Source: Sedimentibacter sp. MB35-C1
GTDB lineage: Bacteria; Bacillota; Clostridia; Tissierellales; Sedimentibacteraceae
DNA: 64,000 bases
Direction of reading: 5' to 3'
NCBI RefSeq assembly: GCF_030913635.1
Contig: NZ_CP133188.1
Span: 3,534,001 to 3,598,000, forward strand
Part shown: one piece after another, positions 1 to 64,000 of the stretch
How positions within the stretch are numbered: position 1 is the first letter of the stretch
How the letters are laid out: every line of letters begins with the position of its first letter
The notes under the pieces: generated by a model
Database searches by the model: none
What the model saw: the letters and a program-made list of their open reading frames with translations, nothing else
What the model was told of the DNA's origin: nothing
Program-made: the position numbers and the translations under genes

Positions 1-611
1 GAAAGAAGCAATGCTATGGCAGCCCCCTGAAGAGACAACCTCGGGAATCCAAATTTTCCGTATATAAGCAGATACCCGACTACAACATTTATTATGTTAA
101 CGACTATTGCTACGTACATAGGAGTCTTTGTATTGCCGCATGCTTGAAAGGCCGCAGTAACCGCCGACATTATTAAAAGAAATGGGGCTGTTAAAATTAC
201 TATCTTTAAATATTGGCTCGCAGCATAAAATGTATCAGGACTGGAAGTAAAAAATGATATTATCCTCCCTGAATTTAGCATGGTAATTATGATTAATGCT
301 AATGCAATAATGCACCCTGTCACACATGTCTGCTCAAATGTTTGCCTTGCCTTCGCCATGTCATTTTCATTGCGGTTTTTTGCGGTAACAACGGTTGCAC
401 CAATCCCTATGCCTTTAAATAAGCACCAAAGTATGCCAGTTATCCTTGAACATATTCCCTGTGCTGATATAAGCATGGGAGAAAGCCTTCCGATCATAGC
501 AGCTGATATAAGCCCTGCAGACATCTGAAACATATTCTCCAGCATTACAGGAATAATAAGAAAAAAAATCTGTTTTCTTATGGTTTTGGAATCGTAAACC
601 TTTTCTGCCAT
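1..611 (-). CDS. MATE family efflux transporter, N-terminal part
   Basis: The reading frame runs from ATG at 611 off the left edge, giving about 203 residues. The protein is very hydrophobic, with several membrane segments and the N-terminal pattern of MATE exporters: a short basic start, then 'IPVMLENMFQMSAGLISAAM' and, later, 'GIGATVVTAKN'. MATE proteins export drugs or metabolites using a sodium or proton gradient across the cytoplasmic membrane. A GAGG lies five bases upstream of the ATG. It is divergent from the aldolase gene at 791. The C-terminal half is outside the window, so the substrate class cannot be judged. Confidence 0.8.
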   Translation of the reverse strand, partial: MAEKVYDSKTIRKQIFFLIIPVMLENMFQMSAGLISAAMIGRLSPMLISAQGICSRITGILWCLFKGIGIGATVVTAKNRNENDMAKARQTFEQTCVTGCIIALALIIITMLNSGRIISFFTSSPDTFYAASQYLKIVILTAPFLLIMSAVTAAFQACGNTKTPMYVAIVVNIINVVVGYLLIYGKFGFPRLSLQGAAIALLL

Positions 612-706
612 ATGCGCCTCATGATTACAAAAATACTGCTTATTCATCCATTTCATTGTACATCACATCATTATGTCTTTCAAGGAAATATAGTGTGATT
701 TTTTAT

Positions 707-734
707 TTGATTTTACCTTATTGTCTGATAAAAT
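707..734 (+). promoter_or_regulatory. Probable sigma-A promoter for the aldolase gene
   Basis: TTGATT at 707-712 and TAAAAT at 729-734 are separated by 16 bases, and TG precedes the -10 box by one base (extended -10). It lies 57 bases upstream of the start at 791. This is inferred from consensus only. Confidence 0.35.
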
Positions 735-790
735 GTATATAGTTATAACATTCTTCATTGAAATACAAATAAAATTAAAGAGGAACATAA

Positions 791-1564
791 ATGATTAACT
801 ACACAAAACAAAAAATGGTTAAAAAAGAAAAAACAATAGGTACTTTTTCTGAACTGGGAACGGCCAATGCTGTTGAAGGGTTGGGATACAGCGGACTGGA
901 TTATATTATAATCGATACAGAGCACGGACCTTTTGCGGAAGAAAGTACAATGGAATTTATCCGGGCAGCTAAACTGAGCAAATTGACACCGTTTGTAAGA
1001 ATCAAGGAAATTTCAAGAGCTGCCGTACTCAAAATGCTGGATATAGGAGCAGAAGGTTTGATTGTACCCTGCGTCGAAACTGTTGAGCAAGTTAAGCATC
1101 TGGTTAAATACGGCAAGTACGCCCCTTTAGGAGAAAGAGGTTTTTTCTTCGGAAGAGCTACAGGCTACGGCTTTGAAGATTTCACATCGCCTCTTGAGGA
1201 TTATTTTAATAAGTGCAACAATGAAACCATGATTATTCCTCAGTGCGAAACATTAGGATGTCTTGAAAATATTGAAGAAATTGCGTCTATTGACGGAGTA
1301 GATGCAATTTTTGTAGGTCCTTATGATTTATCCATAAGTATGGGCATACCAGGCCAATTTGATGCGGACAAATTTAAAAAAGCGCTCATCAGAATAGTTG
1401 CAGCGTGTAAAAAAGCTAATAAACCGGTAATGATATATGCAAATGATATGAAAAGTGCTTCAAAAAATTTTGATATGGGATTTGATTCTGTTGCAGTAAG
1501 CTCCGATATTGCAATTCTCACCAGCAGTTTCATCAGCATTACAAATTCATTAAAATCAAAATAA
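791..1564 (+). CDS. HpcH/HpaI aldolase/citrate lyase family protein
   Basis: A 257-residue TIM-barrel aldolase of the HpaI class. Such enzymes cleave 2-keto-3-deoxy or 4-hydroxy-2-oxo acids to pyruvate (or oxaloacetate) plus an aldehyde, using a divalent metal. Visible motifs are DTEHGP (residues 42-47, catalytic His45), an Arg near 70 that holds the pyruvate carboxylate, GAEGLIVPCVE (86-96), the QCET glutamate near 153 and FVGPYDLSISMG (174-185) with the metal-binding Asp179. Length matches the family (about 250-265). AGAGGA lies upstream of the ATG. The gene stands alone between a divergent MATE gene and a convergent operon, so the natural substrate is unknown. Confidence 0.85.
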   Translation: MINYTKQKMVKKEKTIGTFSELGTANAVEGLGYSGLDYIIIDTEHGPFAEESTMEFIRAAKLSKLTPFVRIKEISRAAVLKMLDIGAEGLIVPCVETVEQVKHLVKYGKYAPLGERGFFFGRATGYGFEDFTSPLEDYFNKCNNETMIIPQCETLGCLENIEEIASIDGVDAIFVGPYDLSISMGIPGQFDADKFKKALIRIVAACKKANKPVMIYANDMKSASKNFDMGFDSVAVSSDIAILTSSFISITNSLKSK

Positions 1565-1571
1565 ACTTAAA

Positions 1572-1600
1572 GGCTGCAGGATATTCTGCAGCCCAAATTT
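1572..1600. terminator. Bidirectional hairpin terminator
   Basis: A perfect 8-bp stem (GGCTGCAG 1572-1579 with CTGCAGCC 1586-1593) and 6-base loop lie between the convergent aldolase and thiamine operons. The T-rich sequence is short on the plus strand and longer on the minus strand. Confidence 0.65.
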
Positions 1601-1648
1601 ATGGCAAAACCATCGATATGGCAAATTATTAAAATACTTCGTGTCGTT

Positions 1649-1912
1649 TTATTTCCCACATCCACATATATTGGAGATTTTAATATCCATGGAAAAATTC
1701 GTTATATCGTCCATTGTATCATATATTTGGGAAATCAGGTTCAAAACCCTGCTTTTTTCACCTCTAACAAAGGTTGACAGCGAGCCCACCTCATACTCCA
1801 ATCCTGAATTATCTATGATTTTAAGAACCTTGTCTACATCCTCCATGTAGTCATCACTTACTATGGGGGTAAATGCAATCTGGCAGGAAGCTATTTTTTC
1901 CATAGCGCACAT
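1649..1912 (-). CDS. Thiamine-binding (YkoF/MTH1187-like) protein
   Basis: An 87-residue ferredoxin-fold protein resembling the DUF77/YkoF thiamine or hydroxymethylpyrimidine (HMP) binding proteins. The N-terminal IASCQIAFTPI strand and the following 'VLKIIDNSGLEYEVG' segment align with the second such protein at 5138-5434. It is the last gene of the riboswitch-controlled operon and overlaps the methyltransferase stop by 22 bases. GGAGG lies 6 bases upstream of the ATG at 1912, which supports this start. It ends in a Cys-Gly-Cys-Gly-Lys tail not seen in its paralogue, which could bind metal. Role: cytoplasmic capture or trafficking of a thiamine precursor. Confidence 0.7.
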   Translation of the reverse strand: MCAMEKIASCQIAFTPIVSDDYMEDVDKVLKIIDNSGLEYEVGSLSTFVRGEKSRVLNLISQIYDTMDDITNFSMDIKISNICGCGK

Positions 1913-2562
1913 ACGAAGCCTCCATTTGTAGTTTTTGATAGATTTTTTTCTGTTTCATCGTTGTAATCACAGTCCTCTGCAAGAGGAGAAACAAACAGAC
2001 ATTCGCCTGTGTCTACAAGCTTTTCTCTGTTCCAGTCCTTAATTTCTTCAACGGTTCTGAATTTAGCATATTTAAATACTGTGTTTTCCCTGAAAGGCTC
2101 GGAAAGATATAACTCACTCCAGCTGCTTTCACCTGCAATGGTGCCTATTAAAACCTGACCGCCTTTTTTGACCACTCTCAGCAGTTCTTTTAACGCTTTT
2201 GGAGCATCTTCAATAAATTCAAAAGCCGTCATAGAAATTACGCCGTCAAATGTATTGTCATCAAAGGATAAATTATTTACATCCATATTCATTAATTCAA
2301 TGTCAAGGTTTAAATCCGACGCTTTTTTTCTCGCTATGGAAAGCATTTCGTCGGAAACGTCGATCCCTGTTACGCTGCAGCCTTTTTTCGCCAGCTTAAC
2401 GCTGAAGTTTCCCGTTCCACAGCCTACATCCAGTATCTTCATTCCCTTTTTGATTTCCATCATTTCAAACGCAAGCCCAGTTTCCACTTTGTCAACAAAG
2501 CTTCCTTTTTTATCTGTATACCATGCATCATAGTCAGATGCACTGTTATCAAAAATAGCCAT
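1891..2562 (-). CDS. Class I SAM-dependent methyltransferase
   Basis: A 223-residue Rossmann-fold methyltransferase. Motif I is VLDVGCGTGNFS (about 44-55), followed by an acidic residue at the end of strand 2 (TGIDVS) and a DGVISMTAFEFI motif IV region. It resembles the UbiE/Methyltransf_11 group. It lies 20 bases downstream of the ABC ATPase gene in the thiamine operon and overlaps the following thiamine-binding gene. The substrate cannot be deduced. Position suggests action on a thiamine-related molecule or a linked process, but no established thiamine step needs such an enzyme. Confidence 0.8.
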   Translation of the reverse strand: MAIFDNSASDYDAWYTDKKGSFVDKVETGLAFEMMEIKKGMKILDVGCGTGNFSVKLAKKGCSVTGIDVSDEMLSIARKKASDLNLDIELMNMDVNNLSFDDNTFDGVISMTAFEFIEDAPKALKELLRVVKKGGQVLIGTIAGESSWSELYLSEPFRENTVFKYAKFRTVEEIKDWNREKLVDTGECLFVSPLAEDCDYNDETEKNLSKTTNGGFVCALWKK

Positions 2563-2582
2563 TTTATCCCCTCCTTATAACT

Positions 2583-3326
2583 TTAACTTTCTAATTTCTC
2601 AAGAATGTGCTTCTTATATCTCATAAAACTCTCGCTCACCACGAAATCCTTGTTTCTGGGTTTAGGGTCCTCTATAAGTATTTCTTCCGCTATCTTGCCT
2701 GGTTTTCCTGCCATAACGTATATTCTGTCGGATAATAAAACAGCCTCATCAATGTCGTGTGTTATAAGAAATGTTGACAGCTTTATCTGCTCCATTACAC
2801 CAAGATACCACTGGTGCATGCTGCTCTTGGTTATGCTGTCAAGAGCACTGAAAGGCTCATCCAAAAGTGCAACCTGATCAGAAAACAAATATGTTCGAAG
2901 CAATGCCGCCCTCTGTCTCATTCCGCCGGACAGCTGGTTCGGATACTTATTTTGTGTTCCTTCCAGCCCAAACTCATCAAAATATACAGAAGCGGCATCT
3001 CTGGCTTTGGATTTCTTTTCTCCTCTAATTACCAACGGGAGAGAAACATTATCGATTATTGTTTTATACGGCAGCAGCAAATCCTTCTGAAGCATGTAAC
3101 TTACATTTCCTGTGGTTCCCGTAATATTTTTCCCATCAATCTCAACTGTTCCCGAATCAGGATTTATCAGTCCTGACACTACATTGAACAGTGTTGTTTT
3201 TCCGACACCGCTTACTCCTAATATACTGACTATCTCTCCTTCGTTCAGTTCTATTGAAATGTCTTCAATTATTTTAGAGCCTCCATAACTTACAGTTATG
3301 TTATTAGTAGTCAGTTTTTTCATCAT
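2583..3326 (-). CDS. thiZ: ABC transporter ATP-binding protein (thiamine precursor uptake)
   Basis: A 247-residue nitrate/sulfonate/taurine-type ABC ATPase. Walker A is GVSGVGKTT, the signature is LSGGMRQRAALLR, and Walker B is VALLDEPFSALD, followed by the H-loop in FLITHDIDEA. It energises uptake through the permease and binding protein encoded just upstream. Gene order and the upstream TPP riboswitch match ThiXYZ transporters, which import formylaminopyrimidine or HMP-type precursors. The 23-base spacing to the binding-protein gene indicates co-transcription. Confidence 0.85.
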   Translation of the reverse strand: MMKKLTTNNITVSYGGSKIIEDISIELNEGEIVSILGVSGVGKTTLFNVVSGLINPDSGTVEIDGKNITGTTGNVSYMLQKDLLLPYKTIIDNVSLPLVIRGEKKSKARDAASVYFDEFGLEGTQNKYPNQLSGGMRQRAALLRTYLFSDQVALLDEPFSALDSITKSSMHQWYLGVMEQIKLSTFLITHDIDEAVLLSDRIYVMAGKPGKIAEEILIEDPKPRNKDFVVSESFMRYKKHILEKLES

Positions 3327-3349
3327 TAAGTCCTCTTAATCATATTTTT

Positions 3350-4375
3350 CTATTCTGGGAGATATTCGTTTGTAAATCCTGCTCCCTCAGGGATTTCATT
3401 TTCCACCAATTTGTTTTCAACCAGCCATCCGTAGAATGCATCCCATCTTTCCTGGTCAATGTATCCCCATTTTTCAGCGTCTGCAACATATTGATCAGCT
3501 AACCATTTCTGGCTTTCGTTAACTATCTCTGAATCCAGCTCCGGAGCTGCATCTAATAAAATTTGAGCGGCTTCCTCTGGATTTTCTATAGCAAATTCAT
3601 ATCCTTTTTTAATGGCTGTCAATGCTTTTTTAACAGTTTCAGGATTGTTTTTTGCAAATTCGTCGTTAACTATCAAAACAGGGCAGTAATAGTCCAGCTC
3701 TTTTCCATAGTCGGCAAAATTAAGGTAATTTGTATCCAGTCCCTTAACCTTTGTTGCAATTCCATCCCATGCATAGAATATCCACACTGTGTCTATATCT
3801 GTCTGCAAAGCAGTGATAACATCTGTAACTGTGCTTGGAACCATTTCTATATCTTCAAAATTTCCGTCGTCATCTTCTACAATCTTTTTAATTATGGCTT
3901 GCTCTATCGGCATATCCCATGTAGCATATGTATGACCTGACATTTTTGCAGGGGAATCTATTCCGTTCTCTTTCAGAGAAATAATACCTGATGTGTTATG
4001 CTGTATTAAAGAAGCAACTGCTGTAACAGGTATTGGATTTTCAGAAGCATTGTTAGGAGCTAATGTATCCTGAAAACTAATTCCGAATTCGGCTCCGCCG
4101 CCTCCAACCAAAGTATCAGCTCCTCCTTCTGGTGGCTGAAGTATTTCTGCTTCAAGCCCCTGCTCTGCAAAGTAGCCTTTTGACTGAGCAACATATAATC
4201 CGGTGTGATTTGTATTAGGTGTCCAGTCCAACACTATTTTCAATTTTGTTTTTTCATCATTACCAGCGTTATCCACCTCATTTTTAGGTTCGTTAGAGCT
4301 GCATGATGTCAGCATCAACGCTGATAAAATTAATATGGATATTATGCAAAATACAATTCTTTTTTTGCTTTTCAT
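3350..4375 (-). CDS. thiY: ABC substrate-binding lipoprotein, NMT1/THI5-like
   Basis: A 341-residue lipoprotein. A basic start and hydrophobic stretch are followed by the lipobox LTSC, with Cys25 as the lipidated residue. The mature domain starts with LDWTPNTNHTGLYVA, a hallmark of the THI5/NMT1 family (ThiY, RibY and yeast Thi5). It would bind a pyrimidine thiamine precursor at the outer face of the membrane and deliver it to the permease at 4393-5169. Location in the TPP-riboswitch operon supports thiamine-precursor rather than nitrate or taurine specificity. Confidence 0.85.
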   Translation of the reverse strand: MKSKKRIVFCIISILILSALMLTSCSSNEPKNEVDNAGNDEKTKLKIVLDWTPNTNHTGLYVAQSKGYFAEQGLEAEILQPPEGGADTLVGGGGAEFGISFQDTLAPNNASENPIPVTAVASLIQHNTSGIISLKENGIDSPAKMSGHTYATWDMPIEQAIIKKIVEDDDGNFEDIEMVPSTVTDVITALQTDIDTVWIFYAWDGIATKVKGLDTNYLNFADYGKELDYYCPVLIVNDEFAKNNPETVKKALTAIKKGYEFAIENPEEAAQILLDAAPELDSEIVNESQKWLADQYVADAEKWGYIDQERWDAFYGWLVENKLVENEIPEGAGFTNEYLPE

Positions 4376-4392
4376 TTGTTTTTCCTTTCTAG

Positions 4393-5169
4393 TTAATTAT
4401 TTTCTTTTTTTGCTCTTTCCCATGGCATTGCAAGTTTTCTCATATACGATACCAAAAGCATCAATATTAGGCTTATGAGAGAAATAAAAAATATCACAGC
4501 AAACATTTTGTCAAATGAGTATGACTTTCTTACCCTCGTCATGTACACCCCAAGGCCTGTAAATCCTCCCAGCCACTCGGAAACTACGGCACCCACCACA
4601 GAATAGGACACCGATATTTTAAGCCCTGAAAAGAACTGGTTCAAAGCATTTGGAAGTTTAATGTGCATAAAGCATTGAAACCTATTAGCTCCCATAGCCC
4701 TCAATAAATTCAGAGCATCGTTATCTGCCGAGCGAAAACCTTCCAACAAGCTTACAGTTATTGGGAAAAAGGTTATTATAACAATCAGCGTTATTTTAGG
4801 CAGTATACCATATCCCATCCACAGAACCAAAAGAGGCGCTATGGCAACGGTAGGCACCGTCTGCGTCAGCACAATAACAGGATATACAGATTTATAAAAT
4901 AAATTAAATCTATCCATCAATACAGCAATTACAAATCCAAGTGCAGTCCCTGCCGTAAGTCCCAAAAATGCTTCAGTTAAAGTAGTTTCGGCATGTTCCA
5001 TCAGCAAGTCAAAGTCATTTACAAATGCCAGTACAACATCAAAAGGAGACGGCAACATGTACTTAGGTACAATGCCCGCTGATGATAAAAACTGCCATAG
5101 TACTAAAATAACGGCTATAGCCATTACAGGCGATACTTTATTTATGATGTTTTGTAACTTTTTGGTCAA
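4393..5169 (-). CDS. thiX: ABC transporter permease (thiamine precursor uptake)
   Basis: A 258-residue permease of the binding-protein-dependent transport family, with about six membrane segments. The EAA-loop region includes 'NLLRAMGANRFQCFMHIKLP', which contacts the ATPase. The start is TTG at 5169, supported by GGGGTG seven bases upstream, and it overlaps the preceding thiamine-binding gene by 32 bases. It forms the membrane channel for the lipoprotein/ATPase pair encoded downstream. Confidence 0.85.
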   Translation of the reverse strand: MTKKLQNIINKVSPVMAIAVILVLWQFLSSAGIVPKYMLPSPFDVVLAFVNDFDLLMEHAETTLTEAFLGLTAGTALGFVIAVLMDRFNLFYKSVYPVIVLTQTVPTVAIAPLLVLWMGYGILPKITLIVIITFFPITVSLLEGFRSADNDALNLLRAMGANRFQCFMHIKLPNALNQFFSGLKISVSYSVVGAVVSEWLGGFTGLGVYMTRVRKSYSFDKMFAVIFFISLISLILMLLVSYMRKLAMPWERAKKENN

Positions 5170-5434
5170 TAGTCAGCACCCCGCCATCCGGAACAAAACC
5201 AATTTTAACGTAAGCTGATACTTTAGGCGCTCCTGCCTTTGCTGCAACCAACTGGCAATTTTTTACGATTTCCATTAGCTGGTCATAGTCTCCCTCTATT
5301 GAAGTTTCGCTGGGCCCAACGTAGTAATTTAATCCCGTACTTTTAATATAAGCAATTACCTCGTCAACAATACGTATAACTTCCTGGTCTGATTCAACAT
5401 GCGGTAAAACTTGAATAGCAATATTTGCGTTCAT
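5138..5434 (-). CDS. MTH1187 family thiamine-binding protein
   Basis: A 98-residue DUF77/YqgV-type protein: 'MNANIAIQVLPHV', then an amphipathic helix, 'GLNYYVGPSETSIEGDYDQL' and a final strand. Members form ferredoxin-like oligomers that bind thiamine or precursors. It is the first gene after the TPP riboswitch, so its expression should fall when thiamine pyrophosphate is plentiful. Its 3' end overlaps the permease gene, suggesting translational coupling. A second, more divergent paralogue closes the operon at 1649-1912. Confidence 0.8.
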   Translation of the reverse strand: MNANIAIQVLPHVESDQEVIRIVDEVIAYIKSTGLNYYVGPSETSIEGDYDQLMEIVKNCQLVAAKAGAPKVSAYVKIGFVPDGGVLTIDQKVTKHHK

Positions 5435-5459
5435 TTTAAATCCTCCTTATAATATACAA

Positions 5460-5490
5460 TAAAAACCTCCCCGGTAACGGAGAGGTTTGT
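5460..5490 (-). terminator. Intrinsic terminator of the TPP riboswitch
   Basis: The inverted repeat 5464-5473 / 5478-5487 (one mismatch, 4-base loop) is followed on the minus strand by TTTTTATTG. It lies between the riboswitch and the first gene, so it is probably the expression platform. A competing AACCTT/AAGGTT palindrome (about 5494-5507) could act in the antiterminated fold. Confidence 0.75.
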
Positions 5491-5527
5491 AAACAACCTT
5501 TAAGGTTAATATCCTAATGATATATAC

Positions 5528-5638
5528 AATCCCTACGCCAGCATTACCTGGGTCAGGTTCCAAACAGTTGTTCTGTTTTAGGGTTTTGAACATTTGAGTA
5601 GTTCTATCTCAGCCTAATTCTTTAAGCTCCCCGCAGAA
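5528..5638 (-). promoter_or_regulatory. TPP (THI-box) riboswitch
   Basis: On the minus strand the segment carries the THI-box landmarks in order: GGGGAGC, GGCTGAGAT, then AACCTGA, GGTAATGCTGGCGTAGGGA. The first pair forms the pyrimidine-binding arm and the last block the pyrophosphate-binding arm. It precedes the thiamine-precursor uptake operon and is followed by an intrinsic terminator, consistent with transcriptional attenuation by thiamine pyrophosphate. Confidence 0.95.
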
Positions 5639-5691
5639 TGATATTAGCACATGTAAAAAATATTGTCAACCTTTTTTACTCTATGCTTACA

Positions 5692-6798
5692 TCATATAGT
5701 AATCAGTTCATATTCACTGCTTCCCAGATTCAGCTTCACAGAATGTTCTATTGCAGACATCCAGTCTGTTTCGGGATGTATATTTTTGAAATGATCATGA
5801 TGTTCATGTATTTTTTTAGCAAGCATGCTTCCTTCAACAGCTGTCTGACGGTTAACTGCATCCGCACACGCCACGTCCAGAGCAACCGGATCAAAAGATG
5901 CGAACATTCCCACATCAGGAACTATGGGTATATCATTCTCACTGTGACAATCACAATAAGGTGAAACGTCAATAACCAAGCTTATGTGAAAATGAGGTCT
6001 TCCCCTCAAAACCGCTGCAGTGTATTCAGCAATTTTTTTGTTAAGAATATAGTTGGATTCATCCGAAGCAGACTTAACCGCATCAACGGGACAGACGCCT
6101 ATGCATCTGCCACAACCCACGCACTTATCATGATTGATGGAAGCCTTGCGCTCGGTCAACGTAATAGCACCGTGAGCACAGTTCTTTGCACACGAACCGC
6201 ATCCTATACACTTTCTCTGAGAAATTCTAGGCTTTCCGCTGCTGTGCATTTCCATCTTACCAGCGCGTGAACCACAACCCATTCCTATGTTTTTTATAGC
6301 TCCCCCAAAGCCTGTAAGCTCATGCCCTTTAAAATGGTTCAGCGAAATAAACACATCGGCATCCATTACAGCACGCCCTATTTTCGCCTCTTTTACATAT
6401 TCTGCTCCCTCTACTGGTACAAGCGACTCGTCAGTACCTTTCAAGCCGTCCGCTATAATTACATGGCATCCTGTTGAAAACGGCGAAAATCCATTAATAT
6501 ATGCAGATTCTAAATGATCCAGCGCATTTTTCCTTCCTCCTACATACAGAGTGTTGCAATCTGTTAAAAACGGCTTGCCTCCAAGCTCTTTTACCATATC
6601 CGCAACAGTCTTTGCGTAATTAGGACGCAAATACGCAAGATTGCCAGGTTCTCCGAAATGTATCTTTATTGCCGCATACTTTCTATCAAAATCAATTTTA
6701 TTCATCCCAGCCGCCTCAATAAGACGCTTCAACTTCTGCTGCAGGTTCTCATGCGAAGTCGTATGCATATTTGTAAAATATACCTTTGATTTTTCCAT
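5692..6798 (-). CDS. DUF362 domain protein with two 4Fe-4S clusters
   Basis: About 368 residues. The N-terminal part is a DUF362 domain (KIHFGEPGN, LRPNY, FLTDCNTLY, LNHFKGHELTGFGGA). A ferredoxin domain at about 197-240 has two CxxCxxC...C sets (CIGCGSCAKNC and CVGCGRCIGVCP) for two 4Fe-4S clusters. DUF362 proteins are widespread in anaerobes and their reaction is not settled; a redox role is likely. The start at 6798 is preferred because GGTGGTG lies at good distance; an in-frame ATG at 6816 is less well supported. It stands alone upstream of the riboswitch operon. Confidence 0.8.
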   Translation of the reverse strand: MEKSKVYFTNMHTTSHENLQQKLKRLIEAAGMNKIDFDRKYAAIKIHFGEPGNLAYLRPNYAKTVADMVKELGGKPFLTDCNTLYVGGRKNALDHLESAYINGFSPFSTGCHVIIADGLKGTDESLVPVEGAEYVKEAKIGRAVMDADVFISLNHFKGHELTGFGGAIKNIGMGCGSRAGKMEMHSSGKPRISQRKCIGCGSCAKNCAHGAITLTERKASINHDKCVGCGRCIGVCPVDAVKSASDESNYILNKKIAEYTAAVLRGRPHFHISLVIDVSPYCDCHSENDIPIVPDVGMFASFDPVALDVACADAVNRQTAVEGSMLAKKIHEHHDHFKNIHPETDWMSAIEHSVKLNLGSSEYELITI

Positions 6799-7274
6799 AT
6801 AAGCACCACCATCCAAGTTTTCTGTATTCAGTAAAATAAGCCGCTGTATTTAATTCATATTCAACGGCCGATACACATTAATAATACCATATATTATCAA
6901 GTAAATAAACGATTTATTTATTATTAAGTAAATTATTTCCATCATAAAAGTTAATTTGAACCATAATTTAAACCCTTCTATTATTAATAAAGTACGTCCG
7001 CAAAATGAACTTTACCCCGGGTTTTAGGGCAATCGTAACAAAACCATTATAATGGCATAGTATGTACTTGAAAATAAATAAAGAAAACAAACTGTAAAAA
7101 TATTCAAAAAATAAAAAAAGCAAATCTCAAAAACATATACTTTACATACACGAGGAGCAAAATTAGATGATTTAAGCAATAATCAAAACGGCTTTTCATT
7201 CCAATTCCAACGTTTTATATTTTCGATATGCGGACTAAAGTATATGCGTATTTATGAATAATAATTATTTTAGT
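6799..7274. other. AT-rich intergenic region, nothing recognised
   Basis: No reading frame with plausible coding features, no convincing hairpin and no repeat shared with the rest of the window was seen between the DUF362 and GNAT genes. It presumably holds the promoter of the DUF362 gene. Confidence 0.5.
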
Positions 7275-7967
7275 CTATTCCATCCAATACAACACATCCT
7301 GGGATATTTCAAATCCAAGTTTTCTTTGCAAGTTTATTGATTTTACATTGTCTTTTTCAATTTGTCCAAAAGGAACCAAATCTTTTTCAAGCATTCTGTT
7401 TACCAGATAGCTTTCAAGTATTGTTCCATAGCCAAGCTGTCGGTATTGGGGAAATATTTCTAACAGCCCAATGCTTCCTTCCAAGTGGATCCCAACAAAA
7501 CCTACAAGTGTCCCATTTTTGTATCCACCAAACAAATTGCCGTTGTCTAATATTTCTTTAATCTCATCATAAGACAGCATGTGGTAGTTTTCCAATACCA
7601 CTGATATTTGTCTTGGAGTAAACTTTCTTATTTCCAATACATTATTTTCATGAATCTTTTCTTTTTTCATGTACACAGCCTGAACAACTTCTATTTTGTG
7701 TGTTAGGCCGAACTTATTCATAATATAATCTACCATAAACCCCTGATGTAACACTATAAGGCTGCAATTAGGTATTTTCCCAACCAATTCTTTTCCTTTA
7801 TCAAAATTATCCGCAGTTATCATATAGGCGTTGCTCTTTTTCTCTTTTATAAGCATGCCATGATTATCTGAATGTATTATGTCAGCTGTATTTCTTCGTA
7901 TAGCCTCAATCATGCCCATGTGAAGCAATGGTTTTTTCATTAAGTACTTAATTGTTATATCATTCAT
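7275..7967 (-). CDS. GNAT family N-acetyltransferase
   Basis: A 230-residue protein with a C-terminal GNAT fold. The acetyl-CoA binding region is IFPQYRQLGYGTILESYLVN (strand 4 and helix 3), followed by an Asn-rich segment and 'LQRKLGF' typical of the last GNAT helix and strand. The first 110 residues form an additional domain without a clear match. The substrate is unknown. The gene is monocistronic and divergent from the threonine aldolase family gene. Confidence 0.75.
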   Translation of the reverse strand: MNDITIKYLMKKPLLHMGMIEAIRRNTADIIHSDNHGMLIKEKKSNAYMITADNFDKGKELVGKIPNCSLIVLHQGFMVDYIMNKFGLTHKIEVVQAVYMKKEKIHENNVLEIRKFTPRQISVVLENYHMLSYDEIKEILDNGNLFGGYKNGTLVGFVGIHLEGSIGLLEIFPQYRQLGYGTILESYLVNRMLEKDLVPFGQIEKDNVKSINLQRKLGFEISQDVLYWME

Positions 7968-8192
7968 ATTTTGTACCTCGTGTAAAATTAATCTATTGTG
8001 TTATATTGTTAAAATCATTATAATATTTTATTTTGTTTTATAAAAGAAATATTTTCCGTCATTCATTATACAACACATAAAGTTCAGTTTGCAAAGTGCG
8101 CCACAAGTCATTTGGTTGATAATTTATCCTGTATATGATAAAATAAATTTTATACAAACCAATTATAAACCTTGCAAGGAGGATTACATTAT

Positions 8193-9218
8193 ATGTTGAC
8201 ATTTGAAAGCGATTATACCGAAGGCGCTCATGAAAAAGTATTGCAAAGACTCTTTGAAACAAATATGGAAAAGCTATCCGGTTACGGTAATGATAAATAC
8301 TGCACTGAAGCAAAAGAAAAGATCAAAACACTTTGCCAATGTCCTAGTGCGGATATTTATTTCCTAGTTGGAGGTACACAAACCAATCAGACAGTAATTG
8401 ATGCCGTCCTTCAACAGTATGAGGGAGTAATTGCAGCTACATCCGGTCACATAAGCGTTCATGAAGCCGGCGCAATTGAATTTACCGGTCATAAGGTCCT
8501 TGAAATTCCTCACGTGCACGGCAAGTTACAAGCAGACACTCTTCTTAATTACATCAAAACTTTTTACGCAGACGAAAATCATGAACACATGGTTTTCCCA
8601 GGCATGGTTTACATTTCACACCCTACGGAATACGGAACTCTTTACAGTTTGAAAGAGCTTCAATCTATTTCTCAAATATGCAGTAAATATGATTTACCAT
8701 TATATTTGGACGGAGCACGCTTAGGGTATGGACTAATGAGCAAAAACACAGATGTTACATTACCTGACATCGCTAAACTCTGTGATGCTTTTTATATTGG
8801 CGGTACAAAGGTTGGAGCCTTGTGTGGTGAAGCTGTGATGTTCACTCATAACAATACACCAAAACATTTTATGACAATTGTAAAACAGCATGGTGCTCTG
8901 CTGGCAAAAGGACGTTTGCTTGGAATACAGTTTTATACACTGTTTACTGATGACCTGTATTTTAAAATCAGCCGCCACGCAATTGAAATGGCTGAGATAC
9001 TAAAAAATGCTTTTGAAGAAAAAGGGTATACCTTTTATCTAAACTCACCTACAAATCAAATCTTCATTGTTTTGGAAAATTCCAAAATGAAAGAGCTGCA
9101 AGAACAAATTTCCTTTAGTTTTTGGGAAAAGGCAGACGAAAACCATACAGTTGTGCGTTTTGCCACAAGCTGGGCAACAAAAAAAGAAGATGTTGACGCT
9201 CTTGTTTCTTTGCTCTAA
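8193..9218 (+). CDS. Threonine aldolase family PLP enzyme
   Basis: A 341-residue fold-type I PLP enzyme of the beta-eliminating lyase/threonine aldolase family, which splits L-threonine or L-allo-threonine to glycine and acetaldehyde. Visible features are GGTQTNQ (61-67), SGHISVHEAGAIEFTGHKV (85-103), YLDGARLGYG (Asp173 for the PLP nitrogen) and GGTKVGA (Lys206, the Schiff base). The start at 8193 is fixed by AAGGAGG at 8176-8182; a longer frame opens at a TTG that overlaps this ribosome binding site. The closest relatives are the low-specificity aldolases of Firmicutes. Confidence 0.85.
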   Translation: MLTFESDYTEGAHEKVLQRLFETNMEKLSGYGNDKYCTEAKEKIKTLCQCPSADIYFLVGGTQTNQTVIDAVLQQYEGVIAATSGHISVHEAGAIEFTGHKVLEIPHVHGKLQADTLLNYIKTFYADENHEHMVFPGMVYISHPTEYGTLYSLKELQSISQICSKYDLPLYLDGARLGYGLMSKNTDVTLPDIAKLCDAFYIGGTKVGALCGEAVMFTHNNTPKHFMTIVKQHGALLAKGRLLGIQFYTLFTDDLYFKISRHAIEMAEILKNAFEEKGYTFYLNSPTNQIFIVLENSKMKELQEQISFSFWEKADENHTVVRFATSWATKKEDVDALVSLL

Positions 9219-9296
9219 ATATAAGTAGAATAAACAACAGCGACATTATGTTTGGATAGGCGGCTAAAGTCAGCCTAACCATATTGATGTTTCATG

Positions 9297-10328
9297 CTAT
9301 AAAATCCTTTTTAGCAAAGGTGTCCTGCCTATTAAGAAGCTTGTTGCCAAACTTCCCATAAACACTGTTATTGCCACAAAAATTACTGATAAAGCAGGGT
9401 TGTAGTTAAGTGTATTAATCCCTGCTTTTAATATAAACATGTTGAAAAAATCATGAACAAGGTAGATTCTAAAAGAACAGTCAGATAATATGTATATAAA
9501 TTTTGAAGTGTTTTGATTAAATTTTATTTTTGAGACTTCATATTTAAAAAAAGTAAATACCGCAATGCTTACAACCATTACGTTAGGGGCAAAATAGCTG
9601 TAAAATGTACTGTCCGCCTTGCCCGTCCGCAATGAAATGATATTGGTGAATACATATGTACAAACAAGTCCTAAAATTCCTAATATATAAATAATATTCC
9701 TTATGCTTTTATTAAATGTATACTTACTCAAGTAATATCCGCCTACATAATATCCAACATAGCCATATGTGAAAAACAAATCGAATTTATTTATAAATAT
9801 ATCTAAGCCGGTTAAATTGAATATCTTTATTGTTATGGGCAGGACAGATGTAAAAATCACCGAAAGTAAAAGAAAATACTCGGCTGCTTTTTTATCCACC
9901 GCAATCTTCCTCAAAAATGGCGTAATAACATACAACCCTACAATCATATATAGATACCATAAATGGTAATGCCCGAACATGAAACTTTTTATAAATGCCT
10001 GCCTGTTAAAAGTATCATAGTTTGATATATTTGCATACGCAGCATACAGCAGAGACCATGAGATAAAAGCAATTACAATTCTTAATATATATTTTGAATA
10101 AATATCTTTATAGCTAATATTTTTAGCAGGATTCAATAAAAACATCCCGCTTATCATTACAAATATAGGAACTCCAAATCTTACCAGACTGTCATAAAAA
10201 TTAAATACATTCCATTCATATGTACCTAATGCGGCATTACCCCAGTTACCAGCTGCAACATGGAGCAGCACTACGGAAAATGTAGCAGTTATTCTCAATA
10301 AATCAACATATATTATACGATTATTCAT
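9297..10328 (-). CDS. Acyltransferase 3 family membrane protein
   Basis: A 343-residue integral membrane protein with about ten transmembrane segments. The N-terminus YVDLLRITATFSVVLLHVAA carries the family's RxxA...H pattern, with a catalytic-type histidine in LLH. Such proteins O-acetylate or acylate surface polysaccharides, peptidoglycan or lipids. It is a stand-alone gene with a downstream convergent neighbour and an upstream terminator hairpin. The acceptor cannot be predicted. Confidence 0.8.
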   Translation of the reverse strand: MNNRIIYVDLLRITATFSVVLLHVAAGNWGNAALGTYEWNVFNFYDSLVRFGVPIFVMISGMFLLNPAKNISYKDIYSKYILRIVIAFISWSLLYAAYANISNYDTFNRQAFIKSFMFGHYHLWYLYMIVGLYVITPFLRKIAVDKKAAEYFLLLSVIFTSVLPITIKIFNLTGLDIFINKFDLFFTYGYVGYYVGGYYLSKYTFNKSIRNIIYILGILGLVCTYVFTNIISLRTGKADSTFYSYFAPNVMVVSIAVFTFFKYEVSKIKFNQNTSKFIYILSDCSFRIYLVHDFFNMFILKAGINTLNYNPALSVIFVAITVFMGSLATSFLIGRTPLLKRIL

Positions 10329-10387
10329 TTGTTGCCCTCTTTAGTTAATATACTAATTATAACAAATTTCTAAAATTTTACAATATA

Positions 10388-10448
10388 AAATAGCCGCTGC
10401 CGGCAATCATTAACTAAATGTGCTCAGCACAACGGCTATTTCTTTTTT
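10388..10448. terminator. Hairpin terminator between two minus-strand genes
   Basis: AAATAGCCG (10388-10396) pairs with CGGCTATTT (10433-10441). T-runs flank the stem on both strands (TCTTTTTTT on plus, TTTTATATT on minus). It probably ends the dipeptide epimerase operon. Confidence 0.6.
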
Positions 10449-10485
10449 TATTAAATTAGTAGGGACTTTTTATATTTAGATTTGA

Positions 10486-11577
10486 TTAATCCAGGTATCT
10501 GATTCCATTTATTTTTTTAATTCCCAGACCAGGTTCGGTATTCAATGTAATTTTAGATTCATTGAATACTGCTCCGCCTTCTACAGGATCTTCGCTGCAA
10601 AGAACAGGTCCATCCAAATCTATTTTAGTTATGATGCTTTTTGCAGCCGCCAAATGAACTGCCGCATTTACACTTACCTTTGCTTCCAGCATGCATCCAA
10701 TCATGCATTCAACTCCATATATTTCGGCAATCGAACAAATTTTTAAGGCGTTATGCAAGCCTCCTGTTTTCATCAATTTTATATTAATGAAGTCCGCAGC
10801 TCTCTTTTGAAGAATTGTCAGAGCATCTTCCGGTGAAAATACTGATTCATCGGCAAGCAGCGGAATTGATACATTGTCTGTTACATACTTCAGTCCATCA
10901 ATGTCGTGAGCAATAACAGGCTGCTCAACAAATTCTATATCCAGACCTTCATCCTCCATTTTTCTCAGAGCTTTAACGGCTTCCTTCGGCTTCCATCCCT
11001 GGTTTGCATCTATCCTGAGCTTCACATCATAGCCGACTGCTTTTCTGATGGCTTTCATTCTCTCTATATCTCTGGCTGCATCCTTACCAACCTTTATTTT
11101 TAAGGTTTTAAAGCCCCTGTTTATGGCGTCTATGCTGTCTTTAGCCATTTCTTCAGGATCATTAACGCTGATTGTTATATCTGTAATTATTTCTTTCCTG
11201 TATCCTCCTAACAGCTTGTAAAGAGGAGCGTTGTACAGTTGTCCGTACAAATCATACAATGCTATATCTACAGCAGCTTTTGCACTGGAATTTTTTATTA
11301 CGCATTTGTCAAGTTTGAGCATAATATCTTCAAAATTTTCAATATCCATGCCTATGATATTTTTAATTATATGTTCTTTTAATGCTCCTACTATCGCTCC
11401 TTTTGTATCTCCTGTTATAACACCTGTAGGAGGTGCTTCACCGTAGCCTATATTTCCTGTATCAGTATGGATTTCAACAATTATGTCCTCCACACTTTTT
11501 ACTGTCCTTAAAGCCGTCTTAAACGGGGTCTTAAGAGGCACTGAAATTTCGCCAATTCTTATATCTGTAATTTTCAT
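10486..11577 (-). CDS. Enolase-superfamily dipeptide epimerase (L-Ala-D/L-Glu type)
   Basis: A 363-residue muconate-lactonizing-type enzyme. Catalytic and metal residues are recognisable: LKIKVG (KxK base), DANQGW (first Asp ligand), EQP (Glu ligand), DES (Asp ligand) and the KLMKTGG lysine on the opposite face. The arrangement fits L-Ala-D/L-Glu epimerases, which convert the murein dipeptide L-Ala-D-Glu to L-Ala-L-Glu for degradation. The neighbouring PepV dipeptidase supports a dipeptide-using role, with hydrolysis as the next step. It begins 75 bases after the dipeptidase gene. Confidence 0.8.
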   Translation of the reverse strand: MKITDIRIGEISVPLKTPFKTALRTVKSVEDIIVEIHTDTGNIGYGEAPPTGVITGDTKGAIVGALKEHIIKNIIGMDIENFEDIMLKLDKCVIKNSSAKAAVDIALYDLYGQLYNAPLYKLLGGYRKEIITDITISVNDPEEMAKDSIDAINRGFKTLKIKVGKDAARDIERMKAIRKAVGYDVKLRIDANQGWKPKEAVKALRKMEDEGLDIEFVEQPVIAHDIDGLKYVTDNVSIPLLADESVFSPEDALTILQKRAADFINIKLMKTGGLHNALKICSIAEIYGVECMIGCMLEAKVSVNAAVHLAAAKSIITKIDLDGPVLCSEDPVEGGAVFNESKITLNTEPGLGIKKINGIRYLD

Positions 11578-11652
11578 TTTCGCCCTCCATTTTGAATTAA
11601 TATTTTGCGCAATTGAAATTTCCTATATTTAACAGCATTCTGAATTGCACTG

Positions 11653-13026
11653 CTAGTTCGCAAGCTCTTTAATAGCTTCCGCCATTACATTAATGTTTTT
11701 CATCAGCGAGTCAATTTCTATATATTCATCGGGCTTGTGTTCAACCATTGGCTCCCCTTTTAAAACAGGGCCAAACGCAACTATATTTTCCATAGCCTTT
11801 GCATAGGTGCCTCCTCCTATGGAAATCAATTCTGCTTTTTCACCGAATTGTTCCTCATAAACCTTTTGGAGTTTTTTGATGAATTCAGTTTCTGGTGACA
11901 CATATAGGCTTTTTTTATGTCTTAAATAAACTTCTTCCAATCTTCCCAGACTGATTTTTTCTTTAAAAGTATCTATGAATTCTTCAAATGTCTTTTTAAC
12001 AGGATATCTGATATTTATTTCAAGGCTTATTTCATCTTTATTTCCAATCATTGTTCCCAAGTTAAATATGAGTTTTCCCGATATATCATCCTCTAAATAA
12101 ACCCCTAATTTTTCTCCGTTTAAATCTGTTCCTATGTATTTGTTGAAATAATCAATAAATTCTTTTAAATCTCCTGTGAAATCAAGTTCTCCCAAGAACA
12201 TCATCAGATGTGTTATCGCGTTTTTCCCATTTTCAGGAGTGCTACCATGAGCAGATATACCATAGCTTTTTACAATTATTAAATCTTCTTTTTCTTCAAT
12301 TTTTATTTCTTCAAATTTTTCTGAAATTTCTTTTATTTGCTCTTTTTTATTTACAGGGACCATAATTACAGCTTCTGCATAATCGGGAACTACATTTGCA
12401 GCAATACCGCCTTTAATAGATTTTAAAATAAAATCACCGTCTTGATTTAATTTTCGTGTATATTTGCCGGTAACAATACCTTTCTCTCCGTTAATTATGG
12501 GATAATCGGCATCAGGGGTAAATCCTGCAACAGGAATTTCTCCACCATTGTCAACATAGTACTTTACACATTTACTCCCTGTTTCCTCATTTAGCCCAAA
12601 GAAAATTCTGACCCTTCTTTTTAAAGAAATGTTTAAATCTTTGATAGCCTTTAATGCATATAATGCTCCTATTGTAGGCCCTTTATCGTCAATAGTTCCT
12701 CTTCCGTAAATTTTTCCGTCGTGTATTTCAGCTGCATAAGGAGGATATGTCCATCCGTCTCCTTCAGGCACAACATCTAAATGACCAAGAACAGCAATCA
12801 TTTCATCACCTGAACCATACTCGGCATAACCTATCATGTTATCTACATTAACTGTTTTAAATCCTAAATTTTCTGAAAGTTGCAAACAATATTCCAGCGC
12901 TTTGTGTGCACCTTCACCAAATGGCATGCCTTTCTTAGATTCCTCTTCAACACTTTTAATTTTGACACATCCCTGAACGCTCTTAATAATTTCGTCCTTC
13001 ATACTCAATATTTTTTCATTTAACAA
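11653..13026 (-). CDS. pepV: M20 family dipeptidase, PepV-like
   Basis: A 457-residue M20 metallopeptidase. Zinc-binding and catalytic residues are in VLGHLDVVPEG (His82, Asp84), GRGTIDDKGP (bridging Asp113 or 114) and GLNEETGS (catalytic Glu147 and ligand Glu148), with a C-terminal HKPDEYIEI histidine. A lid domain interrupts the catalytic domain, as in PepV. It would hydrolyse dipeptides in the cytoplasm, fitting the epimerase encoded downstream and the transporter gene upstream. Confidence 0.85.
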   Translation of the reverse strand: MLNEKILSMKDEIIKSVQGCVKIKSVEEESKKGMPFGEGAHKALEYCLQLSENLGFKTVNVDNMIGYAEYGSGDEMIAVLGHLDVVPEGDGWTYPPYAAEIHDGKIYGRGTIDDKGPTIGALYALKAIKDLNISLKRRVRIFFGLNEETGSKCVKYYVDNGGEIPVAGFTPDADYPIINGEKGIVTGKYTRKLNQDGDFILKSIKGGIAANVVPDYAEAVIMVPVNKKEQIKEISEKFEEIKIEEKEDLIIVKSYGISAHGSTPENGKNAITHLMMFLGELDFTGDLKEFIDYFNKYIGTDLNGEKLGVYLEDDISGKLIFNLGTMIGNKDEISLEINIRYPVKKTFEEFIDTFKEKISLGRLEEVYLRHKKSLYVSPETEFIKKLQKVYEEQFGEKAELISIGGGTYAKAMENIVAFGPVLKGEPMVEHKPDEYIEIDSLMKNINVMAEAIKELAN

Positions 13027-13163
13027 TTTATCATCACTCCTAGTCTTAATTTTTACAATTAATAGTAATGTATAAAAAATTATATAATATTACATAACCT
13101 TTTGTTGTAAACATACCTCTATGTAACTTTTCACCAAATTTTCTTTATTTACCTTGAAAATTT

Positions 13164-13204
13164 AAGAGTCTGTAAAAGAGAAGTTTCTCTGTTACCAGAC
13201 TCTT
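13164..13204. terminator. Long hairpin, probable terminator of the DUF819 gene
   Basis: AAGAGTCTG (13164-13172) pairs with CAGACTCTT (13196-13204), and an inner GTAA..AGAGAA / TTCTCT..GTTAC arm extends the stem. It lies between the DUF819 and PepV genes. The flanking T-run is modest. Confidence 0.5.
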
Positions 13205-13312
13205 TGTGACGCCTATATATCTCAACGCACAAAAGTTTTTTATTATACACATATTCAAAATCATTGTACAATTTATAGCGCAAGATATCAAGTAGGATGA
13301 CCTAATAAGCAA

Positions 13313-14488
13313 CTAAGTAAGAAATTTCATAATATAGCCGGTTATCATACCCAGGTAGGTGCCGAACACAGTTCCGAACAGAGCCATTAAAACCCCTACA
13401 GGAACCAAAGATCCACTGTAAGTACCTGCCAAAATCGGTGCTGAAGCTACACCGCCAATGTTGGCCAAAGAAGAAACGCCGCATGTAAACAGATCCATTT
13501 TCAAAAGCTTGGCAAGAATCACGAACAGCACGCAGTGAATTGCAAGTATCATAAATCCAGCCAAAATCCACATAGGAGCATCATTTAACTCCATAAAGTT
13601 TGCACGGGATGCCAGCAAAGCAACTACCGAATAAAGAAATACATTTGAAAGTTCCGCTGTACCGGCAATTTTACCGAAAGGAGTCAACGCACATATCAAT
13701 CCCAATGCAGTGATAAATAGAACACACCACGTAGCTTTATCTAGAAAGCTCATGCTTTCGTTGAGCAATGCTCCTATATTCTGCCCAATTGCAGATACCA
13801 AAAGAGAAGAACCAATCAGAACCATTAAACTGACAAAGGTTATTTCCCTCTTCTGTTCTTTCATTTCTGCTCCCAGATGTGTGCTAACTTCATCTAGGCG
13901 AGATGTATCAGCTTTGGTCCACTTATTGAACATGGGTGCAAAGCGAGTTGCCCACAACAGAAACATAACCCAGATAGAATAGTCAATAGAATCAACAACC
14001 AGTGCATATGCATAGTCCACTTCACCTACATTAAAAATTTCCTGCAGGGTTGCCATATTGCCTGACCCTCCTATCCAACTGCCGCATAGAGCACCCATTG
14101 CTTTCCATGCATCAGAACCCAAAGCACCTTTCATGACAATAAAAGTAACGATGAATCCGATCATGATAGTTAAGCTTCCGGTAAAAAATCCTATAATCAT
14201 TTTAGGGCCCAATTTGATCATTTTCCGGATATCGCAGCGCAGCAGCATCAGAAAAATCATCGCATACAGAATGTTATTCTTAAGTGCGCTGTAAGCCGGC
14301 TTAGTTTCAGCCAAATCCCAGAAGTTAATAGTACAAAGAATCATGCCGATTAGGTAAACAAGAACTATAGGCGGTAAAAGACCAAAGAATTTTTGCACAT
14401 ACTTGTTTTTGATGTACTTCTGTGCTGCCAGCAGGCTTCCGCAAAGCGCACACAGAACCGCAAAATAAGTAAAACCATTTGTAATCAT
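13313..14488 (-). CDS. DUF819 family membrane protein
   Basis: A 391-residue polytopic protein with about ten membrane segments. The region GALCGSWIGGSGNMATLQEI is the characteristic DUF819 (YjcL-like) signature, and the C-terminal SSLANIGGVASAPILAG repeats the same kind of discontinuous helix. These features suggest an elevator-type transporter. Its place just upstream of a dipeptidase and dipeptide epimerase suggests import of a peptide or amino acid, which is an inference. AGGAGG precedes the ATG. Confidence 0.75.
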   Translation of the reverse strand: MITNGFTYFAVLCALCGSLLAAQKYIKNKYVQKFFGLLPPIVLVYLIGMILCTINFWDLAETKPAYSALKNNILYAMIFLMLLRCDIRKMIKLGPKMIIGFFTGSLTIMIGFIVTFIVMKGALGSDAWKAMGALCGSWIGGSGNMATLQEIFNVGEVDYAYALVVDSIDYSIWVMFLLWATRFAPMFNKWTKADTSRLDEVSTHLGAEMKEQKREITFVSLMVLIGSSLLVSAIGQNIGALLNESMSFLDKATWCVLFITALGLICALTPFGKIAGTAELSNVFLYSVVALLASRANFMELNDAPMWILAGFMILAIHCVLFVILAKLLKMDLFTCGVSSLANIGGVASAPILAGTYSGSLVPVGVLMALFGTVFGTYLGMITGYIMKFLT

Positions 14489-14555
14489 AAAAACCTCCTA
14501 GAAATTTATATTCCCGTTTATTTTTTGTTCCACAAAGCCGGGATCTCAGCAGAAC

Positions 14556-14615
14556 ATCTATAAAAAAACAAAACCCAGCAAAAGACCGTCAAATTTCCGG
14601 TCTCAGGCTGGGTTT
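14556..14615 (-). terminator. Strong two-armed terminator or leader attenuator
   Basis: On the minus strand AAACCCAGC (pairing 14607-14615 with 14571-14579) encloses AGACCG/CGGTCT (14598-14603 with 14583-14588) and is followed by TTTTGTTTTTTT. It sits after the DUF3870 gene and about 70 bases upstream of the DUF819 start. It may simply end the former or attenuate the latter. No T-box or known aptamer signature was seen. Confidence 0.7.
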
Positions 14616-14660
14616 CATTTATTCCGATATAGTTGTTACCACATCATATAAATAAAGCAG

Positions 14661-14981
14661 CTACATATAAAATTTGCTTTTAACTCCTTGATATTTCTTT
14701 ATGGCATCCTTGTAAGATACAATTACGGCTTTTTGAGAAGTACCGTGATAACGTCTTCTTATTTCCTGTTCTAAATGACAATAGTCGCCGATATTTCTAC
14801 CTATAAATATTTTCTTGATGAAATCTTCTGTTATATTAATTGTATGAGTACATCCCACATCAACTATTTTATCTGTATCTACATCAACTTCAAATGCTAT
14901 ATAAAACGAATTGTAAATTGTTGTAATGGCATTATCCATATTTGTTCTGGATTCTCCAATTATATAGACGGTTTCTTTCAT
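14661..14981 (-). CDS. DUF3870 domain protein
   Basis: A 106-residue small cytoplasmic protein. The pattern 'YIIGESRT..NAITTIYNSFYIAFEVD', DKIVDVGCTHTINIT, FIGRNIGD and YHGTSQKAVIVSYKDA fits DUF3870, a family of unknown function. It lies upstream of a strong terminator and the DUF819/PepV/epimerase genes, so it may be functionally linked to them but is not clearly in the same transcript. Confidence 0.6.
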   Translation of the reverse strand: MKETVYIIGESRTNMDNAITTIYNSFYIAFEVDVDTDKIVDVGCTHTINITEDFIKKIFIGRNIGDYCHLEQEIRRRYHGTSQKAVIVSYKDAIKKYQGVKSKFYM

Positions 14982-15143
14982 TAAATCACCACGACTTTAT
15001 ATGAAATCATTTTCTTATGACATTATATATTATCTTAAAAAAAATTTCAATTATTAATTTAGTAAATTCAACAGAGTTCATCTATGTTTTTTTATATCTC
15101 CGTCTGCCCCGTTTATATTATAATATTGCTCATTAACATTAAT

Positions 15144-15503
15144 CTATTGTATTTCTATTCTTGCGTTTTCCATCCATTTATCTAATGCAATTTTATTAAT
15201 AATAAAATTACTTCCAACTTTTACATATGGAAAGTCTATACCTTTTGCGTTAATAACTTTTAATAAATCATTGGTATCTAATCCTAAATATTCGGCCGCA
15301 GTATTGATGTCCATAATATCATTGTTACTCTTATTATAGTAAGCTGCATCATTTACGCTCTCAAGCTTTTGTGAAATATCATGCATACCGTTACTAACAT
15401 AAATTCCATTGAGCTCCATACCCTTATATATTATAAAAGAACTTATAATAATAGATATGGACAAACAAATAACTGCAATCAAAAACGTTTTTTCTTTTAG
15501 CAT
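15144..15503 (-). CDS. Membrane-anchored excisionase-like HTH protein
   Basis: A 119-residue protein. Residues about 5-30 form a single membrane segment (FLIAVICLSISIIISSFIIY). Residues about 63-119 match the winged HTH_17/excisionase fold: DINTAAEYLGLDTNDLLKVI, then YVKVGSNFIINKIALDKWM. Excisionase-like domains normally bind DNA in the cytoplasm, so a membrane tether is unusual. It might instead be a protein-interaction module or a membrane-bound regulator. Function unknown. Confidence 0.6.
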   Translation of the reverse strand: MLKEKTFLIAVICLSISIIISSFIIYKGMELNGIYVSNGMHDISQKLESVNDAAYYNKSNNDIMDINTAAEYLGLDTNDLLKVINAKGIDFPYVKVGSNFIINKIALDKWMENARIEIQ

Positions 15504-15568
15504 TACATCCTCCTACATTATAATATTTAACTTATAGTGTAAAAATACTTATTATAATAAATATGTTC

Positions 15569-15976
15569 CTAAATATTTTTGAAATCGATAATGTCTGCTG
15601 CTCTCTCATATAATGCCAATAATATGCAACCTACTCCGTAGCATATAATGTCTTTCCAGTCAAATACTGAACCCATTGCCACTCTACAAAACGCATTTCC
15701 ATTCAGTCCCAAAATATTAACTATTCCAATATATTGCAGAAATTCAACAAACACTGCAAATAAAAATATCCAAAGGGGCAGCAATTTAAATTTCTTTGAG
15801 AAAACCATCCGTATTGCACAATAAATTACACCAACAACCAATATATCCCCTACGTAGGGTCTAATAAATTCATCATGAACATATAACGCAATATAAATTT
15901 CTGTTAACACAAGCAATATAAATGCCACAGCATATTTTATTCTATTCCCAGCTTTGTTTTTTCTATAAGTATCCAC
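15569..15976 (-). CDS. DUF2809 family membrane protein
   Basis: A 135-residue protein with four predicted membrane segments. The motif FIRPYVGDILVVGVIYCAIR, the FVEFLQYI segment and VFDWKDIICYGVGC are typical of DUF2809, a family of unknown function often linked to envelope genes. Monocistronic on visible spacing. Confidence 0.75.
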   Translation of the reverse strand: MDTYRKNKAGNRIKYAVAFILLVLTEIYIALYVHDEFIRPYVGDILVVGVIYCAIRMVFSKKFKLLPLWIFLFAVFVEFLQYIGIVNILGLNGNAFCRVAMGSVFDWKDIICYGVGCILLALYERAADIIDFKNI

Positions 15977-16166
15977 AGTATTTCCTCTTCTCTAGCTCAT
16001 TTTCGGCCTACCTATTTATTCAAAAATTTTACTTTCTTCTTTAAGACGCTTGATCAGTGATGAATATTTTGCCGTGTAAACAGCGAATAAAACACCAAGA
16101 CTTAAACGTAATAAATATCAATATATTTTTGTTTCATAAGTTCCACCTATATCGAAAAATATTATG

Positions 16167-16850
16167 CTAAATTTTAAATCTGTATCCTGATCCCCATACG
16201 GTTTCAATACACTGGCATCCTTCAGGGTTCGTGTTAATTTTTTCTCTTATTCTTGCTATATGTACGGTTACTGTTGTTGTATCTGACAAAGCATCATATC
16301 CCCAAACCTTTTCAAACAGCTCTTCTTTGCTAAAAACTCTATTTGGATTTTCAGCTAAAAATAAAAGCAGATCAAATTCCTTCTGGGGTAAAAAAACTTC
16401 AGTGTCTTCCATAAAAACTCTTCGGTCCTCTTTATCAATATATAACGCTCCTATTCTTATGAGTTTTTTCTTTGAATTGTTGTTAAACCTTTCATATGTT
16501 TTCAGATGGCTGTTTACTCTTGCAACCAATTCACCCATGCTAAAAGGCTTAGTTATGTAATCATCAGCACCTAAGTTCAATCCTTTAATTTTATATATTT
16601 CATCGGACTTTGCAGACACAATAAGTACCGGTATTTGTTTTGAATCGTATATCTCTTTTAATATATCAAATCCACCTTTTTGAGGAAGCATCAAGTCCAA
16701 AATAACCAAATCAAATCTATCATTTTTCATATACTCAAGACCGGTGTCACCATCGAAAACACAAATAACCTCATAGCCACTCATTTCCAAATAATCCTTT
16801 TGCAGCTCTGATATGCTTTTATCATCTTCAATAATTAATATCCTTTTCAT
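16167..16850 (-). CDS. OmpR-family response regulator
   Basis: A 227-residue response regulator. The receiver domain shows ILIIEDD (acidic pocket), LVILDLMLP (phosphorylated Asp) and PVLIVSAKS..KPFS (switch Ser/Thr and Lys). The C-terminal winged helix ends with 'TTVTVHIARIREKI' and WGSGYRFKI. The start at 16850 directly follows the kinase stop, with GAGAGGAAATAG as ribosome binding site. It forms a pair with the kinase and probably controls the upstream ABC and exported-protein genes, perhaps through the palindrome at 21004-21017. Confidence 0.9.
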   Translation of the reverse strand: MKRILIIEDDKSISELQKDYLEMSGYEVICVFDGDTGLEYMKNDRFDLVILDLMLPQKGGFDILKEIYDSKQIPVLIVSAKSDEIYKIKGLNLGADDYITKPFSMGELVARVNSHLKTYERFNNNSKKKLIRIGALYIDKEDRRVFMEDTEVFLPQKEFDLLLFLAENPNRVFSKEELFEKVWGYDALSDTTTVTVHIARIREKINTNPEGCQCIETVWGSGYRFKI

Positions 16851-16851
16851 G

Positions 16852-18168
16852 CTATTTCCTCTCAATTAGCTTTTTTAAAGAAATAATAATGGAAGCACCT
16901 TCGCCAATTTCAGAAATTGCCCAAATTCGTCCACCTGAGACTTCCACTATCTGCTTTGCAATTGCAAGTCCCAAACCGCTTGAACCCTCAACTGCCCTTG
17001 CAGTATCTGCCCTGTAAAACCTGTCAAAGACATAGGGCAAGTCATCCTTGCTGATTCCTTTGCCGTTATCCTTAAACTCTATTATAACTGATGAATTTGT
17101 TTCTCTTAAAATAATTTTCAGTTGACCGGATTCTTTTTCAATGTTTCTCTTGGCATTATCTAATATATTTTGTATCACGCGTTTAAATTTTTCACTATCT
17201 ATTGTTACGAAATATATATTTGAAAGTTCATTCTCTAAAATTATACTCTTATTTTCACGTTCAAATTCTGCTGAGCTATCCTCAACACAACCTTCCATAT
17301 ATTTCACAATATTAACTTTTTCTTTTTCAAATGGCATTTGATTTAAATCCAGCTTGGAATATAGCAGCAAATCCTCTATCATGGTGTTTATCAGCTTTGT
17401 TTTATCTACGGCTTTTGATAAATAATACTTCTTCTTTTCGTCAGTGTCAGCAACACCGTCCAGAACTCCGTCTATATATCCTCTTATGGATGTAACAGGG
17501 GTTTTAAGATCATGTGATATGCTTGATATTAGGAATTTCCTGTTTTCGTCATATTTTTGCTGATAGTATATGGAATTTTTAAGCTGAAGACGCAGCTGTT
17601 CTACAGCGCTTCCAAGCTCTCTAATCTCACCATAGCCATAATCTGTAATTGCTGTTTCAAGCTCGCCGGTTCTTAACTTCTCAGTTTCTCTTGTTAAATT
17701 TGTAATGGGCTTTATTATATTTTTCATATTTTGCTTTTGTATAACTGTGCTTGCTGAAACAAAGACTATCAGAAAAGTTATAAAAACCAACACAATAAGG
17801 AACCTATAATTATCATCTGCATTTATAACAGGATTAAGAGTTATTATCGTATATTTGCCACCATTTGATGTTGTAAAGCTTTCTGCATTTATGCTGTAAT
17901 TTCTATCCCCATTGTCATAATAATTATTTTTAACACTTATATTCATCAGCATTTCTTTAATTTGCAGTCTGCTGAATTCCTCATTATTATATATAATATT
18001 ATCGTCTTCCATAACGATTACGGCCGTTTCCCCCAAGCCGCCGGAAATAGGAGACTTGTTTAATAAATTATAAAAGCAGACATAGGCATAACCGACACAT
18101 CCGGTAATAATAATTGTGCCTATGAGCGTCATCATACTTTGTGTTAAAAATCTTTGTTTTAAATCCAT
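16852..18168 (-). CDS. Two-component sensor histidine kinase
   Basis: A 438-residue kinase. The N-terminal membrane segment (about 12-35), an extracellular sensor of about 85 residues and a second membrane segment (122-143) lead to a HAMP linker, the HisKA domain (SISHDLKTPVTSIRG, His219) and an ATPase domain with NILDNAK (N box), DNGKGIS (G1) and GLGLAIAKQIV (G2). It is encoded with its regulator and an ABC exporter, an arrangement used for envelope or antimicrobial-peptide stress responses. The small sensor domain has no recognised ligand signature. Confidence 0.9.
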   Translation of the reverse strand: MDLKQRFLTQSMMTLIGTIIITGCVGYAYVCFYNLLNKSPISGGLGETAVIVMEDDNIIYNNEEFSRLQIKEMLMNISVKNNYYDNGDRNYSINAESFTTSNGGKYTIITLNPVINADDNYRFLIVLVFITFLIVFVSASTVIQKQNMKNIIKPITNLTRETEKLRTGELETAITDYGYGEIRELGSAVEQLRLQLKNSIYYQQKYDENRKFLISSISHDLKTPVTSIRGYIDGVLDGVADTDEKKKYYLSKAVDKTKLINTMIEDLLLYSKLDLNQMPFEKEKVNIVKYMEGCVEDSSAEFERENKSIILENELSNIYFVTIDSEKFKRVIQNILDNAKRNIEKESGQLKIILRETNSSVIIEFKDNGKGISKDDLPYVFDRFYRADTARAVEGSSGLGLAIAKQIVEVSGGRIWAISEIGEGASIIISLKKLIERK

Positions 18169-18177
18169 AAAATTGTC

Positions 18178-18921
18178 CTAAATATCCTTATTTTCAAACA
18201 GATAATATCCTGCTGTAAATAACATTATACCGTAACCTAGCAAAATTAGAAATATCCTGAGTATTTTGCTGAAATTTATATAGCTCCCTAATATCAATCT
18301 ATACCAATCAAAAGCGGATGTAAATAATAAACTTTTTAAGTACGGAAAAACCAAGCCTAATCCATTAAACACCAAAAACACAAGAATAGAAAGCATAAAA
18401 GCACTTGTTGGTCCCTTGGTAATATTTGAAATCAAGACAACCGCCAATGCAAAGATAAAAATCGGAAAGAATTCCATGATATATGCAATTAATATTTTAA
18501 AAAAATTTGGCATACTTCTGTTTATAAAGAAAGAAATCATAAGGGACAAAATCATTACAAAAATGAGGTTAGCCATAATAAATCCGGCAATTCCAAGAAT
18601 TTTCCCCAAAAATACCTTAAATCTTGAAGCAGGTCCTGTAATAGTAAGTTTAATCGTATGCTCTGCAAATTCTCCGGCAAACATATCAACACAGATAAAA
18701 ACAGTAAAAAGAGGGAAAAATGTGTAGCTTAAAACTGTCAAAGCCATAATTGAAAATTCTGAGCTTCCCGTTATACCTATTCCTACAAAATTATTCAAGG
18801 CATATACTGCAATGGCTGTAACAATAACTGATAAAAAAGAAAATATCAATGCTACTATGACCTTTTTCTTTTTAGATATTTTAAATATTTCGTTTATGTA
18901 TATTGCTTTAAGAGTCTGCAT
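18178..18921 (-). CDS. ABC-2 type transporter permease
   Basis: A 247-residue protein with six membrane segments and the ABC-2 pattern (AGEFAEHTIKLTITGPASRF between segments 2 and 3). It starts one base after the ATPase stop, and is followed after 9 bases by the kinase gene. With the ATPase it would form an exporter like BcrAB or LanFEG types, moving lipids or peptides. Substrate unknown. Confidence 0.8.
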   Translation of the reverse strand: MQTLKAIYINEIFKISKKKKVIVALIFSFLSVIVTAIAVYALNNFVGIGITGSSEFSIMALTVLSYTFFPLFTVFICVDMFAGEFAEHTIKLTITGPASRFKVFLGKILGIAGFIMANLIFVMILSLMISFFINRSMPNFFKILIAYIMEFFPIFIFALAVVLISNITKGPTSAFMLSILVFLVFNGLGLVFPYLKSLLFTSAFDWYRLILGSYINFSKILRIFLILLGYGIMLFTAGYYLFENKDI

Positions 18922-19632
18922 TCATATTACCTCACTTAAATAATAATTCTCCAAAGAAGAATAATTTTTTAGAATACTATGTGTGCTGTCTACACCTAAA
19001 AGCCTGCCATTATACAGAATGCCAACTTTACTGCATGTGAGCTCTATGTCATGTATTAAATGACTGGATATGAAAAATGTTGTTTTGTGCTGTTCTGACA
19101 AATTAAGTATTAATTTCCTCATCTCTACCATACCTTCAACATCTAACCCATTTAAAGGCTCGTCCAAAATTAAAATCTCAGGATTTGATATAATTGCCAT
19201 AGCAATACCGATTCTTTGCTTCATTCCCAAAGAATAGTGCTTTATCTTCTCATTTTTATATTTAATAAGCCCTGTAATCTCCAGACATTCATCAATTCTC
19301 ACTCCATCCACATCATCATGGAACCGTCCACACAGCTTCATATTTTCATATGCAGTCAGATAAGGAAAGGGCGTTACGCTCTCTATAATGCAGCCGACCT
19401 TTTTCATTGCCTTTTCATAGTCCTTTGAAATTCTATAACCGTTTAAAAAAACATCACCCTTGTCAGCTTTCATAAGGCCTACCATAACTTTCATTGCAGT
19501 AGTCTTCCCCGCTCCATTTGGTCCTAAAAATCCGAATATTTCCCCACGGTCAATTTCCAGATTAATGTCCTGTATTCCGCGATTATTTTTATAAATTTTC
19601 GAAAGATTTTCGATTATAATTGCTTTATCCAA
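18922..19632 (-). CDS. ABC transporter ATP-binding protein (export type)
   Basis: A 236-residue ATPase. Walker A is GPNGAGKTT, the signature is YSLGMKQRIGIAM and Walker B is ILILDEPLNGLD, followed by FFISSHLIHDIE. The start is TTG at 19632, fixed by GGGAGG at 19638-19643. A longer in-frame opening to 19680 lacks such a site. It is coupled directly to the permease gene downstream and follows the exported-protein gene by 65 bases, in a five-gene ABC/two-component operon. Confidence 0.85.
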   Translation of the reverse strand: MDKAIIIENLSKIYKNNRGIQDINLEIDRGEIFGFLGPNGAGKTTAMKVMVGLMKADKGDVFLNGYRISKDYEKAMKKVGCIIESVTPFPYLTAYENMKLCGRFHDDVDGVRIDECLEITGLIKYKNEKIKHYSLGMKQRIGIAMAIISNPEILILDEPLNGLDVEGMVEMRKLILNLSEQHKTTFFISSHLIHDIELTCSKVGILYNGRLLGVDSTHSILKNYSSLENYYLSEVI

Positions 19633-19697
19633 AATTACCTCCCGCAAATGGTTTAGGGACGCAAAGATCAAAGTCTTCACGCCCTTTAATTATACTG

Positions 19698-20966
19698 TTA
19701 TTCTAATATTTTGATGAAACGACTGTCAAAATCATCATCATAAGTTGAATATGAATACCCATCCACATTTCCATTATCATCTTCACTAAATTCAACGTCA
19801 AATGATACGTTGATATTTTGTAATCCTTCACGATGGATAATTCCATTTTTCTTTTCGCCGTTACTGTCCGTATAATTCAGTACCGTGTAATGTCTTGACT
19901 CCCCATATTTTGAAGTAAACTCAAAGTTTCTTACCGTATCAGGTTCATATCCTTCATTATAAGTCTCATAATATCTGCCTTTTATGCTGTCGTCATCAAC
20001 AGAGGTTATCTCTATTATTCTTTCACCTTGTTTTACAAAAGAATTATCCACCTCTTTCACAATGTCGTTTTTATATTTTCCGATATATTTCGTATCAAAT
20101 TCAAAGCCTTCTTTAGTATAAGTAACTTTTTGTCCGGCTAAGTTTGGAGCTGTGACAACTGTATTATTAATATCTTTTATGTCAATTGAAAATTCAACAG
20201 TATAAATGTGTTCAGTACCGCTATTGTCCTCTGCTGACATACTTGCAGTAAAAATACCACTTTCTATAATTCCCTCTTCATTTTCAATTGCCTTGCCTGA
20301 TGCTTCTATAACATAGATATTTGATTTAGGGTATGGAACCTCCAGCCTTTTCGCCGTATATTCACTAATTATTGAATATTTTAATGCAAAGGATGAAACA
20401 GCATTCACAAGAGGAGGGATTTCTGTGTTTGATATATTACCCATATACATTTTCTTTCCGCCTGATTCCTCGATTTGAATAATATCCTCTAGGCTTCCTA
20501 CAAACGCATCCATAATTTTTTCTGCATCCATTACTTGTTCTTCTTCAAAGGGATTTTCAAATATTTTTCTGTCACTATTATCAGATTTTTGTTTCTTTAT
20601 AACATTATATGAACCATCCTCGAAATTTTTATATATATACTGATTTTCATCAATGTACATATATCTATCCCTTATTTCACCTTTTTCAAGATTTGTTCCG
20701 CTTGTTTCCTGAGCTTGATTTGCAATGTCAAATTTTGTATTATCAGTTGATTCTATAAAAGTTTCTCCATCAACTTTTAAAGATATAATGACATCAACAT
20801 TAAAGTTATCAACCTCGTTTGTCAATCTTTCCATTGTTGTCTTTGCAGAATCTTTCAAGCTGTGATATCCCGAACCAAGCATGATATCTGCAAAGGCTGA
20901 TGTTGCAAAAACCAATACACCCAGAATAAAAACAGCAAATATAGCTGATCTTTTATTAAAATTCAT
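19698..20966 (-). CDS. Exported protein of unknown function
   Basis: A 422-residue protein with a clear N-terminal signal peptide (about 1-26, cleavage near SAFA-D). The mature part is rich in beta strands and acidic residues, with no membrane segment or catalytic motif that I recognise. It is the first gene of the operon with an ABC exporter and a two-component system. That context suggests a secreted or wall-associated sensor, immunity or lipoprotein-trafficking factor; this is inference only. The C-terminal 'GYSYSTYDDDFDSRF' is Tyr/Asp-rich. Confidence 0.7.
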   Translation of the reverse strand: MNFNKRSAIFAVFILGVLVFATSAFADIMLGSGYHSLKDSAKTTMERLTNEVDNFNVDVIISLKVDGETFIESTDNTKFDIANQAQETSGTNLEKGEIRDRYMYIDENQYIYKNFEDGSYNVIKKQKSDNSDRKIFENPFEEEQVMDAEKIMDAFVGSLEDIIQIEESGGKKMYMGNISNTEIPPLVNAVSSFALKYSIISEYTAKRLEVPYPKSNIYVIEASGKAIENEEGIIESGIFTASMSAEDNSGTEHIYTVEFSIDIKDINNTVVTAPNLAGQKVTYTKEGFEFDTKYIGKYKNDIVKEVDNSFVKQGERIIEITSVDDDSIKGRYYETYNEGYEPDTVRNFEFTSKYGESRHYTVLNYTDSNGEKKNGIIHREGLQNINVSFDVEFSEDDNGNVDGYSYSTYDDDFDSRFIKILE

Positions 20967-21003
20967 TTTCCTGCCTCCAATATATAATTAATCACCCTAT
21001 AAT

Positions 21004-21017
21004 CATAAACGTTTATG
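21004..21017. promoter_or_regulatory. Perfect palindrome upstream of the ABC/two-component operon
   Basis: CATAAACGTTTATG is a perfect 14-bp palindrome 38 bases upstream of the ATG at 20966. It is a candidate operator for a dimeric regulator, perhaps the OmpR-type regulator of the same operon, although those usually bind direct repeats. Confidence 0.4.
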
Positions 21018-21131
21018 TAATTGTATATACATAATACATTGTCAGTCTTGAATAACTATAAACTAATTATTAACAATTTATTAATTTTAAGTTTTTCCTA
21101 TTAAATAAAAAGACCGAGAGTAACTTTGAAT

Positions 21132-21174
21132 ACAGACCTTAGAGTGATGAAAAAAATATCGCTCTAAGGTCTGT
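21132..21174. terminator. Long near-perfect hairpin, possible terminator
   Basis: A 17-bp inverted repeat (21132-21148 with 21158-21174, one G-T mismatch) with a 9-base A-rich loop lies downstream of the gene at 21282-21809. It lacks a good T-run on either side, so a decayed mobile-element end is also possible. Confidence 0.4.
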
Positions 21175-21281
21175 CCCAAAAGTTCTCTAAAATTCTATTT
21201 CTCTATAAGCTTACCTGCTTCATATTTATATAATTTATTTTCAAAAGCCTTGCCATTGGTGACTTTCGCCAACAGTATGTG

Positions 21282-21809
21282 CTATCTCATTGGTTCTGTC
21301 ATAATATTTATTTCTTGAATTTCTCCAGTGATTATATTAAATAATTCTTCATAAGCATATCCTGATATAATTTTATAAACTTCATAATTTCTTCCCCTGA
21401 TACCTAATTGTTTTCTATCATAAATATAAATATCATAGTAAGTATCATAGTTACTTTTAAAATGCAATATATAGGTCTCTTTAGCCTTAGGATGATAAGT
21501 TGTCTGCATATTATTTGAAAACACTGATTTCCTTACCCCTATGTTTTCTATAATACTCAAAATATTATTTATAATTTCCGGATTATCAGTAGTTACTATT
21601 TGATCTTCAAGCCAAAACCCTCTATACACATCTATAGTCAATTCACTAATATAAAAATCATTTATATCATGTCCTTCTTTTTCGGCTATTGTTTCTTTAT
21701 GGAACTTAAATACCTCATTATTTACTTCGGACATTTTTTCATAACTAAATATAAATATGCTTATAGAAAGTAATACTAATATTATTATTGAAATCACTGT
21801 TCTTCTCAC
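21282..21809 (-). CDS. Hypothetical membrane-anchored protein
   Basis: About 175 residues from a GTG start at 21809, chosen because AGGAGGG lies just upstream; the longer frame opening at 21830 runs through that site. An N-terminal membrane segment (TVISIIILVLLSISIFIF) is followed by an extracellular mixed alpha/beta domain of about 145 residues. No family recognised. It is monocistronic, between the ABC/two-component operon and fosX. Confidence 0.6.
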   Translation of the reverse strand: MRRTVISIIILVLLSISIFIFSYEKMSEVNNEVFKFHKETIAEKEGHDINDFYISELTIDVYRGFWLEDQIVTTDNPEIINNILSIIENIGVRKSVFSNNMQTTYHPKAKETYILHFKSNYDTYYDIYIYDRKQLGIRGRNYEVYKIISGYAYEELFNIITGEIQEINIMTEPMR

Positions 21810-21921
21810 ACAAGCCCTCCTAAATAACACTAAACAAATATAACTCCCCTATTTGCACTTAATTTTTGTAAAGTTATAATATAACCTCTGACAAGCAGTA
21901 ATAATGCAGCAGTAACAATTT

Positions 21922-22326
21922 TTAGTTAAACTTCTTATAATGAAGAAGTCTGTTTTCTAGAGTACCTGTATGCAGTTCAAAAAGATGGTTATCATAATCA
22001 TAAAAATATATTGAACGACTCTCTTCTGTAACTCTGTCCCTTCCTCTTTTTATCTCTAATCCGAGCTTTTCTATTCTCTTAAGATACATTTCATAATCTG
22101 ATTCATCTATTTTAAATGCTATATGGTTATAACTTCTTTCGCATTGGTTGCCTTCCATAACAGCTATCCAAAGATTTTTTATTAAAAAGAACTTCTCTTT
22201 TGATATAGAAAATTTATTTTCTCCGCTATTATATACTTCTTTAGCTTCAAATATTTTTTCAAAAAAGGTTGTTGCCTTATCTAAATCTTCAACAATAAAT
22301 GTTATATGACTAATTTCAGATATCAA
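21922..22326 (-). CDS. fosX: FosX-type fosfomycin resistance hydrolase
   Basis: A 134-residue vicinal-oxygen-chelate protein. The TTG start at 22326 has AAAGGGG upstream and gives the usual FosX N-terminus (ISEISHITFIV). Metal ligands are His7, His68 (YNHIAF) and the Glu of HLFELHTGTL. The general base Glu44 (SKEKFF), which separates FosX hydrolases from FosA/FosB transferases, is present. It opens the epoxide of fosfomycin with water. The frame upstream of the TTG is a fossil of a cupin gene and not part of this protein. Confidence 0.85.
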   Translation of the reverse strand: MISEISHITFIVEDLDKATTFFEKIFEAKEVYNSGENKFSISKEKFFLIKNLWIAVMEGNQCERSYNHIAFKIDESDYEMYLKRIEKLGLEIKRGRDRVTEESRSIYFYDYDNHLFELHTGTLENRLLHYKKFN

Positions 22327-22363
22327 ATTTAATGCCCCTTTCTCTTCTACATAAAACCAGATT

Positions 22364-22465
22364 TCAACATGAAATTTCACGTTTATAATAAGCATAAGAG
22401 TCATTTTCATTTTTGTGTTCTTGCATGATATTTTCTTTATTAACAATCAAAATATTATCTCTTAC
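22364..22465 (-). pseudogene. 5' fragment of a cupin gene
   Basis: In the minus frame, 'RDNILIVNKENIMQEHKNE' and 'YAYYKREISC' then a stop correspond to the first 33 or so residues of the intact cupin at 24994-25467 (RDNILIVNEEDIAQKFKNEH, YAYSKREVAC). Only this 5' part is present, joined directly to the fosX leader. Confidence 0.7.
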
Positions 22466-22514
22466 AATTTTTTACTAAAATCTTATTTATGAAATTTGAT
22501 GAACCTTCTAATAT

Positions 22515-22979
22515 TTAATCGATTATATCAACTTTAAATGGAAATTCTTCAGCTTTTCGTTCTTCAAAATCAACTTTATATCCGATATCTTCTTTATAAA
22601 AGAAACCTTGTTTTAATTCTATTTTTACATAACACATATTTTCATCATTTTCGTCATTGTGCGCAAAATACCATGGTTCAAACACTTCTATCAATTTCTG
22701 TCTGATTGCATGATTCTCTTCTAATAATGGATGCCCTATATTGCGAGCAATACCACTGAATCTATATAGTTTATTGCACATTGATATCTCAGGATTTTTT
22801 TCAATGTCTTTTACTTTCTTTGATTTTGCGTAGGTAACAATATAAAAGGCACAATCATCATAAAAAGTATCAACAAACCTGACCGACGGAATATTATCAT
22901 TTGATGTTGCTAAAGCAAATTGATAATCTCTTGCAAATAACTCTTCCAAAATATATAAACTTTTTTCATATTTGGTCAT
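22515..22979 (-). CDS. Pyridoxamine 5'-phosphate oxidase family protein
   Basis: A 154-residue split-barrel flavin-binding protein: 'FALATSNDNIPSVRFVDTF', then 'AFYIVTYAKSKKVKDIEKNP' and 'YFYKEDIGYKVDF'-like C-terminus. Relatives include general stress and nitroimidazole-resistance-like proteins. The start at 22979 is fixed by AAAGGAG seven bases upstream. Its 5' end overlaps the tail of a broken subtilase fragment. Reaction unknown. Confidence 0.75.
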   Translation of the reverse strand: MTKYEKSLYILEELFARDYQFALATSNDNIPSVRFVDTFYDDCAFYIVTYAKSKKVKDIEKNPEISMCNKLYRFSGIARNIGHPLLEENHAIRQKLIEVFEPWYFAHNDENDENMCYVKIELKQGFFYKEDIGYKVDFEERKAEEFPFKVDIID

Positions 22980-23178
22980 TATCAATCTCCTTTAAAATTC
23001 TATCAATTATTCCTGACGGATTAATGATTTTTTTCATAGTGTATTCATGTCCGTTTAATTGCATATCAACCGAATTACCTGTTTCTATTGCAATATTCCA
23101 AAATTCATCATATGTAATATCCGGATTTACCTGACAAGATAGTGCATATACACCTGCAATATAAGGTATAGTCCAGCT
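22966..23178 (-). pseudogene. 3' fragment of a subtilisin-like protease gene
   Basis: The minus frame reads SWTIPYIAGVYALSCQVNP..., about 70 residues ending in a stop within the downstream gene. 'P-x-I-A-G-V-x-A-L' resembles the region after the catalytic serine of S8 peptidases. The serine and everything upstream are missing because the frame joins an RCC1-like fragment at about 23175. Confidence 0.5.
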
Positions 23179-23434
23179 CCATACATTTTACCATCAGTTG
23201 TTATAATTATAACAGATCCTATAGCATAGGCTACATTTTCTTGCTGTTTTATTAATACCATTTCACCGCTTTCAGATTCCTGCCAACGCCAATAAGAATC
23301 ATCATTTTTAATTAAACCGCCATCGCATAGAGTACGAACGTTATCAACTACTGTCATATAAGGAGTATTTGCAACTGTAAACGCTTTATTTTCGTATCCA
23401 TCATCCGAATAAAGAAAGACTTTTCCATCACCTT
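23127..23434 (-). pseudogene. Internal fragment of the RCC1-like gene
   Basis: About 100 codons match the C-terminal third of the intact RCC1-like protein at 30750-31883 (VDNVRTLCDGGLIKNDDSYW here, VDNVRNLCGRGLIKNDDSYW there; also IKQQENVAY). The fragment begins directly after the stop of the 187-aa gene and ends by fusion to a subtilase fragment. It has no start or ribosome binding site. Confidence 0.75.
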
Positions 23435-23435
23435 G

Positions 23436-23999
23436 TCATTCAATAATATCTCCGCTCTCATTATAAAAATTGTATTCAGCTTTATTATTACCATCTAAAT
23501 CGTCAAAAAAGCTAATAGATGGGTTAACATTAATTTCTTTGCTTTTAATTTCTCCATTATCCATTATTCGCTCTATTCTGCTAAGATTGGGATTATTACT
23601 GATAATAAATAAGCTTTTATTAATTGAAACTTCATTAGTTATGAGCTCCGAAATTTCTTCTCTTACCTTATTAAACTCATATATAGTAATATTGCTTGCT
23701 TTTTCAGTAATTTTGTCTGGTTCAATAACATTAAGAAGTTCATATTTGCCTTTATTATTTACTTTGAAATGTGCATAGCCAACACCTTGATACTCATCTT
23801 TGCTACTTAGTATATAGCTCACGAGTCTATGGTTATCAATAACAATCGAATTATATATAGTTATCGATTGATTGGTATTAATATTTTTTGAGATTAGTTT
23901 TTCCATTGAAGTTACAGCATCTTGAGGACGAGACATCACAACATATATTGTCAAAACAAGAATCATACTTATTGCAAAAATCCATTTCTTATTCTTCAT
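23436..23999 (-). CDS. Hypothetical exported or membrane-anchored protein
   Basis: A 187-residue protein from ATG 23999 (AGGGG eight bases upstream). Residues about 4-22 form a signal or membrane segment (KWIFAISMILVLTIYVVM). The rest is an extracellular alpha/beta domain ending in a DDLDGNNKAEYNFYN segment, as seen in secreted proteins that sense or bind ligands. No family recognised. The 5' end and upstream region recur at 32095-32342, where only the start of the gene remains. Confidence 0.6.
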   Translation of the reverse strand: MKNKKWIFAISMILVLTIYVVMSRPQDAVTSMEKLISKNINTNQSITIYNSIVIDNHRLVSYILSSKDEYQGVGYAHFKVNNKGKYELLNVIEPDKITEKASNITIYEFNKVREEISELITNEVSINKSLFIISNNPNLSRIERIMDNGEIKSKEINVNPSISFFDDLDGNNKAEYNFYNESGDIIE

Positions 24000-24096
24000 A
24001 ACTTTAACCCCTAAAATTATATTATTTAAATTCCTTTTACGACGCTTAATTTTCACTTGTAACGAATGAGAAAACAATTCAATTCCAAATTGCAAT

Positions 24097-24861
24097 TTAC
24101 TGTTTAAAAAAGTCCATACTAATATGATAAAACTCCTCTGAATTTGTAAGCATGGCTGGATGTCCACCAGTATTGAACAAATGAATTTTACCATGTCCGA
24201 TTTTTTCAATCAGCTCTCCATAAACTTTTTTATAATAATCAGGAGATAGAGCAGATACAAATTCATCTTCTTCACTACCAGTCAATAGAATATCTGCTTT
24301 CAAGAATTGTAGAGGTTTATGAAAAAATACACCTATTTCTTTTTCATGTCTGATAATGGCATTGGTATCATTATCAACAACTTGTTCCCAGTCAGAACCG
24401 TGCATACAGGCATAAAACATTTTTGTATTTTCATCATGCTTAGAAAAATCCCTATCCGCCTTAACATTCTCTGTGAATGCATTAATCGGTTTTTCTCCCT
24501 CAAAACTGTCGGCAATTACTTTATTAATAAGTTCAGGTGCTTCCAATGCAACATTGATAGCAACCAACGCACCGCCACTACTGCCGATAATGTTTACTTT
24601 TGAATATTGCCTTTTACGCAAAAATTCAATAACCTGCTCGGCTTCGTTAAACCACAGATCAATGGGAAATTCATTCAATCTGTCTGATTTTCCATGTCCT
24701 AAAAAATCAATCAAAATCACTTTAAAACAATTTTTGTACTTCTCCGCAATTCCCGCAAACATGTTTGAGGAAGCTGTATTCCCATGAAGAAATAGTAAGG
24801 GTATACCTGTACCAAATTCCTTATAATATACTTGCTTGTTATTAAAATTAAAATATCCCAT
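24097..24861 (-). CDS. Alpha/beta hydrolase
   Basis: A 254-residue hydrolase. The oxyanion-hole strand is LLFLHGNTASSNM, the nucleophile elbow IIGSSGGALVAI (Gly-x-Ser-x-Gly), the acid is probably in TGSEEDEFV and the histidine in TGGHPAML. The start at 24861 follows GGAAGGA; a longer TTG frame is less supported. A cytosolic esterase or lactonase type is likely. Its 3' end is duplicated at about 32240-32342. Confidence 0.8.
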   Translation of the reverse strand: MGYFNFNNKQVYYKEFGTGIPLLFLHGNTASSNMFAGIAEKYKNCFKVILIDFLGHGKSDRLNEFPIDLWFNEAEQVIEFLRKRQYSKVNIIGSSGGALVAINVALEAPELINKVIADSFEGEKPINAFTENVKADRDFSKHDENTKMFYACMHGSDWEQVVDNDTNAIIRHEKEIGVFFHKPLQFLKADILLTGSEEDEFVSALSPDYYKKVYGELIEKIGHGKIHLFNTGGHPAMLTNSEEFYHISMDFFKQ

Positions 24862-24993
24862 ATAATTAAATCCTTCCAAATTGCATACATTATCGTATTT
24901 ATAAGCAAAGCTTTTACTTTGCGCATTAAACTTTTCCTTCAACTAATACCATTTTAAGATAACTTTCCTCCATGATTCCTATACTGTTAATAC

Positions 24994-25467
24994 TTATTCT
25001 CCATCGTAATAGTCTACTTCTTCTGCAATTCTATAGAAATTACTTGATTTATTGTGAATAACAATTCCAACCTTCCCAGAATCCGGATAATATATTGTAT
25101 CAGGCGAATTAATTGTATCAAAGTCAATATACTTCAATATTTCATTTTCTGATGTGTTAATTATTTTATGTGCTGATTTTTCAGTAGGTGGACACACAAT
25201 AAAATCCCCTTGTTTTATTGCTTTTTTACCATCTGTAGTAACTAATACCCCTTTTCCTTGAATAATATAAAATACTTCTGTATTTGCTGTATGGTAGTGT
25301 AACGGATAGTTGGATTTTTTAGGTGGTATTTCATAAACAGCAACACAACATTGTTCAAAATCTTTTCGACATGCAACTTCACGTTTTGAATAGGCATAAG
25401 GTTCATGTTCATTTTTGAATTTTTGCGCGATATCTTCTTCATTAACAATTAAAATATTGTCTCTCAT
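24994..25467 (-). CDS. Cupin domain protein
   Basis: A 157-residue single cupin. Motif 1 is PLHYHTANTEVFYIIQGKG (two His and Glu metal ligands) and motif 2 lies around 'GDFIVCPPTEKSAHKI'. GGGAGG precedes the ATG. Such proteins are metal-dependent isomerases, dioxygenases or sugar-binding sensors; the substrate is unknown. A fossil of its 5' end lies next to fosX at 22364-22465. Confidence 0.75.
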   Translation of the reverse strand: MRDNILIVNEEDIAQKFKNEHEPYAYSKREVACRKDFEQCCVAVYEIPPKKSNYPLHYHTANTEVFYIIQGKGVLVTTDGKKAIKQGDFIVCPPTEKSAHKIINTSENEILKYIDFDTINSPDTIYYPDSGKVGIVIHNKSSNFYRIAEEVDYYDGE

Positions 25468-25642
25468 ACTTTCCCTCCCAAATCATATTTCCGTGACTCA
25501 TTGTCTTATCTGAGCCCCCGGAAAAAAACACATATTCCATATCAATCACGAACTGATATACCGCCATAAAATCAGATAGAATCATAAATGGTCTTTTTGT
25601 TGCGGTTTTTATATTCAACATAGAACACTTCACAACACAGAG

Positions 25643-25816
25643 TTATCGTGAAGCTTTGTCTAAATTCTCTAAAATTCTTTTTAATACATTATGTATATTA
25701 GTTAAAATTACTATTATAAAACATAGCATTACAAAAGTTACTATTTCTCCTGTAGAGATAGATACTATTCCAAGTATAATAAGAGTAATAGTATATTTAA
25801 TTGTACTAAAATTCAT
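25643..25816 (-). CDS. Small two-helix membrane peptide
   Basis: A 57-residue ORF from ATG 25816, with AAAGGAG ten bases upstream. It holds two hydrophobic stretches (TLIILGIVSIS and IVTFVMLCFIIVILTNI) and a basic C-terminal tail RILENLDKASR. The last eleven residues are identical to the C-terminal extension of the second GNAT copy at 32982. This indicates that the extension came from this gene by a deletion. Function unknown. Confidence 0.5.
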   Translation of the reverse strand: MNFSTIKYTITLIILGIVSISTGEIVTFVMLCFIIVILTNIHNVLKRILENLDKASR

Positions 25817-25870
25817 TATAATTATTCACTCCTTTACATGTTCAGTGCTAGATAAATATTTGAATTTTAC

Positions 25871-26377
25871 TTATTCTAAAATTCTGGACATGATGTATTC
25901 ATTTTCATATTTCCCATTTCGTATAACTGCAAGGCGTTTAAGTCCTTCTTTTTTAAACCCGAACTTTTCATATAAGTGAATTGCTCTCTCGTTATCTTCA
26001 AACACAGATAACTCAAGTCTAATAAGCATAAGCCAATTATCAGCAATGTCTATTATAGCTTTCATTAATGCTGTTCCAACACCGGCATTCTGATAATCCT
26101 TGTGAATCATGATTCCAATTCCGCCGCTGTGGCGCATTCTTGGATTTGCATTAGTCTCAAGCCCGATAGTACCTATTATTACTTCCACGCCTTCCGGGGA
26201 CGTAGCTACTGCAACTAATTGATGATGATTCCTGTCCATATTCATAAGAAAGTCTTCACTGCTTTTTACCCGTTCAGATGGTATACCAAGTATATTCTCA
26301 AATACACCCGGCATACGGCGAAGTGCATTTATTCCTTTAGCATCTGCAATTTCGACAGGTCTGATTATAAAATCCAT
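25871..26377 (-). CDS. GNAT family N-acetyltransferase, copy 1
   Basis: A 168-residue GNAT enzyme: an N-terminal FIIRPVEIADAKGINALRRM, the acetyl-CoA loop MIHKDYQNAGVGTALMKAI (Q/RxxGxG/A type) and 'LELSVFEDNERAIHLYEKFGF'. It belongs to the RimJ/RimL/YncA-like group that acetylates proteins or small amines. Residues 1-168 are identical to copy 2 at 32982-33509, and the DNA differs at only a few positions, so the duplication is recent or has been homogenised. Confidence 0.85.
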   Translation of the reverse strand: MDFIIRPVEIADAKGINALRRMPGVFENILGIPSERVKSSEDFLMNMDRNHHQLVAVATSPEGVEVIIGTIGLETNANPRMRHSGGIGIMIHKDYQNAGVGTALMKAIIDIADNWLMLIRLELSVFEDNERAIHLYEKFGFKKEGLKRLAVIRNGKYENEYIMSRILE

Positions 26378-26416
26378 ATTGTCCTCCTAATATTATCATT
26401 ATTAATTTCTATTCTA

Positions 26417-26585
26417 TCATAGTTCATCTTTATTAATAACATTTAAGTTTAAATATTGCTTCCCACCTGTAGCAACGTAGAAAAAATAATCTTTAATTAC
26501 ACCCATACTCACTTCATCTAAATATATTTTATCATTAATGGCCAGGGCATTGCCGCCATGCTCAATCCATTTTATAGCACATTCT
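26417..26585 (-). pseudogene. 3' fragment of an unknown gene, copy 1
   Basis: About 50 codons reading VSMGVIKDYFFYVATGGKQY... and ending at TGA 26419-26417, just upstream of the GNAT gene. The same fragment sits upstream of GNAT copy 2 (33549-33712). No start is present. It may be the tail of an extracellular protein. Confidence 0.45.
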
Positions 26586-26797
26586 CAAATATCAAATAAT
26601 TCTGAAATGACAATCTCTCCGTCCCATTGTCATTTCCCGTTAGGGCTTAAGGCAATTTGATATCTCTATATTCGGAAACTTTCCATTCTTTGTTTTTTCC
26701 GTAAATTGAATTATTTCTTCAGCAACATCTTCCTTTTCTGTTTCATCTTGTATGATACAATGTTTAATTTGACTTCAAAATTGTATCCTTTTTCGTA

Positions 26798-26926
26798 CAT
26801 CAAACATTGAAACCTATATTTAAATAGACGGTTTAAATTATAAAAAGTTCAATTTCAGGTAAATTTTATAGTAATAGCTCCTTTTTGACACCATTACTTA
26901 AATATAACAGTATATGTATTTAAAAA
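26798..26926. repeat. 130-bp dispersed repeat, copy A
   Basis: The sequence from CATCAAACATTGAA to TATGTATTTAAAAA recurs at 35754-35878 in the same orientation with about 85-90 percent identity by eye. It is non-coding. Both copies lie at ends of the duplicated blocks. Confidence 0.7.
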
Positions 26927-26979
26927 TTTAAATAGAAATTTTTTCATAATAAAGCACTTCCAATTGATTCAACAAAAAA

Positions 26980-27001
26980 GAAATGCCTATATGGGTATTT
27001 C
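26980..27001 (-). terminator. Terminator after the SHOCT pseudogene
   Basis: GAAATACCC/GGCATTTC stem with a 5-base loop, followed on the minus strand by TTTTTTG. Confidence 0.6.
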
Positions 27002-27021
27002 CTTTTTATAAACTAATTATA

Positions 27022-27194
27022 TTATTTTTTTAATTGTGATTTTTTCTGATTGTATTCTTCTTCTGTTATTTCTCCTCGGCATATCTTTCATTTAGAATAT
27101 TTAAAGCACTGTTATTTAAATGGCCATTAGTCTTAGATGATAGCTGAAGATAATTAATCAGAGCTACAATTCCTAATACTTTATTAACTGTCAT
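27022..27194 (-). pseudogene. SHOCT-domain protein, frameshifted
   Basis: The ORF begins at ATG 27194 behind GGAGA (MTVNKVLGIVALINYLQLSS) and stops at 27066 after NERYAEEK. A one-base shift restores 'GEITEEEYNQKKSQLKK', the end of a classic SHOCT helix pair (RYAxGEITEEEY). A single-base deletion near 27075 has therefore probably broken the gene. Confidence 0.65.
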
Positions 27195-27377
27195 ATTATC
27201 TCCTATAATAAATTATCTTTACTACTAATCAGTAGTATTGTCAAGTAAATTTTTAAAAAATAGTTGTGTTAGCATACACAAACATTTTGTGCCTTAAGAT
27301 TCTTTTTTCTAACCTTAACAATACAATACAAAACTACCTTATAATTCAGCAGCTTTGTATTGTAAAACGAAACATTT

Positions 27378-28304
27378 TTATACATTTTTTTCATATGATG
27401 CTAATAATCTTAAGAAATGATTCGCTTCACGCAATGTGTGGTCACCTAACAGAGGTATTATAATAGATTTGATTTTACAATCAAGTAAGCCTTCCGTTCC
27501 CTGTGCTTTGAAATCACGGATTGCTTGAGTTGCCTGCAAACTGTCCTTAGTAACTTTATCTAATGGAATAGTTCTATTCATGGCAGCCAATGATTCGGTT
27601 GTTAAATTATCAAATTCATTACCAAAATTATTGGCTGTTTTAAATAACTCTTCTTCGGTAGGATCCAATAGCCCTCTAATAAACTTAGAATGTTCAGCCA
27701 TAATTCTGTTCCAAAATGCTTCCTGTTCTAAAGCTTCATTCTCTAAATTAATAATTTCTCTGTTGTTGAGTCTTTGAACCATATGCAAATATAGCTTAGC
27801 TTCCCTCATTATATGGTCTATTAACAGAGGATAATTTACTGTAAACATTTTGCATGATAAAACATTTGATAAAATTTCACTTTTAAACTGAATTAATTTT
27901 GAAATTAAAACTATTGCTTTTCTGTTAACATTGTGTACTCTGTCCTCTAAATATGGGTTTGTAACTCTATTATAGTTACTCGTTAATTCATATTCCTGCA
28001 TCGTTAGTTCAACGGGAATATTTACTCCTGTGTAAAACGAAGAAGCTTTTTCCGCATCCATAGTATATGGAGTTACTACTTCTCCAGAATGAAGAACCCC
28101 ACTGCTTACAACACCATCAGAAAGCAATATTACTTCACTTAACAAATCATCAAACTCTCTTCTAAACATATTTGCTTCCTGTGTATACATACTATCCCTT
28201 GGCGTAAATCCCAGTTGAAGAAAAAATGAATGTTCTTTCATTATTCGAGCAAAAAAAAGATGCAGTTCTAATGATTTTCGGACAAAGTCTATATTTAAAG
28301 ACAT
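27378..28304 (-). CDS. DUF2935 domain protein (hemerythrin-like repeat)
   Basis: A 308-residue all-helical protein made of two similar halves, each with a FW/FFxxIMxEH..F motif: 'LHLFFARIMKEHSFFLQLGF' in the first and 'FWNRIMAEHSKFIRGLLDP' in the second. Each half also has a late His-x-x-Arg-Glu motif (DHIMREAKLYL, DHTLREANHFL). This is the DUF2935 pattern, whose conserved His and Glu residues suggest metal binding. GGAGGAAAT precedes the ATG. Role unknown, possibly metal or redox related in Firmicutes. Confidence 0.85.
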   Translation of the reverse strand: MSLNIDFVRKSLELHLFFARIMKEHSFFLQLGFTPRDSMYTQEANMFRREFDDLLSEVILLSDGVVSSGVLHSGEVVTPYTMDAEKASSFYTGVNIPVELTMQEYELTSNYNRVTNPYLEDRVHNVNRKAIVLISKLIQFKSEILSNVLSCKMFTVNYPLLIDHIMREAKLYLHMVQRLNNREIINLENEALEQEAFWNRIMAEHSKFIRGLLDPTEEELFKTANNFGNEFDNLTTESLAAMNRTIPLDKVTKDSLQATQAIRDFKAQGTEGLLDCKIKSIIIPLLGDHTLREANHFLRLLASYEKNV

Positions 28305-28419
28305 TTTATATTTCCTCCTAAAATATATTTTTTAATATATTTTATGATTATTACATATGAACTGTTACGCGAATAAATTTTTAGTTAAAATACTATCTGG
28401 TATTGGTGTTAGTATATAA

Positions 28420-28640
28420 GTTTGGAGACGAAAAGTTTGACACGATAAAATATAAATACAATGAAAGGTGCGTGTTAAACAATGTCCAAAAATGGTACCC
28501 GTTATACGGAAGAATTTAAAAAACAGATTATAGATTTATACAATTCAGGAAGCTCAGTAGACTGATATCCCCTACACTATATCATTAAAAATGGCTGGAC
28601 TTATTTAGCTTCCGTCATGGATTTCCATAGCAAGAAGATA
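28420..28640 (+). mobile_element. Relic of an IS3-family insertion sequence
   Basis: ATG 28482 opens MSKNGTRYTEEFKKQIIDLY, the N-terminus of an IS3-type OrfA (HTH), and stops after 27 codons. Directly afterwards the frame at about 28567-28635 reads 'YIIKNGWTYLASVMDFHSKK', a piece of the OrfB DDE core. Everything between has been deleted, so the element is dead. Confidence 0.7.
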
Positions 28641-28653
28641 AATTAACGTATGA

Positions 28654-29150
28654 ATATTTAATGCTTGCCAGCTAAGGGATATTAAAATTGCTGACAGTTT
28701 TCTCAGATAAATCGCCTTGATAATTTAATCTTTTGATTATATCTTGAGCAATGGAATCAACTTCCTCTTCCTTAAGTACATAAAGTCGGAGCAACCCTAC
28801 CGACTAACCTTAAATAAACCTCGTTGCTTCTCTTGTCATACTCTATTTCATATTGAGGATCATTATTTATTGCTGAAGCATTAACTTCTTCAGCATCATA
28901 TGTTGCAAATAGTAGTCTGTAATCATTCAAATTATCCATATTATTATAAGTTAGCCTGCGTCCGGGCACGACTTTGGAAAAAATGTCTTTGACAAATTTT
29001 TCAGCTCTTTCTGTGTCAAAATCAGAAAAGTCACCACTATAATCCCTCAGCATGTTGTAATTATCACCATTCAAAATTTCTTCAGCATTAAGTGAAAACT
29101 CTTCATAAATATTTATAATATTTTTATAGAATTGCCTAGGAGTATACTCT
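28654..29150 (-). pseudogene. Fragment of the PepSY-like exported protein gene
   Basis: About 165 codons match the middle of the intact protein at 33733-35007 (YSGDFSDFDTERAEKFVKDI, FSKVVPGRRLTYNNM, DYRLLFATYDAEE). It lacks both ends and has a one-base insertion near 28785 (CATAAAGTCGG instead of CATAAGTCGG) that shifts the frame. It is the decayed partner of that gene in the duplicated block. Confidence 0.85.
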
Positions 29151-29277
29151 TAATAATATTCCTCCAAATACATACTCCTGTACTTTATTACAGTTACCTT
29201 AATTATTCAAATATCAAACCCCTTTTACAAATATTGCATATAAAAATTAGTATTGGAATAAAAAAGGATTGATAGAA

Positions 29278-29823
29278 TTGAAACAACCTTTATATGAGTT
29301 AATATTAAACGCTGTAAAAAACAATGAGGAAAAAAGCAAGCTATTAATACTTGAAAAATTTAGAAATTCAATCGATTATTATGCAAGAAAATTAAATTAC
29401 TATTGTGCAAAAACGGACCTAATTATATTTATGCTCACACTAATAAATAAATTGAATTTAGAAAAATTTAAAAATTTTGAAGAACGTACTGCAGTTAAGT
29501 ATATCCAAATCAGTATAAAACACGAATATATTCGCTTATCAAAAAAAAATTCGTATATTAACTCCCATGAAGTATTAATAAATACAGATATCATTGATTA
29601 TATCGATAAATATAAAGAGGAACTACCATCTGAAGGCTCAGAATTTATTAATTATATGGCTGAAAATTTAGTTGGAAATCAAAAAAAAGTTTTTTTATAT
29701 TCCTTAAATGGTTACTCAAACACAGAAATATCAAAATTAATAGGAATAAGTAAACAAGCTGTAGGTAAAATAAAAAAAAGAATCGCATTAAAATTTGTAG
29801 AAGAACACCAAAACAATATTTAG
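29278..29823 (+). CDS. Group 5 (TcdR/UviA/BotR-like) sigma factor
   Basis: A 181-residue sigma-70 family protein. The first half holds a region-2-like helix set (YYARKLNYYCAKTDLIIFML, 'ERTAVKYIQISIKHEYIRLS'). The end holds region 4: VFLYSLNGYSNTEISKLIGI with KQAVGKIKKRI as recognition helix. Size, the very Lys/Ile-rich composition and the 'AVKYIQISIKHEYIRLS' segment fit the clostridial toxin and bacteriocin sigma factors TcdR, TetR, BotR and UviA. A TTG start at 29278 is favoured over 29269 by distance from AAAAAGG. A cognate-looking promoter lies 96 bases after the gene. Confidence 0.75.
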   Translation: MKQPLYELILNAVKNNEEKSKLLILEKFRNSIDYYARKLNYYCAKTDLIIFMLTLINKLNLEKFKNFEERTAVKYIQISIKHEYIRLSKKNSYINSHEVLINTDIIDYIDKYKEELPSEGSEFINYMAENLVGNQKKVFLYSLNGYSNTEISKLIGISKQAVGKIKKRIALKFVEEHQNNI

Positions 29824-29918
29824 GAATATTTTAGTATTAAATATCGTACTTTTAATATCAATAATTAATTCATTATTTCTAAGTTTCACAACTAAGATAA
29901 CAAAATATATACTGCAGG

Positions 29919-29946
29919 TTTACTTCTTCGCTATAAAGCACTCTTT
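29919..29946 (+). promoter_or_regulatory. Candidate TcdR-class promoter
   Basis: TTTACT (29919-29924), a 16-base spacer, then CTCTTT (29941-29946). Group 5 sigma factors recognise TTTACA and CTCTTT boxes in clostridial toxin genes. It sits 51 bases upstream of the ATG at 29997 and just after the sigma gene, so the sigma factor very likely drives the next gene. Confidence 0.65.
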
Positions 29947-29996
29947 AATATATGTCCAAGTAAGCTATGGACTAAAAATAATAGGAGTGATTTATT

Positions 29997-30710
29997 ATGG
30001 CAACTAATCATACTTGCATAGATTTTACAGACAGTGCTGGTCGAGATTTCAAAATTATCAAAACAAAAGCCAGCAATATCAAACTAGTAGGCTTTAATCC
30101 ACCAGAGAAGATTCGTGATACAACCTACTATGGAATGAATGCAAGCTTCTACGATACTACTTCCACCAACAAAGATGTTCAGAACATTGCTTATCAAGAT
30201 GGTAATCCTGTCGGTTCAATTACTGGGGGCACTACAAATCTAGTAGGAAAATCCATTATTTCATGGAATGGAACTTCTTTGGCACACTATACTAACGTTA
30301 TCTATGATTCTTCTAGCAATGTTCCTAAAACAAGCGGCTCATGGGCTCAAGGCGGTGTTGCGCTGTTTCTCTGCGATACTTCATGGAAGGCTAAGTACGA
30401 AGCACAACTCAATTCTGACCAAGTTAAGGATTTAGATGGAGGGTCTGCTAGAGCAGGTATCCTTATAAATACCAACACCAAGGATGTATATCTTATAGCA
30501 AGTAGAATTCTTACGACTGCAGTGTTTGATTTGCGCAGAGCAATGATGGAATATGCCGGTATTACTGATGGAGGTTCCAGTGGTTACTGGCATGGCATGA
30601 TGGTTGATGGTGGTAGATCTACTCAGTTACGTGGAGAAGACATTAACCTGTATGTCTCTGTTTTATCTCGTGAAGTGCCTCAAATTATTTCTCTAAAGAA
30701 CAAAAACTAA
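29997..30710 (+). CDS. Possible phosphodiester-glycosidase-like protein controlled by group 5 sigma
   Basis: A 237-residue protein without signal peptide or membrane segment. AGGAGTG lies eight bases upstream of the ATG. The pattern GMNASFYD (early), GGVALFLCD (middle), ARAGILINTNTKDVYLIA and MVDGGRSTQLRG (late) resembles the NAGPA/DUF2233 phosphodiester glycosidase fold, in which an NxxFF-like motif and a DGGGS motif form the active site. Codon use is less AT-skewed than its neighbours. Position behind a group 5 sigma factor and its promoter suggests a toxin, bacteriocin or phage-derived secreted product. A perfect palindromic terminator follows. Confidence 0.45.
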   Translation: MATNHTCIDFTDSAGRDFKIIKTKASNIKLVGFNPPEKIRDTTYYGMNASFYDTTSTNKDVQNIAYQDGNPVGSITGGTTNLVGKSIISWNGTSLAHYTNVIYDSSSNVPKTSGSWAQGGVALFLCDTSWKAKYEAQLNSDQVKDLDGGSARAGILINTNTKDVYLIASRILTTAVFDLRRAMMEYAGITDGGSSGYWHGMMVDGGRSTQLRGEDINLYVSVLSREVPQIISLKNKN

Positions 30711-30742
30711 ACATAAAGGGCTGCATGTGCAGCCCTTTATGT
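30711..30742. terminator. Perfect palindromic terminator
   Basis: A 15-bp perfect stem (30711-30725 with 30728-30742) directly follows the stop at 30710. It lies between convergent genes and probably serves both. Confidence 0.75.
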
Positions 30743-30749
30743 GCATTAT

Positions 30750-31883
30750 TTAATCAATTAGCTTGTTTTTAAAATAATATTTGTTCACGATTATCTTTAT
30801 AAAAGCAATCATTAAAAATAAATTTCTTAGAGTTGGTGATACTGTGCGCATGGACTGAGGAATCATTGGCAAATTATCAAACATTGGCTCTGCGTACATC
30901 TTTCCGTTTCTTGTTATCGTTATAACAGTTTCACCGTATGTACCCCCAATGTAGGCTACATTTTCTCGCTGTTTTATTAATACTGGTTCTCCCATCTCAT
31001 CCTTCTCCCAACGCCAATATGAATCATCATTTTTAATTAATCCTCTACCACACAAATTTCGAACATTGTCAACTGCTGCATCCTGAGATATCTTAACTAC
31101 TTCAAAATGATTATTACTATATCCGGTAGGCTCATCATAGTAAAAAGGCTCAATATGATAAAGAAAGACTTCCCCCTCAGTTGTCAAAAACTGATATATA
31201 TTCGGAAATACAATAGAGATATCCTTTATCCCCGATGCAATGAGAGTTGGATTACGAACCATATCACCAAATGAGAAAGTAAAGGCATAAAGGTCATTGT
31301 TATTTTGAATAGCAAAAGAGTTTTCGGAACTTGAGTAAATGGATTTCACATTTTGCATAATCATTGTAGGTCCATTATGTGCCTCTTCTCCTCTTTTGCT
31401 ACTCCATGTCCATAGGCTTCCATCTGTTTTTATTACAATAGCGGTGAAAATATTAAGTTCAACCGCAAGAATATCTTCCATTATCTTCTCTGGATGTCTA
31501 TTTAATTGACTTAAAAGAGTGTCCTTTTCCTGTAGAGGGCTAGGATAAGCTCCCCATCCCCAAAGAGATCCATTTTTATCAACTGCCATTGCACTACGCC
31601 ATCCAATATCGATATCTACAACATCTCTAAGAATTGTTTTTCGCGCAAAATATGGATAAAAATATAAATACCCTTTTGCTACAAGGCGATAATCATTTCC
31701 GCCCCATCCTACCAAGGTACCATTTGGTGAAATCACGAAATATGTTTCTGCTTTGCCATTTGATTCAGCCATCATTTTATATTCTCCCGGTTTAATATCA
31801 ATGGGTATAAAAAATAAAATAACATGTAAACAAGCAATTCCTATGAGAAAGTAATTTGTCAAGGTGTTAAATTTTTTCTTCAA
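30750..31883 (-). CDS. RCC1-repeat-like membrane-anchored protein
   Basis: A 377-residue protein starting at TTG 31883 (GGAGG upstream). A membrane segment at about 10-28 precedes the RCC1/BNR-like repeats: 'SAMAVDKNGSLWGWG', 'TAIVIKTDGSLWTWSS', 'SFAIQNNNDLYAFT' and 'TITRNGKMYA'. These form a beta propeller. A second hydrophobic segment lies near the end (LRNLFLMIAFIKIIV). Bacterial RCC1-like proteins are often surface-binding. Fragments of paralogues lie at 23127-23434 and 31880-32143, so this gene is the surviving copy. Confidence 0.7.
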   Translation of the reverse strand: MKKKFNTLTNYFLIGIACLHVILFFIPIDIKPGEYKMMAESNGKAETYFVISPNGTLVGWGGNDYRLVAKGYLYFYPYFARKTILRDVVDIDIGWRSAMAVDKNGSLWGWGAYPSPLQEKDTLLSQLNRHPEKIMEDILAVELNIFTAIVIKTDGSLWTWSSKRGEEAHNGPTMIMQNVKSIYSSSENSFAIQNNNDLYAFTFSFGDMVRNPTLIASGIKDISIVFPNIYQFLTTEGEVFLYHIEPFYYDEPTGYSNNHFEVVKISQDAAVDNVRNLCGRGLIKNDDSYWRWEKDEMGEPVLIKQRENVAYIGGTYGETVITITRNGKMYAEPMFDNLPMIPQSMRTVSPTLRNLFLMIAFIKIIVNKYYFKNKLID

Positions 31884-32143
31884 TTTCGAACCTCCGTTAA
31901 TGTCTTTGTTTGGACTGCAAGGTTATATCTGACTGTATAAGGGAAACTCCCCCAGCCCCACAGAATTCCATTTTTATCGACTGCCATTGCGCTACGATAA
32001 CCGATATCTACGTCAACTACATTTCTAAGAATTGTTTTTCGTACAAAATATGGGTAAAAATATAAATATCCGTATGCTACAAGGCGATTATAATCACAAC
32101 ATATATTATCAAAACAAGAATCATACCTATTGCAAGAATCCAT
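31880..32143 (-). pseudogene. Fragment of an RCC1-like gene fused to a duplicated gene start
   Basis: An ORF whose last 70 residues match residues 68-111 of the intact RCC1-like protein (YGYLYFYPYFVRKTILRNVV then DIGYRSAMAVDKNG). Its first part comes from the 5' end of the duplicated 187-aa gene in another frame. It overlaps the intact RCC1 gene start by four bases. A decayed chimera, unlikely to function. Confidence 0.75.
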
Positions 32144-32342
32144 TTCTTATTCTTGATAACTTTAACACCCTAAAATTATATTATTGAAGTTCCTTTATGG
32201 AGCTTACTTTTTACTTGTAACGAATGAGAAAACAATTCAATTACAAATTGGAATTTACTGTTTAAAAAAGTCCATACTTATATGATAAAACTCCTCTGAA
32301 TTTGTAAGCATGGCTGGATTTTCACCAGTATTGAAAAAGTAA
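32095..32342. repeat. Copy of 23935-24183 (ends of two genes)
   Basis: About 245 bp nearly identical in order to 23935-24183: the start region of the 187-aa exported-protein gene, the intergenic spacer and the last about 30 codons of the alpha/beta hydrolase. Neither gene is complete here. It marks the right copy of the large duplicated block. Confidence 0.85.
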
Positions 32343-32397
32343 ATTTATTTATTATGTAAATATGCTAACGACTTATCCTTAAATAGAATTTGTCTAA

Positions 32398-32925
32398 TTA
32401 TGATAATGTTACCCAATACCTTTGTGTCATGGTGTTATCATTTTGGTCAAATACCTCATTCTCTAATATTCCGCCATTCGCAATAATAGTCTTAGCAGAA
32501 GCAATATTGTTTTTATCGCAAGTAATAAGAACTTCTTTTATATTTAATTCGACACACTTTTCTAATGCCAATTTCAACATTTCAGTTGCAAAGCCTTTTC
32601 TTCTTTCTGATTTTCTAACACTATACCCAACGTGGCCTCCAAAATTTAACAAATTGTCATTCAACCTATGTCTAATATCAATCATTCCAATTAACTTTTC
32701 ATTTTCATCTAAAGCAAGATATGTTGTTGCCGAAACTAACCCTTCCCTAACTGTTTCATCATGTAAATTATCGTTGAAAGCCTCATACCACTCTTCAAAA
32801 GTTTTATAAGTTGATAACCCTGCTGTCCCATCCATACTATCTTTATTTATAATAAATTCTTCTTTGTAATCCAATATAATTCCTTTATGTGTAACATTCG
32901 GTAAAACTAATTTCAGTCTATTCAT
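32398..32925 (-). CDS. GNAT family N-acetyltransferase (RimJ/RimL type)
   Basis: A 175-residue GNAT enzyme. Motif A is HVGYSVRKSERRKGFATEML (acetyl-CoA loop), followed by LITCDKNNIASAKTIIANGG, typical of this group. The N-terminus 'LKLVLPNVTHKGIILDYKEE' resembles YjdJ/RimJ-like proteins. Unrelated in sequence to the duplicated GNAT pair nearby. Substrate unknown. Confidence 0.85.
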   Translation of the reverse strand: MNRLKLVLPNVTHKGIILDYKEEFIINKDSMDGTAGLSTYKTFEEWYEAFNDNLHDETVREGLVSATTYLALDENEKLIGMIDIRHRLNDNLLNFGGHVGYSVRKSERRKGFATEMLKLALEKCVELNIKEVLITCDKNNIASAKTIIANGGILENEVFDQNDNTMTQRYWVTLS

Positions 32926-32981
32926 TTCATTGCCTCTAAATCATTTTTGGTCTTTAACACTTTATAAAAATTATTACAGAG

Positions 32982-33509
32982 TTATCGTGAAGCTTTGTCT
33001 AAATTCTCTAAAATTCTGGACATGATGTATTCATTTTCATATTTCCCATTTCGTATAACTGCAAGGCGTTTAAGTCCTTCTTTTTTAAACCCGAACTTTT
33101 CATATAAGTGAATTGCTCTCTCGTTATCTTCAAACACAGATAACTCAAGTCTAATAAGCATAAGCCAATTATCAGCAATGTCTATTATAGCTTTCATTAA
33201 TGCTGTTCCAACACCGGCATTCTGATAATCCTTGTGAATCATGATTCCAATTCCGCCGCTGTGGCGCATTCTTGGATTTGCATTAGTCTCAAGCCCGATA
33301 GTACCTATTATTACTTCCACGCCTTCCGGCGACGTAGCTACTGCAACTAATTGATGATGATTCCTGTCCATATTCATAAGAAAGTCTTCACTGCTTTTTA
33401 CCCGTTCAGATGGTATACCAAGTATATTCTCAAATACACCCGGCATACGGCGAAGTGCATTTATTCCTTTAGCATCTGCAATTTCAACTGGCCTGATTAT
33501 AAAATCCAT
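32982..33509 (-). CDS. GNAT family N-acetyltransferase, copy 2
   Basis: A 175-residue protein whose first 168 residues equal copy 1 (25871-26377). It differs by a seven-residue tail, NLDKASR. That tail is the end of the small membrane peptide gene that lies downstream of copy 1. It is explained by a deletion between the two TCTAAAATTCT repeats. The enzyme fold is intact, so both copies are probably active. Confidence 0.85.
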   Translation of the reverse strand: MDFIIRPVEIADAKGINALRRMPGVFENILGIPSERVKSSEDFLMNMDRNHHQLVAVATSPEGVEVIIGTIGLETNANPRMRHSGGIGIMIHKDYQNAGVGTALMKAIIDIADNWLMLIRLELSVFEDNERAIHLYEKFGFKKEGLKRLAVIRNGKYENEYIMSRILENLDKASR

Positions 33510-33548
33510 ATTGTCCTCCTAATATTATCATTATTCATTTCTATTCTA

Positions 33549-33712
33549 TCATAGTTCATCTTTATTAATAACATTTAAGTTTAAATATTGCTTCCCACCT
33601 GTAGCAACGTAGAAAACATAATCTTTAATTACACCCATACTTAATTCATCTAAACAGCTTTCAGCGTCAATGACCCTGGCATTGCCATCACTTTCAAAAA
33701 TCCATCTTCTTT
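33549..33712 (-). pseudogene. 3' fragment of an unknown gene, copy 2
   Basis: Same fragment as 26417-26585 ('LSMGVIKDYVFYVATGGKQY' to the stop). Here about 10 more upstream codons are visible, reading RWIFESDGNARVIDAES. It directly follows the stop of the PepSY-like gene. Confidence 0.45.
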
Positions 33713-33732
33713 ATTATTGTAATTGTAGTACA

Positions 33733-35007
33733 TTACTGCACAGCCTTATCTATTTGAGAACTTTTAAATTCTCCGGTTGTGCCGTCAATTATCAAATTAT
33801 AATCAGTGTCCTTATAATTAACATTTATAATATATTCCAGCTCACCGTCAATATTTCTTGTTTTATAAATATCATTTATGTCTGCTTGTTTTTGAATAAG
33901 GGTAGTAATGTCACTTATCTCGATGAAGTCTAATTTTACGTTACCATCATTGTCAAAAATATGTAATTGAATAACTAGTCCATAGGAATCCAATTCCAAT
34001 TCCATATCTTGACGCTTATCCCATACGTCATCTTTTTTATTAATGTATGAATACTTGATGCTTGCCAGCTGCGGAATATTAAAATTGCTAACAGTTTTCT
34101 CATATAAATCACCTTGATAATTTAATCTTTTGATTATATCTTGAGCAATGGAATCAACTTCATCTTCCTTAAGTACATAAGTCGGAGTAACCCTACCGAC
34201 TAACCTTAAATAAACCTCGCTGCTTCTCTTATCATACTCTATTACATATTGAGGATCATTATTTATTGCTGAAGCGTTAATTTCTTCTTCAGCATCATAT
34301 GTTGCAAATAGTAGTCTGTAATCATTTAAATCATCCATATTATTATAAGTTAGCCTGCGTCCGGGCACGACTTTGGAAAAAATGTCTTTGACAAATTTTT
34401 CAGCTCTTCCTGTGTCAAAATCAGAAAAGTCACCACTATAATTCCTCAGCATGCTGTAATTCTCACCATTCAAAATTTCGTCAGCATTAAGTGAAAATTC
34501 TTCATAAATATTTATAATATTTTTATAGAATTGTCTGGAAGTATAGTCCTCCCTGTTCAGAGGCTCCATGATAATGTTAAATTCCTGAATTATTTCTTTA
34601 TTATAGTCATACAGATTATTTATGTATTCCTGCTCTGATGTATTAATAATACCGTCCTGGAAAATGTACTCTATATTATCGTTGTATCTGCCGTAAATAT
34701 CATAGTACTCATAACTTAAACTATATTTTCCAATCCTTGCAGCATTATTTTTTGATTTGACAAAATTATTTAACGTTTTCACATTTAACAGCAATTTATT
34801 TGGATTATATTCATTTGCAATTATAATGCTTGATAATTTTTCATCTAGGCCTTCAATTTCTTCTTCATAAGACTTGAAATCATAATACATTCTTTCTTTA
34901 AATTCCGAAGAAACCAATATATCTGGATTTAATTTCATATAAATTGATACGCCTAAAAATGCTGCTATAATCAATATGGTTTTTAATTTTGCATTATTTG
35001 TTTTCAT
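33733..35007 (-). CDS. Exported protein with C-terminal PepSY-like repeats
   Basis: A 424-residue protein. An N-terminal signal or membrane segment (about 8-24, LKTILIIAAFLGVSIYM) is followed by a helical region of about 190 residues. The C-terminal part (about 250-420) has repeats of the PepSY or YpeB type, ending in NYKDTDYNLIIDGTTGEF. Similar architecture occurs in YpeB-like spore germination proteins, but the match is weak. A truncated, frameshifted paralogue lies at 28654-29150. Confidence 0.6.
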   Translation of the reverse strand: MKTNNAKLKTILIIAAFLGVSIYMKLNPDILVSSEFKERMYYDFKSYEEEIEGLDEKLSSIIIANEYNPNKLLLNVKTLNNFVKSKNNAARIGKYSLSYEYYDIYGRYNDNIEYIFQDGIINTSEQEYINNLYDYNKEIIQEFNIIMEPLNREDYTSRQFYKNIINIYEEFSLNADEILNGENYSMLRNYSGDFSDFDTGRAEKFVKDIFSKVVPGRRLTYNNMDDLNDYRLLFATYDAEEEINASAINNDPQYVIEYDKRSSEVYLRLVGRVTPTYVLKEDEVDSIAQDIIKRLNYQGDLYEKTVSNFNIPQLASIKYSYINKKDDVWDKRQDMELELDSYGLVIQLHIFDNDGNVKLDFIEISDITTLIQKQADINDIYKTRNIDGELEYIINVNYKDTDYNLIIDGTTGEFKSSQIDKAVQ

Positions 35008-35092
35008 AAATGCTCCTGAATTTCATTATAATTTCAACTCTCTATTGGGCAATAACTTTATCTCAAATAATTATATTATTGCAATTCTGGTT

Positions 35093-35530
35093 TTAAATGT
35101 TTTTTTCCAGTATTTCTTTAATCTCAGGTGGTGCAAAATTTGTTATTTCTTTTAGCTCTTGTAAAGCCCACCATTTTATACCCTGTAAAGTATCTATTTC
35201 ATTTTTAGTCATATTTTTTATGCTAAATACTTGATTAGAATTTAAATTTAATAAATAGTATACTTCATGGCTATTAAACATTTCAATTTTACCTTTAATC
35301 AATACATCTTTTACTAATATAGGGTCACTATTTATTGTCACTTTCAGCCCAAGCTCCTCATATAACTCTCTTTCTAAAGCCATTTCATATGTTTCATCAT
35401 CTTTCAATCCACCACCAGGTGTAACCCATAAGACCTTATTACCTTTCACTTTAGGAAACTCAAATTTTTCTAGTAAAACTTCATTTTTTTCATTAAAAAT
35501 TACTGCTCGAGCACATTTTCTTACTTTCAA
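35093..35530 (-). CDS. NUDIX hydrolase
   Basis: A 145-residue protein with a perfect Nudix box: GGGLKDDETYEMALERELYE followed by ELGL, matching Gx5Ex7REUxEExGU. It hydrolyses nucleoside diphosphates linked to another group, using Mg. The C-terminal helix 'TNFAPPEIKEILEKN' is common in MutT-like clearing enzymes. Specific substrate unknown. Confidence 0.85.
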   Translation of the reverse strand: MKVRKCARAVIFNEKNEVLLEKFEFPKVKGNKVLWVTPGGGLKDDETYEMALERELYEELGLKVTINSDPILVKDVLIKGKIEMFNSHEVYYLLNLNSNQVFSIKNMTKNEIDTLQGIKWWALQELKEITNFAPPEIKEILEKNI

Positions 35531-36116
35531 TTAAGTTCCTCCATTTAATATCTATTGTCAATTAAAACCAACTTATAGGTTGTATCGCCTTGCATACCCT
35601 ATAACCTCTTTAGTTGCTTTTGCCATAAAAAACACCTCTCAGTTTTTATAGTCAAAAGGTGTCTATTAAGTCAATTATATTATTTAAATTTAGGTTTTAA
35701 ACTACAAATTGTAGCTTTAAAACAAGGTTTGACTAAATAAGTACTCGTTAAAACATCAAACATTGAAGCCTATGTTTAAATAGACGGTTTAAATCATAAA
35801 AAGTTCAATTTTAGGGTAAATTTTATAGGAATAACACCTTTTAGACACCGTTAATAATAGCATATGTATTTAAAAAATTGTCCGGAAAGAACCGTCCATA
35901 TTGGACAAATTCGCTTAATAACGAAATATAATTGAAACTCCTCAGTTTTCATATTATAAACATAATGTGCAGCTGTTTTGATTTATCCAAATTTCCGGTT
36001 ATGCTTATTCTTGAAAAGTACTATGTAAAAACAATTTTATCTGTTATACTATATAATCAGATTTGTGATATCTCCCTGTATTGCAATTATAATCATCATT
36101 CTTTCAATATTTTCAG
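35531..36116. other. Non-coding region with repeat copies
   Basis: No intact gene. It contains a degenerate copy of the EF-G terminator hairpin (about 35627-35660), one copy of the 26-bp dispersed repeat (35710-35735) and copy B of the 130-bp repeat (35754-35878). A 17-codon minus ORF near 35577-35627 (MAKATKEVIGYARRYNL) is too short to judge. Confidence 0.5.
35754..35878. repeat. 130-bp dispersed repeat, copy B
   Basis: Partner of 26798-26926, same orientation. It begins CATCAAACATTGAAGCC and ends near TATGTATTTAAAAAA. Confidence 0.7.
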
Positions 36117-36932
36117 CTACAAGATTTGCATGTAAATATAGTTCATTATTTTCATCATTGGATCTTTTTCTTCAACAAAGCCATCGCTGTCACTAACGCA
36201 ATCTTTAGTTTTTTTAAATTGGTCAAAACCCGCATTGCACGGCTTTTCATATTCACTTATGCAGCAAGTTAAATAAAAAATCAACTCTCTAAAAGAAGAG
36301 TTTATATTGCATAGCAATTCAAGGAGTGCTTCAATGTCCACGCAAGTATTAGGTACGATTGTATTATTGTTAGCTGATGGCGGTTTAATCTGCCACTGTT
36401 CAGAGTCTGAATATGGTGAATTATAAAATTGGTAATTGCCTTTTGGATCAAAAGTGTATCTGGCAAAATCGAAGCGTGCACCCACTTTACTGAATTCGCT
36501 CAGCAAATAATTGACATTGACGAGTCCGTTTGTAACGGTGGTATTCATTCCAATACCATTAAGGGCATCGACAAAGGCATTTTTTAATGTAAAAATATCA
36601 TGATTTAATGCCGCAGGATTTCCATCGCTTAATATTGCAAGAGCATTTATACCACTTTTGAGCAACAATTCAATACTATGCCAAGCATTAAATAGTGCCG
36701 GAAAAATTAGCGAATCCGCCTGATCAAAGCCATTGCGTGTATAAACGATCGAATAAAGAGTCAGAATGGCATTTGCTAAATATGCTTTCCCCATTTCAAA
36801 ATTGTCAAACACAGACTGCTTAGGGTTGCGTTTGTCATTTGAACCTTGCCCGTTATCAAAACGCCAATTTAAAAATGCATACTTGTGATTATTGTTGTAG
36901 TTAATTTCGCTTTCGCTAAAAAAAATCTTCAT
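36117..36932 (-). CDS. HEPN-like domain protein of unknown function
   Basis: About 271 residues from ATG 36932 (GGAGG upstream; a TTG frame opening at 36947 runs through that site). The central segment FPALFNAWHSIELLLKSGIN resembles the first helix pair of HEPN-fold proteins, in which an Arg/Asn...His plus an ELLLK helix recur. The RxxxxH ribonuclease motif is not obvious, so it may be non-catalytic. It lies downstream of the sigma/RecQ pair with a 423-bp gap and may belong with that accessory locus. Confidence 0.5.
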   Translation of the reverse strand: MKIFFSESEINYNNNHKYAFLNWRFDNGQGSNDKRNPKQSVFDNFEMGKAYLANAILTLYSIVYTRNGFDQADSLIFPALFNAWHSIELLLKSGINALAILSDGNPAALNHDIFTLKNAFVDALNGIGMNTTVTNGLVNVNYLLSEFSKVGARFDFARYTFDPKGNYQFYNSPYSDSEQWQIKPPSANNNTIVPNTCVDIEALLELLCNINSSFRELIFYLTCCISEYEKPCNAGFDQFKKTKDCVSDSDGFVEEKDPMMKIMNYIYMQIL

Positions 36933-37355
36933 AATGCCTCCTGACAAATACTACAATGAATTTTATCTCTTCTTCAATTAAAATTACAATCTTTCAATCC
37001 CTTAGCTATAACATGCAAGCCACTTAATTCACTAATACTTATTTTTAAGTTTAGTATTATTGCTATAATGTGATTATACAAATTATAAACATATTGCGCA
37101 ATTTGGATTTGCTGAATAGCTACCACATTTTAGCCTAGAAGGAAATTTTACCGACTTATTTGTTTAGTTTTATTTGGACAAGATATTTCATTATACTGTA
37201 TTATCCATATACGCTCTTATGAATATTAGCAATTCATGGATAAAGCATTCCTTCTTAATCAACTTCATCTGCTAATTGTGCTGCAACATATATTTCGGCA
37301 TTTGACAATTGATTAATTCAGTTTAAAGTAATTCCATTACTTGATAATGATCTTT
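36933..37355. other. Intergenic region with a short coding fossil
   Basis: No intact gene. On the minus strand 37320-37255 reads NQLSNAEIYVAAQLADEVD then a stop, without a start, suggesting the tail of a lost gene. Otherwise AT-rich without clear structure. Confidence 0.4.
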
Positions 37356-40300
37356 CTACTTTTTTGATAGTCTATCTTTTACTTCATTTGGAAGGATTCC
37401 CATAAAGTAATTCTCGATGTTATCCCAAAACCATTTTGTGTAATTGAGGATTTTTTCTTTTGCCGATGCTTCCGGTTGCTCTTTGGCAAACAAAAACTTT
37501 AACATTTCGACACTAATGTAATGTTTTTTCTGAATATCTAGTAATATATTATTTTGATAAGTATCCCCTTGTTTCACGGATTTTTCAAGTGGATAAACCG
37601 AGTTCATGCGTAAATAAATTTGCGGATTATTACCACCTATAACTTGATAACTTAACAGTTTTCGTGCCTCCCCAATACCTAAAGCGGCGATTTTTGCATC
37701 AATGTCATCACCATGCGCTCTAAAGTGGAATGTTGTAATCTTATCTAAACCCATCACATAATTATCACTTGGATTTAATGAATTAGTGATTGAACTCATT
37801 ATAAATCCAGAAAAAACATCACCATCTTTATGTACAATATATCGCAGATTATCGGCATTACTGTTTGTGCGTTCAGAAATGAACTTAATTTCTTTTATCT
37901 TCCCAAACTCAAAGGCTGAATTAATAACAGTCTGTGCAAAAGCTCTAGCTTCAAATTTATCAAAAATCTTCAATGTTCGCATAAAGTAATTTCCTAAGTC
38001 TTCAACAGTAAACTGACTACCTGCTATTTTTTGCTCATTTACAAAGCTTTCAAACGATTCTAAAATAATTCTGTACTGAGATAAAAGATTTTCAACGGAA
38101 ATATCATTACTAAGTGCAACCTCTACACCAGAAGTATATACAAATTTCTCAAATAAATTTTTATGTTGAAGCTTTTCACGTTCACCTTGATTAAATAGAG
38201 CAAATTTGAAGCTTGGAAACGACATATTTTTATAATACTTTTCCCAAATCCCACACAGATTCACTTCATAAACAGCAACGTAAGTCTTACTTTCGAGGTC
38301 AACTCGTTTAGAAAAATAATTCCCTAAACGTGATTTAGTAATTTGGGACCGCAGCTCTGGAGTTACAAAAATCAAATCGTTACCAAATAAGCTCCTTGGT
38401 CGGGCAACAAATGGAGAATATCCCAATTTATTTGGTGAGGCGAAATCTTTTTCAATCATCAATAATACCGTTTTAACTTTGTTTTCGAGAGAATCTTCAT
38501 CTCGATTATTTTGAACAAAAATATATTTAAAATCTTCTGGACTGATAATTAAGTTACGATTATTCCCTTTTTCTTTATATATAGACAAAACTTTACGCAT
38601 TACCTCAAGAATTTGTGTTTTTCTTATCGCTGACATACCATAAAGTTGCTTAACTTCATTCATATCACGGTTTAAAAAATCAATAATTCCAAATCCAAAA
38701 CCATTCTTGACTTTTGATCTATCACGTGCAGCACGCCCTATTTCCTGAATATAATCAACTACATTCCCTGTTGGGGCGTAGTGATACACATTTGTAATGT
38801 CTGGAATATCAATTCCCATCCCAAAAGCTTTGGTTGCAAGAACAAATTGAAGTTCCCCCGATTTATACTCTGATAAAACTTCATCTTTTTCTTCCTTCTG
38901 TAATGTACCATAATACTTACCAGTTTTTTTTGCAATTTCCGGCTCATTCTGTGCTAGGAAATTATAAAAATTTATTAATAATTTTACAGTTGGAAAGTAA
39001 AGCAATGACTTCTGCTTATTCTTTGTTGCCTTTTGTAAATGCTTCAATGCTAATACATTTTTTGTTTTTCTATAATCCCTACCCTCAGCATCAAAATCTT
39101 TTTCACTACTTCGAACATTCATCAGAATATCATCACGTCTTACATCCCCAAAATAAGAAATTGGACTAATCATATTTAAACTATTTCGTGTATCCAAATA
39201 CATATCCTCTCTACCACCATAAATAGCTGTTGCTGTAAATGTAACAATCGGGAATTTATGTTCTTTTCTCAGCTTTGCAAGATATATACCTAAATACCAG
39301 TAATCTGCTCTAAATGATTTTCCCCAAGTTGTAACAATATGTGCTTCATCGATAATTACTACGCCAATATTCCTATCCCCAATCAACATTTTAATATCAC
39401 TTCTAGCTTGTAATGTTTCTGGTGATAAATACAAAACATTAACTTCTTGATTTTGGACTCTCTCTAAAATATTCTCTTTTTCAAAAGGCGGAGTATTCCC
39501 ATTAATTGTTGCAGATGAGATCACCCCTTTACGACGCATATTATCAACTTGGTCATTCATCAATCCAATTAAGGGCGAAATCACTAAAGTAAGTGGCTTA
39601 TCATTTGTATACTTTTTAGATAAATATAATGCTGGAATTTGGAACATCACTGACTTGCCTGCCCCTGTAGATGCAGTAATATAGACATCTCTAAACGGTT
39701 CTCCATGCATTGCTTTTTCTGCTTGTGTTACAATATCATCGATGATTTGTGCCTGTGAAATATCTATAATTTCTTTCGAATGGCTTTCTATATTTCTATA
39801 AAATGGAATTTGTCTGAAACCTGTATACCCGTAAACATTTTTTAGAATTTTCGCATAGTCTTCTTCATTTTCAATAGTTTTTCGTCTTATGGACAGTGTT
39901 GTAAAAAACAAATTTATATCTGTTAACTGTTCTAAAATATTCAGACGTTCAAGGTATCTGTTTGGTAAATTTTTGATATCCCCTGACAGTATCATTACAA
40001 TATTAGATTCGTTTTTTTCATTAAGTATATTAAATTCTAAATCCAAGAAAGGAGTTTCATTATCAGATAGTTCTATTTGTTGTACGTTTTCTGTTGGATA
40101 ATCTTCCGAAATATTAACTTCTAATGGTACATCTTCATAAAATTTAAATATATTAATTTTTTCTTCAAGCTCAGGATATGTGACATAATAATTTCCGCTT
40201 TGTTTTGAGTAGTCTAATTGACCGTAGAATAAGGACACATTCTCAAGAATACTTTTTTGATCCAGTTCTAGCTCATTATCTTCTTGATAGTATAAATAAT

Positions 40301-40646
40301 TATAAATACTATCTACGTTCGATAATGTACCTCTATATGGAAACTGCTTATCATATAGATTGTTCTCTAGTATAACAATTGGCATCTTATTAATATTTGA
40401 CTGCTCTTTAAATAACTGATACTCCTCAATTGTCATCCATTTATAGTTAATGTCAAATTTACGATTTTCTATTATTTCATCTGTCACCTGTTCTCGGATT
40501 TCACTAAGGTCAACTTTGTCTATATAGTACATATCAAATGAAAAGTATTTATTTTCACGTGATAGATTAGACACATCAAAACCTTTTAGTATAATAATTG
40601 CATTACCTGTTTGTTTGATTATTTCCAATATCTTATTTTCAATCAT
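37356..40646 (-). CDS. RecQ-like superfamily 2 helicase (1096 aa)
   Basis: A long SF2 helicase. Residues 1-300 are an extra N-terminal domain of unknown type. The helicase core has motif I STGAGKS (326-332), motif II DEAH (433-436), motif III TATA (471-474), and motif VI QEIGRAARD (634-642), with the W-G-x-x-F-R-x-x-Y pattern after DEAH (HIVTTWGKSFRADYWYLG) that marks RecQ enzymes. Residues about 680-1096 are a further large region without the RecQ zinc-binding or HRDC signature seen in housekeeping RecQ. It overlaps the upstream sigma gene by eight bases (ATGATTGA), so the two are translationally coupled. Likely part of an accessory, possibly anti-phage, locus. Confidence 0.75.
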   Translation of the reverse strand: MIENKILEIIKQTGNAIIILKGFDVSNLSRENKYFSFDMYYIDKVDLSEIREQVTDEIIENRKFDINYKWMTIEEYQLFKEQSNINKMPIVILENNLYDKQFPYRGTLSNVDSIYNYLYYQEDNELELDQKSILENVSLFYGQLDYSKQSGNYYVTYPELEEKINIFKFYEDVPLEVNISEDYPTENVQQIELSDNETPFLDLEFNILNEKNESNIVMILSGDIKNLPNRYLERLNILEQLTDINLFFTTLSIRRKTIENEEDYAKILKNVYGYTGFRQIPFYRNIESHSKEIIDISQAQIIDDIVTQAEKAMHGEPFRDVYITASTGAGKSVMFQIPALYLSKKYTNDKPLTLVISPLIGLMNDQVDNMRRKGVISSATINGNTPPFEKENILERVQNQEVNVLYLSPETLQARSDIKMLIGDRNIGVVIIDEAHIVTTWGKSFRADYWYLGIYLAKLRKEHKFPIVTFTATAIYGGREDMYLDTRNSLNMISPISYFGDVRRDDILMNVRSSEKDFDAEGRDYRKTKNVLALKHLQKATKNKQKSLLYFPTVKLLINFYNFLAQNEPEIAKKTGKYYGTLQKEEKDEVLSEYKSGELQFVLATKAFGMGIDIPDITNVYHYAPTGNVVDYIQEIGRAARDRSKVKNGFGFGIIDFLNRDMNEVKQLYGMSAIRKTQILEVMRKVLSIYKEKGNNRNLIISPEDFKYIFVQNNRDEDSLENKVKTVLLMIEKDFASPNKLGYSPFVARPRSLFGNDLIFVTPELRSQITKSRLGNYFSKRVDLESKTYVAVYEVNLCGIWEKYYKNMSFPSFKFALFNQGEREKLQHKNLFEKFVYTSGVEVALSNDISVENLLSQYRIILESFESFVNEQKIAGSQFTVEDLGNYFMRTLKIFDKFEARAFAQTVINSAFEFGKIKEIKFISERTNSNADNLRYIVHKDGDVFSGFIMSSITNSLNPSDNYVMGLDKITTFHFRAHGDDIDAKIAALGIGEARKLLSYQVIGGNNPQIYLRMNSVYPLEKSVKQGDTYQNNILLDIQKKHYISVEMLKFLFAKEQPEASAKEKILNYTKWFWDNIENYFMGILPNEVKDRLSKK

Positions 40647-41853
40647 AATAAAAATCCTTTAGCCTTTCTGTATTTATAGACTTTTGTAGCTTTTTAATTG
40701 CTTTTGCTTCAATTTGCCTTATTCGTTCTCGCGTTAGATTTCCAGCTTGTCCTATTTCTTCCAGGGTATGTGTTCGATTGTCAGTCAATCCAAAACGTGA
40801 ATCTAAAATTTTTGCTTCTTTTGGTGTTAGTTTTTTTTTAAATAGTTCCTTTATTTCTTTCTTTAATGCAACTTCTTCAACATATTCTTCTGGCGATTGA
40901 TGCTTTGTATCAGGTATAAATTCACCCACACAACTTTGACCATCTTCCCCAACAGGCATATCCAAACTCGTCAAATTTGCTATATGCTCAAAATATTGTA
41001 GCTTTTTAACCTCATCCAAAGTAATATTAAGCAACTTTGCAATTTCATCACCGTTTGCAGCACGTTCGTCCTCATTCCAAAACTCATTTTGTACTTTAAT
41101 ATATTTGATGATTTTTTCTCGCATATGAACAGGAATTCTAATTGTTGTACTGCAATCAGCTATATTCCTAGTAATACTTTGTCTAATCCACCAGGTTGAA
41201 TATGTCGAAAATTGATTTCCCATATTTACATCAAATTTTTCAGCTGCCTTCATTAATCCCTGCATACCCACTTGAAACATATCATACACATCAAACGAAA
41301 CAGTTGAAACTTGTCGATAATTGGATACAATATCCCATACTAATTTTTGATTTGCATTAATTAAATTATCTAAAGCTTTTTGACGCTTTTCAAAATTTTC
41401 TTTATTAGACTGAAGAGCAATCAAATACTCAAAATTATGACTTTTATCTACTATATCCCTAAATTTTGATAATTCTTTATTAAATGTATCATCTTCTAAA
41501 ACAGAATCTAAATCATCAAAATGTAATTCATCTAGAAAATCAAAATCATTCCCATCACTTTTCTTTTCTGAATCTATTTTCTCTTTTTTATACCATTCTT
41601 TAAAACTTAATTCTCTGCCTTCTCCATTTTTTTCTATATATATAACCGTTTCATTGATTTTATCTTTAAACAATCCATTTGCATCTATTATCTTTATTTC
41701 TAACGAATCCAGTTCCTTATATACTGTTTCCTTTTCACTCTCTGATACTGGATATCTACTAAACAATTCCTCCACCTTGTCATTTTTTAAATTACTCCCA
41801 AACCGATAATTATCGTTTATGTATTCAATAATTTTAAACAAATTATTACTCAT
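40639..41853 (-). CDS. Primary-type sigma-70 factor coupled to a helicase
   Basis: A 404-residue RpoD-like factor. Residues 1-160 include a variable acidic segment rather than a clear region 1.1. Region 2 contains YDMFQVGMQGLMKAAEKFDV (core binding) and STYSTWWIRQSITRNIAD (promoter melting). Region 3 follows with IRIPVHMREKI, and region 4 ends with 'RTHTLEEIGQAGNLTRERIR' and QIEAKAIKKLQ. These are group 1/2 features, unusual for an accessory gene. GGAGGGG precedes the ATG. It is the first gene of a pair with the RecQ-like helicase and presumably redirects RNA polymerase, perhaps toward the locus itself. Confidence 0.85.
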   Translation of the reverse strand: MSNNLFKIIEYINDNYRFGSNLKNDKVEELFSRYPVSESEKETVYKELDSLEIKIIDANGLFKDKINETVIYIEKNGEGRELSFKEWYKKEKIDSEKKSDGNDFDFLDELHFDDLDSVLEDDTFNKELSKFRDIVDKSHNFEYLIALQSNKENFEKRQKALDNLINANQKLVWDIVSNYRQVSTVSFDVYDMFQVGMQGLMKAAEKFDVNMGNQFSTYSTWWIRQSITRNIADCSTTIRIPVHMREKIIKYIKVQNEFWNEDERAANGDEIAKLLNITLDEVKKLQYFEHIANLTSLDMPVGEDGQSCVGEFIPDTKHQSPEEYVEEVALKKEIKELFKKKLTPKEAKILDSRFGLTDNRTHTLEEIGQAGNLTRERIRQIEAKAIKKLQKSINTERLKDFYYD

Positions 41854-42040
41854 CTCATAGCCCCTCCATATATGTGCATCCCCATAAAGATTATCATTCG
41901 TTAGAGCAGTCAGATTTTATAGTTAAATTCTTTGTCCAATAAGATGATACCTATCAATTTCGTATTATTGCTATAACGTACATTTACTAACATCTGATTA
42001 TTCGCCTAATCAAAATTACTTATAGTTCATTTATGCTCTT

Positions 42041-42477
42041 CGAAAATTTTACAAATTATACTATATTATAACATTATTTCTAATTTTGCTCAAATGTATT
42101 TCAGTATATTTACTAGTATATTTAATAAAAAATAAGCACCTTAGTTTTATAATAAAATCAGCTGAATCAACACCAGATATTCTTTGAACTTTCTATAATT
42201 GCATTGGCTTTCTATCTTCCCTAAAAGATTTAATTATTTGATTAACCCTCTTATTCTAAATTGCTCCACCGACTCTTTTTTGTTATGAATAATCTGTACT
42301 TATTTAGGCATTTGTTCATCATGGTACTTTTTTATCATAATTAGAATTTATTTTTACTACAAAAAACACCTCTCGGTATTATAGCCGAGAGGTGTAAATT
42401 TTTAACTTTATTTTAAATTTTCAAACTTTTTTCAAAAGCTACCACAAAATCTGTAGCTTTAAAACAAAGTTTGACTA
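42041..42477. repeat. Left copy of a 430-bp direct repeat bracketing the island
   Basis: The sequence from GAAAATTTTACAAATTATAC through the hairpin at 42367-42394 recurs at 59281-59830 in the same orientation, with only scattered differences and one 160-bp length difference (about 42325). It includes a copy of the EF-G terminator and one copy of the 26-bp dispersed repeat at 42452-42477. No gene lies within it; the gap 41854-42710 holds nothing else that I recognise. Confidence 0.9.
42367..42394 (-). terminator. Duplicate of the EF-G terminator hairpin
   Basis: CACCTCTCGG / CCGAGAGGTG, 10-bp perfect stem with 8-base loop, T-run on the minus strand. Identical stem to that at 59762-59789. Could end transcription of the small membrane gene at 42711. 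Confidence 0.8.
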
Positions 42478-42710
42478 AATACAATAATATTGCTCAATAA
42501 ACAAAACTAATTAATTGAATTTTTATGAATACATTAATACGCTCTTCTTAATTGTTTTATATAGAACAGTTTTCTTGAGAAAACATATATCAAAACTAAA
42601 GAACAGATAAAATGAACTCGAAATAAAGTTCAACTAAAAAATTTTATAAATACTGTTTTTTCAATGTATAACGCAGATTTACACGTCACAATAAAAAGTT
42701 TTTCCTATTA

Positions 42711-43133
42711 CTAAATCATAATTCTTTCACGAAGCTTTAATAGAATATAGGATTCTATTAATAATGTTATAATAAATCCAATAAACATTATCCATAAATT
42801 AAACAAGCTACTTAGCATTCCTAGACCAATAAGAGCCATTGAGTTCAACCAAAATATTATAAAATACAGAACTGAACCAAGTATTGGATTTTCACTTTTA
42901 CGATAAGCCGTTCCTACAACTCCATATGTTGTATAATGCAATATAAAATTCCCTAATAAGAAATTAAATGCTATGGCAAGCCCAATTATATCTCCTGTAT
43001 AATTAAATTTAGCACTTAAAACTTTTATAAATGGAATAAATGGATTTGGCAAAACAAATGCCCTTATAGTATAACTAATTAGCTTAAATATATGATAAAG
43101 CGAAGATGAACGGTAATTTGAATTTCTACTCAT
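42711..43133 (-). CDS. Small polytopic membrane protein
   Basis: A 140-residue protein with about four membrane segments, starting at ATG 43133 behind GAGGT. No family recognised. It lies at the left end of the bracketed island, downstream of the DUF4062 gene with a 233-base gap. It could be a membrane effector for that locus, but nothing in its sequence shows this. Confidence 0.55.
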   Translation of the reverse strand: MSRNSNYRSSSLYHIFKLISYTIRAFVLPNPFIPFIKVLSAKFNYTGDIIGLAIAFNFLLGNFILHYTTYGVVGTAYRKSENPILGSVLYFIIFWLNSMALIGLGMLSSLFNLWIMFIGFIITLLIESYILLKLRERIMI

Positions 43134-43366
43134 ATATTTACCTCAATATTTTTTTATTCTTATATTTTATCTACTTCAAGCTTAAACGAAGCGACAATGT
43201 GTTTTAGCTACATAAATTCTCATTTATAATATTTGATTAACATGAAAAATAAGAAAATTGTTTTATTGAAAAATTAAAAGTCTTTCACTAATAATAATTA
43301 AGTGAAGTTCACTCCATCATAAACTTAATGGACAGCTCAGCATCAAGTACACGTAAATATAATTAT

Positions 43367-46132
43367 TTATCCAAGCTCCACCTGTACTTCATCAACAACT
43401 TTACGTACTACATAGTTTGTATCTACCGATGCTTTTTGAATAATGTATTTTAAAGTTTCAAGATCAACATCTTTTAACCGATGAACATTTCTTAGTATTT
43501 TATTCTTTATGTATACATTATCTGTGTCCATTAGCTTAACTAATTGATTGCATACAACATTCTTATTCTCTATGTTCTTCAATAATAAAAACAGAATTTG
43601 AACCGCATTCAAACGAATATTCAAGTCGGATTCCACAGACCAATTTATTGCCTGCTGTAATATTATATGTTCTAACAAAATGTCAGATACATTGGCGTTG
43701 TCAGCTTCTAGATAATTCAAAAATGCTGTACTAGCTTTTCTATTTGATAAAATATCATCGCCAATATCTGCTAATGTATCAAGTAAACCTACTGTTATGT
43801 CTTCGCCTAAGCAATTATACAAAAGAAGTGAAGAAAATCTGAGATTTGTTTCACTTAAATTCGTCATAATAGCCTGTGCCATTTCCACTTTCTGCTTGTT
43901 CGTCAATAATTCAATTATCTTATCTTTGTTACGCTCTTTTATGCTAGATCGAGATTTTAGCAAATAAACTAATAGTTCTATAGCATCCATTTTTGTTTCA
44001 ATTATCTGATTTTCCTTTAATAGAGTTTCAATTGAGACTTTAAACGCAGAATCAATTAATTCCTTAGAGAACTCTGCTGTACTTTGCTGTAGGATATTCT
44101 TTATAATAATATGTGTCTGATTCCCTCGACCAAAAAATGTCCCATTTTTCCCTTGTTCTTCATTGTCTTTCTGCACTTGAGTTATATATGACTTCAGAAA
44201 GTCTGGCATATCCGTGTTCTCTTCGGCAGTTGTCTCCAATCGGTAAGTACCGTTATAAAAATCAGGCATTTCATCTGCAATTATTTTATCAAGTTCTTCT
44301 GTTAGCTCCCTATGCCTTTTCCTGAGTGTAAATAGCGATGTTTCTAGACTATGAATGTGTTTTCTTTCAACCGGATTTCGCACTATATTTATAATGGCTT
44401 CCAATAGCTGGGTTGCATTTTCTGGAGACACTTGGTCAAGATTTACGCATTTCCGAATCAGGTTAAATATTTCATCATAAAATCGACGTTTATTATTATG
44501 AATACATTTACATATGATTTCAATTAATTGGTTCTGCGATATACGCAAATAACTCCCTTCAAGAGCAGGGAATATCTTGTAACCTAATACAGTTACAGAA
44601 TTTTCATCTTCAATCCATTTGGAAATAAGTTTATATAACTCAGACCAAATAAAACTAAATCTTTCGTCATCCATATAATAGCAAGTAGTTCTAAACGCAT
44701 CTAGCCTGCTAATAAACCGTTGATATGCAATCGGTCTATTGTTCGAAAAAGAATAAATTTCATATGCATCATTTTCATTCATCTTACTTAACAAATCATC
44801 AAAACACCTAATTATTCCATCAGTTTCTTTTTGATTGCCAAATATAATTGTAGATTTTAGCAGAAGTTTTTTTATGCTCCAATTTGAATACCTGGTTGCA
44901 CAATAAAAGGAAATAAGTTTTATACGTTCGTATAGTAACCCTAAATGAGTAAGTGAGCCATTATACATCGCTAATACATAAATGCCTGTAAGTGATTTAA
45001 TATGTGTGCCTAGCCCGTGACCGTAAGTAACAGTGCCAGGAGTTTCAGTTTTATATTTAATATCCTGTTGAATGATACCTTCATAATAATTACTGCCTAG
45101 CCTGTCCAATAATGGGTAATAAAGCATAGATTGACTGTTATCCAGTTCGTTTTGATATTTCGGTTTTGGCGAGTAAGTATTTCGGCTTTCCTGTAAGAAC
45201 ATATCTTGATTCCGCAAATCAATGAGTATATCTTTTATAAGCCATTCAGATAAGCAATTTTGCTTTGCTATTTGCAATGCTTCATCTAGTTTGTTTATAC
45301 AAGCTTCTTGATTTCCGGAATAATATTCCTTGATGGCCTCGTACCGCTTTTTTGTTACAGTAAAATGCTTCGAAGTTTGATGTTTCTCAATTTCTAATAA
45401 TAATGAACTCAAGTTATATTCATTGACGGTAGCACCTTCAAATAAAACGGGGAGAAAAGCAACACATAATTTATCCATATTCCCTGTGTTTTCCACCTCA
45501 TCATATGAATACTCCAAAATCATTTCTGTAAAATATTTAATACAACAGTCCATATTTGCAAACACATTTTTTCGTGCAATACTGTCTGAATAAAGAGACG
45601 TTTCAATATCTGAAATGTCAGCAGATTGTTCTGTCAATGACTTTTCACGCCATATTAAGCGTCCTTTACAGTATTGCTTATATATTATTATTAAATCGTT
45701 AATTAAATCCATTGCACCGCTTTTGATAAGGTCTTTAAAATCATGTATGGTTTCACTTTTTGCGTATTTTGCGCCCTTCAAGCTTTTTTGCAGTGGCGTT
45801 TCTGCTTTTGAAAATTGGTCACAAAAATAGAAAAGTGATTTGATACCATGCTTTTTAGCTGTATCAATTTCCTTTTGAACTCCTGTTGGAACACCATCGT
45901 TATTATCGATCAGAAATATACATACATCGCAATCTTCTAATGCACATGTATAGTGCTGTCCCGCCGAAGTCGTGGAAGCTCCTTCGGATTCAAAAACATA
46001 AGCTTTTGCAAAACCAGTTGATTCAATTAATACTTTAAGTGCTTCACGCACGAAATTATATTTTTGTTTTTCAGGCTCATTACCACATGCAGAGCTTATA
46101 AATATTTGTATTTTTTGCTCAGATGTAAACAT
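43367..46132 (-). CDS. DUF4062-type protein with long helical-repeat region
   Basis: About 921 residues from ATG 46132 (GGGAGG upstream; a longer frame to 46147 is unsupported). Residues about 6-160 match a TIR/SEFIR-like DUF4062 domain: QIFISSACG, then 'AYVFESEGASTTSAG', DVCIFLIDNNDG and 'GVQKEIDTAKKHGIKSLF'. Such domains occur at the N-terminus of defence and signalling proteins. The rest is almost entirely alpha helical, with HEAT-like repeats in the last 250 residues (LLVYLLKSRSSI and later LRNVHRLKDVDLE). No STAND NTPase motif was seen, so the helices may act as sensor or scaffold. It sits beside a Gabija-like pair. Confidence 0.65.
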   Translation of the reverse strand: MFTSEQKIQIFISSACGNEPEKQKYNFVREALKVLIESTGFAKAYVFESEGASTTSAGQHYTCALEDCDVCIFLIDNNDGVPTGVQKEIDTAKKHGIKSLFYFCDQFSKAETPLQKSLKGAKYAKSETIHDFKDLIKSGAMDLINDLIIIYKQYCKGRLIWREKSLTEQSADISDIETSLYSDSIARKNVFANMDCCIKYFTEMILEYSYDEVENTGNMDKLCVAFLPVLFEGATVNEYNLSSLLLEIEKHQTSKHFTVTKKRYEAIKEYYSGNQEACINKLDEALQIAKQNCLSEWLIKDILIDLRNQDMFLQESRNTYSPKPKYQNELDNSQSMLYYPLLDRLGSNYYEGIIQQDIKYKTETPGTVTYGHGLGTHIKSLTGIYVLAMYNGSLTHLGLLYERIKLISFYCATRYSNWSIKKLLLKSTIIFGNQKETDGIIRCFDDLLSKMNENDAYEIYSFSNNRPIAYQRFISRLDAFRTTCYYMDDERFSFIWSELYKLISKWIEDENSVTVLGYKIFPALEGSYLRISQNQLIEIICKCIHNNKRRFYDEIFNLIRKCVNLDQVSPENATQLLEAIINIVRNPVERKHIHSLETSLFTLRKRHRELTEELDKIIADEMPDFYNGTYRLETTAEENTDMPDFLKSYITQVQKDNEEQGKNGTFFGRGNQTHIIIKNILQQSTAEFSKELIDSAFKVSIETLLKENQIIETKMDAIELLVYLLKSRSSIKERNKDKIIELLTNKQKVEMAQAIMTNLSETNLRFSSLLLYNCLGEDITVGLLDTLADIGDDILSNRKASTAFLNYLEADNANVSDILLEHIILQQAINWSVESDLNIRLNAVQILFLLLKNIENKNVVCNQLVKLMDTDNVYIKNKILRNVHRLKDVDLETLKYIIQKASVDTNYVVRKVVDEVQVELG

Positions 46133-46149
46133 AGTACACCTCCCCAAAT

Positions 46150-46281
46150 TTATTTTAACAAACGTGTGATTTCATCAAATTCATCGCCCACCTTGAAATT
46201 GGCTTATTACTACCACCCGCTGAAAATGTCCTAGATATCAGGGGCAAGATAAATTGGTTCATCACGTAATTGCTTTGGCAT
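46150..46281 (-). pseudogene. Decayed small gene
   Basis: A minus frame opens at ATG 46281 behind GGAGA (MPKQLRDEPIYLAPDI) then has several stops, and ends ANFKVGDEFDEITRLLK at 46150. A shifted frame between them reads RTFSAGGSNKPISRW, so two frameshifts would restore an ORF of about 45 residues. Probably a broken small gene between the helicase and DUF4062 genes. Confidence 0.35.
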
Positions 46282-46328
46282 AATTATTTCTCCTTATTTG
46301 ATCTACTTATTATAAACATAATGAGAAA

Positions 46329-48089
46329 CTATTCAAATACATCCTCCCAATCATAATCTTCTGTTGATAGTCCTTTTAAATTAAGTAGACAGCTAGTTTG
46401 TTTTGTATGATTCCAATGATTTATTCCCGTATTTACTGTCATAAAAACGTCTTTCTTCGCTCTCGTAACTGCGACATACAAAACACTTATTTCTTCTTTA
46501 AATGCTTTTTCCATTGTTTCTTCGTACAAAAATTCACAATAATCAAATCCACTGTTGCAACTATAAACATTTCGGCATGGTCTACATACATAAGAACTAG
46601 GAAATGCAAAACCATTTAATTTTGGAATAATAACATATTCCCATTCAAGCCCTTTTGCTGAATGTATTGATGTCAATACTACAGATTCATCTATAAACTC
46701 CATCATATGCTTTAATCCGTTATTGCCAAGTGTGAAATCGATATTGTCGTATTTATCTTTTGAAGTTCCTTCCCAGTTTCTAGATTCATTGAAAAGCACC
46801 TCTAATAATTTGTACATTGCGTCAAAAATAAATTTCTTATCGTTTTGCTGGTATATCTCATGCTCTCTACTTTTTACAGCATCAAGACATTTTTGCAAAT
46901 CTCTTTGAACGGCTCTTCCTGATGTTGTATTATGGAATTCTTCAATTGCTATACTATAAAATTTTAAATATTCAGGATCTGTCTCTCTAAACAATGCATT
47001 AAAATACTTAATTCCTTTTTGATCTAGTTTTGTAACAATTGAATTTCCTTGCCAACCAGCGCGAACCAATACTGCCACTTTATCATCTAAATTAGAAATC
47101 ATCCTGTTAATTCCTTCAACAATGAATTCATCTTCCTCTTCGTCACTATCTAAATTTTTCAAAAGAACCGACGCTTTTAATTTAGATGGACCATAATTTT
47201 CAGAATAATCTCTAATAAGACTGTCCAGATTTTTCATTCTTTCATTATTTCTAAATCTGTAATTACTATGAAATTCTATCTCTACGGCAGGATAGGACTT
47301 TATAAACATACTGAAAATTCCATTAATAGCTCCTAAAAAACCATATATTTTTTGAACATCATCTCCTAAAAAAACAACAATATTATCACCAATCAATTTC
47401 TTAATAAGTAAATATCCAAGAAGGTTTGTGTCTTGGAACTCATCGACAATAATCATCTGATAATATTCTTTATAGAAGGACGAAACTTGCCGCTTACAAA
47501 GTAGTTTTATAGCCGATACCAAAATTCCATTATATGTTATAACATGGTTTGTGATTAATTTTTTGTTTAGTATATCCCAATAATCATCTAAAGCATTCAT
47601 TAGATTATCTTTATTAGACTTTTTAACAGCATCATCTAAAGCCTTTAATTTATCACTGTCAGAACCAATAATAAAAGCATCGAGCACGTGGCTACTATCA
47701 TCTACGACTTTAAATTCAAACAAATTCGAGAACTCTGGATTAAGAGAATATCCATGCTTAAAAAGTAATCTCATAGCAAAGTTATGATAATTAGCAATAT
47801 CTACTTTAGATATGTATTTTTCTGTATTCTCAACAAAATCAGGCAATAATGTCTTAAGTGAATCTTTTATTTTCATTGCTGCATTAACGCTAAAGGTCAT
47901 AGCGAGTACTTTCTTATTAGCGGGTATATGTCCAGTACTTAATTCTCTTGCAATTTTACTTACCATAGCTGTTGTTTTACCACATCCAGCTGGAGCTGTT
48001 ACAATTATCTTTTTATCATCTGAAAAGATAAATTCTAGTTGGTCTTCATCACCAGAATGTTTTTCTCTTATTATCTCTTCTAATGTCAT
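46329..48089 (-). CDS. gajB: UvrD-like helicase, Gabija GajB-like
   Basis: A 586-residue superfamily 1 helicase. Motif I is APAGCGKTT (32-40), motif II DEFQDTN (216-222), motif III GDDVQKIYGF (242-251), motif V SIHSAKGLEWE and motif VI YVAVTRAKKD. It overlaps the upstream OLD-family gene by four bases (ATGA). The UvrD plus class-2 OLD pair is the Gabija anti-phage architecture, in which GajA nicks DNA when nucleotides fall and GajB is activated by the ends. It is longer than the reference GajB (about 494), so a relative of Gabija rather than a close copy. Confidence 0.75.
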   Translation of the reverse strand: MTLEEIIREKHSGDEDQLEFIFSDDKKIIVTAPAGCGKTTAMVSKIARELSTGHIPANKKVLAMTFSVNAAMKIKDSLKTLLPDFVENTEKYISKVDIANYHNFAMRLLFKHGYSLNPEFSNLFEFKVVDDSSHVLDAFIIGSDSDKLKALDDAVKKSNKDNLMNALDDYWDILNKKLITNHVITYNGILVSAIKLLCKRQVSSFYKEYYQMIIVDEFQDTNLLGYLLIKKLIGDNIVVFLGDDVQKIYGFLGAINGIFSMFIKSYPAVEIEFHSNYRFRNNERMKNLDSLIRDYSENYGPSKLKASVLLKNLDSDEEEDEFIVEGINRMISNLDDKVAVLVRAGWQGNSIVTKLDQKGIKYFNALFRETDPEYLKFYSIAIEEFHNTTSGRAVQRDLQKCLDAVKSREHEIYQQNDKKFIFDAMYKLLEVLFNESRNWEGTSKDKYDNIDFTLGNNGLKHMMEFIDESVVLTSIHSAKGLEWEYVIIPKLNGFAFPSSYVCRPCRNVYSCNSGFDYCEFLYEETMEKAFKEEISVLYVAVTRAKKDVFMTVNTGINHWNHTKQTSCLLNLKGLSTEDYDWEDVFE

Positions 48090-49813
48090 TTTTTTACCTC
48101 TCTTGCAAGTTTCTTAATGATTCTTTCAAAGGCTGGTGGAATAACTGTAACATATTCCGCAAGTAATGCAGATTTAGATGCATTTTTAGTATCTCTCAAT
48201 ACATTTAATTCATTAGCTTTTTTATCCGACATTATTTGTTTTTGTAATGTCTTGTCTATAACTATGCTGTTAGGATCTGCTCGGTATGCTGAAACATTCA
48301 GTGACAATCCATATGGTCTTAAAATACCCACAAAAGCACCTATTTTTCCGACACAATTATTGTATTTCATATAATCAAGAAGGGTAAAATTATCATAGAT
48401 ATCTTCTTCAAAATCTTTTCCTTTTGTAAATGAAACGTCAGGTATATGATCATATTTCGCCTTTTTATCCCGATCGATCATTGCAATGGATTTTATATGA
48501 AATTCTTGATAAAGTTTCATACAGTTTTCAACACTATCCGCTCCATCCAGCTTTACAACACCTATGCCTAATTCATCAAAATCAAGATTCATCCTTCTTG
48601 CAAAAACTGGCATAGCACCATTTTCAGTATCCCCTTCTACAAAAAGAATGCATTTACTAAACATAGCTTCTTTTAAATACAAAAAGCTACGGAGTAAGTG
48701 CTTATACAACGTATCATCCAGTGTCATTCCACTTCCAGATACTATTTCTATATTACTTGTTGCTGCATTTGAAGGTCTGTAAATTCTAATAAATTGCTTA
48801 TAATCATTCAACAAAATATTTGGTGAATGCGTTGCAATAAATATCTGTCCAATAAGACCATCAATATCAAATAGGGACTTTAATAATTCAATAAAAACTA
48901 AATTCTCATTCTTCATAAGAGCTTCGATTTTCTTAATCAAGCTTCTCTGTCTGTATGGATGCTGATGTACTTCTGGCTCATCTAACACTAAAAATAATGG
49001 AAACAGTTTCTTTCCGTTTTTATTGATTAAACGTTCTTCGAAATCTTCTAGTTTTCTTGTCGTCCTTGTATTGTATATAATTTCAATAATCTGTAACAGA
49101 ATATTAAAAGCATATTGGATTCCTTCGCCGAGCGATCCCAGTTCTCGCCCATTTTCATCTCCCAATCCAAGCATTCTACATACTATTTTATCAGTTTCTG
49201 TATAAAGATAAGCGCTTACTGTATCTCCTGTGATTGAATTTAAACTATTAATCTGCTTATTAATTTCTTTTACAATACTTTTTAATTTTGTTGTCTTAAG
49301 GATATCCTTTTCTTTTATTCCAAATAATTCCAAGCTGTGCTGAATAAGATAATTCAATACCTTTCCTGATCCACTGGTTTTTCTAAAATCAACTTCCTTA
49401 GACGGCATACGCTGTGCGTAATAATAAAGAATATTCATTTTTTTAATTACGGCAGCACTAATCTTCGTCTTATTTGGTGTGTCGTGAAAATAATTAATTC
49501 TTTCATCTACAGAATCTTGTAATGCAATTAGAGTAATTGAGTTACTGTTATCAACGTCAAAGTTATCTTCGAAGAAACCAACTTCATCAGCTGAATAATT
49601 TACTGTCATTTTTATCTGGATTGGTTGCAAAACATCCGTGAAATCTGATTCTCCAAACTTTCCAATTCCTAAAAATATACTCATAAGCTCCAACACATTC
49701 GTTTTTCCAATATTATTTTCTCCTATAAGAAAATTCATTGTTTCATTAAACTTGATTATTTTTCCCGATAGATTTCTGTAATTTAAAATTTCCTTTATCT
49801 CGCTTACATACAT
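48086..49813 (-). CDS. gajA: OLD-family ATP-dependent endonuclease, Gabija GajA-like
   Basis: A 575-residue protein, close to reference GajA (about 578). The ABC-type ATPase has Walker A GENNIGKT (31-38), Walker B FLVLDEPEVHQH (about 274-285) and the H-loop THSP (329). The C-terminal TOPRIM nuclease has FVEGDTE (Glu394) and MIDRDKK (Asp447, Asp449) as metal-binding residues. GAGG lies upstream of the ATG. The downstream overlapping UvrD-like gene completes the pair. All key residues are intact, so the system should be active. Confidence 0.8.
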   Translation of the reverse strand: MYVSEIKEILNYRNLSGKIIKFNETMNFLIGENNIGKTNVLELMSIFLGIGKFGESDFTDVLQPIQIKMTVNYSADEVGFFEDNFDVDNSNSITLIALQDSVDERINYFHDTPNKTKISAAVIKKMNILYYYAQRMPSKEVDFRKTSGSGKVLNYLIQHSLELFGIKEKDILKTTKLKSIVKEINKQINSLNSITGDTVSAYLYTETDKIVCRMLGLGDENGRELGSLGEGIQYAFNILLQIIEIIYNTRTTRKLEDFEERLINKNGKKLFPLFLVLDEPEVHQHPYRQRSLIKKIEALMKNENLVFIELLKSLFDIDGLIGQIFIATHSPNILLNDYKQFIRIYRPSNAATSNIEIVSGSGMTLDDTLYKHLLRSFLYLKEAMFSKCILFVEGDTENGAMPVFARRMNLDFDELGIGVVKLDGADSVENCMKLYQEFHIKSIAMIDRDKKAKYDHIPDVSFTKGKDFEEDIYDNFTLLDYMKYNNCVGKIGAFVGILRPYGLSLNVSAYRADPNSIVIDKTLQKQIMSDKKANELNVLRDTKNASKSALLAEYVTVIPPAFERIIKKLAREVKK

Positions 49814-49948
49814 TATTATGCCTCACTTTTATACTATCTTTATTTAATCTTTATAATCAACTTCTCATTATTGCTATTATACAAAATTTAAGTTTTGCAT
49901 AAATATTTAATCATTCGTAACAATTTTAATAAAAGGAGTTCCATCAAT

Positions 49949-50683
49949 ATGCAATCTAATAAAACTTGTACTTTTATCTCTTATTGCCAGACCGATTTAA
50001 ATTCTTCCGCAGGAACCAGGGCTAGAAAAATAGTATCCATAAGACAATTTTGGAAATACCTAAATTCAAAAGCTCATTTACTAGATGGCAATATAGCAGA
50101 AGAACTTGAAACCCCTAAACTTCCTAAACGAATTCCAAAATATCTAACACTAGAAGAATCTGTTCGTTTACTTATAGAATGTAAATCTATTCCTCGTGAC
50201 AATTGTATTATTACTATTTTTCTAAATTGTGCTCTTCGTTTATCCGAACTTGCTAATCTAAATATTAACCAAGTTAATGCAAATATTCTTTCAGTAATTG
50301 GTAAAGGCAATAAAAAACGTAAAATATTTTTGACACCTGCAGAACAAAAGTCTTTAGCTACTTGGCTTTAAATTCGAAACAACATGGATGTGCCAACTAA
50401 TGCGCTTTTCATATCCAGAAATAAAAAACGCCTAACTACACGATACATTCAAAATACCATAAAAAAACATGTTATCAAAGTTGGATTAAATTCTGAAAAT
50501 ATTTCTACCCATAAATTACGACATACATCTGCAACTTTAATGTACAAATATAGACATGTCGATATCCGTTCTCTACAACAAATTCTTGGTCATGAAAGTA
50601 TTGCCACAACAGAAATATATGTTGATGATTCATTATTGCAATCTGCTGTGAATTCCAATCCACTTGCTTTAATGTTTAATTAG
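49949..50683 (+). pseudogene. Tyrosine recombinase (XerC-like), truncated and interrupted
   Basis: The frame opens at ATG 49949 behind AAAAGGAG but corresponds to the middle of the core-binding domain ('SYCQTDLNSSAGTRARKIVS'), so about 60 N-terminal residues are missing. The catalytic domain reads LTLEESVRLL, NCALRLSELANLN (catalytic Arg), then a TAA at 50369-50371 in frame. After it, HKLRHTSATLM (His, Arg), LGHESIATTEIY (His, Tyr) are present. It is opposite in direction to its neighbours and may be the dead integrase of the island. Confidence 0.8.
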
Positions 50684-50740
50684 CCTTATGACAAGCGCAA
50701 AGCTTGCCATATTCTAAACATAATGGGAAATCAGAAATCT

Positions 50741-51637
50741 TTATTTACTAATCTTTAGCCTATCAAAGCTTCCACGTATAGTTTTTTTCCATTTCTCTGT
50801 GTGTCTTATTTTCTCAACAACAACGTTATCATGTATCAGATCTTGTTTCGTTTTTTGGCTCAAAACTTCCCAGTTTTCTTTAGGAATAATATAAGTTGCA
50901 TTTCCATAAACTGCAGACTCCAAAACACAATAATTTTTAAAAACATATGCATAGTATCCGCTAAAACCATTTAATCCTTCTACTACTTGTTCTGCCTTAT
51001 ATTTATCAATGAATTCTAATCTTGCTACATCAAAAGTATCAGCACTTTGATTTTGCTTCTTTAGCATATGAGTTAAGTGTATGCTTGGCTTTTCTCCTGG
51101 CGGGAGTATTTCCCAATTGCAACGGCGTCTATTTCTATTTTCATTAATTTTAATTTCATTACTGAAAATATAGCATAGTCCAAAAATTTCGAGAAATATA
51201 TTTACAGTCTCTTTTAAATAATTCTCACGTATTACAGGAGTCAAATTTGCAATTATGTATTTGTTTTCGCTTGAATCTTCAAATAATTCAACTTCAATTC
51301 CTGTAGGAGAGACTTCGATTCGCGGATAACACGGTTTATATATGTCGACCGCAATTGATGAAGCATTTTCATTGCCAAAAGGTTGTATCCAATTGGTAGA
51401 AATATAACGTTTTTTCTTTGGTTGTGATTTATCCGCGTAATAATAACCATTTGCATTTCGCTTACAGCTAACACCGTATTTAATAGAAGGCAATATGTTA
51501 TCACCAACATTAACAAGACCTATTTTTTTTGCCTCGTCACCTGTTACAGGTATTCCAATCTGAATTTTTTTTGGATTATATCCTGTTGGCAACTGCAATT
51601 TAATAATTTTACTTTTCTTTATACATATCTGTGACAT
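50741..51637 (-). CDS. Hypothetical protein of the island
   Basis: A 298-residue protein without membrane segments or known motif. The N-terminal part is beta rich (IKLQLPTGYNPKKIQIGIPV), with a middle NRNRRRCNWEILPPGEKP segment and a C-terminal 'GFSGYYAYVFKNYCVLESAVYGN' that could be a binding or nuclease-like fold. GAGGAGG precedes the ATG at 51637. It is co-directional with defence genes, so a defence-related role is possible but unproven. Confidence 0.5.
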   Translation of the reverse strand: MSQICIKKSKIIKLQLPTGYNPKKIQIGIPVTGDEAKKIGLVNVGDNILPSIKYGVSCKRNANGYYYADKSQPKKKRYISTNWIQPFGNENASSIAVDIYKPCYPRIEVSPTGIEVELFEDSSENKYIIANLTPVIRENYLKETVNIFLEIFGLCYIFSNEIKINENRNRRRCNWEILPPGEKPSIHLTHMLKKQNQSADTFDVARLEFIDKYKAEQVVEGLNGFSGYYAYVFKNYCVLESAVYGNATYIIPKENWEVLSQKTKQDLIHDNVVVEKIRHTEKWKKTIRGSFDRLKISK

Positions 51638-51747
51638 TTTCTTATCCTCCTCAAATACATTAAAACTAATAAATCGTATATGACTTTATAATTCAGCTTG
51701 TCTCCATGATTCGCTACAGCAGTTTCCAGCGAAAATCTATACCCCAT
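51619..51747 (-). CDS. Small ORF overlapping the hypothetical gene start
   Basis: A 42-codon ORF starting at ATG 51747 behind GAGGAG and ending 19 bases inside the next gene. It encodes MGYRFSLETAVANHGDKLNY followed by a basic helix. The good ribosome binding site and overlap suggest translational coupling, as for a small regulator or antitoxin-sized protein. No family recognised. Confidence 0.35.
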   Translation of the reverse strand: MGYRFSLETAVANHGDKLNYKVIYDLLVLMYLRRIRKCHRYV

Positions 51748-52129
51748 ATTTTCTCCTCTACGTATTATATAAACACCACGTAACTCATTTGATCGTTTGA
51801 ATTGCTGATTGCCTAGTTAACTCAGGACATACTTGACCTTCCCATTATTTCTATAATCAATTAATATGAATATTACATAATTGGAAGTTAATATTTGTAC
51901 GAATTAATATTTGTTTTCCTGCTAATTCATGGTTTCATTGCCTAACTTATATGAACATTTGATACATGGTTGTCCATTATACATAGTAAACTCCTCATAT
52001 AGTCAAGCTTTTTTCCTTGAAAAATCAAGGTTTTTTGTTTCTTTATCTCAGATAAATGGCCATAGTCATGGATATTTCTTGTATCGAGTACTAAAATAGT
52101 GGTATTAGGGTACACGAAGTAAAACGTCT

Positions 52130-52570
52130 TTGTTTTTCGCTTTACATGGCCTTGTGTATACCCATCCCTCTATGGCAGCTAACCTCCTGTATCCACCAGG
52201 ATCTCCATCCGTTTCCGCATGCGTCCTAACTACCTTCGTCCTGCCTATCCATAACCAGGGTGTCAGCTTAGCTCCTTAACAGGGTCTATGCCCTATGGAA
52301 AATATTCCTGCCGACTACTGGCTCATTCTTTGTTTTGATTACTGATTTTGCTCCTACAACAGCGTTGTTTCCAACGGACGTTTTCCTGTTGCTTTCTGTT
52401 TATTGTATAGCCACATTTGTGGCAGTTTCCAGCTTAACCTCTTGTTTACTATTTATCGTGGCTGGATTTAATTGTCAAGGGCTTGCCGCTTTAGCGGTAC
52501 TAACGTACCCTTGATAATTAAATTCAACCGCGATATCTTTCAACAGAGGTTTAAGCTTATTGCTTTACTT
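52130..52570 (-). ncRNA. Candidate bridge-type RNA region of the IS110 element
   Basis: The non-coding 3' end contains strong stems: a 22-bp imperfect inverted repeat (52460-52481 with 52508-52529) enclosing GCCGC/GCGGT (52485-52498), and an outer GGGTACAC/GTGTATACCC pairing near 52109-52163. IS110 and IS1111 elements encode a bridge RNA, with target and donor loops, in a long non-coding end. Here the long end lies 3' of the transposase, as in the IS1111-type arrangement. Confidence 0.35.
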
Positions 52571-52571
52571 T

Positions 52572-53864
52572 TTATGCTGCCTGTGCTGATATCGGTGGTC
52601 TCTTGATGTCTCCAAGCATTTTTACAGGATCATAGCTGACTCCTGTTGTTAGAATCTTGTAAATCACCCTAAGCAACTTACAGGCAACTGCAATCAGCGA
52701 CTGCATCTTCTTCAATGGATTATTCTGTCTGGTCGTATAATAATGGTGCAGTTCCCTGAACTCTTTATTTTTTCCAACTAATGACATTGCAACCTCAAAC
52801 AGCAGATATCTCAGTCTCTTGCGACCACGTCTGCTTATCGTTGTCTCGCCCTTATGTTTTCCAGAACTGTTCTCCACCAGTGCATATCCTGCTAGCTTCT
52901 GTATCTGTTTTGGGTTATCAAAACGTCTTATGTCACCCACTTCAGCTATAAATCCAGATACGGTCTTACTTCCAATACCTTTAATTTCCAGCAACTTATC
53001 TGTGTATGAAATTCCACTCATCAAGTCTTCTATTAGAGCCATTAGTTCATTGACTCTTTTACTATAAACCTCATAATCACTGAGCAGATTTTTTATTTCC
53101 ATACGTGCTGCTGTCAAACCTTCCTGACTGCCAATGCTATGCTCTGCAGCTGCTACCAAGGTCTTTGCCCTCTTTCGTCCAGCGCCTCTCAGCTTTGCGT
53201 CCCGCCAGATTTTGTTCACTCCTTCCACACCTAACGCTGCAATGTCTGCTGGCAATGGTGCCTGTGCTAAAATCATCAATCCGCTTTTTGCATCTTTCTT
53301 CCCATAAACGTCTTTATACTCTGGAAAGTAAATGCTGAACCATCTTGCAATCCTATTAAGAACTCTTGTAAGTTCCTCCTGCGCCTGAAATCTCAGGTTT
53401 GAAGCCGTCCTAAGCTCTGCATAGACACCTTCCGGAAGGTAAGGGTAAGAGAATCGCCCCTCATTGATTAGTCCTGCGATTACTTTCGGATCCTTGCGAT
53501 CAGTCTTTGTTGGATTGTTATCATCTAGTTCTTTGGATTTCTTTACGTGATGAGGATTGACAAGCACCGGTCTCATGCCGTTGTCCTGTAGGAACTTTCC
53601 TAGTGCAAACCAGTAGTGTCCTGTTGGCTCCATCCCTGGAAGTACAGCCTGTTTCTCATGCTTTTCTCCCAGTTCATGCATCCATGCCAAAAAACTGTTA
53701 AATCCAGCTTCTGTATTACTGAATGAGAAGGCCTTCTTTGAGTACTCATAACCTCTCCAGTCAAAAGCTCTGGCATAGTGTAGTTCACTTCCGACATCAA
53801 TACCAACCACTAAAGTTTTTTCTGTAATAGTTCCTAATTTTGCGTTCTGTGTGTTATAATTCAT
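52572..53864 (-). CDS. IS110-family transposase
   Basis: A 430-residue transposase. The N-terminal DEDD RuvC-like domain has VGIDVGSELHYA (Asp23), GMEPTGHYW (Glu) and KTDRKDPKVIA (Asp). The C-terminal Transposase_20 domain has 'LEIKGIGSKTVSGFIAEVGD' and the ENSSGKHKGETTISRRGRKR segment with the catalytic serine. Length is normal and no frame damage is visible, so the element may be active. Confidence 0.9.
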   Translation of the reverse strand: MNYNTQNAKLGTITEKTLVVGIDVGSELHYARAFDWRGYEYSKKAFSFSNTEAGFNSFLAWMHELGEKHEKQAVLPGMEPTGHYWFALGKFLQDNGMRPVLVNPHHVKKSKELDDNNPTKTDRKDPKVIAGLINEGRFSYPYLPEGVYAELRTASNLRFQAQEELTRVLNRIARWFSIYFPEYKDVYGKKDAKSGLMILAQAPLPADIAALGVEGVNKIWRDAKLRGAGRKRAKTLVAAAEHSIGSQEGLTAARMEIKNLLSDYEVYSKRVNELMALIEDLMSGISYTDKLLEIKGIGSKTVSGFIAEVGDIRRFDNPKQIQKLAGYALVENSSGKHKGETTISRRGRKRLRYLLFEVAMSLVGKNKEFRELHHYYTTRQNNPLKKMQSLIAVACKLLRVIYKILTTGVSYDPVKMLGDIKRPPISAQAA

Positions 53865-53946
53865 TTCTAGATACCTCTCTGTTTAATAAGATTTTTTACT
53901 AACCGGCAAAGTCAGTAATCTTATTGTACACTGAGGTATTTTTTTC

Positions 53947-54228
53947 TCAACCTTCTTTCTTGGAATTCCTTATATTTGAATTATACAGGAAGCTCCTTAT
54001 AATATTTACAGCTACGCACTGTTCTTTCATAATAATATTATCTTGAGTTGGACAAGTGTCTTTATCAATAGCTAATATCCGAATATTAATGTTAACATCA
54101 TCAGGAATCTTCTTTTCTGCTTCTCTCTTTGCTGCCTCTTGCTGCAATCGCTTATTCTCCGAATCTCTTTTAGCCACAATAATTTGCTGCTGGGAAGTTT
54201 TACCCTGCATATCAAATCTAAATGCCAT
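53947..54228 (-). CDS. Small coiled-coil protein next to the IS110 end
   Basis: A 93-residue ORF starting at ATG 54228 behind AAGGAGA. The first half is a charged helix rich in Gln, Lys and Glu (QQQIIVAKRDSENKRLQQEA), probably coiled coil. The stop lies at the IS110 boundary, so the 3' end of an originally longer gene may have been replaced by IS sequence. Function unknown. Confidence 0.4.
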   Translation of the reverse strand: MAFRFDMQGKTSQQQIIVAKRDSENKRLQQEAAKREAEKKIPDDVNINIRILAIDKDTCPTQDNIIMKEQCVAVNIIRSFLYNSNIRNSKKEG

Positions 54229-54381
54229 AAATTCTAATCTCCTTCACTTTTTATTCTATTTAAAATTCCATCTGTTATTCAATAACCTATTATTTGATGA
54301 ATTGCACATAATGCTTTCTTAAATCAATTCCATTAAGTATATCTACACGAATTATTCTATTAATAATTAGGTGCTTGCAAT

Positions 54382-54475
54382 TGTAGCTTTAAAAGAAAGT
54401 TTGACTATATAAAATCAAAAAACGTTGAAATTTCGTTAAATACTTTTTACGTTTTCAAACAAAGTTTGACTATAT
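54382..54475. repeat. Two copies of a 26-bp dispersed repeat
   Basis: TGTAGCTTTAAAAGAAAGTT-TGACTA at 54382-54407 and a shorter GTTTTCAAACAAAGTTTG-ACTATATAG form at 54451-54475. Related copies occur at 35710-35735 and 42452-42477. Spacing is irregular, so this is not a CRISPR array. Confidence 0.6.
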
Positions 54476-54499
54476 AGTTTTATTTCATTCTGTATTAAT

Positions 54500-55720
54500 T
54501 CATATAAATAATCGATTATAGCTTTGGCTAAATGAGACATCAACTGAGACAGCATAAGTGTTTATCCCAGATTTATCTATTTTAAGTTCTTGTTCTTCTT
54601 TACATCGTTTATCTCTATCAACTTCAAGGCACTGTTCATAATTAAAAAACAATGAATAACATATTCCTCCACTATTTTTTGAACTTCTATATGCTATTCC
54701 ATCAATGGAAATACCATTATAGCAATATATATACCGAAAATACTCTGCAATGATTTGAGCGGGTATGTACTCTATGCTTACCATATTCTCAATTGGTTGA
54801 GTAAGATTTTCGTTTAACTTTATAAAAAAATCTAAGGCTTGTCTGTATTTTCGTTTTTCTTTATCAAATAGACTTGGGAATTCTATATCTTCTACTTTAG
54901 TGAGATCAACTAGTATTAAATTTCTTAAATTTACAAACGGTGCAACTGTTGCATACTTGTATTGAGAATTATATATCTCAGCAATTGCTGTTTTCACATC
55001 ATTCGCACCATAAAAGATTGAAATTCCTTCTGCACTCATTCTGTTTGATTTTGCACAATGACTAGGAGGAGAACAGAGGTTTTTAGCTTCGTCTAACACC
55101 ATTGAACTGCTATGCATGCGTCCTCTAAAAAATGTTGTATTTTCTGGAATACTAGTAATCAAATTCAACTCAGTAACTTTTTTGCCAATGTAATCAAGAA
55201 CATTGAAATTTGCTTCTTCTCTATATTCATCTTTTTTAGGCATTCTGAAAAACACATATCTTGTTTTAGTTTTTACCATTTCGCAAAAATCATCCCATAG
55301 TAATGCTTTATCTATGCTTTCCCTTAACTGATAAGGATCTCTTTCACACCACGTATCATCATCAATAGTTTCATAAATATCTTTTATCAAATCATCTTCT
55401 AACGGCAATTCACATCCTAATTTATCATAGATTAAGTTGTATGTATCCCATGTCTTTGCTCCAACATATTCACCATGATCCCAACTCATTGTATCTACAG
55501 CTCTATCATACTCATATTCAATTCCGGATATTATTTCACTAATAAGGTCTTCTACTGATATGCAGATTTCATCACTACCACAATAGTCACATTTGTCACA
55601 CTTTCCATTGTCAATAACAAATTGCTTAAGGTACCTTTCTCCCACGCAATTTGAGCAAACCTTTTTATTAATACTTTTATACTCACTTTTTTTGTATTCT
55701 AGCATTTTATTTTTAAGCAT
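54500..55720 (-). CDS. HEPN/RES N-terminal plus RES domain protein
   Basis: A 406-residue protein. Residues about 20-45 hold Cys pairs (CSNC, CDKCDYCG) that probably bind zinc. A helical HEPN/RES N-terminal domain (about 55-160) leads to the RES domain with FFRGRM (about 198-203), SAEGISIFYGA, KTAIAEIY and AYRSSKNSGG. RES toxins (Xre-RES type) degrade NAD. Here the domain is fused rather than in a toxin-antitoxin pair, an architecture common in defence islands. No antitoxin-like gene is adjacent. It is preceded by AGGAGG at somewhat long distance. Confidence 0.75.
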   Translation of the reverse strand: MLKNKMLEYKKSEYKSINKKVCSNCVGERYLKQFVIDNGKCDKCDYCGSDEICISVEDLISEIISGIEYEYDRAVDTMSWDHGEYVGAKTWDTYNLIYDKLGCELPLEDDLIKDIYETIDDDTWCERDPYQLRESIDKALLWDDFCEMVKTKTRYVFFRMPKKDEYREEANFNVLDYIGKKVTELNLITSIPENTTFFRGRMHSSSMVLDEAKNLCSPPSHCAKSNRMSAEGISIFYGANDVKTAIAEIYNSQYKYATVAPFVNLRNLILVDLTKVEDIEFPSLFDKEKRKYRQALDFFIKLNENLTQPIENMVSIEYIPAQIIAEYFRYIYCYNGISIDGIAYRSSKNSGGICYSLFFNYEQCLEVDRDKRCKEEQELKIDKSGINTYAVSVDVSFSQSYNRLFI

Positions 55721-55956
55721 AACTCACAAAATTTCCTCCTAAAATTTATGTAGTTCGTTATAATTTCCATTCAATTAGTTTTTTCAAATATTAATTTAGT
55801 TAGAATTCAATTTTATTTGTTTTTATATTGTTTATCGCTTGACAAATAATATTTTTTTCTTGAATGACATGTTATTATTATTGACCGTCATACTGCAAAC
55901 AGTCATATAAATAGTACGTTGATATAGATCTTGAATTGTCTCCTATCTCCTGAAAT

Positions 55957-56313
55957 CTATTCAAAAAATTTTGCGAAATCTACTACAAGATTATCAAGTC
56001 CATTAATATAAAAATGAGAAACATATTTTTGATCAAATGGATATCTTGAAAAATCCATATTGTCCTTTTTTCTATTTCCATCATCACTTGAAATATTATC
56101 AAATAATTCATCAAGATATATATTAAAATTTTCTGCCATATTTTTAAACTTTTGTTTTTTTTCCTTTTCAGATTCGAATTCATTCACTCTAGCATTTACT
56201 ACTTCAAATATTTGTTGTATATCATGTTGCCCTTCTATTCTAACATTCTTCTTTAATAATATATTTAATGTTACCCATAATTTTATAAATAATTTCTTAT
56301 ATCTGCTTTTATC
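55957..56313 (-). pseudogene. N-terminally truncated remnant of a larger gene
   Basis: The frame is open from a stop at 56316 to 55957. No start codon with a ribosome binding site precedes the coding-looking segment (ILLKKNVRIEGQHDIQQIFE, then NAENFNIYLDELF-like and 'YINGLDNLVVDFAKFF'). A GTG at 56187 could start a 76-residue product. It is probably the tail of a lost gene. Confidence 0.35.
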
Positions 56314-56461
56314 TCACATGGAATAATTATCTTACAAGCTAGAGCATCTAGCTTAAAGTGCTACAAATTACAGTAAAACTTAATTTAATTTTAGTTACAT
56401 TAGATATAATTGGGTTGTCTCATGTTATAAATTGAATTTTACCTTGACACTTATAACATAA

Positions 56462-56779
56462 CTAATTAAGGCAAAATTCATCTGGGTCAGATATTTCTAT
56501 AGTTTTTGTCATTCTTGTAGAATTTATATAGAATTCATCAGGATCACTATTTTCAACTACAAACGTTAATTTTGTTTTTTCACTAAAAACAAATTCATCT
56601 GGATCAGATATTTCTATTGTTCTAGTTTCCCTTGTTAAATCAAAGCAAAATTCATCAGGATCACTATTTTCAATTGCATTAGTTTTATGAGTAGCGCCCT
56701 CATTTCTTGACGTAATTGTTGAATTTAATTTCAAATCACAAACTTCAGCGTATTTGCTTAATATGTGTTTTCTAAGCAT
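56462..56779 (-). CDS. Graspetide (omega-ester RiPP) precursor with four core repeats
   Basis: A 105-residue precursor from ATG 56779, fixed by GAGGAGG six bases upstream (a TTG opening at 56794 is part of that site). Residues 1-32 form a leader without repeats. The rest carries four repeats spaced 19, 20 and 19 residues, each with Thr seven residues before SDPDEF and Glu three before it: consensus TxxhExSDPDEF, alternating ENSDPDEF and EISDPDEF. Thr and Ser side chains are the likely nucleophiles and Asp/Glu the acceptors for ester links made by the ATP-grasp ligase encoded upstream. One base separates it from the membrane-protein gene. The AT-rich inverted repeat 56422-56459 follows. Confidence 0.8.
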   Translation of the reverse strand: MLRKHILSKYAEVCDLKLNSTITSRNEGATHKTNAIENSDPDEFCFDLTRETRTIEISDPDEFVFSEKTKLTFVVENSDPDEFYINSTRMTKTIEISDPDEFCLN

Positions 56780-56780
56780 A

Positions 56781-57854
56781 TTATTCCTCCTCAATTATTT
56801 TAACTTCATTTGATTTTAGTGTTTCATCATAAAAATATTTTATAGTCAAATTTTTGTATCTTTCTTCAAATTCTTTTGCAATATCAGTTTCACATTTGTC
56901 ATTACTTGAAATAACAACAAGTCTTCTTACTTCATTTTTTTGTATCTTAAGCTTTAATTCACTTATTTTGATAGCAGAAATACTATAGGGGTTATTTATA
57001 TCATCAGTAAAGACATTGATTACCTGTTGAGATATAACTTCATTATTATTTAAACTCATATAATCTACATTTGATACATTCAACACCAATAGGCACGATA
57101 GTAATAAGCTTGCAACTATCCAATTTTGCAAATTCTTAACATAGCTAACAAACAAATCAGCTTTGCGTTTTAAATATTGCCAGTCATAATGGTATTGTTT
57201 ATTTAATTCAATTTTATGATTAGCACTTTTTCTTAGTTCCGAAAAACTACTTTTATCAATAGACTGTATTTTAACGACTTGTAAAATATATAATATTGCA
57301 TTTGTAATGCTATATATAATTAAACAAACTATTATTTTGCCACATATATTCAATGCAAAAAAATATTTCAAATCTACGAATGCCAATAATATCGGTACTA
57401 CTGTTAATATTATTGTAGCGTATAGATTTACTTTTTCATTACTCTTTTCAATCCTACTCTCTTCATTATTTATTCGATAACATAAAGATTCTTTTTCATA
57501 TTCTATGTCTAATTCTGATACTTCTGTAATCAAATGTTGCTCATATCTATTTACAATATCATTAATATAATCAGATGAGGGATTAAATAATTCCATTTTA
57601 TCTAATGATTTTTTAGTTACCAATTTAAACTTTTTCAATTTAAAACTATACGTTAAAATAAATATAGAAATATTACCTAGCATCAAATTGATCAAACTTA
57701 TCCTAGGTTCTTTAATATCATCTTTAAATTTATTTCTATATTCTACTGTTCCATAATTTGAATCATCAGTAAAAGAAAACAAAACACCTAAATATGACCA
57801 TATATATAAAATACAAGCTACAATTTTTTGCAATGCAAATTTTACAACCTTCAT
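56781..57854 (-). CDS. Membrane protein of the graspetide operon
   Basis: About 357 residues from ATG 57854 (AAGGGG upstream), ten bases after the ligase stop. Membrane segments occur at about 8-28, 48-68, 140-160, 170-190 and 245-262, with a cytoplasmic helical stretch between the second and third and a C-terminal soluble domain of about 95 residues (ISAIKISELKLKIQKNEVRR). No ABC, MFS or peptidase motif was seen. Position between ligase and precursor suggests export, leader processing or immunity for the peptide. I do not recognise the family. Confidence 0.65.
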   Translation of the reverse strand: MKVVKFALQKIVACILYIWSYLGVLFSFTDDSNYGTVEYRNKFKDDIKEPRISLINLMLGNISIFILTYSFKLKKFKLVTKKSLDKMELFNPSSDYINDIVNRYEQHLITEVSELDIEYEKESLCYRINNEESRIEKSNEKVNLYATIILTVVPILLAFVDLKYFFALNICGKIIVCLIIYSITNAILYILQVVKIQSIDKSSFSELRKSANHKIELNKQYHYDWQYLKRKADLFVSYVKNLQNWIVASLLLSCLLVLNVSNVDYMSLNNNEVISQQVINVFTDDINNPYSISAIKISELKLKIQKNEVRRLVVISSNDKCETDIAKEFEERYKNLTIKYFYDETLKSNEVKIIEEE

Positions 57855-57864
57855 AAGCAACCCC

Positions 57865-58764
57865 TTATTCAATCAAATATTGTACTATTTCATTGGAAAT
57901 ATTTAAATTTAATTCTTTTTCCAACCATTGCCACTGACCATTTGGGTTAACTTCAAGAAATACCCATTCATTTTTATCATTAACAATATAATCAAACGCT
58001 CCAAACTTTAAATTAAAATCTTCCATCATCTTTATGCTTTTTTTAAGCACATAATCCGGAACGTCAATAACTGAATAATAGTTACTATCATATCCTTTTC
58101 GCCAATCTAAAATATTTTCAGACTCTATTTTGATTGGAAATACTGTTTCATTTACTATTGTTATTCTAACTTCATATAGTTTTACAATGTACTCCTGTAA
58201 ATATATTGGAGTTAACAATATTTCTTCTTGAAATCCATTAAAATAACTAGTTTGATAGATTTCGCACTCAGTTTTCCTATAGATTTTTCCAGTTGTAATT
58301 GGCTTTATTATTGTTTTATATTTTTCAAATAATTTCATGCTTTCTGAATTATTTCCAATAAATGAATTAGGAATATTTATGTCATTGCTTAATGCATACA
58401 TAAGTTGATATATCTTGTTTTCACATTTGCGTAGAATTGATGGTTTTGTTAGTACTTTGCCATTAAACGAATCAACTAACCCATTAATCAAAGCTAGAAT
58501 ATCATTATTTATCATATTTCTATATTCTGGTTCAAACTTGCTCAAATCAGGGAACCTTGGTTTTCTATAATAAATACTAAATACATCTTGCTTATATAAA
58601 ATAGTATTCCATTCATCATTTTGAATACTCCATGTAAAATCGCTTCCAACTGAAATTAAGTATTTATCTAAACAATCTACATTTACTCTATAGAAATTCA
58701 CAATACCACTATACTTTCCAATAATATAATCTACTGTAAAGTCAATTGAACTAGTAATTATCAA
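57865..58764 (-). CDS. ATP-grasp ligase of the graspetide (MvdD/MdnC-like) family
   Basis: A 299-residue ATP-grasp ligase, normal length. The order of motifs fits graspetide macrocyclases: IYYRKPRFPDL (67-74, family hallmark), the ATP-binding Lys in IIKPITTG (154), 'QEYIVKLYEVRITIVNE' with the DxR-like EVR (198-200), DWR (220-222) and FGAFDYIV...FLEVNPNGQWQWL (254-282; Mg ligands Glu271, Asn273). It would phosphorylate Asp/Glu side chains of the core and join them to Thr/Ser as esters. Given start is TTG 58764; a better match to the family N-terminus (MKNVLIIT) begins at an ATA codon, 58776, nine bases after AAGGAG. See findings. Confidence 0.85.
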   Translation of the reverse strand: MIITSSIDFTVDYIIGKYSGIVNFYRVNVDCLDKYLISVGSDFTWSIQNDEWNTILYKQDVFSIYYRKPRFPDLSKFEPEYRNMINNDILALINGLVDSFNGKVLTKPSILRKCENKIYQLMYALSNDINIPNSFIGNNSESMKLFEKYKTIIKPITTGKIYRKTECEIYQTSYFNGFQEEILLTPIYLQEYIVKLYEVRITIVNETVFPIKIESENILDWRKGYDSNYYSVIDVPDYVLKKSIKMMEDFNLKFGAFDYIVNDKNEWVFLEVNPNGQWQWLEKELNLNISNEIVQYLIE

Positions 58765-58909
58765 TACATTTTTTATAGTGCTCGTCTCCTTAAAAAAACA
58801 ATAAATTAACTCTTATATAATTCATTAAAATTACTCTCTACAAAACAAACAATAACTTCATTACTTTTTTCATAAGTTCATTATGTATTTTTACAAACAA
58901 TAATACATT

Positions 58910-59050
58910 TTACAATATCGGTCCTTCTACGCAAATGGCCTTAAAATTTGTATTTGGTTCAAGTAAAGCTAATGCTTTTTTCGCCGCCCATACTAAATGA
59001 AAAATATCACCTGCATTAGATTCTCTTGCTCCATCTAATGGCTTAGACAT
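58910..59050 (-). pseudogene. N-terminal fragment of a DUF4297-like defence nuclease gene
   Basis: A 46-codon ORF starting at 59050: MSKPLDGARESNAGDIFHLV, then 'WAAKKALALLEPNTNFKAIC' and a stop. This resembles the start of the long dsDNA-nuclease (DUF4297/Cap4-like) proteins of defence islands (D-G-A-R-x-S-N-A-G-D-x-F-H). The remaining many hundred residues are missing. Probably a remnant of a lost defence gene; a deliberately short product is less likely. Confidence 0.55.
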
Positions 59051-59280
59051 TATAATCACCTACTTTGTGCTCTAATTCAGCCTACAATCTTAGTATCACA
59101 TCATGTATTTTTGATTGTACTTTAATTATAAAATATATTTATACTATGTACATTCACATAAAGTTCTTTACATAAAATAGAACTTTTTTTACAGATCACA
59201 ATCTCCAATAGTTTTAACTAAATGCTTTGCTTTTGTAATGGCAATTTGGAATATAGTTTGAAACTATTCCAGTATATCTT

Positions 59281-59830
59281 TGAAAATTTACAAATTATAC
59301 TATATTATAACATTATTTCTAATTTTGCTCAAATGTATTTCAGTATATTTACTAGTATATTTAATAAAAAACAAGCACCTTAGTTTTATAATAAAATCAG
59401 CTGAATCAACACCAGATATTTTTTGAACTTTCTATAATTGTATTGGATTTTCATCTTCCCTAAAAGATTTAATTATTTGATTGAACCCTCTTATTCTAAA
59501 TTGCTCCACCGACTTTTTTTGTTATGAATAATCTGTACTTATTTAGGCATTTGTTCAGCATGGTATATAATAAATTAATACCCAATTCTATGCCAACGAC
59601 AAATTTTATGACCCTTCACTATTGAACTCTGTTATTCTTAAAAGAAATTCTTACGGCATTAAAAACTTAAAAAGGTTTATTCAATATTAGAATTTAAGAT
59701 TCCCAACAATTTATAAAACGCATTTTTTACCATAATTAGAATTTATTTTTACTACAAAAAACACCTCTCGGTATTATAGCCGAGAGGTGCAAATTTTTAA
59801 CTTTGTTTTAAATTTTTAGACTTTTGTTTT
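59281..59830. repeat. Right copy of the 430-bp direct repeat
   Basis: Partner of 42041-42477. It carries about 160 bp more (59565-59725) that is missing in the left copy, and ends next to the EF-G stop. It includes the EF-G terminator. Probably the original copy, the left one being its duplicate. Confidence 0.9.
59757..59790 (-). terminator. Rho-independent terminator of the EF-G-like gene
   Basis: CACCTCTCGG (59762-59771) pairs with CCGAGAGGTG (59780-59789), 8-base loop, then TTTTTTG on the minus strand. It lies 55 bases past the EF-G-like stop. Confidence 0.9.
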
Positions 59831-59844
59831 AAACCACAAAATCA

Positions 59845-61866
59845 TCAATTCTCATTCTTAGCTTTATAGTCAGCTACTACCTTTTCAGCCATATTAGTTG
59901 GCATTTCGTCGTATCTTAAGAATTCCATGGTAAAGCTTCCTCTTGCTTGAGTCATTGATTTAAGTTCAATTGCGTAGGTGTACATTTCAGCCATAGGTGC
60001 TTCAGCCATTACAAGCTGGCTTCCGTCTGTCTGCTGCTCCATGCCGAGGATTCTTCCTCTTCGCTTGTTCATGTCACCCATTATATCTCCCAGGTATTCA
60101 TCGGGTATGTTAATTTCAACTTTTGCAACCGGCTCAAGTAGTATTGGTTTAGCTTCTGCCATACCTTTCCTAAATGCTAATGAAGCGGCTATTTTAAATG
60201 CCATTTCGTTAGAGTCAACATCGTGGTATGAACCGTCGTACAATGTTGCTTTAATGCCCACAACCTTACAACCTGCCAGAGTTCCTTTGTCCAAACATTC
60301 TCTCAGACCTTTTTCAACTGCTGGTATGAAGTTCCTCGGAACAGATCCTCCAAATATTTCTTCTGAAAATACGAATTCTTCATCGCTTGGTTCAAATCTG
60401 ATGTGAACATCGCCGTACTGTCCTGCTCCTCCGGACTGTTTCTTATGCTTGCCCTGTACATCTGATTTACCTCTGATTGTTTCTCTGTATGCAACCTTAG
60501 GCGGTGATAGTTCCACTTCAACCTTGAAGTTGTTTTTAAGTTTACTTGCTATAACTTCCAGCTGAATATTTCCCTGTCCTCCCAATACTTGTTCTTTTGT
60601 TTCAGAATTTCTTTCTATACTAAAGGTAGGGTCTTCCTCGTTGAGTTTGTGAAGTCCCAGTCCGACTTTTTCATCATTATCTTTTGTTTTAGCTCTTACT
60701 GCCATAAAGTAGCAAGGTTTTGGAAAATCTATTTCGTCATATTCAACAAGGTTTGTTTTCAAAGAAATAGTATCTCCCGTAGCGAAATATTGCAGCTTTG
60801 ATGTGGCTCCAATATCTCCCGCCTTAATTTCCGAAGCTTCAAGCTGTTCTTTACCTCTCATGTAGAACACATTTCCCAGCCTTTCAGATTCCTGAATTTT
60901 AGCGTTGTATATATCTGCATCCTTCTTAATTGTTCCGGACATAACTTTAAATAATGTAATTTTACCAACAAACGGGTCTACGATTGTTTTAAATACAAAA
61001 GCTGACAGCGGTGCTGATGAATCCGCCTTCACATCTTCTGCATCCTGTTCCGTCGGCATGTATTCTTTTATAACGCTCATAAGAAGGCTTGCTCCTAAAC
61101 CCTTCGATGCAGCGCCAAGAACTACGGGAACAAGTTCTCCCGCCAATACAGCTTTTTTCAATCCATCATGAATTTCTTCATCGGTGAATTCTTCGCCCTC
61201 AAAGAATTTTTCCAGCATTTCTTCGTCTGTCTCTGCAACGGACTCCATTAATATTGATCTGAAATTTTCAGCCTTTTCAGCAGTATCTGGTAATGTTTCC
61301 ACAGGTTCGGTGCCGATGTAGCATTGTCTTTCCAAAATATCCATATATCCGTCATATTTATCGCCTTTACCGAGAGGAATTGCAAATGGCACAACTCTTT
61401 TTCCGAATTTTTCTCTTAAATTATCCAGCAATACGTCAAATTTAACGTTTTCTTTATCCATTTTATTAACGAATATTATTCTTGGAAGCTTCCTCTGCTC
61501 AGCATATTTCCACGCTTTTTCTGTTCCAACTTCAATTCCTGAACTTGCATCTATTACAATTACTGCACTGCTGGCAACTCTTAACGCTCCATATACCTCA
61601 CCTACGAAATCAAAATATCCAGGAGTATCAAGGAAATTAATTTTAGTATTATCATACTCTACAGGTATGATTGATGTGCTGATAGAAACTTGTCGATCTT
61701 TCTCTTCTTTATCGAAATCGGAAACAGTATTTCCGTCTTCAACTTTGCCTATACGATTTATAACTTTAGTATCAAATAAAAATGCTTCGGTTAATGATGT
61801 TTTGCCACAGCTACTGTGGCCAATCAAGGCAACGTTTCTAATTTGGTCAGTGTTATACGTTTTCAT
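59845..61866 (-). CDS. Elongation factor G-like translational GTPase
   Basis: A 673-residue EF-G paralogue. G motifs are GHSSCGKTSL (G1), DTPGYFDF (G3) and NKMDKE (G4, about 130). Domain IV has 'SGGAGQYGDVHIRFEP' and domain V 'DYLGDIMGDMNKRRGRILGM'-like residues. It is shorter than canonical FusA (about 690-700) and has 'HSSCGKTSL' instead of 'HIDAGKTTT', so it belongs to the FusA2-like group of unknown ribosome role. It is a core-gene boundary for the island. A good ribosome binding site (AGGAGG) precedes 61866. Confidence 0.85.
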   Translation of the reverse strand: MKTYNTDQIRNVALIGHSSCGKTSLTEAFLFDTKVINRIGKVEDGNTVSDFDKEEKDRQVSISTSIIPVEYDNTKINFLDTPGYFDFVGEVYGALRVASSAVIVIDASSGIEVGTEKAWKYAEQRKLPRIIFVNKMDKENVKFDVLLDNLREKFGKRVVPFAIPLGKGDKYDGYMDILERQCYIGTEPVETLPDTAEKAENFRSILMESVAETDEEMLEKFFEGEEFTDEEIHDGLKKAVLAGELVPVVLGAASKGLGASLLMSVIKEYMPTEQDAEDVKADSSAPLSAFVFKTIVDPFVGKITLFKVMSGTIKKDADIYNAKIQESERLGNVFYMRGKEQLEASEIKAGDIGATSKLQYFATGDTISLKTNLVEYDEIDFPKPCYFMAVRAKTKDNDEKVGLGLHKLNEEDPTFSIERNSETKEQVLGGQGNIQLEVIASKLKNNFKVEVELSPPKVAYRETIRGKSDVQGKHKKQSGGAGQYGDVHIRFEPSDEEFVFSEEIFGGSVPRNFIPAVEKGLRECLDKGTLAGCKVVGIKATLYDGSYHDVDSNEMAFKIAASLAFRKGMAEAKPILLEPVAKVEINIPDEYLGDIMGDMNKRRGRILGMEQQTDGSQLVMAEAPMAEMYTYAIELKSMTQARGSFTMEFLRYDEMPTNMAEKVVADYKAKNEN

Positions 61867-62109
61867 TCGCTTTATTCCTCCTAATAGATTCTGCTTATTT
61901 ATTATATTTTACATTATAAAGTATGATTAATCAATATAATTTTAATTATGTGACTTATTTGTTAAATTATGCAAACAATATTAAAAATTTATTGTTAAAA
62001 ATAAGTCAATGCATAATTAAACCATTATTGAATTTATGTACATAATAATACTTTGCAAATTTCAAATGCCAGTGATATAATTTTCAAAAGTACAATTAAG
62101 GACAGCATT

Positions 62110-64000
62110 ATGAACGAAATAATACTCAATTACATAGCGCAGGCAGTTTTGGGAGGTGCGTCAGGTTACATAACTAACGACTATGCCATAAACATGCTTT
62201 TTAAAGAATATACCCCCCTTAAAATCGGAGGCGTCATTAAAAAAACAAGATCGGAATTTATTGATAATCTCAGCAGTATGGTTGAAAACGACATAATAAA
62301 CACTGAAAAGTTTCAGCAGATACTCAACGATGAATGTTTAAAAAAAGAATTTGATGCAATGACATCGGATTTTTATAAGAGCTGCCTATATGATGCAGTT
62401 GGAAGTAATCGCCTGCAGCAAATTGAAGGCTTTGACGAAACGTTAGAATCAACTGACACTTTCATATCAGATATTATTAACAAATACATGCCTGATTTAT
62501 ATGAAATTATGCTTGATAAACTTGACCCGGGTGTATTTTTAACTCCAAAACAGCTGAGCAGTATAAGCAACTCAATATATTCTGCAGTTTATGAAACAAT
62601 AGATACTTCCGATATACTGAAAGATACTCTTATGTCCGTATATAGGCATAACAGTAACTTGGTTCTCGGAAATATAATAGACCGTAATATATATGAAAAT
62701 ATCATAGGAAATATTATTGAAATACTTTTAAATAAATATCCCGAAAAATTTAAGACCATAATTGATGAAATTTTAGATTCCTTGGGAATTAATGAATCCT
62801 TCAAATCTGCGGAAAAGGTGTTTTATGACAAAAAAATCGGAGAAATTGTTATGCTTGATGAAATTCCGGAAAATTTGCATAACAGAATATCTTCGTATGT
62901 GGATTCAAAGGAAGGAACAGAACGTATCGGAAATCTTATAAGTTCTATATTTTCATTTGGAAAAAATTGTGATAAATCACTGTTTGACCTCCTGGATACA
63001 TCTTTTGAAAGCAGTCTTAAAATTTACCTCACAGACAACATTCCTTACGTAACCGAAAACATTATTGGCTGGATTAAAGAAAACAGCAATTTGATAGATA
63101 CTCTGATTGAACAGTCAATGGATGAAGTTGTAAAAGAGTCAGACGGATTAAAAGCAAAGATGCTGTCTACAATTAAAACTGTGTATTTAAATAATTTGAG
63201 CAAAAAATACAGCCTGGCAGACAAAATAATATCTTACATTAGAAAAGTTTCAAATTCTGAAAAACTGGGAAACATACTTAGTGATAAGCTTATTGATTTA
63301 TTAGAGAGCCTTACAATTCGAGAAATATTTGAGGAAGCAGAAAGAAATAATATAACACCCGAAAAAATCAGCTTATTCATAAGAAATTACATCAGGCAAA
63401 ATTCGCGATCCTTTATTAATTCTTTCACCGAATATATTGCAGAAAAGAAAGCCGGTGATATATTTTCTGCCGAATTAATAAGAGATGATGTATTACCCGG
63501 CCTTATGAAGCAATTTTCTGAATTTTTGCCATCTGAAACTGTAAAAAATTATCTGACACAGATTGCTGCTAATGGCGCATCCTGCTTATTAGATAAAGAA
63601 TTAAGACACCTAGTTAATGAAAAACAGGCTGAATGTTCGGCAGAAAAGCTTAGCCTTCTCATAGGTAAAGCAATATCTTCCATGGAAGATTCCATAAAAA
63701 AATGGATTGGTATAAATGCAGAAAATTTAGCGGTAAATTTGACATCAAAAAACCTGAATCAGGAGACTGTTGATACATTAAATGACAGCTTATACAAAGC
63801 CTACATAAATGGCGCTGAAAAAGTAAGACCTGCACCTGTTTCTTTTGTATTGGATAAATTAAATTCAATAGATGACCTGGTTGAAAACAGTTCAGATTCT
63901 CTGCGCACATATGCAGTTGATAATTCTGGAATAATTTTAAACGGATCAATAAAAGCAATTGTTTCGGACAATTTAAACAAACTGGATGACAAAGCTCTTG
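62110..64000 (+). CDS. DUF445 family membrane protein, C-terminus beyond window
   Basis: The frame opens at ATG 62110 behind AAGGA (seven bases spacing) and stays open to the end, at least 630 codons. The N-terminus MNEIILNYIAQAVLGGASGY followed by ITNDYAINMLF and KEYTPLKIGG is the DUF445 (YheB-like) pattern: a membrane helix at 5-25, then long helical repeats. The rest is amphipathic helix with little homology visible. Family function is unknown. Divergent from the EF-G-like gene. Confidence 0.7.
   Translation, partial: MNEIILNYIAQAVLGGASGYITNDYAINMLFKEYTPLKIGGVIKKTRSEFIDNLSSMVENDIINTEKFQQILNDECLKKEFDAMTSDFYKSCLYDAVGSNRLQQIEGFDETLESTDTFISDIINKYMPDLYEIMLDKLDPGVFLTPKQLSSISNSIYSAVYETIDTSDILKDTLMSVYRHNSNLVLGNIIDRNIYENIIGNIIEILLNKYPEKFKTIIDEILDSLGINESFKSAEKVFYDKKIGEIVMLDEIPENLHNRISSYVDSKEGTERIGNLISSIFSFGKNCDKSLFDLLDTSFESSLKIYLTDNIPYVTENIIGWIKENSNLIDTLIEQSMDEVVKESDGLKAKMLSTIKTVYLNNLSKKYSLADKIISYIRKVSNSEKLGNILSDKLIDLLESLTIREIFEEAERNNITPEKISLFIRNYIRQNSRSFINSFTEYIAEKKAGDIFSAELIRDDVLPGLMKQFSEFLPSETVKNYLTQIAANGASCLLDKELRHLVNEKQAECSAEKLSLLIGKAISSMEDSIKKWIGINAENLAVNLTSKNLNQETVDTLNDSLYKAYINGAEKVRPAPVSFVLDKLNSIDDLVENSSDSLRTYAVDNSGIILNGSIKAIVSDNLNKLDDKAL

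What the first reader, a model, noticed from the sequence alone, without database searches (positions are those of the whole stretch)
56462..58790. Apparent new graspetide cluster with a TxxhExSDPDEF core repeated four times
The ATP-grasp ligase has the graspetide hallmarks (RKPRFPDL, EVR, DWR, EVNPNGQW), and the precursor ends in four repeats with conserved Thr, Glu, Ser, Asp, Asp, Glu spaced 19-20 residues. I do not know a described graspetide group with this core. Alternation of ENSDPDEF and EISDPDEF might give two ring types. A third gene encodes an unknown membrane protein rather than a usual exporter or protease, which makes the pathway unusual. Function could be a protease inhibitor or antimicrobial.
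Basis: partly seen in the sequence, partly recalled or inferred. Interest (0 to 1): 0.9.

Follow-up and report, generated by a model that had tools for sequence, protein, structure and literature searches.

The report
Four-repeat graspetide operon at defence hotspot
A bacterium carries three genes that most likely make a small protein with several internal cross-links, of a kind already known in outline, in a stretch of chromosome rich in anti-virus genes; its job is unknown.

Summary
In detail: on the minus strand lie a graspetide-type ATP-grasp ligase (57865-58776), a membrane protein (56781-57854) and a 105-residue precursor with four 19-20-residue repeats (56462-56779). Seven further loci carry the same three genes in the same order (one with a frameshifted ligase, one with a weak precursor).

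The conserved unit is TxxTxxxExxDxD(E)F, strict in 4 of 4 window repeats. The Ser is not invariant, and the N/I alternation fits duplication of a pair of repeats, not two ring types. I recall, but could not check here, that TxxTxxxExxDxD is the thuringinin (group 3) motif. The membrane protein is not unusual: 61 of 80 related loci have one beside the ligase, and published mining reports such proteins in thuringinin loci.

Best reading: a thuringinin-like multi-core graspetide, probably two nested side-chain esters per repeat. Less ordinary is the setting: an A+T-rich insert beside an EF-G-like gene, in a defence island (Gabija, an Avs3a remnant), where a same-genus relative carries CBASS. Across 20 related loci I saw no clear excess of defence genes over control stretches, so a defence role is only a possibility.

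The parts
57865..58776 (-). Graspetide synthetase (ATP-grasp macrocyclase), 303 codons if it starts at the ATA at 58776 (the ORF list gives TTG at 58764)
   Evidence: TIGR04187 8.4e-46 (156.6 bits, cut-off 350), MvdC 1.1e-39; solved ATP-grasp ligase 5ig8 4.4e-24; with the narrow-family profile 7m4s, 5ig8, 7mgv, 5ig9 at 1.2e-46 to 1.1e-44. Start inferred from AAGGAG and from relatives beginning MKxxLIIT or alike.
56781..57854 (-). Partner membrane protein, 357 aa: 3 strong and 2 weaker TM-like stretches, extra C-terminal alpha/beta region
   Evidence: Hydropathy; no Pfam match; homologous to partners elsewhere, hhalign 95.3%, E 2.2e-8; model pLDDT 61, C-terminal part beta-alpha-beta.
56462..56779 (-). 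Multi-core precursor peptide, 105 aa: short leader (MLRKHILSKYAE) and four TxxTxxxExxDxDEF units
   Evidence: aligned with relatives.
56474..56692 (-). Core region with the four units THKTNAIENSDPDEF, TRETRTIEISDPDEF, TKLTFVVENSDPDEF, TRMTKTIEISDPDEF
   Evidence: Units at precursor residues 30, 49, 69 and 88; window coordinates computed from these.
58910..59050 (-). 46-codon remnant of an Avs3a-type defence gene just upstream of the ligase
   Evidence: PADLOC Avs3a 2.2e-9 over residues 8-44; reading frame.
46329..49813 (-). Gabija defence pair GajB (46329-48089) and GajA (48086-49813) in the same island
   Evidence: PADLOC 2.6e-175 and 1.5e-144.
59845..61866 (-). EF-G-like GTPase gene (named by eye) that borders the insert; DNA similarity to the nearest relative ends at about 59273
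   Evidence: 99% identical in G015, which has no ligase match at 1e-20; alignment ends at 59273.

Best explanation
A multi-core graspetide operon of the thuringinin type. The ligase binds the short N-terminal stretch of the precursor (KHILSKY) and uses ATP to join Thr hydroxyls to Glu/Asp side chains in each repeat. By analogy with the two esters per repeat reported for thuringinin, I expect a small inner ring (second Thr to Glu four residues on) nested in an outer ring (first Thr to one of the Asp/Glu at the end). Four repeats would then give eight esters, a loss of about 144 Da. The membrane protein is a dedicated partner: exporter, anchor or target/immunity protein. The operon was acquired as mobile cargo in a defence hotspot beside an EF-G-like gene. 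Shown: genes, repeats, conservation, partner homology, island context. Inferred: leader binding, ester formation, ring pattern, partner role, mobility. Biological function is open; Makarova 2022 states that all graspetides characterised by then were protease inhibitors.
For: Ligase family. Same three genes in the same order in seven further loci (L009, L010, L011, L012, L013, L094, L129); the seven unbroken ligases, window included, form one clade, SH-aLRT 100. Of 29 anchored units in 7 precursors: T-3 24, T0 28, D+7 26. Partner homology and prevalence, 61 of 80. Two esters per thuringinin repeat: figure legend in PMC12291112 (passage read). Operon G+C 0.255 against 0.324 for the window; insert border; island genes.
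Against: No chemistry was tested. The TIGR04187 score is below its cut-off. The thuringinin motif is recalled, and no TgnB sequence was found for the tree. L012 and L013 lack the strict motif. By eye the leader lacks the second element (YD..LN/W-like) that a loose pattern finds in 53 of 56 wider precursors, some of these matches lying elsewhere in the protein. No protease or known transporter turned up among the neighbours examined, so release of the product is unexplained.
Confidence: 0.7

Rival explanations
1. The trio is a conflict module: the cross-linked peptide and the membrane protein together block phage growth or rival elements, for example by a membrane effector that the peptide gates or holds inactive.
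For: The window island holds Gabija and an Avs3a remnant. The same site in G019 holds CBASS (cyclase 1.8e-127, E1-E2 5.8e-124, JAB 2.3e-44, effector 4.5e-280) and in G003 a kinase matching mad6 (1e-53) and PD-T4-6 (1.4e-45). Narrow-family loci lie after large serine recombinases (L010, L129) or about 0.95 kb after a PADLOC RT_VI reverse transcriptase, 2.4e-89 (L009). Trio on predicted viral contigs and a Leptospira phage. One partner, L019, weakly matches PADLOC 2TM effector (0.0015) and PycTM (0.0035).
Against: No clear excess of defence models around 20 related loci against 20 control stretches. PADLOC gives nothing for the window ligase or membrane protein. No PycTM or SLATT among the 25 of 99 Pfam families shown for 34 partners. 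No Foldseek match at E 0.001. No activity data.
Confidence: 0.2
2. One reading: a new graspetide group with core TxxhExSDPDEF, the Ser taking part in a ring and ENS/EIS repeats giving two ring types.
For: SDPDEF is exact in all four window repeats.
Against: Repeats 2 and 4 are 89% identical in DNA, 1 and 3 83%, 3 and 4 only 56%, as after duplication of a pair.
Confidence: 0.1
3. The genes are a decaying remnant and no longer make a product.
For: Neighbouring remnants: Avs3a piece, an IS110-type transposase and split integrase-like frames (named by eye). The ligase has an unusual start codon.
Against: All three frames are open, with ribosome-binding sites; Ser and other residues are kept across different codons; the conserved ligase residues are intact.
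Confidence: 0.07

Closest known systems
Thuringinin (graspetide group 3 in the numbering of Lee et al. 2020)
   Same: Core motif TxxTxxxExxDxD in tandem repeats (motif recalled); single ligase; uncharacterised membrane protein in its loci (PMC8939145, passages read).
   Different: Here four repeats (thuringinin is trivalent, PMC12291112 legend), precursor last in the operon, short leader; how these two features stand in thuringinin itself was not seen. Sequence relation to TgnB not tested.
Related multi-core graspetide loci with TxTxxxxExDD cores (L008, L014-L018 and others here; perhaps groups 5/6, cluster 13 of Makarova 2022)
   Same: Repeated Thr/Glu/Asp cores, ligase 31-34% identical in the loci named, homologous membrane partner.
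   Different: Thr spacing TxT not TxxT; precursor usually first; longer leader with a YD..LN/W-like element.
Microviridin-type ligases (PDB 5ig8 and 5ig9, which I recall as MdnB and MdnC; AMdnB 7m4s; CdnC 7mgv)
   Same: Clear sequence homology over the ligase; DWR present in the 5ig8, 7m4s and 5ig9 alignments shown.
   Different: Different core and leader; no second ligase or acetyltransferase seen beside the window operon.
Groups 34 and 35 of Carter et al. 2026 (PMC13097080; abstract, introduction and two results sections read)
   Same: Described as often having long precursors with repeating motifs; group 34 also with proteins that are DUFs or match no HMM.
   Different: Motifs sit in supplements that could not be read; whether this locus belongs there is open.

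Membership tests
Graspetides | ATP-grasp peptide maturase beside the precursor | tested here: met
   below the NCBIfam cut-offs but clear homology to solved graspetide synthetases.
Graspetides | Precursor with leader and core carrying spaced Thr/Ser and Asp/Glu | tested here: met
   N-terminal stretch alike in relatives.
Graspetides | Side-chain ester or amide rings (loss of 18 Da each) | not testable with these tools
   Needs expression and mass spectrometry.
Thuringinin-type (group 3) | Core TxxTxxxExxDxD | tested here: inconclusive
   4 of 4 window repeats fit, but the definition is recalled; two searches found it in no held paper.
Thuringinin-type (group 3) | Ligase groups with TgnB | not tested
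   No TgnB sequence identified; no Bacillus among the plasmid rows listed or the 80 genome loci.
Thuringinin-type (group 3) | Dedicated uncharacterised membrane protein (cluster 18 of Makarova 2022) | tested here: inconclusive
Pycsar/CBASS 2TM effectors (PycTM) | Sequence or fold match of the membrane partner | tested here: inconclusive
   Weak PADLOC PycTM hits for 3 of 6 partners, best PycTM 0.0035 and best 2TM effector 0.0015, both L019; none for the window protein; no fold match.
Anti-phage defence systems | Enrichment of defence genes around related loci | tested here: not met
   14 against 9 model names among the 25 families shown per set; a small test with capped output.

The most novel reading that the evidence does not exclude
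A graspetide plus a dedicated membrane protein forms an anti-phage or inter-element conflict cassette: a cross-linked, multi-headed peptide that gates, blocks or is sensed by its membrane partner, spread by phages, recombinase elements and defence islands.
Probability: 0.18. Interest if true: 0.85.

Novelty: new member of a known kind. Interest (0 to 1): 0.42.

Why it matters
A membrane partner beside the ligase (by a transmembrane rule) turns up in eight phyla in the tree, and profile homology was shown between 6 narrow and 30 wider partners. In this genus the site beside the EF-G-like gene holds the graspetide operon in one genome and known defence systems in others. That turns the open question of what multi-core graspetides do in nature into a simple three-gene test in a laboratory strain.

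Tried and rejected
Defence enrichment. I compared flanking proteins of at least 200 aa from 20 partner-bearing loci (of 61; chosen for long contigs; 115 proteins) with 111 proteins from 20 stretches about 45-85 kb away on the same contigs. The controls were 152; 2 were over 1500 aa and 39 more were left out for the residue limit, roughly the last ones of each stretch. At E 1e-30, 35 and 44 PADLOC families matched; the output shows 25 of each, with 14 and 9 distinct names (CRISPR I-F, CBASS and Qat among the first; Gabija, Lamassu and restriction among the second). It does not give the number of proteins hit, and 10 and 19 families are unseen. I take this as no clear enrichment.

Literature. 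SDPDEF appears in one held paper, an unrelated imaging study. TxxTxxxExxDxD appears in none. Ramesh 2021, Lee 2020 and a DOI I recalled for the thuringinin paper are not held; supplements have a cap of zero and were not tried. So I make no claim that the core is unpublished. Searches for graspetide with phage (11 listed of 14) and ATP-grasp with defense island (2) show by their listings no paper on this link; PMC11118758, read in passages, reports other RiPP families near defence systems in ocean data.

Chance was rejected.

Full report
What is there. On the minus strand three genes follow closely: ligase, membrane protein, precursor. Starts need correction: the precursor begins at ATG 56779 behind GAGGAGG, the membrane protein at ATG 57854 behind AAGGGG, and the ligase probably at an ATA codon at 58776 behind AAGGAG, because close relatives carry four more residues there, such as MKAVLIIT (inference).

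The ligase. It matches TIGR04187 (8.4e-46) and the microviridin maturase models MvdC and MvdD, all below the curated cut-offs, and RimK in Pfam. Solved relatives are 5ig8, 7m4s (AMdnB), 5ig9 and 7mgv (CdnC) (1.1e-44 or better with a family profile); that 5ig8 and 5ig9 are MdnB and MdnC is recalled. D220, W221, R222, E271, N273, P274, G276 and W278 are invariant in 6 of 6 aligned sequences. The own genome has one copy at E 0.001.

The core. I extracted units with the pattern ..E..[any].[DY][DEG][FLVN], so E and the acidic end are partly fixed by the search; T-3, T0, the Ser place and D+7 are not. In 29 units from 7 precursors the first Thr is T in 24 (S in 1), the second T in 28 (S in 1), D+7 is D in 26, and the Ser place is S or T in 25. 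Units that miss the pattern (at least one in L012, and L013 altogether) are not counted. The strict motif TxxTxxxExxDxD occurs 21 times in 6 of 8 precursors: window 4, L009 5, L010 4, L011 3, L094 3, L129 2, L012 0, L013 0. Repeats 1 and 3 use AGT for Ser, 2 and 4 TCT; repeats 2 and 4 are 92% alike in protein and 89% in DNA, 1 and 3 75% and 83%, 3 and 4 only 67% and 56%. The alternation is therefore best read as duplication of a pair of repeats.

The family. Five are close (39-55% identical): an uncultured Clostridiaceae, an Oscillospiraceae MAG, Bacterium D16-51 (ligase frameshifted), Paenibacillus xylanilyticus and an Ignavibacteriales MAG; all five have ligase, membrane protein and a small frame in that order, the small frame of the last being a weak precursor with one core-like stretch. 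A genome of the same phylum (G742, L094) and an 8.6 kb contig labelled viral, which carries two serine recombinases (L129), add two. In the genomes sampled any ligase match is rare: 2 of 150 near relatives at E 1e-20, 5 of 391 in the class at 1e-15 and 6 of 398 in the phylum at 1e-25, each count including the own genome. In a tree of 77 ligases (L011 and 13 near-copies or partial rows left out; midpoint root) the seven narrow ligases are one clade, SH-aLRT 100; they group, at 87, with 15 rows that include the Leptospira phage and Bacteroidota loci, most of them with TxTxxxxExDD cores.

The partner. Of 80 loci, 61 have a reading frame with two or more TM-like stretches directly after the ligase. 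The 19 without include L011 (present, but after a frameshift), L015 (contig end), L017 (partner in pieces), L033 (one long fused frame) and nine actinobacterial loci. Window-family (6) and wider (30, two of them identical) partners align by profile over 153 columns, probability 95.3%, E 2.2e-8. Makarova 2022 (PMC8939145; abstract, sections 5 and 6 and passages of others read) reports cluster 18, an uncharacterised membrane protein specific to thuringinin loci and suggested to act in transport, and precursor cluster 13 joining groups 3, 5 and 6. So the third gene is expected. Weak PADLOC hits to 2TM effectors (0.0015) and PycTM (0.0035 at best) came from three other partners of six tested and not from the window protein; the Pfam families shown and fold searches gave no support.

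The leader. KHILSKY here, KPYIANY in L094 and KPYIAHF in L012 resemble by eye the MKPLILDY start of wider precursors (46 of 56 hold such a stretch by a loose pattern, some of them outside the leader) and the Phhx(1,2)h leader motif of Makarova 2022. A second leader element of most wider precursors is missing here.

The setting. Operon G+C is 0.255 against 0.324 for the window; 17 of 617 sliding stretches are as low, and the five lowest overlap the operon. A same-genus genome, G015, whose EF-G-like protein is 99% identical, has no ligase match at 1e-20, and DNA similarity ends at 59273. Between ligase and EF-G lies a 46-codon piece of an Avs3a gene (2.2e-9), and 7-12 kb beyond the precursor is Gabija. 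I fetched the EF-G neighbourhood of 7 of the 17 other same-genus genomes with a match and scanned ten chosen proteins of three: G019 has a CBASS operon about 0.6 kb from EF-G, G003 a kinase matching mad6 and PD-T4-6 about 1.2 kb away and a PDC-S28 protein further on, G015 a dCTPase match about 3 kb away; three of the ten proteins had no hit. The other four genomes show ordinary-looking genes by eye and were not scanned. In the narrow family, L009 follows a PADLOC RT_VI reverse transcriptase (2.4e-89), and L010 and L129 follow large serine recombinases; the flanking proteins scanned from L010, L011, L012, L094 and L129 gave no PADLOC match. Of the 11 predicted viral loci, five have ligase, partner and precursor (L129, L131, L133, L134, L135) and six lack partner and precursor by the rule; of two others checked, L126 has a partner only and L128 neither; L127 is the same contig as L139. 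Against a general defence link, the 20-by-20 flank test showed no clear excess.

Mechanism. The class chemistry (acyl phosphate, then attack by Ser, Thr or Lys) is as described in PMC13097080 (introduction read). I expect inner Thr0-Glu+4 and outer Thr-3 to D+9 or the following acid; L012 keeps D+9 but loses D+7 in its 3 counted units, which speaks weakly against D+7 as the outer partner (inference). [quoted passage not shown] No protease or known exporter turned up beside the operon, so how the product leaves the cell, or whether it does, is unknown.

Novelty. The locus is a new member of a known kind. I did not find this clade, gene order or short leader described in the parts of the held papers that I read, but the defining tables of 24 and 43 groups were out of reach, so I do not claim a new group. 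The defence-hotspot context is the part worth a test.

Noticed in passing
window 46329-49813: Complete-looking Gabija pair (GajB 2.6e-175, GajA 1.5e-144).
   Followed up: partly
window 37356-41853: DEAD-box helicase of 1096 aa (PADLOC C3a193 6.5e-143) beside a sigma-70-like protein that matches the last third of the MzaA profile (2.4e-39): a possible second defence module.
   Followed up: partly
window 43367-46147: 926-aa protein next to Gabija with only a weak DUF4062 match and no PADLOC match.
   Followed up: partly
window 54500-55720: HEPN-RES protein (6.7e-31, RES 1.6e-12), toxin-like, about 0.7 kb beyond the precursor; no PADLOC match.
   Followed up: partly
window 49895-50683 and 52572-53864: Two integrase-like pieces and an IS110-type transposase (named by eye) suggest that the island is mobile.
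   Followed up: no
window 58774-58776: The ligase seems to start at ATA, with a good ribosome-binding site.
   Followed up: partly
L143:8819-13796: CBASS operon with an endonuclease effector at the same EF-G site in a same-genus genome.
   Followed up: yes
L002, L006, L092, L093: Related operons whose small putative precursors end in ETGEDQKGE and lack the Thr repeats; a membrane partner is present, in two frames in L092 and cut by the contig end in L093. An odd core worth its own look.
   Followed up: no
L003 (same sequence as L078), L004, L005: Precursors with four TxTRExIDRSE-type repeats in Clostridia (L078 is Clostridium tepidiprofundi), partner present.
   Followed up: no
L131, L133, L134, L135, L008: Precursor-ligase-partner trios carried on predicted viral contigs and on Leptospira phage LalZ_80412.
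   Followed up: partly
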